This document shows positions 1 through 33,152 of a stretch of DNA of 33,152 nucleotides, in pieces. Positions within the stretch are counted from its first letter, which is position 1. Every line of letters begins with the position of its first letter. Both the position numbers and the translations under genes were made by a program. The stretch is from Clostridia bacterium (GTDB lineage Bacteria; Bacillota; Sulfobacillia; SLMV01). Under the pieces are notes generated by a model that searched no databases, was not told the DNA's origin, and worked only from the letters and a program-made list of their open reading frames with translations. The stretch is taken from positions 1 through 33,152 of the forward strand of contig PUNF01000021.1 in NCBI GenBank assembly GCA_003552525.1. Direction: 5' to 3'.

Positions 1-50
1 CCCGCGCGGGATCTCCCGAAAGCCACGACCCAGTCTATTGATTCACGTGG

Positions 51-1670
51 TCAGTCTTCCAACCGCACCGACCACAGATCTTGCAGTGCCATATCGATGG
101 GTACCGGCTTCATACCCTGTACGCGATCCGCGTGCATGGTAATAGCCTTATTGTAGTGGAAGAAATAGATCGGTGCATCCTGGATGATCTTCGCTTCCGC
201 CTCCCGCACCAGTTCCACCATCTCATCCTCGTCACTCGTCCGCCGCGCGCGATTTAGGATATCGTCCAGCTCTTCGCTCCAGTACCGATTCGTAGTGGAC
301 GCCAGCACCGAGTGAAAGCGCCAGAGGTAGTTGACCGGATGCGCATCGCCGCCCGTCGAATAGATGTACGTCTGATAATCCCCTGCGCGTAGGCGATCAT
401 AGAGCACCCCGGTATCCATCGTCTCCGGCTTTAGGCGAATGCCGACTTCGTTGAGGTAAGGCATGATTGCCTCGACCACGGGCAACCCCCACTCCGGATG
501 CTCACTGGTCATAATGGGCACTTCAAACCCTTCCTCATACCCAGCATCCGCCAGCAGTTCCCTGGCCCGATCGGGATCGTAGTCGTATCCTTCTAAGGTG
601 TCATCGAAGGCGAAGCTAGACGAGGGTAGGTATCCGACGGCAGGCACTCCCTTACCCCCGAGCACCACATCGATAATGGTCTCCGTATCGATCGCGTAGT
701 TAAACGCCTGGCGCACGCGCACGTCGTCGAAGGGTTCCTTCTCGCAGTGGAACCCCACGTGGCGCGTGAAGAACTCCGCGACGGATATCAGGTTGTCCGC
801 ATAATCCTCGTGATCACGATACTTGCGATAAATGGATGCGGGCGCGATGAACGCATCCAGGTTACCCGCCAAGAACTCGGCCTCCTTGGTGGAAGCCTCC
901 GCGATCACCCGGAAGACCACGCCATCGATCCCCGCTTCCCCGCGATAGTAATCATCGAAGGCCCGCAACTCCACCCGATCGTCCTTTGCCCAAGATACGA
1001 ACTCAAACGGCCCACTTCCCACAGGCTCGTGGCCGAACTCCGTGCCAAGCTCTTCCACCGCCTCGCGTGGTACGACACCCGCGGCGGGAAATCCCAGGAG
1101 ACTCAAAAAAGCGCTGTCGGGTTCTTCGCGGACGATTCGAAGGGTGTGATCATCGATGACCTCTAGGCCGGCGATGTGGTCGGCTTCTCCCTCCTCAAAT
1201 GCCGCTTTCCCGATGACACCGTCCAGGTAGTGCCCGAGGGGAGAAGCGTTCTCCGGATCGGATAGGCGTTCCAACGAGTACACGAAATCATCCGCGGTGA
1301 TCGCCCGGCCGTTGTGGAACGTGGCATCATCGCGCAGGTAGAAGGTATACTCCAGGCCATCATCACTGATATCCCAATCGTGCGCGATCGCAGGCACCAC
1401 TTCTGCCGTCTCGGGATCGTGGGCAACCAACCCATCGAACAGGTTCATGGTCACCGCCATGGCTCCCATCCGTCCGCGGACAATGGGGTCGAGGTTTTCC
1501 GGATCACCATAGGGTGCGTCGCGCACCAGGACATCATTCCCGGCTTCCGTGATGTCTTCGGGCTGTGTCTCTTCTTCGGGCTCTAGGTCGGGACCACCGC
1601 AGCCCAGTGACAGGACCATTACCGCGATGATCAGGAAAGTACATCCCAGGACATGCCATGCTCTGCACAT
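51..1670 (-). CDS. Peptide/nickel-type ABC transporter substrate-binding lipoprotein (SBP family 5)
   Basis: 539-aa ORF; N-terminal signal with lipobox (VLSLGC|GG); SBP_5 features such as DPETAEVVPAIAHDWDISDDGLEYTFYLRDDATFHNG. Confidence 0.93.
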   Translation of the reverse strand: MCRAWHVLGCTFLIIAVMVLSLGCGGPDLEPEEETQPEDITEAGNDVLVRDAPYGDPENLDPIVRGRMGAMAVTMNLFDGLVAHDPETAEVVPAIAHDWDISDDGLEYTFYLRDDATFHNGRAITADDFVYSLERLSDPENASPLGHYLDGVIGKAAFEEGEADHIAGLEVIDDHTLRIVREEPDSAFLSLLGFPAAGVVPREAVEELGTEFGHEPVGSGPFEFVSWAKDDRVELRAFDDYYRGEAGIDGVVFRVIAEASTKEAEFLAGNLDAFIAPASIYRKYRDHEDYADNLISVAEFFTRHVGFHCEKEPFDDVRVRQAFNYAIDTETIIDVVLGGKGVPAVGYLPSSSFAFDDTLEGYDYDPDRARELLADAGYEEGFEVPIMTSEHPEWGLPVVEAIMPYLNEVGIRLKPETMDTGVLYDRLRAGDYQTYIYSTGGDAHPVNYLWRFHSVLASTTNRYWSEELDDILNRARRTSDEDEMVELVREAEAKIIQDAPIYFFHYNKAITMHADRVQGMKPVPIDMALQDLWSVRLED

Positions 1671-1765
1671 ATTCGATTCCCTCCGTGTGACGATTGCCGG
1701 TGGTGGCTGCTGCCGCTTCTACTGCCCATCAAATGTACCCGATTCTACCGGGCGCATGCACGCCG

Positions 1766-1797
1766 AAAGAAGGCACGGGAATGGATACCCAGGTGCC
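1766..1797 (-). terminator. Putative terminator after signal peptidase gene
   Basis: Minus-strand hairpin GGCAC-CT-GGG...CCC-GTGCC (arms 1793-1797/1772-1776, inner 1788-1790/1777-1779) followed by TTCTTTC, just downstream of the lepB stop. Confidence 0.45.
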
Positions 1798-1813
1798 CGT
1801 ATCCGTTGAAGCG

Positions 1814-2554
1814 TCACGGATGCACGAGCATTGCCTGCCCCGGTACCGTGCGCACCCATCCCCCCGCGGGTTGTCCGGCCACCCGGTGAAAACTATCCGG
1901 GGGCCAAAACACCAGGACGGCCATGCCATGGATATGCCGCGTCGGGACCATGCCGAAATAGCGGCTGTCCCAGCTGTTGGCGCGATTGTCGCCGAGGACG
2001 AAGACTGCCCCGGCCGGAATCCGCTGGGGTGGAAGGCTATCCCTACCGGGGTTCTCGATATACGATTCCTCCAGCTCGTCTCCATCCAATATCACCCGAC
2101 CTTGCCGGATCTCCAGTGTTTGCCCCTCCACGGCCACCACGCGCTTGATCAGGCTACGCCCATCGCTTCCGGGCTCTTCGAAAACGACGATCTCGCCCGG
2201 CAGGGGACGACGAATCCGGTAGGTCATCTTGCTCACCAGTAGCCGCTCGCCCTGGTGCAGGGCAGGCTCCATCGAGGGACCATCGATCATGTAGGTATCC
2301 ACGAAGAAGAACCGCAGCACGAGGGCGAGGAGCAGGGCGAGAAGCAGAGTCTGCACGATTTCTCGCAACACCGAAACCCAGTGCGTCGGGGTATGGCCCG
2401 GGGATCCGGTCGCGTCTATCCCGGGCGTCTCCTCTTCGTGGGTCATGACACTGGGGGCGTATTCGCGGTCCAGCGGGATCAATCCTCTCGACATCGCATA
2501 TTCATTACATTCTACCACTATACCTTCCCCCTTGAAATTCAGTTCGCAGGGCAA
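1814..2554 (-). CDS. lepB: Signal peptidase I (start uncertain; downstream ATGs at 2494 or 2446 possible)
   Basis: Membrane anchor, then DTYMIDGPSMEPALHQGERLLVSK (catalytic Ser), LIKRVVAVEGQ (catalytic Lys), VFVLGDNRANSWDSRYFGMVP. Confidence 0.93.
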   Translation of the reverse strand: MPCELNFKGEGIVVECNEYAMSRGLIPLDREYAPSVMTHEEETPGIDATGSPGHTPTHWVSVLREIVQTLLLALLLALVLRFFFVDTYMIDGPSMEPALHQGERLLVSKMTYRIRRPLPGEIVVFEEPGSDGRSLIKRVVAVEGQTLEIRQGRVILDGDELEESYIENPGRDSLPPQRIPAGAVFVLGDNRANSWDSRYFGMVPTRHIHGMAVLVFWPPDSFHRVAGQPAGGWVRTVPGQAMLVHP

Positions 2555-2608
2555 TCGGGCCCGTATGCAGAAAAGGGCAGTACCTGGAAGCCGTTGGGGG
2601 GAGAAACG

Positions 2609-3805
2609 ATGAACAGTCGATTACGGCATCTGTTGCACGCCGCCGGAGAAATCGAACCGGAGCTTCACAAGATGCGTGAACACTTCCATCGCTACCCTGA
2701 GCTTAGTGGTGAGGAATACGACACCAGTCGTCGCATCATCGATGTATTGTCCCGCGCTGGATACGAGATCATGGACCTCGGGCTGGAAACCGGGGTAGTG
2801 GCACGACTTCGCACGGATGAGCGCGGCCCTACCGTGGCGGTTCGGGCCGACATCGATGCACTACCGATGACCGAGAAGACCGGGCTGTCCTACGCGAGTA
2901 CGTATCCCGGAAGAATGCATGCCTGCGGGCATGATGCCCACATCACCTGGGGCCTGGGTGCTGCTATGCTGCTTGCCAATCTCCCGGAGCGACCCCCGGG
3001 CGAGATCCGATTATTGTTCCAGCCTTCCGAGGAGAAAACCTCCGGGGCCCGCGTTCTCATCGACGCCGGTGCACTCGACGGCGTGGAATACATCTTCGGC
3101 GGCCACAACAAGCCGGACCTGCCGGCGGGTGTCGTGGGGATATCCGAGGGTTACCTGATGGCCACTTCTGGTCGATTCGCCTTCAGGATCGTGGGCAAAG
3201 GAGGACACGGGGCCATTCCGCACCTGACCCACGATCCCATGCCCGCGACCGGGGCAATCCTGTCCGCGATCCAAACCATCGTTGCGCGCAACGTGGATCC
3301 GCTTGATTCCGCCGTCATCTCGGTGGGCTCCGTACACGGCGGCACCGCCGGCAACATTATCCCACCCGAGGTCGAAATCACCGGGACCATGCGGTCATTC
3401 CGTCCCGAGGTCGCCGACCTCATCGAGGAACGTCTTCGCGGAGTCGCAGAGGCGGGCGCGGCTACGCAGGGATGCTCGATCGAATGGGACACCCTAAAGC
3501 GGGGCGTGCCGGCGGTCTGCAATGATTCCCAGGCAACGCACCGCGCGCGATCTGCCGTGGAAGAACTCCTGGGATCCGATCACGTGGTGCCGGCCGTTCC
3601 GGTCATGGCATCCGAGGACTTTTCCCTCTACCAGGAACGCGTTCCAGGGTGCTTCCTTTGGATCGGCAGCGGATACCCGAGTGATCCGGGCGGTCCCGGC
3701 TGGCATCACCCCGAGTTCTCCGCCGCGCCGGAATGCATTCCAACGGGTGCGGCTGTCCTCGCAGCGACGGCGCTCGGCGTGCTCCTGCATCCGGGGCAAC
3801 GCTAG
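2609..3805 (+). CDS. M20-family amidohydrolase (hippurate/amino-acid amidohydrolase type)
   Basis: MREHFHRYPELSGEEYDTSRRI, MHACGHDAHITWGLGAAMLL, LLFQPSEEKTSGARVLIDAGALDGVEYIFGGH; ATG at 2609 after GGGGGAG. Confidence 0.92.
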   Translation: MNSRLRHLLHAAGEIEPELHKMREHFHRYPELSGEEYDTSRRIIDVLSRAGYEIMDLGLETGVVARLRTDERGPTVAVRADIDALPMTEKTGLSYASTYPGRMHACGHDAHITWGLGAAMLLANLPERPPGEIRLLFQPSEEKTSGARVLIDAGALDGVEYIFGGHNKPDLPAGVVGISEGYLMATSGRFAFRIVGKGGHGAIPHLTHDPMPATGAILSAIQTIVARNVDPLDSAVISVGSVHGGTAGNIIPPEVEITGTMRSFRPEVADLIEERLRGVAEAGAATQGCSIEWDTLKRGVPAVCNDSQATHRARSAVEELLGSDHVVPAVPVMASEDFSLYQERVPGCFLWIGSGYPSDPGGPGWHHPEFSAAPECIPTGAAVLAATALGVLLHPGQR

Positions 3806-3842
3806 ACACGAGTCTTCACATTCTCGTCGAGCCAGAGCACAA

Positions 3843-3872
3843 TTGCCGGGGACGCCAGAACAATGCTATGCT
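3843..3872 (+). promoter_or_regulatory. Putative sigma70-type promoter of the riboswitch leader
   Basis: TTGCCG (3843-3848), 18-bp spacer, TATGCT (3867-3872), about 20 nt upstream of the aptamer. Confidence 0.4.
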
Positions 3873-3890
3873 ATCGCTAGCATGATCCTC

Positions 3891-3990
3891 CACGAGGGGG
3901 AGTAGCCAGGTCCATTGACCCGAAGTGGCCGTCAACACGGCGTAAGCCCGGTCCTTCGGCTCCCGGTTGGCGAGCAGGCGAGACCTTCGA
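3891..3990 (+). ncRNA. yybP-ykoY family (Mn2+) riboswitch aptamer
   Basis: GGGGGAGTAGC (L1-type), GTCAACACGGCG and GGCGAGACCTT core elements; P1 pairing CGAGGG (3893-3898) with CCTTCG (3984-3989). Confidence 0.83.
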
Positions 3991-4011
3991 GCATCAGGGG
4001 TCTCGTCTTTT
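3979..4011 (+). terminator. Riboswitch expression platform: intrinsic terminator overlapping the aptamer 3' strand
   Basis: CGAGACC (3979-3985) / GGTCTCG (3999-4005) followed by TCTTTT; 5' arm shares CC (3984-3985) with the P1 3' strand, so terminator and P1 are mutually exclusive. Confidence 0.75.
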
Positions 4012-4035
4012 GCTGCAGAAGGGGAGTGGGAATCG

Positions 4036-5136
4036 ATGGACGCACTATTCGAGGGCATCACTGCCTTTACCACCGGACACCTTGCCATGCTGCTCGTCGG
4101 CGGCCTGCTCATCTACCTCGGCATCACCCACAAGTATGAACCGCTGCTGCTGTTGCCCATTGGTTTCGGCGCGATCCTCGCGAACATACCACTATCCGTA
4201 GCCACAGGACCCGACGGCTGGCTCACGCAAATCTATCAATACGGGATATTGAACGAACTATTCCCCATCCTCTTGTTCGTGGGCATCGGTGCCATGATGG
4301 ACTTTGGGCCGCTCCTGGCCCGTCCCGTGACCGTCTTCTACGGCGCCGCCGCACAAATCGGCATCTTCGTGACCATCATGCTGGCGCTGGCCCTCGACTT
4401 CTCGCTGCACGAAGCCGTTTCCATAGGAATCATCGGGGCAGCCGACGGTCCGACGTCCATTTACGTATCCACGCAGCTGGCCCCACATTACCTGCCGGCG
4501 ATTTCCGTCGCCGCCTATTCCTACATGGCATTGGTCCCGTTAATTCAACCTCCCATCATCCGCGCGCTTACCCTGCCGCAAGAACGGAGAATCCCGGCTC
4601 CGCGCGGTGAGCGGAAGCCACCCCGCATCGTGCGAATCCTCTTTCCCATCGTGGTAACGATACTCGCCGGGATCATCACGCCCGTGAGCACGGAATTGAT
4701 CGGTGCCCTGATGTTCGGGAACCTGCTCCGCGAATCCAAGGTGACCGAGCGACTCTCCGCGACAGCCCAAAATGAGCTATCCAACCTGGTAACCCTCCTA
4801 CTGGGTGTGGCCATCGGTTCCACCATGCAGGCACAGGTTTTCCTGACCAGGGACACCCTCATGATCCTGGGGATCGGGCTGATCGCCTTCGCCCTCGACA
4901 CCGTGGGTGGCGTTCTCTTCGCACGCTTGTTGAATCGATTTCTTCTCACTCCCATCAACCCCATGGTCGGTGCCGCCGGCATTTCGGCGTTCCCCATGTC
5001 GGCACGGGTCGTGAACCGTCTCGGCCTCGAGGAAGACCCGGCGAATTTCCTCCTCATGCAGGCGGCCGGTGCAAACGTGGCCGGCCAGCTGGGGTCGGTG
5101 GTCGCGGGAAGCGTATTGATTACCCTGCTACTCTGA
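4036..5136 (+). CDS. oadB: Sodium ion-translocating decarboxylase beta subunit (OadB/MmdB/GcdB family)
   Basis: IGAADGPTSIYVSTQLAPHYLPAISVAAYSYMALVPLIQPPI and NPMVGAAGISAFPMSARVVNRLG typical of OadB; RBS GGGGAGTGGG upstream of ATG 4036. Confidence 0.92.
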   Translation: MDALFEGITAFTTGHLAMLLVGGLLIYLGITHKYEPLLLLPIGFGAILANIPLSVATGPDGWLTQIYQYGILNELFPILLFVGIGAMMDFGPLLARPVTVFYGAAAQIGIFVTIMLALALDFSLHEAVSIGIIGAADGPTSIYVSTQLAPHYLPAISVAAYSYMALVPLIQPPIIRALTLPQERRIPAPRGERKPPRIVRILFPIVVTILAGIITPVSTELIGALMFGNLLRESKVTERLSATAQNELSNLVTLLLGVAIGSTMQAQVFLTRDTLMILGIGLIAFALDTVGGVLFARLLNRFLLTPINPMVGAAGISAFPMSARVVNRLGLEEDPANFLLMQAAGANVAGQLGSVVAGSVLITLLL

Positions 5137-5164
5137 CCGCTCGGCACGGGGATACTCGGAAGAA

Positions 5165-5207
5165 GGGCGGGCTGTCCGCCCGATCGAAACCGGCGGACAG
5201 CCCGTCC
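5165..5207. terminator. Bidirectional terminator hairpin between convergent oadB and dppC-like genes
   Basis: GGGCGGGCTGTCCGCC (5165-5180) / GGCGGACAGCCCGTCC (5192-5207), 16-bp stem with one G-U, 11-nt loop. Confidence 0.75.
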
Positions 5208-5229
5208 GTTCGCTCACCCGACGGTGGGA

Positions 5230-6171
5230 TCACTGCCCGTTGATCATCCGGGGATCGAGCGTATCCCGGAGCCAGTCACCCAGGAGGTTGATCCCCAGTA
5301 CGGTGATCATGATGGCAAGCCCGGGAAATGTCGCGATCCAGGGATGTCCCGCCAGGTATTGCCGGCCGTCGGCGAGCATACTTCCCCAGGTCGGGATTCT
5401 CGGGTCCACGCCCAAGCCCAGGAAGGTGAGGGCCGCTTCCGCGATGATCACGCGCGCGACTTCGAGGGTCGCGATGACAGTGATCGAGGAAACGATATTG
5501 GGAAGAATGTGCCTGACGATGATGCGTCCGGGGGTACAGCCAACCGCCACTGCAGCCTCGACGAAGTTCTTCTCTCGAAGCTGCATCGCTTCGGCTCGCA
5601 CGACCCGCCCATATACAACCCATCCGGTAATACCCAGTACGATGATCACGTTGGCAAGCCCGGATCCCAGCACGAACATCACCGCGGTCGCCAAAAGGAT
5701 AAAGGGAAAGGCGAGTTGCACATCGGCCAATCGCATGATGATGCTTTCGATGGGACCTCCGAGAGAACCCGCCAAGAGACCGAGAATCGTACCGGCGCTG
5801 CCGGATATCAACACGGCCGCGACGCCGACCATGAGGGAAATGCGACTGCCGAAGATCACGCGAGATAGGACATCTCGGCCGAGATGGTCGGTACCCAGCG
5901 GGTGGTCTGCCGTCCCGCCTGCCCACCATGGCGGACGAAGGCTCCGACTCAACACCTGTTCGTATGGATCATGGGGAGCGACCAGCGGGGCAAATAGGGC
6001 CGCGAAAACGACCACTGCCACCAGGAACATGCCCACCATGGCTCCCCAGTCGCCCCATATCCGTACCCGGGTACGACGTGAGGAGGACCACAGAGCATCA
6101 GCATCCACGAACTTTCTCTTCGCCCGCAAGCGGTCACTTGCGGGCCCAAGCAGCGAGCGCAGCCGGTTCAT
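5230..6171 (-). CDS. ABC transporter permease, DppC/OppC type
   Basis: HPLGTDHLGRDVLSRVIFGSRISLMVG; EAALTFLGLGVDPRIPTWGSMLADGR. Confidence 0.95.
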   Translation of the reverse strand: MNRLRSLLGPASDRLRAKRKFVDADALWSSSRRTRVRIWGDWGAMVGMFLVAVVVFAALFAPLVAPHDPYEQVLSRSLRPPWWAGGTADHPLGTDHLGRDVLSRVIFGSRISLMVGVAAVLISGSAGTILGLLAGSLGGPIESIIMRLADVQLAFPFILLATAVMFVLGSGLANVIIVLGITGWVVYGRVVRAEAMQLREKNFVEAAVAVGCTPGRIIVRHILPNIVSSITVIATLEVARVIIAEAALTFLGLGVDPRIPTWGSMLADGRQYLAGHPWIATFPGLAIMITVLGINLLGDWLRDTLDPRMINGQ

Positions 6172-7085
6172 CCGTATCGCACCCTCGGGTCACACAATAC
6201 ATAGGTCAGGTCCGCCAGTAGATTGGCCACCACGATCATCAAAGCCATCACGAACACCGCGGCCTGCACGACGGCCATGTCCCGGTTGTGAAACCCCTGG
6301 ATGAGGAGACGTCCCAGCCCGGGCCAGGCGAAAACCGTTTCCGTAATCACCGCGCCGCCCAGGAGCGTCCCAAGCTGGAGTCCCATGACGGTGATGACCG
6401 GTATCGCAGCATTACGCATCGCATGTTTGAAGATCACGCCACGCTCGGAAATACCCTTGGCACGAGCCGTGCGAATGTAATCCTGGGAGAGGACGTCCAT
6501 CATCGTGGCCCGCATCAGCCGCATAAGCATCGCCATCGAATATGTGCCGATGGTGACCGCGGGCATGATGAGATGGACGATCGATCCGCGACCCGATGCG
6601 GGCAACCAACGCAGGTTCACCGAGAACAGGAGGATGAGCACGATGCCCAGCCAAAATACCGGCATAGACTGGCCCAAAAGCCCCAATAGCGATGCCGCGA
6701 AGGATACACCGGATCCGCGGCGGGCCGCGGAAACCACTCCCAGGGGTACCGCCGCCACCACCGCCAACAACAAGGCAAGGACGGTCAGCTGCATGGTCGC
6801 CGGAAGGCGTCCCACGACCAGGGAAAGGGCCGGTTGTCGATGCCGGAGGGATTGGCCAAAATCACCCCGCAGGGCATCACCGACAAAGTGCAAGTACTGA
6901 ACCATGATCGGTCGATCGAATCCCATCGCCGACCGCATGACCGCGATATCTTCCGGACTGGCATCTAACGGCATAAACAATGTCACCGGGTCTCCAGTCA
7001 GGTGCATCAACAGGAATGTCACCAGCGAAACGCCCAGCAAGATGAGCATGGCGTGCATACCACGACGCGCAACGTAGGATGTCAT
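6168..7085 (-). CDS. ABC transporter permease, DppB/OppB type
   Basis: RRGMHAMLILLGVSLVTFLLMHLTGDP; DYIRTARAKGISERGVIFKHAMRNAAIPVITVMGLQLGTLLGGAVITETVFAWPGLG; 4-bp overlap with dppC-like gene. Confidence 0.95.
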   Translation of the reverse strand: MTSYVARRGMHAMLILLGVSLVTFLLMHLTGDPVTLFMPLDASPEDIAVMRSAMGFDRPIMVQYLHFVGDALRGDFGQSLRHRQPALSLVVGRLPATMQLTVLALLLAVVAAVPLGVVSAARRGSGVSFAASLLGLLGQSMPVFWLGIVLILLFSVNLRWLPASGRGSIVHLIMPAVTIGTYSMAMLMRLMRATMMDVLSQDYIRTARAKGISERGVIFKHAMRNAAIPVITVMGLQLGTLLGGAVITETVFAWPGLGRLLIQGFHNRDMAVVQAAVFVMALMIVVANLLADLTYVLCDPRVRYG

Positions 7086-7097
7086 GATGATGCCCGC

Positions 7098-8684
7098 TCA
7101 ATCGTCGGCCCGAAGCCGGGCCTCGTAGGCGTGGATCAATTCGTCTGGACGCGCATTCCACTCGATCCGATCCGAAATACCGTAAATATCCATCTGTTGG
7201 TGTAAGAATATCCAGGGTGCTTCTTCGTGCAGCAATTGCATGATCTCGATATAGCGATCCTGGCGGACATCCATATCCATCGTCTCGCGGGCCAAATCCA
7301 GCGCAGCATCCAATGCGTCGTCTTCGAAGTAGCAGAACTGCTGACCGGATCGGAACCAGGGATACATGGTGGCATCCGCATCGAAGGTCGCATTCCCCCA
7401 TCCGATCAGGAAGAGCTCGGTCAGCTGGCGAGACATGATCTTATCGACGTAGACACCCCATTCCTGCACGTTCAGGGCAACCTCGACGTCGATCGCTTCC
7501 AGCTGTCCCGCCACGGCCTGCGCCGTCTCTCGATCCATCAGGTACCTGCCGCTTGGTGAATCCATCGCGATCGAAAACCCCCCAGGGTGTCCCGCGTCCG
7601 CGAGCAACTCCCGCGCTCTGCTGGGGTCATGCGGATACGGATCGAGGGAGCCCGAGAACCCGTGGTGCATGTCGACGACGGGTTGTCCGGCCAGGGGTAC
7701 GCCGTTGCCCATGAGCACGTTCTCGATGATGGAGTCGACGTCTACCCCGTAGTTAAGCGCCTGCCGCACCCGGCGATCTGTGAGAGGCCCGGGTTCTGTC
7801 GTAACCATACCGACGAAGATTGCCCGTGAGCTGGGTGCGCGAGATATAGCGGTCCCCTCGCCTGCTTCGAGTGTTTCAGCCTGGTGCGGTGGTACGTTCA
7901 CGATGATGTCCACGCTGCCCGTCTGCAATTCCGCGATGCGGGTGGACGTCTCGGGAACGACGCGAAAGACGACGTCCCGGATGGTGGGCATACCCCTCCA
8001 ATATTCCTCGTTGGCTCGAAGCCGAATCTCCTCATCGGGTGTCCAGCTGACGAAACGATATGGTCCGGTTCCGATGGGATTCCGCGCCAGGTGCTCTCCC
8101 CCGTGCTCCCCGGTGTAGCCTGCCGGTACCATCTGTCGCGCAACCATCTGGGAAGGCAACGTCGGAAACGGATCGCGCGTATGCATCCGGATCGTGTAAT
8201 CGTCAACGATCTCTACCTCGGAGATGGCACTGATGTGACTGTACTGCGGTGATTGGTTGTCGGGATCGAGAATACGATCGAGGGTGAACTTGACCGACTT
8301 CGCATCGAAACGCTCACCATTGTGGAAAGTCACCCCGCGCCGAAGGCGAAACTCCCAGGTATGATCATCGATGTTCTCGTAGGATTCGGCGAGGCTGAGC
8401 TGCAACTCCCCCTCGGCATCCCGCATGAGCAGGCTATCGTAGATCTGCACGTTCACGTTGCTCGTCGGCGTCTCCGCATGCATGTTCGGGTCAAGGGTGG
8501 TTGCGTCGACACCCTGGGCGATGACGATCTCGCCTTCGGATCCTAGTTCCGCGGAGGCGGGCGACGATTCTGAAGGAGCAGGGCCGCAGGCGGCGACGAT
8601 AAGAATAACGATCATACTGACCACCGTTATCGACGGATATTGCCAGGGGCTTTGAGCACGAGACCATCCATTCACCTTTACCAT
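7098..8684 (-). CDS. Peptide-type ABC transporter substrate-binding lipoprotein (SBP family 5); GTG at 8675 is an alternative start
   Basis: Signal with lipobox (IVAAC|GPAP); EFRLRRGVTFHNGERFDAKSVKFTLDRILDP. Confidence 0.94.
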   Translation of the reverse strand: MVKVNGWSRAQSPWQYPSITVVSMIVILIVAACGPAPSESSPASAELGSEGEIVIAQGVDATTLDPNMHAETPTSNVNVQIYDSLLMRDAEGELQLSLAESYENIDDHTWEFRLRRGVTFHNGERFDAKSVKFTLDRILDPDNQSPQYSHISAISEVEIVDDYTIRMHTRDPFPTLPSQMVARQMVPAGYTGEHGGEHLARNPIGTGPYRFVSWTPDEEIRLRANEEYWRGMPTIRDVVFRVVPETSTRIAELQTGSVDIIVNVPPHQAETLEAGEGTAISRAPSSRAIFVGMVTTEPGPLTDRRVRQALNYGVDVDSIIENVLMGNGVPLAGQPVVDMHHGFSGSLDPYPHDPSRARELLADAGHPGGFSIAMDSPSGRYLMDRETAQAVAGQLEAIDVEVALNVQEWGVYVDKIMSRQLTELFLIGWGNATFDADATMYPWFRSGQQFCYFEDDALDAALDLARETMDMDVRQDRYIEIMQLLHEEAPWIFLHQQMDIYGISDRIEWNARPDELIHAYEARLRADD

Positions 8685-8712
8685 CCTTTCTTCGGTCGGC
8701 GGAATGAAAACG

Positions 8713-8764
8713 AAAAGGCCCAGGGTACGTCCTGATTCCTCCAGGACCTACCGCCGGGCCTTTT
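8713..8764 (-). terminator. Intrinsic terminator / expression platform of the ykkC-family leader
   Basis: Minus strand AAAAGGCCC (8764-8756) ... GGGCCTTTT (8721-8713), with internal GGTA/TACC and GTCCT/AGGAC pairing; overlaps aptamer 3' end. Confidence 0.8.
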
Positions 8765-8868
8765 ATTCCCACGGTGTACCGGGCATCGGCACCACGCGCC
8801 GTGTCCGGCTGTACCCCTCGGACCGGTCCCCGCGAACACACGGGCGGAACCCTAGGTACACTCCCGCC
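8744..8868 (-). ncRNA. ykkC-family riboswitch, subtype 2 (ppGpp/PRPP class) by sequence
   Basis: Minus strand GTGTACCTAGGGTTCCG...GACCGGTCCGAGGGGTACA...TACACCGTGGGAATAAAAGGCCCGGCGGTAGGTCC; P1 TGTACC/GGTACA. Confidence 0.82.
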
Positions 8869-8890
8869 TACCAAGCTAGATATTCTTGTT

Positions 8891-8919
8891 AATTTATGCC
8901 ACGCTTTGCGACCTGTCAA
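8891..8919 (-). promoter_or_regulatory. Sigma70/sigmaA-type promoter for the riboswitch-controlled transporter operon
   Basis: Minus strand TTGACA (8919-8914), 17-bp spacer, TAAATT (8896-8891), about 20 nt upstream of the aptamer. Confidence 0.75.
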
Positions 8920-9145
8920 GGCCCCAATCTTACGAAAGATGCCCGACAGAAAGATTAAACGTACGAAATAGCCTCATCATTTGCCAGCCAGGGGTGCTGG
9001 GAACTCCCACCCGGGGGGATTCGAGGATAGCCCGTCCAAATTGTTTCATGATCGCAAACAAATTGTGCGGGGGGGGCTAGCGCCCGCCCGGTAGCCCCTG
9101 CTAGAATATCCTCTGACCTTATCGACGGGCGAAGGAGGTGCTGAG

Positions 9146-10522
9146 GTGCTTTTGAGGAGGAAGAGGGCACATAAACGTATAGATAAGCGGGTACAAGGCC
9201 CGATTACTCGTTCTGAGATATTCACTCTTGCCTGGCCGGCGATCCTGGAGATGAGTCTGCACATGCTGGCCTGGGTGGTGGATGTCGCCATGGTCGGCCG
9301 CCTTGGAGCGACCGCGTTGGGCGCGGTTTCCCTGGGCGGCCAAATATTCTTCGCCGTCGCCTTCTTCCTCGGCTCGCTGGGTGTGGGCATGACGGCGTTG
9401 GTCGCCCGTCGCTGGGGAGCCGGCGATACGGAGTCCGCTTCATTGGCGGCCGCCGCGGGGCTCTTCTCCGCGGGCATTCTGGGCGTGGTGGCCGCGATCT
9501 CCTTGTACCTGGTTGCGCCGGGTGTATTTGCACTCTCGGGATTCGGGCGCGAAGCAACCGTTTCGGGCATCAGTTACCTTCGTCTCGCGGCCCCGGCAGC
9601 GATGTTCATGGTGCCCACGGCTGCTGCCAATGGGGTGATGCGGGGTACCGGGGACACCCGCACGCCGCTCCTGGTCACGGTCATCGCCAACGTGATCAAC
9701 ATCATCGGGGACTACGTGTTGATCTTCGGGGTGGGTTTCTTCCCGACAATGGGTGTGGCAGGAGCGGCCCTGGCTTTCACCATCAGCCAGGCCGTCGCCG
9801 CGGGATTCGCCTTCTATGCACTCTCCCTTCGTCGCCGCGTGCACCTGTCCAGGGAGCGAATCCTGCACCCGGATCGGCATACCCTCAACCGACTGCTCCG
9901 CCTCAGCCTCCCGGCAGGGATCTCCGTACTCCTGATGGATTCCGCCCGGACGGTCACGACGTTCATGATCGCCGCCGAGGGTGAGGCCATCCTGGCGGCG
10001 CACCAGGTCGCCATCACCACGGAGGCCCTGTCGTTTATGCCCGGTTATGGGTTCGCCCTCGCCGCAGGGGTCATCACCGGACAAAGTCTGGGCGCGGGAC
10101 AGCTGGAGCGCGCGCGGAAGGGCACGGCCGAGTGTGCCCGGCTGGCGGCAATCGTGATGGGCTCTGTGGGTGCCCTCTTCCTGGTCTTCCCGAGGGAACT
10201 GGTCACGATCTTCTCTTCCGATCCGAGCCTGGTCCCACTGGCCGCGGCGTGTATTCGGATTGCGGCCTTTGTGCAAATCCCAGTGGCGTTGGGCGAAGTG
10301 CTGGCCGGATCTCTACGTGGCGCGGGAGACACGCGGAGCGGCATGATCGTGGCAGCAATGGGGTCATGGGGTATGCGCGTACCGCTCACCTGGTTCATCA
10401 TGCGTTACCTTGGCCTTTCCTTGGTGTACGTGTGGGTTGCCTTGGTGGGGGAATGGTTCATCAGAACCGCAGTACTATTTTATATCTACCGGAAGGAACG
10501 CTGGACCGAACTCGAGGTCTAG
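9146..10522 (+). CDS. MATE family efflux transporter
   Basis: LAWPAILEMSLHMLAWVVDVAMVGRLGATALGAVSLGGQI; ANGVMRGTGDTRTPLLVTVIANVINIIGDYVLIFG; GTG start 9146 preceded by GGAGGTG. Confidence 0.94.
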   Translation: MLLRRKRAHKRIDKRVQGPITRSEIFTLAWPAILEMSLHMLAWVVDVAMVGRLGATALGAVSLGGQIFFAVAFFLGSLGVGMTALVARRWGAGDTESASLAAAAGLFSAGILGVVAAISLYLVAPGVFALSGFGREATVSGISYLRLAAPAAMFMVPTAAANGVMRGTGDTRTPLLVTVIANVINIIGDYVLIFGVGFFPTMGVAGAALAFTISQAVAAGFAFYALSLRRRVHLSRERILHPDRHTLNRLLRLSLPAGISVLLMDSARTVTTFMIAAEGEAILAAHQVAITTEALSFMPGYGFALAAGVITGQSLGAGQLERARKGTAECARLAAIVMGSVGALFLVFPRELVTIFSSDPSLVPLAAACIRIAAFVQIPVALGEVLAGSLRGAGDTRSGMIVAAMGSWGMRVPLTWFIMRYLGLSLVYVWVALVGEWFIRTAVLFYIYRKERWTELEV

Positions 10523-10544
10523 GCCGAGACCGCTCGTCACGACC

Positions 10545-10580
10545 AAAAGTGCCCGCCGGATCGGTGGGCACTTTCGTCTT
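10545..10580 (+). terminator. Intrinsic terminator after the MATE gene
   Basis: AAAGTGCCC (10546-10554) / GGGCACTTT (10566-10574) followed by CGTCTTTCTC. Confidence 0.8.
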
Positions 10581-10664
10581 TCTCCCGTTATGGTAGGCTT
10601 GAATAGAATCGCATGGTCCAGCGGGATTGATCGCACGATCGCTGCAGCGGTGAGGAGCACAGAC

Positions 10665-11312
10665 GTGTCACACACTGGCGATACACGAAGCATGGGCGCC
10701 ATTATCCTGGCGGGAGGACACGGTCGTCGCCTCGGCCGGCGCGACAAGGCCTTCGTACGGCTGAATGGCCGTCCCCTCATCGAGCACGTGCTGGCGCGGA
10801 TCGCGCCCAGCGTATCCGATATCATCATCGTATCGAATAATCCCGAGCGCTTCCGCAATTATGGGTTCCCCTCCGTGGCCGATCGCATCCCAAACGCGGG
10901 TCCGCTGGGCGGAATCCACACCGGGCTCTACCACGCATCGTGCGATAAGAACCTGGTCGTGGGATGCGATATGCCATTTCTGCAGCGTGCATTGCTCGAA
11001 TACTTGGATAGCCATATCGGCGAGCACCAAGTCCTCATCCCGCGAACGGGCAACCTGATCGAGCCCCTGTGCGCGGTTTACCGTCGCAGCTGCGCTCCGA
11101 TCATCGCCCAATTTCTGGCCTCGGGGGGACGGAAGATCGGCGATTTTCTCGGGCGGGTGGACTGCGCTTACGTGGATGAGGCCCGCCTCCGAACCCTTGA
11201 TCCCTCGCTGAAGTCGTTCTTCAATATCAACCACCACAGGGATCTGGACCGCGCGGAGGAGGTGCTGGCCATTGCCCAACAGAACGCGATCGGTCCGAAT
11301 TCGCAGGCTTGA
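10665..11312 (+). CDS. mobA: Molybdenum cofactor guanylyltransferase
   Basis: GAIILAGGHGRRLGRRDKAFVRLNGRPLIEHVL; PNAGPLGGIHTGL; VVGCDMPF; FFNINHHRDLDRAEEV; GTG start 10665 after GAGGAG. Confidence 0.92.
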   Translation: MSHTGDTRSMGAIILAGGHGRRLGRRDKAFVRLNGRPLIEHVLARIAPSVSDIIIVSNNPERFRNYGFPSVADRIPNAGPLGGIHTGLYHASCDKNLVVGCDMPFLQRALLEYLDSHIGEHQVLIPRTGNLIEPLCAVYRRSCAPIIAQFLASGGRKIGDFLGRVDCAYVDEARLRTLDPSLKSFFNINHHRDLDRAEEVLAIAQQNAIGPNSQA

Positions 11313-11994
11313 TGATGGCCGGGCTGAAACCACCGACGACCAGGTGCCAGCAGAGCATACCCTGCGGATCTACCTGGACGATACATTCATCATTGCGCTT
11401 TCGTGTTCCGACTCCGCACTGGAGGCGCTGGCCGTGGGCCACCTGCGAAGCGCCGACCATATTTCCCCGGACGCAACCGTCCGCGTTTTCCTCGACCCCG
11501 GAGAAGATACAACCGTAGCATCCGTTGTCCATACGGCCCAGGACACCCACGCAGCCGGATCACCTCCCGCACCCGTGCGCTCGACCACGCTGTACGCCGA
11601 TACGATCTACGAAAACATGAAGCGCTTGACGCGAGATTCCTCGCTATTTCACGCTACGGGAGCGGCGCATTGCACGGGGTTTTTCCGTGGCACGAAGGCC
11701 CACATCATCCATGACGACATCGCCCGGCACAACACGGTGGACCGCGTAATCGGCCAGGCTCATCTCGAACGAATTGACCTTTCCGCGGGCATGGTGGGCA
11801 CGACCGGGAGGGTATCCTCGGAGATCGCAGCCCGGTGCGCGGCGGCCGGCGTAACCGTACTGGTATCGCGGGGCGCACCCACGCACCTGGCCGTACAAAT
11901 CGCCCGTAGGGAGAACATGACGTTACTGGGATTTGCCCGCGGGCGCCGCTTCAACTGTTACACCCATTGCCATCGCATCCAGTCCCACCCCTGA
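11272..11994 (+). CDS. fdhD: FdhD-like formate dehydrogenase accessory protein (TTG start, overlaps mobA)
   Basis: EHTLRIYLDD, ALEALAVGHL, FHATGAAHCTGFF, HDDIARHNTVDRVIGQA, VSRGAPTHLAVQIARRENMTLLGFARGRRFNCYTH. Confidence 0.88.
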   Translation: MPNRTRSVRIRRLDDGRAETTDDQVPAEHTLRIYLDDTFIIALSCSDSALEALAVGHLRSADHISPDATVRVFLDPGEDTTVASVVHTAQDTHAAGSPPAPVRSTTLYADTIYENMKRLTRDSSLFHATGAAHCTGFFRGTKAHIIHDDIARHNTVDRVIGQAHLERIDLSAGMVGTTGRVSSEIAARCAAAGVTVLVSRGAPTHLAVQIARRENMTLLGFARGRRFNCYTHCHRIQSHP

Positions 11995-12045
11995 TCCGAA
12001 GCTTCTGCCCCTGGATCTCGCTTCCGATCAAGCCCGTGGACAAAG

Positions 12046-12086
12046 CGCGGGGCGGGAACCCCGTACTCCGCGATCCCCGCCCCGCG
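12046..12086. terminator. Bidirectional terminator hairpin between convergent fdhD and the fusion FDH gene
   Basis: CGCGGGGCGGG (12046-12056) / CCCGCCCCGCG (12076-12086), 11-bp perfect stem. Confidence 0.6.
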
Positions 12087-12112
12087 ATCCTATTGGCATT
12101 ATATCCGATGGG

Positions 12113-15100
12113 TCAGGAGGCGGCCGGTTCAACCCGCACGGCACAGACCTTGTACTCGGGAATCTTCGCCGCCGGATCCAGCTCCGGGTTGGTCAACACG
12201 TTGGCATTCGCCTCGACGAAATGGAAGGTCATGAAGATGGTGCCCTCCGGAACCTCCCGTGTCACCCGGGCCTCCGCCTCGACCTCACCCCGTCGCGAGC
12301 TGACGCGCATCCATGCTCCATCCGCTATGCCGTACCGGGTGGCATCCACCGGATGAATGCGCACGCGTTCGGCATCCTGCATCCGCTCAAGCCCCTCCAC
12401 GCGCCGTGTCATCGTGCCGGTATGGAAATGCCGCAGTGTACGACCGGTCGTCAGCACGAGCGGGTAATCCCCATCGGGTAGTTCGCGGCTGGGCTCGTAT
12501 TCAACCGCGCTGAAACGGGCCCGCCCGTCCTCGCGGGAGAACTGCTCACGATACAGGATCTCCGTACCGGAGTGCTCGGGGTCCGGACAGGGCCACGCAA
12601 GCCCTTCGTGTTCAATCCGCTCATAGTTGATGCCGGCCCAGCTCGGCACGAGCGATGCGATCTCCTCCATCACTTCCTCGGGGCCTTCCCAATCGAACCC
12701 AAAAGCCTCGAGCTTGCGCGCCAGGGCGCAGATGATATCTAGATCCGTACGGGCGTCACCGGGGGCATCCAGGGCCCGGCGCACCCTCTGCACGCGTCGC
12801 TCGGTATTCACAAAGGTACCGTCCTTCTCGGCGAATGAGGCGGCGGGCAATACCAGGTCTGCCAGCTCGGCGGTCTCGTTTAGGAAGATGTCCTGCACGA
12901 TGAGAAAGTCCAGCGACTCCAGGGCTCTCCGGGTACGGTTTACATCGGCCTCGGACATGAGCGGGTTTTCTCCCACGATGTACAGTGCACGGAGATCCTC
13001 CCGCTCCGCCGCCTTGATCATCTCGGTCATGGTAAGGCCCGGCGTCTCCGGCAGATCGGTGTCATAGGCCCGTTCGAAACCTGCCCGGTCACCCTCCAGG
13101 GACTGATAGCCCGGTAGGACGTTCGGCAGCACCGCCATGTCGCAGGCGCCCTGGACGTTATTTTGACCCCGCAGGGGATTTACGCCCGTGCCCGGCCGGC
13201 CCATGTTCCCGGTGAGCAATGCCAGGTTCGCAATGCTCATCACATTCTCGGTACCGTGGCTATGCTGGGTGATTCCCATCGCATAAAGGATGGCCGATGC
13301 ATCGGCAGCGGCAAAGGCGCGCGCCGCCGCGGCGATATCTTCCCGGGAAACGCCGGTAATCTCTTCTACCCGGTCGAGATCGACGCTTTCGAGTACGGGC
13401 ACGAAATCGTCGAACTCCGCGCATCGTTCGGCGATGAACGCGTGGTCGTGCAGATTCTCATCCATGATAACCTTCGCCATACCCGATAGCAGGGCTACAT
13501 CCGTTCCAGGACGATGGCGCAGCCACAGGTCCGCGTAGCGGCAAAGGTCGATCCACATCGGATTGGCCACGATGAGGGTTGTACCCGAGGCCACGGCCTG
13601 CTTGACCCGGTATCCCATGACCGGATGCGACTCGGTCGTATTGGACCCAATGGAAAGGATACAGTCGGCATTCAACACGTCATTGATCGAGTTGCTCATC
13701 GCGCCGCTGCCGAAGGCGGCATTCAGGCCACTAACCGAGGGCGCATGACAAAGGCGGGCGCAGTGATCGATATTGTTGGTGCCGAGGACGGCACGTGTGA
13801 GCTTCTGAAGCGCATACATCTCCTCCGTCGTGCACTTGGCGGAGCCGAACACCCCCACCTCGTCGCGGTCGGCGTATTCGCGCAGCTTGTCCGCGGCGAT
13901 AGATAGGGCCTCGTCCCAGGAGATCTCTTCGAAGCGGCCATCCCGGCGAATCAGCGGACGGGTGAGGCGGTCCGGATGCGTCACGAAATCAAATCCGAAG
14001 CGACCCTTGACGCACAGCTGGCCACGGTTGACCGGATGGTCCTCCTCGGCGCGGACATCGACGATCTCCCCCGCCCTGGTACCCAGTAGCAGACCACAAC
14101 CCACGCCACAATACGGGCATGTCGTGCGGGTGTACGCCGCGGCGACGGTGCGGGTGCGGGCGACGAGGGCACCCGTGGGGCAGGCGGTCACGCACAGGCC
14201 ACATGACTCACACATGGTTTCCTCGAGCCGCTGTGCGTCTCCGGTGAGCCCGACCCTGTCGGTAACTGCCAGGGCGGAAACCCCTACCACATCGGCGCAC
14301 ACCCGTACACACTGCCCGCAGGCGATGCAGCGGTTCGGGTCATGTTCAATGAAAGGATGATCGGTGCGGGTCGGGCGATAGTGCCGCACGATGGGCACGT
14401 CGCGATCGGAGAGTTCGTAGCACTCGGCCAGGTTCCTCAGCGTGCAGTCATCCGCCGCCTTACATCCACATTCGAGGCATCTTGAAGCCTCACACGAAGC
14501 ATCTTCGGCCTCCAACCCACGATTGACCTCGTCAAAATGCTTCTTCCGGGTGCCCGGGGCAATTTTGCGCTCGGATGCGCGCTCTCGGGAAGGGACGTCC
14601 TCGAATTCTTCGGGCACCAGTGTTTCGATATCCCCGCGACGAATATTGAATGTCATCGAGGGCTCGGGGGCTGTCTCGGGGGAAAGCCGTCGATCAATCG
14701 CATCGGCGGCATGGAGCCCATCACCGATGGCCTCCACCACGGTCGCGGCACCACGCACCGCGTCACCACCCGCGAAGACGTCGGGCAGTGCGGTTGCAAA
14801 GCTTCGTTCGGCCACCTCGATGCGACCGGAAGCGCCGATCGTCTCTTGCTCCTGTGGTTGCAGGCAGGACAGGTCGGGATTCTGCCCGATCGCCATGATC
14901 ACGGCGTCGACGTCGAGGTGAATCATGGCGCCTTCGATGGGCACGGGCCGGGGCCTACCACTGGCGTCGGGCTCTCCGAGCTCCATCTGCTGGGCCTCGA
15001 GTGTTTGCACCCGCTCCTCGCCGCGACAGGCGACAGGGGACGCGAGAAAGTAGAACGCGATGCCCTCATCCCGCGCGTCCTCGATTTCTTCCTCTTCGGC

Positions 15101-16183
15101 AGGCATTTCATCCTCCGTGCGACGATAGACGATCGAGACCTCTTCGGCGCCGGTACGAAGGGCTGTACGGGCCGCGTCGAAGGCGGTATTGCCTCCACCG
15201 ATGACCGCAACCTTTCGGCCAAGGGAGACATCCTCACCCGAGTTGACGCGGTCGAGGAAATCGAGACCGGACCATACGCCGGGTAAATCCGCCCCGGGGA
15301 AGTCCAGCATGATCCCCTTGGAAGCGCCCACTGACACAAAGACGGCGTCATGGTTCGCGCGCAGGGAGTCGAGCGTCAGGTCTTCGCCGAGGAGCTGGTT
15401 CTGATGCAACGCGACGCCGTGTTCCTTGATGTAGTTAATATCGTGGTCGAGGTCTTCCCGGGGGAGCCGATAGGCGGGAATGCCGTACCGAAGCATTCCA
15501 CCCGGTTCGGGGCCTGCATCGTACACCTGCACTTCGTATCCACGTCGGGCCAGGTGATAGGCCGCCGTCAATCCGGCCGGCCCCGCACCTACAACTGCCA
15601 CGCTCTTCCCGTTGGGCACCCCGGGCCTGGGGGGGAGAGGGTGCGACCGCTCAATGTCGGCGGCGTATCGCTTCAACGCCCGGATGGCCACCGGATCCTC
15701 CATGGCCTGGCGCCGGCATGCCTCCTCGCAGGGGTGGGTGCATACGCGGCCGCACACGGCGGGGAAAGGGTTGGTATCGCGGATAAGATCGATAGCGGCC
15801 CGGGGTTTTCCCTGGCGAATGAGCTGAATGTATCCCTGCACGTCGATGTCGGAGGGACAGTCCACCGAGCAAGGGGCCACGCAATCCGCGTAATGCTCGG
15901 TCAGGTAATCATGGATATATCCTTGGCGCGCCTTGCGCACCGCTTCCGTCTCCGTCTCGATTTCCATGCCATGCCACACGCGCGTATGGCATGCGGGTAG
16001 GACACCGACCTCTACCACCGACACCACACAAACCATGCAGTGGGTGGCCGGACCGACCCATTCGGAGTGGCACATGGTCGGGATCTCAACTCCAGCCTCC
16101 CTTGCTGCCTCCAGCACGGTGGTCCCTGACCGTACCACGACCTCCCGACCGTCGATTGTTACCGTAAGTGCTATGATGATCAT
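12113..16183 (-). CDS. Multidomain formate dehydrogenase: N-terminal 2Fe-2S + GltD/NfnB-like FAD/NAD(P)H domain + 2x[4Fe-4S] ferredoxin + FdhA molybdopterin domain (Cys active site)
   Basis: TMCHSEWVGPATHCMVC; GltD-like CGRVCTHPCEEACRR, GKSVAVVGAGPAGLTAAYHLARRGYEVQVYDAGPEPGGMLRYGIPAYRLP; CIACGQCVRVCADV/CESCGLCVTACPTGAL; TTCPYCGVGCGLLLG; NNIDHCARLCHAPSVSGL. Start ATG 16183 with RBS GGAGGAG. Confidence 0.92.
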   Translation of the reverse strand: MIIIALTVTIDGREVVVRSGTTVLEAAREAGVEIPTMCHSEWVGPATHCMVCVVSVVEVGVLPACHTRVWHGMEIETETEAVRKARQGYIHDYLTEHYADCVAPCSVDCPSDIDVQGYIQLIRQGKPRAAIDLIRDTNPFPAVCGRVCTHPCEEACRRQAMEDPVAIRALKRYAADIERSHPLPPRPGVPNGKSVAVVGAGPAGLTAAYHLARRGYEVQVYDAGPEPGGMLRYGIPAYRLPREDLDHDINYIKEHGVALHQNQLLGEDLTLDSLRANHDAVFVSVGASKGIMLDFPGADLPGVWSGLDFLDRVNSGEDVSLGRKVAVIGGGNTAFDAARTALRTGAEEVSIVYRRTEDEMPAEEEEIEDARDEGIAFYFLASPVACRGEERVQTLEAQQMELGEPDASGRPRPVPIEGAMIHLDVDAVIMAIGQNPDLSCLQPQEQETIGASGRIEVAERSFATALPDVFAGGDAVRGAATVVEAIGDGLHAADAIDRRLSPETAPEPSMTFNIRRGDIETLVPEEFEDVPSRERASERKIAPGTRKKHFDEVNRGLEAEDASCEASRCLECGCKAADDCTLRNLAECYELSDRDVPIVRHYRPTRTDHPFIEHDPNRCIACGQCVRVCADVVGVSALAVTDRVGLTGDAQRLEETMCESCGLCVTACPTGALVARTRTVAAAYTRTTCPYCGVGCGLLLGTRAGEIVDVRAEEDHPVNRGQLCVKGRFGFDFVTHPDRLTRPLIRRDGRFEEISWDEALSIAADKLREYADRDEVGVFGSAKCTTEEMYALQKLTRAVLGTNNIDHCARLCHAPSVSGLNAAFGSGAMSNSINDVLNADCILSIGSNTTESHPVMGYRVKQAVASGTTLIVANPMWIDLCRYADLWLRHRPGTDVALLSGMAKVIMDENLHDHAFIAERCAEFDDFVPVLESVDLDRVEEITGVSREDIAAAARAFAAADASAILYAMGITQHSHGTENVMSIANLALLTGNMGRPGTGVNPLRGQNNVQGACDMAVLPNVLPGYQSLEGDRAGFERAYDTDLPETPGLTMTEMIKAAEREDLRALYIVGENPLMSEADVNRTRRALESLDFLIVQDIFLNETAELADLVLPAASFAEKDGTFVNTERRVQRVRRALDAPGDARTDLDIICALARKLEAFGFDWEGPEEVMEEIASLVPSWAGINYERIEHEGLAWPCPDPEHSGTEILYREQFSREDGRARFSAVEYEPSRELPDGDYPLVLTTGRTLRHFHTGTMTRRVEGLERMQDAERVRIHPVDATRYGIADGAWMRVSSRRGEVEAEARVTREVPEGTIFMTFHFVEANANVLTNPELDPAAKIPEYKVCAVRVEPAAS

Positions 16184-16572
16184 TCTCCTCCTATCCCAAA
16201 CTGAGAATGTCTCGATGCGTTTTCCCTGTATATGCCTATAATACACGTCTCCCGAATGCAAGACGAGGAAGTGACCCGTCACCGAGTGCCCAGATGTGGC
16301 GTGCAACCGCCCAGGTTGTTCAGCACCGGGCTCCCGGCTAAGCGCGACGCATTCTGGGCGGTGGTTCGGGTTATGTCGAAAGGGCTCACACACGGCGGAT
16401 CCCACGTCTTGGTTCATGTGGAATCACCGCGAGGGACTGGAATTTGCCCCTTGTGAAAATGGTATCATAGGATCGAATGTGCAGCGTATCGGGTTGTCCA
16501 AGCGGGAAGTGCGTTGCCAATCGCGAATAGTAATGTGCTCGCCCATGCTCGTCTGCATGGTGTCGTGCTGAC

Positions 16573-17547
16573 ATGGGTTTTCCCGGCACCGCGAGATTTG
16601 ACATCGTGGGAACCGGTCGAGCATACGCCCACAGGGAGGGAAGGGATTTCTTGAAGATCTTTCCAAATGTCGGATCGGAACTGGCGTTTTGTCGCGATAT
16701 GTATCCCGGGTTCTCCGAGATTGCCGAGGACATAGAGGATATCGTTCGTGCGTTGGCCTCCGATGCAGCCCGACTGCAGGATGATGTGCCCATTCCGGAT
16801 GACACATCGTTCGATCAGGACGAAGCCGACGAGCGATTTCGGCTCGGCAAACCCCTTTGCCCCCGGGTTCGCGTGCCTCGAGCCGTCTGGGAGTCCCTCG
16901 TGACCACGGCTGCAAAGGGATTCTCTCGGATGTATCCCGACCAGGGCGAGGCGCTTACTTCCCTGGCGGAGGCCATGGTCCGAAGGGCCATGGACGACGG
17001 AGAGGAATCTTTCGCGCTGACCGACGAGAAGATCGATGCCCTGCTGTCGGTAACCCCCGAAAGTGACGCGATCGGCCCCGATGTGACGACCCTGTTCGTT
17101 ACACTGGCATTGGCCACCGCGTATCGCATGCATCTGCATCCTGACCTACACCGCCTGGATACCGCGAAATGGGGCGAGGCACACTGTCCCATCTGCGGCC
17201 AGGGTGCACACTACGGGATGTTGGACCCCGATGGTGTACGCCTGTTGGAATGCTGGTTGTGCGCCGCGCGTTGGTCTTTCCCGCGGCTTTGTTGTCCGCA
17301 TTGTGGCCTGAAGGATCACGAAGCGCTCGGGTATTTCACCATCGAATCCCTGGAGATGTGTCCCGTCTATTTCTGCAGCCACTGTTCGAAGTACATCAAG
17401 ATGTTCGATCTACGCGAGTACGAAACGGAAGCGTCCAACCTCATGCTGCACAATTTGGCTACTCTCTCCTGTGATCTGGTCGCCTCCAGCGAGGGATTCG
17501 CCAGTACCAGCAAACTCTGTTGGACATCGATGGAAGAAGAGCAATAG
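16573..17547 (+). CDS. fdhE: Formate dehydrogenase accessory protein FdhE-like (alternative TTG start at 16651 with a better RBS)
   Basis: CPICGQGAHYGMLDPDGVRLLECWLCAARWSFPRLCCPHCG; CSHCSKYIKMFDLREYE (rubredoxin-like CxxC knuckles). Confidence 0.85.
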   Translation: MGFPGTARFDIVGTGRAYAHREGRDFLKIFPNVGSELAFCRDMYPGFSEIAEDIEDIVRALASDAARLQDDVPIPDDTSFDQDEADERFRLGKPLCPRVRVPRAVWESLVTTAAKGFSRMYPDQGEALTSLAEAMVRRAMDDGEESFALTDEKIDALLSVTPESDAIGPDVTTLFVTLALATAYRMHLHPDLHRLDTAKWGEAHCPICGQGAHYGMLDPDGVRLLECWLCAARWSFPRLCCPHCGLKDHEALGYFTIESLEMCPVYFCSHCSKYIKMFDLREYETEASNLMLHNLATLSCDLVASSEGFASTSKLCWTSMEEEQ

Positions 17548-17569
17548 TCGACCTGGGGGAGGATCTTCA

Positions 17570-20563
17570 ATGAAGTTATCGCGACGCAGTTTCTTGAAGT
17601 TGATGGGTGGTGCAGCCGCAACCGCCACCCTCACCGGGCTCAACATGAATGTCACCGAAGCGAGGCCCCAAAGAATCAGGGTCCACTACGCGAAAGAGGT
17701 CCCCACCATCTGTCCCTTCTGTGCCGTGGGATGCGGTATCATCTGTCACGTGCGGGACGGACAAGTGGTGAATACCGAGGGTGACGCGGACCATCCCGTG
17801 AACGAGGGAACTCTGTGCAGCAAGGGCGCCGCACTATTCAACATGGCCTTCGTATACACGGACAGGGGCGAAATTAAACCCAATCCGCAGCGTATGCAGC
17901 ATGTCCTGTACCGGGCTCCCGGCGCCAAGGATTGGGAGGTCCGGGACTGGGACTGGGCACTGGACACGATTGCGCAGCGCATCCACGATACCCGGGAAGC
18001 CACCTTTGAAACCACGGACGAAGACGGTGTCACGGTGAACCGGACCACGGGGATCGCGCACCTGGGGAGCGCGTGTGTGACCAACGAGGAGAACTACCTC
18101 CTCCACAAGATGATGCGCGGATTCGGGCTGATCAATATTGACCATTGTGCCCGCCTCTGTCATTCGTCGACGGTCCCGGCGCTAATGAACAGCTTCGGCC
18201 GGGGTGCAATGACGAATCACTGGATCGATTATCAGCATTCGGATGTGCTGATGAACCTGGGTGGCAACACCGCCGAAAACCACCCGGTCTCGATGAAATG
18301 GATCGAAAAGGCGCGCGAACGCGGGGCGAAGCTCATCGTGGTGGACCCACGGTTTACCCGCACCGCGGCGGTGGCAGATCTTTACGCACCGATTCGCCCG
18401 GGCACCAACAATGCCTTCTTCGCCGGACTCATCAACTACGCCCTGGAAAACCAGCTGTACCACGGCGAATACGTACGCCATTACACCAATGCGACTTACC
18501 TGGTCGATCCCGAGTTCGGATTCGACGAGGGTCTCTTTTCCGGTGCGGAAACCCTGGACGATGGACAGGTCACGTATGATACGGATTCGTGGGCATACCA
18601 GGTGGACGACGAGGGGAATGTCCGAAAAGACGAGAGCCTGTTGGACCCCAACTGCGTCTACCAGCTGATGAAAGCCCACTTCTCCCGATACGACGTGGCA
18701 ACGGTCAGCGCCATCACGGGTTGCCCCGAGGACAAGTTCCGCGAGGTTGCCGATCTCTTCTGCAGCACGGGCAAAGCGGGGTTGGCGGGCAACGTGATGT
18801 ACGCCATGGGCATGACGCAGTTCACCAGCGCCGCCCAGGGCATTCGGGCCTGCGCAATTTTGCAGCTGCTCCTTGGGAACATGGGCATACCCGGTGGTGG
18901 GGTTAACGCCCAACGGGGAGAATCGAACGTGCAGGGTTCCACGGATATGGCGATGCTATACCACATAATCCCGGGTTACATGCCCGTGCCCACGGCATCC
19001 AAGCATCCCACGATGGACGCGTACCTGGAAGCCGAGGTACCGCCCAGCGGGTTCCTCGTCAATCGCCCCAAGCACCTGGTTAGCCTGATGAAAGCATACT
19101 GGGGAGATGCGGCGACCCCCGAGAATGATTTTGCGTTCGATTACCATCCAAAGATGGATGACCAGGATCGCTCGGAAATCGGCATCTTCGACGAGATGGC
19201 CAAGGGCAACATCAAGGGACTGGTTTCCTGGGCGCAGAATCCCGCCGTAGGTGGCTCCGCGGCGAAGCAAAAGCGCCAGGCGGCACGAAATCTCGATTGG
19301 CTGGTATCCGTCGACCTCTTCGCCAACGAAACCGCTACGTTCTGGAAAGAACCCGGTGTCAACCCCGAGGAAATCGACACGGAAGTGTTCCTCCTCCCGG
19401 CCGCGCTCGACTTCGAGCGAGACGGTTCGATCGCCAACAGTGGCCGCTGGCTGCAATGGCGATACGAGGCGATGAAGCCACCGGGAGATGCCAAACCGGA
19501 CCTTTGGATCGCCGATCGCCTCTTCCGGGCCGTTCGGGAGAAGTACCGGGAAGAACCCGGGGTCTTTGCCGATCCCATTCTCGAGATGGTGTGGGATTAT
19601 GGCGAAGACGCCCGCTCCGATCGGGTGGCCATGGAACTCAACGGCTACAATACCCGAACGGGGGCGCTTCTACAGGATTTCCGCTCCCTCGAAGACGACG
19701 GCGACACCGCCTGCGGGAATTGGCTGTACAGCGGTTATTACAATGATGAAGCCGACCCCCCGACCAAGCGCCGTACCCGCGAGAAAAACGGCATTGGTCT
19801 GCATCCGGACTGGTCGTACGCCTGGCCCCTGAATCGGCGAATCCTTTATAACCGATGCTCCGCGGACCCCAACGGGCGCCCCTGGAGTGACGAGAAACGC
19901 CTGCTCTGGGTCGAAAACGGACGCTGGACGGGGTACGACGTACCCGACTTCAACACCACCGTCCCGGCCCGTGAATCGGCCAATACCCCCTTCATCATGC
20001 TCGCCGAGCAGCAGGCCCTGCTGTTTAGTGCCGGTATGGTCGATGGCCCCTTCCCCGAGCACTACGAGCCGTGGGAGAGCCCGGTCCAGAACGTGATGTC
20101 CGATCGACACTTTAACCCGGTTAGCACGATCTGGTACCCCAACCTATACGCCGGCATCGCCAGCGATGAGTACCCATACATCGCGACGAGTTATCGCGTC
20201 AGCGAGCATTACCAAACGGGCATGATGACCCGGAACATGCCCTGGTTGAACGAGATCATGCCAGGTGTTTTCGTAGAGATCAGCCCCTCCCTGGCCCGAA
20301 AGATCGGCGTGGAGAACGGGGACATGGTCATCATCTCCAGCCCACGGGGCGAGTACGAAGCCGCCGCGTGCGTTACACCACGCGTAAAACCCTTCCGGGT
20401 GCACGGTGAAGAATACGAGATGGTCGGCATGTTATGGCACTGGGGATACGCCGGAATGTCTTCCGGCGGGATCGCCAACGACGTGACACCTTCAATCGGG
20501 GATGCCAACACGACCATACCAGAGTACAAGGCATTCCTCTGCAATATAAGGAAACGGGGGTAA
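17570..20563 (+). CDS. fdhA: Tat-exported formate dehydrogenase catalytic subunit, FdnG-like, Cys (not Sec) active site
   Basis: Twin-arginine signal SRRSFLKLMGGAAATA; TICPFCAVGCGIICHV; NIDHCARLCHSSTVPALMNSFGRGAMTNHWIDYQHSDVLMNLGGNTAENHPVSMKW; C-terminal molybdopterin dinucleotide-binding domain. Confidence 0.94.
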   Translation: MKLSRRSFLKLMGGAAATATLTGLNMNVTEARPQRIRVHYAKEVPTICPFCAVGCGIICHVRDGQVVNTEGDADHPVNEGTLCSKGAALFNMAFVYTDRGEIKPNPQRMQHVLYRAPGAKDWEVRDWDWALDTIAQRIHDTREATFETTDEDGVTVNRTTGIAHLGSACVTNEENYLLHKMMRGFGLINIDHCARLCHSSTVPALMNSFGRGAMTNHWIDYQHSDVLMNLGGNTAENHPVSMKWIEKARERGAKLIVVDPRFTRTAAVADLYAPIRPGTNNAFFAGLINYALENQLYHGEYVRHYTNATYLVDPEFGFDEGLFSGAETLDDGQVTYDTDSWAYQVDDEGNVRKDESLLDPNCVYQLMKAHFSRYDVATVSAITGCPEDKFREVADLFCSTGKAGLAGNVMYAMGMTQFTSAAQGIRACAILQLLLGNMGIPGGGVNAQRGESNVQGSTDMAMLYHIIPGYMPVPTASKHPTMDAYLEAEVPPSGFLVNRPKHLVSLMKAYWGDAATPENDFAFDYHPKMDDQDRSEIGIFDEMAKGNIKGLVSWAQNPAVGGSAAKQKRQAARNLDWLVSVDLFANETATFWKEPGVNPEEIDTEVFLLPAALDFERDGSIANSGRWLQWRYEAMKPPGDAKPDLWIADRLFRAVREKYREEPGVFADPILEMVWDYGEDARSDRVAMELNGYNTRTGALLQDFRSLEDDGDTACGNWLYSGYYNDEADPPTKRRTREKNGIGLHPDWSYAWPLNRRILYNRCSADPNGRPWSDEKRLLWVENGRWTGYDVPDFNTTVPARESANTPFIMLAEQQALLFSAGMVDGPFPEHYEPWESPVQNVMSDRHFNPVSTIWYPNLYAGIASDEYPYIATSYRVSEHYQTGMMTRNMPWLNEIMPGVFVEISPSLARKIGVENGDMVIISSPRGEYEAAACVTPRVKPFRVHGEEYEMVGMLWHWGYAGMSSGGIANDVTPSIGDANTTIPEYKAFLCNIRKRG

Positions 20564-20569
20564 CGCGAC

Positions 20570-21364
20570 ATGGCAAAGTCAATGCTGATCGACACGTCCA
20601 AGTGTACCGCCTGTCGTGCATGCCAGGTGGCTTGCAAGCAGTGGAACCAGCTACCCGCGGAAGAAACCAAGTTCTCGGGCACTTACGAGAATCCGCCCCG
20701 TTTTTCGCCTGTCACCTGGATGAAGGTCACGTTCCGGGAAGTGGAAGTGGGCGATGAAGTGCGCTGGTATTTTGGCAATCAACGCTGCATGCACTGTAGC
20801 GACGCAGCGTGCGCCCTGGTCTGCCCGGTCGGTGCCATCACCCATACGGAAACCGGTGCCGTCTCCATCGATCCCAAAAAGTGCATCGGGTGCAACTACT
20901 GTGTCGGAAACTGCACGTTCGACGTAATGGGATACAGCCGCCGCGATAACATGGCGGAAAAATGCACGTTCTGTGAAGACCGCGTCGCCAACGGGCTTAA
21001 GCCCGCATGTGCCAGCGCCTGCCCGACCGATGCGATCATCTTCGGCGAGCGCAGCGCACTGATCTCGCGGGCGCAGGCGCGGGCAAAGACATTGCGGGCA
21101 AACGGCGATCCGCGCGCCCGCGCCTACGGCATCGAGGAGCTCGACGGCACCGGAATGTTATTCGTCCTGCGGGATGTCCCGGCCAACCACGCCTTGCCAG
21201 CCGACCCCGTCGTACCGTTCGGTGCACGTGCCTGGAACTACGTGTTTAAGCCCCTGCGCGTCCTGATGGTACTCGGGGCCGCCTTCGGGCTCTGGCGAAA
21301 CTACCGTGGGACCGAAGACGTCAAACAAGGCAAATCACGCGGGAAGCAGAACGAATCCGCTTAG
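20570..21364 (+). CDS. fdhB: Formate dehydrogenase iron-sulfur subunit (four 4Fe-4S motifs, C-terminal TM segment)
   Basis: CTACRACQVACKQW, CMHCSDAACALVCPVGAI, CIGCNYCVGNCTFDV, CTFCEDRVANGLKPACASACPTDAI; C-terminal LRVLMVLGAAFGLW. Confidence 0.94.
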   Translation: MAKSMLIDTSKCTACRACQVACKQWNQLPAEETKFSGTYENPPRFSPVTWMKVTFREVEVGDEVRWYFGNQRCMHCSDAACALVCPVGAITHTETGAVSIDPKKCIGCNYCVGNCTFDVMGYSRRDNMAEKCTFCEDRVANGLKPACASACPTDAIIFGERSALISRAQARAKTLRANGDPRARAYGIEELDGTGMLFVLRDVPANHALPADPVVPFGARAWNYVFKPLRVLMVLGAAFGLWRNYRGTEDVKQGKSRGKQNESA

Positions 21365-21385
21365 CACGCCTTTGGAGGTGAGATC

Positions 21386-22720
21386 GTGGCTCTCAACGAC
21401 ATAAAAGAAGGAGAGGGTAAATCCTTTGTAGGAGGTACCCACGTTCCTCATTACAAAAGCTATACCGATAGTATCGCGATAGAGCGCATGGCCATCCCCG
21501 ATGAAGTCGTCGTACACCTCAGCCAGCACATCGGTGCTCCGTGTGAGCCCCTGGTCGCCGTGGGTGATACCGTAATGCTCGGCGAAAAGATCGCCGATGC
21601 CGATGCCTACATCACGGCGCCCTTGCATGCCCCAGTCAGCGGCGAGGTAACCGCGATCGAGGAGCGGCCGAACGCCGAGGGCGGCGAGACCATGAGTATC
21701 GTGATCGCGGCCAAGGGTGAACAGGACGCGTATCAGCCCTCCGTCGAACGCAACCCAGACGACATGTCCGCGGAGGAGCTCAAGGAAGCCATCCGCGATG
21801 CGGGGCTGGTCGGCATGGGTGGTGCCGCTTTCCCGACCTACGTAAACATCAATACCGATCAGCCGGTCGATACGCTGATCCTAAACGGGGCGGAATGCGA
21901 ACCATTTTTGACCTGCGACCACCGCCTGATGCTCGAGCGCGCCGACGAACTCATAAAGGGTGCGGAGATCCTAATGCGATGCATCGGCGCCAAGAAGACG
22001 TACATCGCGGTTGAGACGAACAAGCTCGACGCCATCGGGGTGCTGGACGAAAAACTCGGAGGACGGGACGACATGGAAGTGGTGCCCCTTGCGGTGAAGT
22101 ACCCACAGGGGTACAAGTCATACCTGATCAAGACCATCACGGGTCGGGATGTACCCCGTGGAGCGCGTTCCGCAGCCCTGGGCTGCATTGTCCGAAACGT
22201 CGGCACCACCTTTGCCGCGTACGAGGCCGTGGTGTATGGAAAGCCGCTCATAGAACGAATCATCAGCGTAACGGGGCCCACCGTCCCCGATCCCGGCAAT
22301 TACGTCGTGCGTGTCGGCACCAAGGCCGAGCACATCCTTTCCGAATGCGGCGTAGATCCGGACGAGCTCGACGGTGCCAAGGTCATATTTGGCGGACCGA
22401 TGACCGGGCTGGCCCAGGATAACCTGGAGGTACCGATCGTCAAGAGTACCACGGGCGTCCTGGTGCTTCCTCCCGAGATGGTACGCGAGGACATGGTGTA
22501 CAGCGATTGCGTCCGTTGTGGCCTCTGCGTGCAGCGCTGCCCGAACTGGCTCTATCCCAACGAACTGAGCATCCTCGCCGAACATGGAGTCTACGGGGAC
22601 TTGGAAGATTGGGATATATGGGATTGCATCGAGTGTGGTGTATGCGCCTACGTATGTCCGTCGAATCGTCCCATCGTCCACTTCATCAAGCGAGCCAAGC
22701 CGATCGTGGACGAACTCTAG
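21386..22720 (+). CDS. rnfC: RnfC-like electron transport complex subunit
   Basis: ITAPLHAPVSGEVTAIEERP; GLVGMGGAAFPTYVNINTDQPVDTLILNGAECEPFLTCDHRLM; DCVRCGLCVQRCPN and DCIECGVCAYVCPSNRPIVHFIKRAK; GTG start after GGAGGTG. Confidence 0.93.
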   Translation: MALNDIKEGEGKSFVGGTHVPHYKSYTDSIAIERMAIPDEVVVHLSQHIGAPCEPLVAVGDTVMLGEKIADADAYITAPLHAPVSGEVTAIEERPNAEGGETMSIVIAAKGEQDAYQPSVERNPDDMSAEELKEAIRDAGLVGMGGAAFPTYVNINTDQPVDTLILNGAECEPFLTCDHRLMLERADELIKGAEILMRCIGAKKTYIAVETNKLDAIGVLDEKLGGRDDMEVVPLAVKYPQGYKSYLIKTITGRDVPRGARSAALGCIVRNVGTTFAAYEAVVYGKPLIERIISVTGPTVPDPGNYVVRVGTKAEHILSECGVDPDELDGAKVIFGGPMTGLAQDNLEVPIVKSTTGVLVLPPEMVREDMVYSDCVRCGLCVQRCPNWLYPNELSILAEHGVYGDLEDWDIWDCIECGVCAYVCPSNRPIVHFIKRAKPIVDEL

Positions 22721-22765
22721 TGGCCTACGCGTACGAAGGAATACGCGAAAAGGAGGAGATTTTCG

Positions 22766-23731
22766 TTGGCTGACCGCTTAATCGCTACGCCGCCGCCACA
22801 CCTTAAAGCCGGTAACACTGTATCCGAAGCGATGCGCGATGTGATTATCGCGTTGATTCCCGTGTCGCTGGCGTCCATATACTTCTATCACTACTACGCC
22901 GCCTTCTTACTCGTGCTCTGCATGGGTACGGCGGCTATCACGGAGATCGTTGTACGTGCGGCCCTGAAGAAACGCCATACGCTGGGCGACCTGAGCGCGG
23001 TCCTAACCGGACTATTCGTCGCCCTCCTCATGTCACCGGGTTCACCATGGTGGACCGCCGTTTTGGCGACCATCCTCGCCGTCGGCGTGGCCAAGGAACT
23101 GATGGGTGGGCTGGGCTGGAATCTGTTCAACCCGGCCTTGTTCGGCAGCGTGGCCACCATCATCCTGGCGCCGTGGTTCGGATTCCTCAGCAGGGATCTT
23201 TCGCGACTCAATGTAAACTTCGGACCCATCGACGCAATCTCCCAGGCGACGCCGCGGGCGATGTTGATGCAGGGTGCATCGCTGCCGGACTACGGAACCA
23301 TGCTGCTTGGATTCCCCGGCGGCGCACTCTCGGAAACCTCGCCCCTTCTCGTCATCATCGGGGGTGCCTTCCTTCTCTACCGCGGCCACATCAACTGGCG
23401 CATCCCGGTCGCGATGATCGGCACGGTCGCGGTGTTATCGTTGCTCGCCGGAGGGGACGTCATCTACGAGATGCTGACCGGTGGGCTCATGCTCGGTGCG
23501 TTCTTCATGGCCACAGACTGGGTTACCAGTCCCATCAACAACAAGGGGAAATGGGTTTTCGGGATCGCCATCGGTGCACTGGTCGCCGTATTTCGTTTCG
23601 GCGTAGGTGCCACCGAGGGTGTGGCCTTCTCCATCCTCATTATGAACGCATTCGTGCCCCTGATCGAGCGCCTGACGAAGCATCCATCCTTCAGCGAGCC
23701 GGCGCCGAAGCCGGCTACCGAGGATGCGTAA
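22766..23731 (+). CDS. rnfD: RnfD-like electron transport complex subunit (TTG start)
   Basis: PPPHLKAGNTVSEAMRDVIIALIPVSLASIYFY; GDLSAVLTGLFVALLMSPGSPWWTAVLATILAVGVAKELMGGLGWNLFNPALFG; DAISQATPRAML; RBS GGAGGAG. Confidence 0.93.
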   Translation: MADRLIATPPPHLKAGNTVSEAMRDVIIALIPVSLASIYFYHYYAAFLLVLCMGTAAITEIVVRAALKKRHTLGDLSAVLTGLFVALLMSPGSPWWTAVLATILAVGVAKELMGGLGWNLFNPALFGSVATIILAPWFGFLSRDLSRLNVNFGPIDAISQATPRAMLMQGASLPDYGTMLLGFPGGALSETSPLLVIIGGAFLLYRGHINWRIPVAMIGTVAVLSLLAGGDVIYEMLTGGLMLGAFFMATDWVTSPINNKGKWVFGIAIGALVAVFRFGVGATEGVAFSILIMNAFVPLIERLTKHPSFSEPAPKPATEDA

Positions 23732-23753
23732 CGTCCTGGCATGACCGACACCC

Positions 23754-23781
23754 GGGCCTCCGCCGCTGGCGGCGGGGGCCC
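23754..23781 (+). terminator. Putative terminator hairpin after rnfD
   Basis: GGGCCTCCGCCG (23754-23765) / CGGCGGGGGCCC (23770-23781), 12-bp stem, 4-nt loop; no strong U-tract. Confidence 0.5.
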
Positions 23782-23991
23782 TCATGAAATACCGCGGGCG
23801 TTCCCCTGATCGGGAAAGGGCCCCACTACGACGAAGCCGGCGGAAGGCACACCGGCGACCGAGCCCTTGTCACATCGGGCAATTTGTGATGATATGTGGC
23901 TGCATCATAAGCATAATTGGGAAATCGGGGTGAGGGATACACTCCCCGGTCCCGGTGAGATCCGGATGTGATTGCGAAAGGAGAGCCCCAC

Positions 23992-24177
23992 ATGTTTGGT
24001 CTGGGCCCTACGGAACTACTCATCATCCTCGGTGTTGTCCTCCTGATATTCGGGCCGAGCAAACTCCCGGAGGTCGGCCGCGCGATCGGCCGCGGGATTC
24101 GCGAGTTTCGCTCCGCCGCCAAGGATATCGAGGAGGCCGCACAGGCTCCCGACGAAGAAGAAAGCACGAAGGAGTGA
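23992..24177 (+). CDS. tatA: Sec-independent protein translocase TatA
   Basis: MFGLGPTELLIILGVVLLIFGPSKLPEVGRAIGRGIREFRSA; RBS GAAAGGAG. Confidence 0.95.
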   Translation: MFGLGPTELLIILGVVLLIFGPSKLPEVGRAIGRGIREFRSAAKDIEEAAQAPDEEESTKE

Positions 24178-24234
24178 CGGCTTTCTTCCGGCGGTGCGAC
24201 TTCGACCCGACGCAACTCCAGCGGGAGGCCCCTC

Positions 24235-24933
24235 GTGCAGGAAACCGGAATGTCTCTCGGCGAACACTTTGTCGAGCTTAGAAACCGAATCATCATATCC
24301 CTGGTCGCGATCTTCGCCGGCGCACTCGTCAGCTTCATTTTCTCCGAGCACCTGATCACCTACTTCACCCAGCACGCCGGAGAACTCGTGTTCCTCAGTC
24401 CACCGGAGGCCTTCATTACCTCCATAAAGCTATCCGTATTCGTCGGCTTCATGGCTGCCCTTCCGATCGTGTTGAGCCAGTTTTGGCTCTTCATATTACC
24501 GGCACTCACCCGGAGCGAGCGCATCACGCTGTATATCGTGATCCCCAGTTCCATCCTGCTCTTTTACGCGGGCATCGTCTTCTGCTTCTACCTTGTGCTC
24601 CCCATGGCCGTAAGGTTCCTCACGGAGTTCGGCTCCCCGGCCCTCGCACCCATGTTCAGCCTGCGAAACTACGTGGCCTTTATGTTACAGTTGCTGCTAC
24701 CCTTCGGCCTGGTCTTCGAGATTCCGCTGATGACCTCCATCCTGGTACGACTACGGCTGATATCCGCCCGCGCGCTAAGACGGTCGAGAAAGTATGCACT
24801 CGTGATCGTGTTCGTGGTGGCCGCCATACTCACACCACCCGACATCACCACGCAGCTCATGCTGGCGTTGCCCATCATCCTCCTGTACGAGGTCAGCATC
24901 CTACTGGCCTGGATCCTGCGTCCCCGCGGGTAG
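24235..24933 (+). CDS. tatC: Sec-independent protein translocase TatC
   Basis: MSLGEHFVELRNRIIISLVAI; FLSPPEAFITSIKLSVFVGFMAALPIVLSQFWLFILPALTRSER; ILTPPDITTQLMLALPIILLYEVSI. Confidence 0.95.
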   Translation: MQETGMSLGEHFVELRNRIIISLVAIFAGALVSFIFSEHLITYFTQHAGELVFLSPPEAFITSIKLSVFVGFMAALPIVLSQFWLFILPALTRSERITLYIVIPSSILLFYAGIVFCFYLVLPMAVRFLTEFGSPALAPMFSLRNYVAFMLQLLLPFGLVFEIPLMTSILVRLRLISARALRRSRKYALVIVFVVAAILTPPDITTQLMLALPIILLYEVSILLAWILRPRG

Positions 24934-25098
24934 TCAGCCGGGAGTTTTGCTTCCCGCGAAAATCGGATATGATGTTCCCTGGGCACGGCCGCGGATGATA
25001 CCTGAATCCTTGTGATGCGATGGTGCATCCCCATCGAGGCGCGCGATCCATACCGGATGCAGCGCGAGCACGAATACCAAAAGTAATTACGAATATAC

Positions 25099-25127
25099 TT
25101 GATGTCGGCGCCACCTTGTGCTAAGAT
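25099..25127 (+). promoter_or_regulatory. Predicted promoter for the paired membrane-protein genes
   Basis: TTGATG (25099-25104), 17-bp spacer, extended -10 TGC-TAAGAT (25122-25127). Confidence 0.55.
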
Positions 25128-25145
25128 TCACAAGGTGGCGCCGAC
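25104..25145. repeat. 17-bp perfect inverted repeat (8-nt spacer), candidate operator
   Basis: GTCGGCGCCACCTTGTG (25104-25120) - ctaagatt - CACAAGGTGGCGCCGAC (25129-25145). Confidence 0.95.
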
Positions 25146-25183
25146 GTTTAATTGTGGGTTCGTTCCGGGAATGGAGGCACCAA

Positions 25184-25717
25184 ATGCATCGCGCAAGAAT
25201 GGGTGGATGGGCCTTGTATATCGCTACCGGAATAGGATTTATTGCGTTAGCACTGCTCAGCGGTGATCCGCTGTGGATGCTCCCCATTGCACTCATTGCG
25301 GCCGGTTATTTCGCCGGCCTGATTAAGCAGATGCGAAATGCCGCACCCCCCGGTAACACGTCGAGAAACGAAATCTTGCTCACCATGGCCATTGCCATCG
25401 CCGCGGCGAGTGCAACGTGGTTTATCAACCACGAGCTCGGTTATGGGGCCTTGGTCGCGAGTGGGCTCATCGGCGTAATCGCGGGGGTCACACTGCCCCA
25501 TCACCTCGCTGGCGCCGCCTACGCCGCATCCTTCGTCGGTATGTCCGCAAACGCGGTGTTGCCGACCATGACCACGGCGTGGGTGGCCGGGGCGATAGCC
25601 GGAATCATCATCGTATCCACCGGACCGGTCTTCGGCGGAATCGGTGGGAAGGGCGGGACCGCGGCGGCCGCGGCCGTTCTCATTACCTCGGCCCTGATCT
25701 TTACGGTAGGAGCGTGA
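25184..25717 (+). CDS. Small polytopic membrane protein of unknown function
   Basis: 177-aa hydrophobic ORF; ATG 25184 with RBS GGAGG; motifs AAYAASFVGMS and GGIGGKGGTAAAAAVLI. Confidence 0.8.
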   Translation: MHRARMGGWALYIATGIGFIALALLSGDPLWMLPIALIAAGYFAGLIKQMRNAAPPGNTSRNEILLTMAIAIAAASATWFINHELGYGALVASGLIGVIAGVTLPHHLAGAAYAASFVGMSANAVLPTMTTAWVAGAIAGIIIVSTGPVFGGIGGKGGTAAAAAVLITSALIFTVGA

Positions 25718-25723
25718 TGAATC

Positions 25724-26164
25724 GTGTTCTCCATGGAATTGTTGGCCATTCTTCTGGCGGCGGTATTCGGCGGTGTCACCGCGCACTTCGTGAGCGTCCA
25801 GCTGCAACGGGGCGCGGTGCTCGGATCTGCGATCGTCGTGCTGTTTAGTGGCCTCGTGTTTCCGGCCATCTTTGGGCCACTCGGCACCCAGCTCGCCCTG
25901 GCCGCCACCACCGCCTCCTACGCCGGCATGATCTCCGAGCAAAAATGCGCGGGGCTTTTTCCGATGGTTGCCATTTCCGTGGTCGCGGGCGCGTTCTTCG
26001 CGATCTCCCACTCGGTATTTCCCGGGGTCGGGGGGCGCCTGGGCACCATCGCCGCCATCGCCTGCCTGAGCGTTATCGGTTACCGGTCATTGCTGGCCCA
26101 GGTACCGGTGGCCCGTACCCAGCAAGAACAGACCGAGAGCTACCGCCGGTTCCCACGGAAATAG
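25724..26164 (+). CDS. Small polytopic membrane protein of unknown function, homologous to the preceding gene product
   Basis: 146-aa hydrophobic ORF starting 6 nt after the upstream gene; TTASYAGMIS and PGVGGRLGTIAAIACLS align with upstream protein. Confidence 0.78.
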   Translation: MFSMELLAILLAAVFGGVTAHFVSVQLQRGAVLGSAIVVLFSGLVFPAIFGPLGTQLALAATTASYAGMISEQKCAGLFPMVAISVVAGAFFAISHSVFPGVGGRLGTIAAIACLSVIGYRSLLAQVPVARTQQEQTESYRRFPRK

Positions 26165-26207
26165 CGGCGACTGAGGATCCTACCGCCCCAAGATCGCCGC
26201 CTTCTTC
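26164..26207 (+). terminator. Putative terminator after the membrane-protein pair
   Basis: GCGGCGA (26164-26170) / TCGCCGC (26194-26200) followed by CTTCTTCT. Confidence 0.4.
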
Positions 26208-26246
26208 TCCACCCAAATCGCGACGCCACCGCGAAACGCACTCGCG

Positions 26247-27329
26247 TCAAGGCAACTCGCGAATCATCGATTTCTCTACGTAACGTGACATGAACAGGTA
26301 CAGCAGGGCACTGTAGCCGCGGACGGTAAAGCGCAATACGTCCCCAACCGCCGGGCGCTCTTCTGCCGATTCAACGTCGAGGATCAGGTGATCCGAGGAG
26401 GCGCCCAGGATGTGGATACCGGGATCCTCGGGCTGGAGACCGTCGGGTTCCACATCCGCCCGCCCGACCCCGACGATGGCCCGGAGACGATCCCCGTGAT
26501 CCTCGAATTGCGGCGTCTGCCCGAAGGCGTCCTGGCCGGTCTCACCGAGCGGCATCGAAGGTTTCACCTTCACTTCCAGCACCTCTGCACATAACGTAAA
26601 GACATCCTGGTGCATTCCCGCGATCGGACGTCGATACATGCTCTCATTTCCCAAGAAAATGATCTCCCCAAGGCGCAGGTTGTTTACTTCTCCGGGCACC
26701 TCCCCGGCTTCCAGCATGCTCCAGTTGGCGGAATTCCCTCCCGATACCATCGGTATGCGACGGCCAAGGACACCCTGCAGCACCGAGCGCGCGCGGAGCA
26801 AACGCGCCATGTTCTCCTCGTCGGGAATGACGCCACCGTAACAAGCAAGGTTGGTCCCGACGCCCACGACGTCCAGGTGGGATAGGTTTTGCAGGGCATT
26901 GCCCATATCCTCGATCTCATCGGGCCACACGCCCTCGCGGAGGTCACCCACATCCACCATGATGACGACCCCGTGGCGCCCACCAAGATCTCCGGCGGCG
27001 CCATCGAGGGCCTTGAGGGTCTCGACTTCACTATTGAGGCTCAATTGGGCCAGTTCCACCGTCTCGCGGGCCCGGGAGGGCATGGGTAGCCGCAACAGCC
27101 CGCGCTGGACCCCGGGAGCATGTTGCGCGAGGCTTCTCAGGTTCGCCAGCCGCGAATCCGCCATGCTGCGAAAGCCGGCGGCGTGAAGGCACCGCACCAG
27201 CTCCGGATGTGCAGAGACCACCTTCGTAACCGCCGTCGGCTCTATCTCCCGACGCCTGCACTCGCGCAGGATGTAGCGCGCATTGGTGTCCAGGCGCTTC
27301 AGGTTGACCTCTACCGCTGGATACTGCAA
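26247..27329 (-). CDS. orr: Ornithine racemase (alanine racemase N-terminal fold, PLP-dependent)
   Basis: PAVEVNLKRLDTNARYILRECRRREIEPTAVTKVVSAHPELVRCLHAAGFRSMADSRLANL; GGNSANWSMLEAGEVPGEVNNLRLGEIIFLG; operon context. Confidence 0.88.
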   Translation of the reverse strand: MQYPAVEVNLKRLDTNARYILRECRRREIEPTAVTKVVSAHPELVRCLHAAGFRSMADSRLANLRSLAQHAPGVQRGLLRLPMPSRARETVELAQLSLNSEVETLKALDGAAGDLGGRHGVVIMVDVGDLREGVWPDEIEDMGNALQNLSHLDVVGVGTNLACYGGVIPDEENMARLLRARSVLQGVLGRRIPMVSGGNSANWSMLEAGEVPGEVNNLRLGEIIFLGNESMYRRPIAGMHQDVFTLCAEVLEVKVKPSMPLGETGQDAFGQTPQFEDHGDRLRAIVGVGRADVEPDGLQPEDPGIHILGASSDHLILDVESAEERPAVGDVLRFTVRGYSALLYLFMSRYVEKSMIRELP

Positions 27330-28696
27330 AGCGACTCCTCCTCCATTCCGAGGGATGCCATTAGTAGCCGGGCCGCAGCATCCCCGTTGACAAGGGACAA
27401 CATCCCCGCGGCCGCCATGATGTAATCGTGATCCACCATGACCTCGGCCGATCGGGGATAGAGGGCCGCCGGCACCGGGCGTGATAATGCTTCCCGCAGG
27501 ATCTCGAGACCCCCCGGGAGGCGCGTCAGGGCGCCACCGGTTCCGATCACCAGGCGAACCTCGGTGAGATCCTTGCCCTCCGCCACCGTCATCCTTCCTG
27601 ATGGTCCGAACAGATGCCGGGTACGTCCGGCGTGACGCCCCAATGCAACACTCACGGCCTCGCGGGTGAGCCTTTGCACCAGGGCTCGTTCCTTCTCCGT
27701 CTCGGGCACCGGACCAAGTGTCTCCAGCACCGCGGCCACAGAGAAACCCAGATCATCCTCGAGCGCTTCCTCGCCAATCCCCGAGACCAAATTGAACACG
27801 TTGACGTAAACGCCCAGGTCACCCTCTACCGTGCGCTTGGCGAAGGGTTCGGGGGCGACCAGGATGCGAGCGATCTCCTCGGACCCCTCTGTAACAGAGT
27901 GCACGTCGGTCGTCGCGCCCCCGACATCGATCGCGACCAGGTCCCCGACGCGCTCGTGAAAGCAACGCGCCGCCTGCATCACGGCACCGGGGACCGGCAT
28001 GATCTCCCCATCGATCAGTTCCCGGACCCGCCCCATCCCGGGCGCACGCACGATGTGTTCTTCGAATATGCGCTGAATGGCCCGACGGGTAGGCTCGATC
28101 TCCAGCTGGTCAATACGGGGATACACGTTGTCGACGACATGAACGCGGTTTCCGAGGATCTCCTCGACTTCTTTGCGGGCTGCGATATTGCCCGCGTAAA
28201 CGACCGGAGCCTCGAGCCCGAGTGAAGCCAGCTTCTGTGCATTGGCAATAACCGTTTCCCGTTCTCCGTAATCCACGCCCCCGGCAAGGAGCAGGATGCT
28301 GGGATTGATCTCTGCGACGGTGCGAAGATCCGCATCACTCATTTGCCCTGCAGTGACCTGCCGCACGACGGCCCCGGCCCCCAGGGCCGCCTCGTTGGCC
28401 GCTTTCACGGTCATGTCGTAGACCAGGCCGTGCACTGTCATCTGCAGTCCACCGGCCGCAGAGGAACACGCCAGAAAACGCTCCCATTCGACGGAGCGCA
28501 CCCCGAGGGTCTGCGCCAGTTCGTCCAGGGCCTGGCGAAGGCCCACCACCACGTCACCTTCCTCGACCGTGGTGGGGCCCGCCCCCTGCCCCAGGAGGTG
28601 GGCCGCCCCATCCTTTACCCCGGCAAAGGCGCTCACCACGGTGGTGGTACTCCCGATCTCGGCCACCAGGACCTCTACCGTGCGGGTGTCACTCAC
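27311..28696 (-). CDS. GlmL/MutL-family ATPase-like protein, probable aminomutase reactivating factor
   Basis: VLVAEIGSTTTVVSAFA; CSSAAGGLQMTVHGLVYDMTVKAANEAALGAGAVV; LLLAGGVDYGERETVIANAQKLA; VAIDVGGATTDVHSV. Confidence 0.88.
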   Translation of the reverse strand: MSDTRTVEVLVAEIGSTTTVVSAFAGVKDGAAHLLGQGAGPTTVEEGDVVVGLRQALDELAQTLGVRSVEWERFLACSSAAGGLQMTVHGLVYDMTVKAANEAALGAGAVVRQVTAGQMSDADLRTVAEINPSILLLAGGVDYGERETVIANAQKLASLGLEAPVVYAGNIAARKEVEEILGNRVHVVDNVYPRIDQLEIEPTRRAIQRIFEEHIVRAPGMGRVRELIDGEIMPVPGAVMQAARCFHERVGDLVAIDVGGATTDVHSVTEGSEEIARILVAPEPFAKRTVEGDLGVYVNVFNLVSGIGEEALEDDLGFSVAAVLETLGPVPETEKERALVQRLTREAVSVALGRHAGRTRHLFGPSGRMTVAEGKDLTEVRLVIGTGGALTRLPGGLEILREALSRPVPAALYPRSAEVMVDHDYIMAAAGMLSLVNGDAAARLLMASLGMEEESLCSIQR

Positions 28697-30890
28697 CGGC
28701 GGATCCTTCCTCGCGCGCTCTCACCAGCGCACTCGCCACGTCATGTCCCGTGGTACCCCGGCCGAAACCGGCATCCAGCCCGGCGCTGCGTGCCAGGTCA
28801 TCGGTCACCTGGGTACCGCCTGCGATCAGGGTGACCCGCTCCCGAATGCCCTTCTCGCGGGCCAGTTGTTCGAGGCGCTGCATGTTCTTTCGATGCACAT
28901 CCGCGTGGGTGATGATCGTGCTGATAAGTATGCCGGAGGCATTGGTCTCGATCGCGGCGTCGATGGCCTTGTCCACCGGCACGGAGGTGCCCAGGTAGAC
29001 GCATTCGATGCCGAACTTCTCGAGGCCACCGTGTTTAATATCGATGATCTCCCGCATGCCCACGGAATGCTCGTCTTCACCGACTGTGGCCGCCACGACG
29101 GTCATGGGCTCCTTCTTGACCGCTTCACGGATCTCGTCCTCGGAGAGGAGTTCCTCCTTTTCGGGAATCACCAGCTGCGACGTGTCGATGTCGAAATCGA
29201 CGCGCCCCTTGATTTCCACGTACGTACCCTCTGCGGGCTGCATCACCCCGGTGTGGATCACCTCGGCATCCATGAGCCCCAGTCGCTCTGCGATCTGCAG
29301 CGCGGCGTAGTAGGCGATCTCCTCGGCGGCCGGGAGCATCATGTGCATGGTGAGCCAGCCATCACCCAGCCATTCGACCTCGGGTTTGATGCGGTCGGAA
29401 TCGCGCAGCGAAGCATTCTCTTGCAGGCGCGCGTGCACATTATCCTCGGGATCCAACTCATCGATGTAAACGATCTTGTCCGGATCACACAGGGTACAGC
29501 CACCAATTTCCTGGCACGCGCGATCACCCTCGTCGACTTTCAGCGCATTGTACCCAAAGTGCTCGCACACGGGCGCGAGGTAATCGGAATCCCGCGGGAC
29601 GACGCTGTCGGCCGCGATCCCGCCCTCGGGATCACGGGCAATGCCGTCACCATTTCGCTCGGGGTAGTACCCGGAGTCGACGAAGTAACCGCGCGCAACG
29701 GCCTCGAAGTACCCGCCGACCTCGAGAATCTCCTCGAGGAAGAGCACCGCGCGTTCGATGATCTCCCGCTTCTTGTCCGCGAGGGGTCCGTCCTTTTTCA
29801 GCTCCACCATATCGAGGATACCGTCCATGCCGAGCAGGGCCTGCTTGGCGGTGTCCACGGCAGCCACGTTGAAATGATGCCAGGGGACGTTCCGGCCCTC
29901 GTCCGGTGTGATGGTGCTTTGCACATCCACCGAGGTCAACCGGGATATCAGCAGATTGAGCACGTGGGTAACCGTCGCCTCGCGGGTATCGGACTCGATG
30001 TAGCGCGTATTCATCTGCGCACGCATCTGGCAATCGGCAAAAAGCTCCCGCAGGGCCACCGCATACGGCAGATCCATGGTGATCGCCGGCGCGGGCGGGG
30101 CTGTCGGCGGAACGGTGGAAAGCCCGATCAGGTCCTTGGGCATCCCCACTTCCTCCGAGTACTGGGTGTTGATGGCATGCTGGACGAGTAGCTCGGGCAT
30201 GACCTTCCAGGCCTCGCGCGCAGTGGCGTTCGCATTGTGGGCGCCATCGATTTGCAGGATTTGTGCCCAGGTCATGAGTTTCTTTGCCACGGCGGCATCG
30301 ACGAAGGAACGGATCATGTTCACGTTCCGGTAGAGGACGTTGTACTGGGGATCCTGGTGGGCCCCGTTTACTCCCTCCTCGGCGAACAACACGCCGATCT
30401 CGGGACCGGCCACCCCGCTGACATACGAGTGGAAGTTCAGCGGGCGGCCCACTTCGTCCTCGATGAAGTCCAATGCCTTGCGGGTCGCGCGGATCTGCTT
30501 GCGCGTGATGGGGATGCCACCGACACCCTCGGGCGTGCCCTCGATCAGGCCATCGAAGTGGCTCTGCCCCGCCGTGCGAATGACCATGAGGTGATCTGCA
30601 CCGTGCCAGGCCGCCATTCGCATCCGACGGAGGTCATCCTCGAACCGACCCGAGGCAATCTCGGTCGTGATCACGCACTCGGGCTGCGGATCAATACCAT
30701 CGAAGCTACGCGAGGCGGCGGGAAGCGGGATACCCTCCTCCTGCGGTTCAGCGATCTGCCGATAGGTAAACGGGCCGACCCGGGTCTCTTCGAGGGGGGT
30801 ACGCCACGTCCATCCGCGGCGTCGCGGACGATAATCTTCGAGGTCTGCCAATACGGTGTCGATGTCCAGCCTGCCGTCTTCCCTTAGCAT
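28689..30890 (-). CDS. oraE: D-ornithine 4,5-aminomutase, E (large, B12/PLP) subunit
   Basis: B12-binding VGEDEHSVGMREIIDIKHGGLEKFGIECVYLGTSVP (DxHxxG); large TIM-barrel domain; adjacent OraS/GlmL-like/Orr. Confidence 0.9.
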   Translation of the reverse strand: MLREDGRLDIDTVLADLEDYRPRRRGWTWRTPLEETRVGPFTYRQIAEPQEEGIPLPAASRSFDGIDPQPECVITTEIASGRFEDDLRRMRMAAWHGADHLMVIRTAGQSHFDGLIEGTPEGVGGIPITRKQIRATRKALDFIEDEVGRPLNFHSYVSGVAGPEIGVLFAEEGVNGAHQDPQYNVLYRNVNMIRSFVDAAVAKKLMTWAQILQIDGAHNANATAREAWKVMPELLVQHAINTQYSEEVGMPKDLIGLSTVPPTAPPAPAITMDLPYAVALRELFADCQMRAQMNTRYIESDTREATVTHVLNLLISRLTSVDVQSTITPDEGRNVPWHHFNVAAVDTAKQALLGMDGILDMVELKKDGPLADKKREIIERAVLFLEEILEVGGYFEAVARGYFVDSGYYPERNGDGIARDPEGGIAADSVVPRDSDYLAPVCEHFGYNALKVDEGDRACQEIGGCTLCDPDKIVYIDELDPEDNVHARLQENASLRDSDRIKPEVEWLGDGWLTMHMMLPAAEEIAYYAALQIAERLGLMDAEVIHTGVMQPAEGTYVEIKGRVDFDIDTSQLVIPEKEELLSEDEIREAVKKEPMTVVAATVGEDEHSVGMREIIDIKHGGLEKFGIECVYLGTSVPVDKAIDAAIETNASGILISTIITHADVHRKNMQRLEQLAREKGIRERVTLIAGGTQVTDDLARSAGLDAGFGRGTTGHDVASALVRAREEGSAGE

Positions 30891-31276
30891 CCCTTGCCAC
30901 CTCCACCGTCAAAATGCGCTTCCACCGCTTCCCAGCCACGCCCCTCCATGAGGGCCAGGCCGGTCTCTCGCACCGGGAGATCCAGGGCGCGGGATGCAAC
31001 CAGGACCACGTGCCCGGCTCCTTTGCCCAGCAATGCACGATCTTCCACGGCTTGCACCAGCCCGCGGGCTTCCTCGCCGGAGAATCCCATCCGCAACAGG
31101 ACAGAGCGCTCGATCGAGGGCGACGTGTGCCCGCGGGCCAGGTCCACCAGGGGCTTTACGACGTCTTCTGAGAGTTTCCAAAACCGCTGCGTCAGTTGCT
31201 CGTCATCCAGCGCGTCCAGGTGCTGGCGGCGCTGGGCGAAATCGTCGGAACGCTCCGTGAGTGCCTTACGCTCCAT
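30884..31276 (-). CDS. oraS: D-ornithine 4,5-aminomutase, S (small) subunit
   Basis: 130-aa ORF between ortB and oraE; RSDDFAQRRQHLDALDDEQLTQRFWKLSEDVVKPLVDLARGHTSPSIERSVLLRMGF. Confidence 0.87.
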   Translation of the reverse strand: MERKALTERSDDFAQRRQHLDALDDEQLTQRFWKLSEDVVKPLVDLARGHTSPSIERSVLLRMGFSGEEARGLVQAVEDRALLGKGAGHVVLVASRALDLPVRETGLALMEGRGWEAVEAHFDGGGGKGC

Positions 31277-32715
31277 TACGCATCACTCCCCATCTCATAC
31301 CGAATCCCCAGGGATTCCAGTGTCCCCGTTACGAAGGTTTCATCCCGGGCGGTCTCTTCCGCCAGGAAACGGATTTCCCGTGGTCCGAGCACGTCCATAT
31401 CCGCGAACGCGACGGCATTTCGAATCAGCGACGTGCGCATGCGATCGAGGGAATGCTCCCGGGCCCGAACCTGTTCCACTTCCTCGGGGATGACGATAGA
31501 CGCGCCCGGCACACTGTCCGCGGGATCCCCCGTGCGCACTGCCACGCCGTTTTCGCGGGCGAAGGTCAGCTGGGCGGTCGGGTGTTTCCCGGCCCCCGTG
31601 TACTCGCTTTCTTGCACCACGATGACAGCCTCCCGTGGCAGCTCCGCGGCGAGCGGCAATGCGGCCGCGAGGGCGGTGTTCCCGGCGGGTCCCCGTTCCA
31701 GTCCGTCGAGCACGGACAGGAGCTCCGTCGCGTAGAATACTTCGCCCTGGTGCACCAGGACATAGCGCTGCATATAACGAAGCGGTCGCGCTGCATTCCG
31801 CGGTACGTCGGCACGATCCGGCCAGGTGGCGAAGGGGATGCCGAAGCCCGTGTGACCGGTGGTGAAGGATTTCCGGTTGAAATCGGCATCGCCGGCCATG
31901 TGCAGCCCACTGATGTCCACGCTGGCCGCGATGATCTGCGTATCCTGGCAGCCGGCCTGCATCAGGCCCCGCGTGGTGCCGGTGATATTGCCACCACCCG
32001 CGTGGGTCACCACCACCGCATCCGGATCCCGATCGTATTTCTCGCGGACGCCTTCGGCGATCTCGTAGCCGAGGGTCTCGATGCCTGCGATCCCGTAGGG
32101 CGTGTACAGCGAGGCATTGAAGTAGCCAGTATCCTCCAGCAATAGCAGCATATAGTAGAAGAGCTCGGGGCCGACGGTCATCTGGTGGACCTCCGCACCA
32201 TAGGCCTCGCACTTTCGCCCCTTCTCCACGATCTCGGGCTGGCCGATCATGCGGCTGTCGAAGACCTCCTGCACGATGATGCAGTCGAGGCCGCGCATCG
32301 CGGCCTGGGAAGCGAGGGCCGCACCGTAATTCCCGCTCGTGGCGGCGATGACTCCCCGGTATCCCTGCTCCTTTGCCCGTTGCACGCTCAGCGCGGCACG
32401 GCGCGCCTTGAAGCTCCCCGACGGATTTGCCGCTTCGTCCTTTAGCAGGATGCGCGCCCCCATGCCCGACGGTGCGAAAGAACGCACCAGGGCGGTGAGG
32501 TTTCGCAACTCCACCAGCGGCGTGTCCCCCACCCCCAGGTCCCGCTGTATGGTCCGCGTTTCCTCGAGAGAATACCCGACCTCGCGCATCATGGCCTCGT
32601 AATCGAAGGCCATGTCGCCCCGGGCAAAGCGCGAATAGTCCAGGCCCAGGGCCTCCTTGATGATGTCCTCGCGCCGCTGCATCACCGATTGATAGTCACG
32701 TGCGCGTCCCATCAT
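31276..32715 (-). CDS. ortB: 2-amino-4-oxopentanoate thiolase PLP subunit
   Basis: Fold-type II PLP enzyme: DEAANPSGSFKARRAALSVQRAKEQGYRGVIAATSGNYGAALASQAAMRG; adjacent OrtA. Confidence 0.88.
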   Translation of the reverse strand: MMGRARDYQSVMQRREDIIKEALGLDYSRFARGDMAFDYEAMMREVGYSLEETRTIQRDLGVGDTPLVELRNLTALVRSFAPSGMGARILLKDEAANPSGSFKARRAALSVQRAKEQGYRGVIAATSGNYGAALASQAAMRGLDCIIVQEVFDSRMIGQPEIVEKGRKCEAYGAEVHQMTVGPELFYYMLLLLEDTGYFNASLYTPYGIAGIETLGYEIAEGVREKYDRDPDAVVVTHAGGGNITGTTRGLMQAGCQDTQIIAASVDISGLHMAGDADFNRKSFTTGHTGFGIPFATWPDRADVPRNAARPLRYMQRYVLVHQGEVFYATELLSVLDGLERGPAGNTALAAALPLAAELPREAVIVVQESEYTGAGKHPTAQLTFARENGVAVRTGDPADSVPGASIVIPEEVEQVRAREHSLDRMRTSLIRNAVAFADMDVLGPREIRFLAEETARDETFVTGTLESLGIRYEMGSDA

Positions 32716-33023
32716 CCACCCTCCCCTCGGACCCGGGCACGGGCTTGCAGCCCCGCCCGCGTCAGCTCGGGCACGGGCGCCCCGAAATCGTGGGAATAGG
32801 TGGGCAGTACCGCCACGAGCGTTCCCGCGAGGCGGCGACCGATGGTGCTCTCCACTTCCAATGGTTCACCGACGACAGCATCGTGCACGGCGAATCCCTT
32901 CATCCGCGCGATCATGGGCAACGCAGCGGTATCCTCGGGGACCCCGGGCGCGCGAGAGCCCGCCTCCAGGATCACCCGTTCAATTTGCACCCAATCTCCG
33001 CTGACACATTCCTTGCGATCCAT
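32712..33023 (-). CDS. ortA: 2-amino-4-oxopentanoate thiolase small subunit
   Basis: 103-aa ORF overlapping ortB by 4 bp; operon position and size match OrtA. Confidence 0.8.
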   Translation of the reverse strand: MDRKECVSGDWVQIERVILEAGSRAPGVPEDTAALPMIARMKGFAVHDAVVGEPLEVESTIGRRLAGTLVAVLPTYSHDFGAPVPELTRAGLQARARVRGEGG

Positions 33024-33029
33024 CCGCTC

Positions 33030-33152
33030 TCACTCCCAGTATCCGGGTGCTCCGGGCTCCCGGAGTAGTTCCAGTATTCGACGCACATCCCCCGAGAGGT
33101 TGCGCGGTACCGGCAACTCGGCCATGGTCACTAAGCCCGCCGGTGCAGCGAG
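33030..33152 (-). CDS. ord: C-terminal fragment of 2,4-diaminopentanoate dehydrogenase (truncated by window edge)
   Basis: Own translation of the edge: LAAPAGLVTMAELPVPRNLSGDVRRILELLREPGAPGYWE*; resembles dehydrogenase C-terminus (GL.TM..LP) and fits operon order. Confidence 0.6.
   Translation of the reverse strand, partial: LAAPAGLVTMAELPVPRNLSGDVRRILELLREPGAPGYWE

Follow-up and report, generated by a model that had tools for sequence, protein, structure and literature searches.

The window, i.e., the entire stretch of 33,152 nucleotides that was analyzed, contains the five genes fdhE-fdhA-fdhB-rnfC-rnfD, which all lie on the plus strand with gaps of only 6–45 nt, as the initial annotation had described. 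The locus comprises the following genes and features:

11272–11994, plus strand: fdhD, formate dehydrogenase (FDH) sulfurtransferase (PF02634, 172 bits; start uncertain)
16573–17547, plus strand: fdhE, FDH maturation protein (accessory)
17570–20563, plus strand: fdhA, exported molybdopterin/tungstopterin FDH catalytic subunit
20570–21364, plus strand: fdhB, four-cluster Fe-S subunit
21386–22720, plus strand: rnfC of the standalone subfamily, FMN/NADH domain and two [4Fe-4S] motifs
22766–23731, plus strand: rnfD of the standalone subfamily, polytopic membrane flavoprotein
23754–23781, no strand: inverted repeat of 13 nt that closes the gene set and may mark its 3' end, without a U-tract
23992–24177, plus strand: tatA, export machinery for a Tat substrate, assigned by sequence from its translation
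24235–24933, plus strand: tatC (PF00902, 210 bits; TIGR00945 over cut-off)

The profile matches of fdhE are weak (TIGR01562, E 8e-12, below the cut-off; PF24859, E 6e-5), and in many homologous loci a gene similar to fdhE lies upstream of fdhA. FdhD is probably shared by the two FDHs of the window. The start codons of rnfC and rnfD are GTG and TTG, with GGAGGTGA and GGAGGAGA upstream, respectively. The hairpin ahead of tatA and tatC, previously given as 12 bp, is real, and its arms (23754–23766 and 23769–23781) measure 13 nt at 92%. As it lacks a U-tract, termination is not shown, and it was not among the predictions of the terminator scan. The promoter and terminator scans themselves were not informative, with values barely above those of the shuffles (5 vs 3.2 and 10 vs 6.1, respectively). 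In several homologous loci, tatC is also found nearby. Neither rnfG, rnfE, rnfA, or rnfB nor a cytochrome b is present at the locus, and the observation that no cytochrome b gamma subunit follows fdhB and no further rnf gene follows rnfD was thereby confirmed.

With 1124 bits against TIGR01553 (cut-off 814) in a profile search, FdhA meets the membership criterion and is predicted from its sequence to be an FDH-N family alpha subunit of the Tat-exported type. Its N-terminus carries a twin-arginine stretch (MKLSRRSFLKLMGG) and scores 21.2 bits against the Tat-signal model PF10518, just short of the cut-off of 22.7. Cysteine (codon TGT, 18158–18160) replaces selenocysteine in the motif DHCARLCHS; at this position, TGA is found in most homologous loci. 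The cysteines of FdhB number exactly 16 and fall into four [4Fe-4S]-type groups, and the 19-mer of highest hydrophobicity comprises residues 224–242 at the C-terminus (approximately 21239–21295, YVFKPLRVLMVLGAAFGLW), in line with the four Fe-S motifs and the C-terminal transmembrane segment that had been read from the sequence initially. The alignment to E. coli FdnH (1kqf_B) extends through this segment, and the C-terminal [FY]xPxR..GLW/ALW motif is common to FDH- and hydrogenase-linked Fe-S subunits. FdhB reaches 200.6 bits against the beta-subunit equivalog TIGR01582 and fails its criterion (cut-off 334.7).

The locus and FDH-N (FdnGHI, E. coli 1KQF) have in common an exported alpha subunit, assigned to one and the same NCBIfam family, and a four-cluster beta subunit with a C-terminal anchor. 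However, it differs in the FdhB score below the TIGR01582 cut-off, in the absence of the FdnI cytochrome b gamma subunit, and in its predicted acceptor, which is NAD+ and not menaquinone. A cytochrome b or NrfD partner encoded elsewhere was not found either, since neither PF01292 nor PF03916 has a match anywhere in the organism's own metagenome-assembled genome (MAG), and the proposed check for FdnI homologues was therefore negative. The best solved relative of FdhA is 9qm0_A, a Sec-containing FDH alpha subunit, and its closest solved relatives are of the type of the periplasmic FdhAB of Desulfovibrio. Enzymes of this type have no gamma subunit. FdhAB could accordingly act alone and exchange electrons with a carrier yet to be identified, in the way that Desulfovibrio FdhAB uses cytochrome c, while rnfCD is merely co-regulated; multihaem cytochromes were not searched for in the organism's own genome. 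Yet the Desulfovibrio enzyme is soluble, whereas FdhB here retains the FdnH-like C-terminal anchor beside linked rnfCD, and this linkage survives changes of gene order and swaps of partner. We therefore regard an independent FdhAB as very improbable.

RnfC scores 489 bits against TIGR01945 (cut-off 246), matches PF01512 and PF13375, and carries two [4Fe-4S] motifs (Cys 375/378/381/385 and 414/417/420/424), both of which are aligned with those of 9eri_C (E 1e-106). RnfD reaches 248 bits against TIGR01946 (cut-off 207) and 302 bits against PF03116, and its AF2 model superimposes on 9eri_D with a TM of 0.82. Alignments to 7zc6_D and 9eri_D place the FMN-binding residue at Thr162 (codon 23249–23251) and the riboflavin ligands at N122 and D251; all three are invariant in 79/79 standalone and 26/26 canonical RnfD sequences. 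Hence, the locus fulfills the Rnf-complex criterion for the presence of RnfC and RnfD, with both NCBIfam models over cut-off, and not the one for co-encoded RnfG/E/A/B. It does fulfill the criterion of a standalone RnfCD module, in which rnfC and rnfD adjoin each other, rnfGEAB is missing, and an exported metalloenzyme with an Fe-S subunit is encoded next to them. In phylogenetic trees, canonical and standalone sequences are split with a support of 100/100 for RnfD and an SH-aLRT of 99 for RnfC.

Compared with canonical Rnf (A. woodii 9ERI–9ERL, C. tetanomorphum 7ZC6), both proteins are homologous over the full length including the cofactor ligands, and the predicted half-path from the outside FMN to the inside NAD+ is the same. 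The differences are the absence of RnfA, B, E, and G at the locus, the separate subfamilies of C and D, and an enzyme instead of RnfG as the outside electron partner, without a ferredoxin site or the RnfA/E pump. Nqr/Rnf-like two-subunit flavinylated systems, in which a single NqrB/RnfD-type subunit has been proposed to link NAD(P)H with extracytosolic proteins by electron transfer (PMC8238504, PMC11334425), are different as well. As defined in PMC8238504, they have PF03116 fused to an NqrF-type PF00175 domain, no RnfD threonine, and an FMN_bind partner, whereas the locus encodes a separate RnfC, an RnfD with PF03116 only that keeps Thr162, and a metalloenzyme partner, with no FMN_bind gene.

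A complete rnfCDGEAB operon with apbE was found on another contig of the same genome (G000:C208, 12505–18572). As rnfC and rnfD are both present in this operon as well, the pair at the locus is an extra copy and not a piece of the genome's Rnf that has moved away; an operon lacking these two genes, which would have refuted the initial reading, is absent. It nevertheless remains conceivable that FdhAB-RnfCD docks on the RnfA/B/E/G of the separate operon, so that external formate feeds the ion-pumping complex or ferredoxin in addition to NAD+. Besides the complete operon itself, the occurrence of RnfA/E over the family cut-off in 48 of the 50 carriers examined means that a dependence on canonical Rnf subunits or a hybrid complex cannot be excluded. 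We consider such a hybrid decidedly unlikely, as the separate operon supplies its own rnfC and rnfD, the standalone proteins form distinct subfamilies, and one carrier MAG (G121, L077) has no PF02508 match, although MAGs are incomplete. The co-occurrence may only mirror how common Rnf is in such anaerobes and that both depend on ApbE, the flavin transferase, which is also present in this genome. All absences from the MAG are provisional, since it is 92% complete and consists of 224 contigs.

Of 79 fetched rnfC-rnfD loci, 75 are standalone, without rnfG/E/A/B, and stem from Bacillota, Actinomycetota, and a few MAGs filed elsewhere. An exported partner could be assigned in 58 standalone loci (46 FDH, 10 PhsA-like molybdoenzymes, and 2 [NiFe] hydrogenases). 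The carriers include cultured organisms such as Anoxynatronum buryatiense Su22 (L053), in which the partner is an FDH. Gene order varies between loci, with rnfD-rnfC in L044/L097 and rnfC-rnfD-fdhA-fdhB in L084, L094, L099, L100, L102, L104, and L105, while the set itself is retained. The RnfC of L078 is 72% identical to that of the window, yet its partner is a PhsA-like enzyme with a TorD chaperone, and in Natronincola (L109) RnfC is fused to an [FeFe] hydrogenase. The fdhA-fdhB-rnfC-rnfD synteny is thus widely conserved, and its recurrence in many genomes rules out a chance adjacency of fdh and rnfCD. Two further genomes from the organism's genus do not carry the module. A restriction to quinone-free bacteria is not supported, as UbiA-family proteins were over cut-off in 30/50 carriers.

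Based on this comparative and structural support, and without biochemistry, FdhA-FdhB-RnfC-RnfD is likely a membrane complex in which extracytoplasmic formate/CO2 and cytosolic NAD+/NADH are interconverted with neither quinone nor haem. The inference that RnfD and RnfC replace the cytochrome b and link formate to NAD+ is thus supported; it was incomplete, however, since the rnfCD module is not formate-specific, as it accompanies PhsA-like molybdoenzymes or a [NiFe] hydrogenase in relatives. In the absence of biochemical data, a reversible, electrogenic, quinone-free formate:NAD+ oxidoreductase is the best explanation of the proposed enzyme. In known Rnf structures, electrons pass from RnfG-FMN to RnfD-FMN, riboflavin, RnfC, and NAD+, and the solved half-path comprises the covalent FMN of RnfD on the outside, riboflavin, the [4Fe-4S] clusters of RnfC, FMN, and NAD+ (PMC11889175, PMC12174285). 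FdhAB would stand in for RnfG at the outer end of this half-Rnf wire, either donating or accepting electrons there. The membrane-proximal cluster of FdhB is inferred to meet the outward-facing FMN of RnfD, a contact for which there is no model, and electrons would then follow the route via riboflavin, the RnfC clusters, and FMN to NAD+.

Because each electron crosses the membrane singly, formate oxidation would build up membrane potential as a redox half-loop; in reverse, the membrane potential would help NADH to reduce CO2 to formate outside. The standard potentials of formate and NADH are −432 and −320 mV, respectively. With a balance near 110 mV, either direction is feasible. The preferred direction may be NADH disposal as external formate: the source organism is probably an ornithine-degrading anaerobe, and FocA was not detected in its MAG. 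Clear quinone genes were also not found, as the only trace of UbiA is a fragment at a contig edge that stays below cut-off; the men pathway was probed only via UbiA. PF02621 likewise has no match in the MAG.

As a variant of this explanation, the complex itself could be a Na+ pump through RnfD, beyond an electron wire. A Na+ path via RnfD/NqrB has been proposed for C. tetanomorphum Rnf and NQR (review PMC12174285), and several of the named carriers are organisms of soda lakes or saline habitats. Pumping by the complex still seems unlikely, as work on A. woodii assigns it to RnfA/E, which are absent at the locus, with RnfD only as an electron carrier (PMC11889175). Since published Rnf/NQR models disagree on ion movement by RnfD (PMC11889175, PMC12174285), a natural RnfCD-only complex would directly test whether RnfD alone moves ions.

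The standalone rnfCD set is kept by dozens of anaerobes, some with a different outside enzyme, and therefore looks like a small, undescribed electron-passing device between NADH inside and chemistry outside. The RnfC-RnfD pair may be a general adaptor that is coupled to other outside enzymes in other bacteria. It is probable, albeit with some reservation, that RnfC and RnfD form a transmembrane wire that stands on its own, is exchangeable, and needs neither quinone nor haem, and that this wire, in at least Bacillota and Actinomycetota, links cytosolic NAD(H), or an [FeFe] hydrogenase in the RnfC fusion, to outside FDH, PhsA-like molybdoenzymes, and [NiFe] hydrogenase. If true, the respiratory architecture would be new, with nothing but a redox half-loop to generate or consume the membrane potential. 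Quinone- and cytochrome-free anaerobes could then still couple NADH to formate, H2, or the substrate of a molybdoenzyme on the outside in a membrane-potential-linked exchange, and reverse electron transport as well as formate transfer between species would gain a concrete pathway.

No description of an RnfCD-only module was found in open-access papers, and no paper was retrieved with RnfCD as a whole word. In one published genome paper, an FDH is described as exported and anchored in the membrane, with its electron partner left unnamed (PMC10608574). An RnfC paralogue serving as an NADH module outside Rnf is known from the methylene-THF reductase MetVF-RnfC2 of A. woodii, which, in contrast to the complex proposed here, is soluble and without RnfD (PMC8578096).

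All five genes of the set proposed in the initial annotation (fdhE, fdhA, fdhB, rnfC and rnfD) lie co-directionally where it had placed them, with gaps of 22, 6, 21 and 45 nt between successive genes. Domain scans identified FdhE (weakly), an alpha subunit of the formate dehydrogenase (FDH)-N type whose N-terminus is Tat-like, a beta subunit with four Fe-S clusters, RnfC and RnfD. FdhB carries 16 cysteines in four groups and a C-terminal hydrophobic segment (residues 224-242), and RnfC two CxxCxxCxxxC motifs. The nearest solved relatives are 9qm0_A, a Sec-containing FDH alpha subunit, for FdhA, E. coli FdnH (1kqf_B) for FdhB, and the A. woodii and C. tetanomorphum proteins for RnfC and RnfD; an AlphaFold2 model of RnfD (pLDDT 75) matched 9eri_D with a TM of 0.82. 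The repeat reported 3' of rnfD is present as a 13-nt inverted repeat that lacks a U-tract, and it is followed by tatA and tatC.

In the Rnf complex of A. woodii, electrons pass from the FMN of RnfG on the outside to the FMN and then the riboflavin of RnfD, and on through [4Fe-4S] of RnfC and FMN to NAD+, with RnfD judged an electron carrier only (PMC11889175; review PMC12174285). As predicted from its genes, the locus encodes the second half of this path, with an exported Fe-S enzyme in the place of RnfG. Transfer from formate to NAD+ yields approximately 112 mV per electron from textbook potentials, and one charge would cross the membrane with each electron, so that the reaction would be near equilibrium at normal membrane potential and either direction would be possible.

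Conservation was followed in two samples. Among 101 genomes around the window, nine including its own held a high-scoring RnfD of this type (at least 311 bits; at most 226 bits in the remaining genomes). The synteny of fdhA, fdhB, rnfC and rnfD recurred in seven further genomes of these nine, and in the ninth, rnfD-rnfC adjoins a PhsA-like molybdoenzyme accompanied by a TorD chaperone. Scanning of GTDB genome contigs gave 79 loci, a sampling biased toward the window's RnfD type, from which the query was built. Four were ordinary Rnf operons and 75 lacked rnfG/E/A/B; the partner was FDH in 46, PhsA-like in 10 and a [NiFe] hydrogenase in 2, while 8 showed an Fe-S subunit alone and 9 no visible partner, both groups mostly at contig ends. 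RnfC and rnfD shared a strand in 70/70 loci showing both, at a median spacing of 60 bp between match ends. Some carriers are isolates, among them Anoxynatronum buryatiense and Natronincola peptidivorans. Homologous loci with other partners or fusions were:

L109:5875-8958 (Natronincola peptidivorans DSM 18979), protein of ~1,000 residues, C-terminal part RnfC, N-terminal part [FeFe] hydrogenase (PF02906, PF02256)
L106:4553-7591, protein of ~1,000 residues, C-terminal part RnfC, N-terminal domains undetermined
L069:7594-13692 and L073:7542-13691, rnfC-rnfD, followed by an Fe-S subunit (N-terminus Tat-like), [NiFe] small and large subunits, maturation-type genes (domain scan for L073 only)

In both L109 and L106, the gene for the ~1,000-residue protein is flanked by rnfD on one side and by a PhsA-like exported molybdoenzyme set on the other. 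This natural variation fits a half-path wire, since the outside enzyme is swapped between loci, the Fe-S subunits retain their C-terminal membrane segment, and in Natronincola L109 an [FeFe] hydrogenase is joined to RnfC at the inside end. At L037:3-3494 (= L048), FdhA and FdhB form one open frame without an intervening stop, and whether this is a fusion or a MAG error is undecided. At L083, a full fdhA-fdhB-rnfC-rnfD set is followed at 4864-9282 by a second, tandem one, which contains fdhA, a short match to fdhB, and an rnfD that has no rnfC of its own.

Standalone and operon copies are separate subfamilies in both trees: RnfD (79 standalone vs 26 operon copies) splits with a support of 100/100, and operon RnfC copies occupy one side of a branch with an SH-aLRT of 99. 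Rnf from more distant phyla and NQR were omitted, which leaves root and origin undetermined. In RnfD, the threonine that carries FMN and the two riboflavin ligands are invariant in standalone and operon copies alike, and E111 is present in 79/79 standalone and 0/26 operon copies. Most FdhA homologues have the Sec codon TGA where the window has Cys.

The initial annotation had found neither rnfG/E/A/B nor a cytochrome b subunit at the locus. Across the MAG (2.3 Mb, 92% complete, 224 contigs, one being the window), the absence held for cytochrome b (no PF01292) but not for Rnf, as another contig, C208, carries an intact rnfCDGEAB operon together with apbE. This is the only ApbE copy in the MAG, and attachment of FMN to RnfD requires ApbE. 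Docking of FdhAB-RnfCD onto canonical Rnf subunits as a hybrid complex is a rival reading that is left open: RnfA/E exceeded the cut-off in 48/50 carriers, one MAG had none and two had only short contig-edge or partial matches. NrfD, the futalosine-pathway PF02621 and the formate transporter PF01226 were likewise not found in the 92% complete MAG, and UbiA appeared just as a contig-edge fragment under the cut-off; in carriers generally, quinone genes are not excluded.

No RnfCD-only complex with an exported enzyme was found described in the open-access literature, subscription papers being outside the search. A Tat FDH whose beta subunit is anchored, and to which no partner is assigned, occurs in Ca. 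Contubernalis (PMC10608574), and only RnfC, D and G are reported for Ca. Syntrophonatronum (PMC6295475); either might represent the same module. The nearest concept is that of Nqr/Rnf-like two-subunit systems, but their parts differ from the RnfCD module.

Other genes in the window are:

12116-16417, minus strand, cytosolic-type FDH of 1434 residues, divergent from fdhE
25118-26164, plus strand, two reading frames (199 and 146 aa) 3' of tatC
26247-32715, minus strand, and 3967-5136, plus strand, likely ornithine degradation genes and a Na+-transporting decarboxylase beta subunit (PF03977)

The ornithine degradation candidates comprise aminomutase parts, a MutL-like protein, a racemase-fold protein and a PLP enzyme. 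Ornithine aminomutase, racemase and MutL-like genes adjoin the FDH-rnfCD set and suggest that the organism ferments amino acids, a metabolism that could plausibly dispose of electrons as external formate, the direction being an inference. The 199- and 146-aa frames have no Pfam or NCBIfam match and look hydrophobic by eye. In the cytosolic-type FDH, a molybdopterin FDH is fused with a 2Fe-2S domain and one of the pyridine-nucleotide-disulphide oxidoreductase type, and Cys stands in place of Sec (DHCARLCHA).
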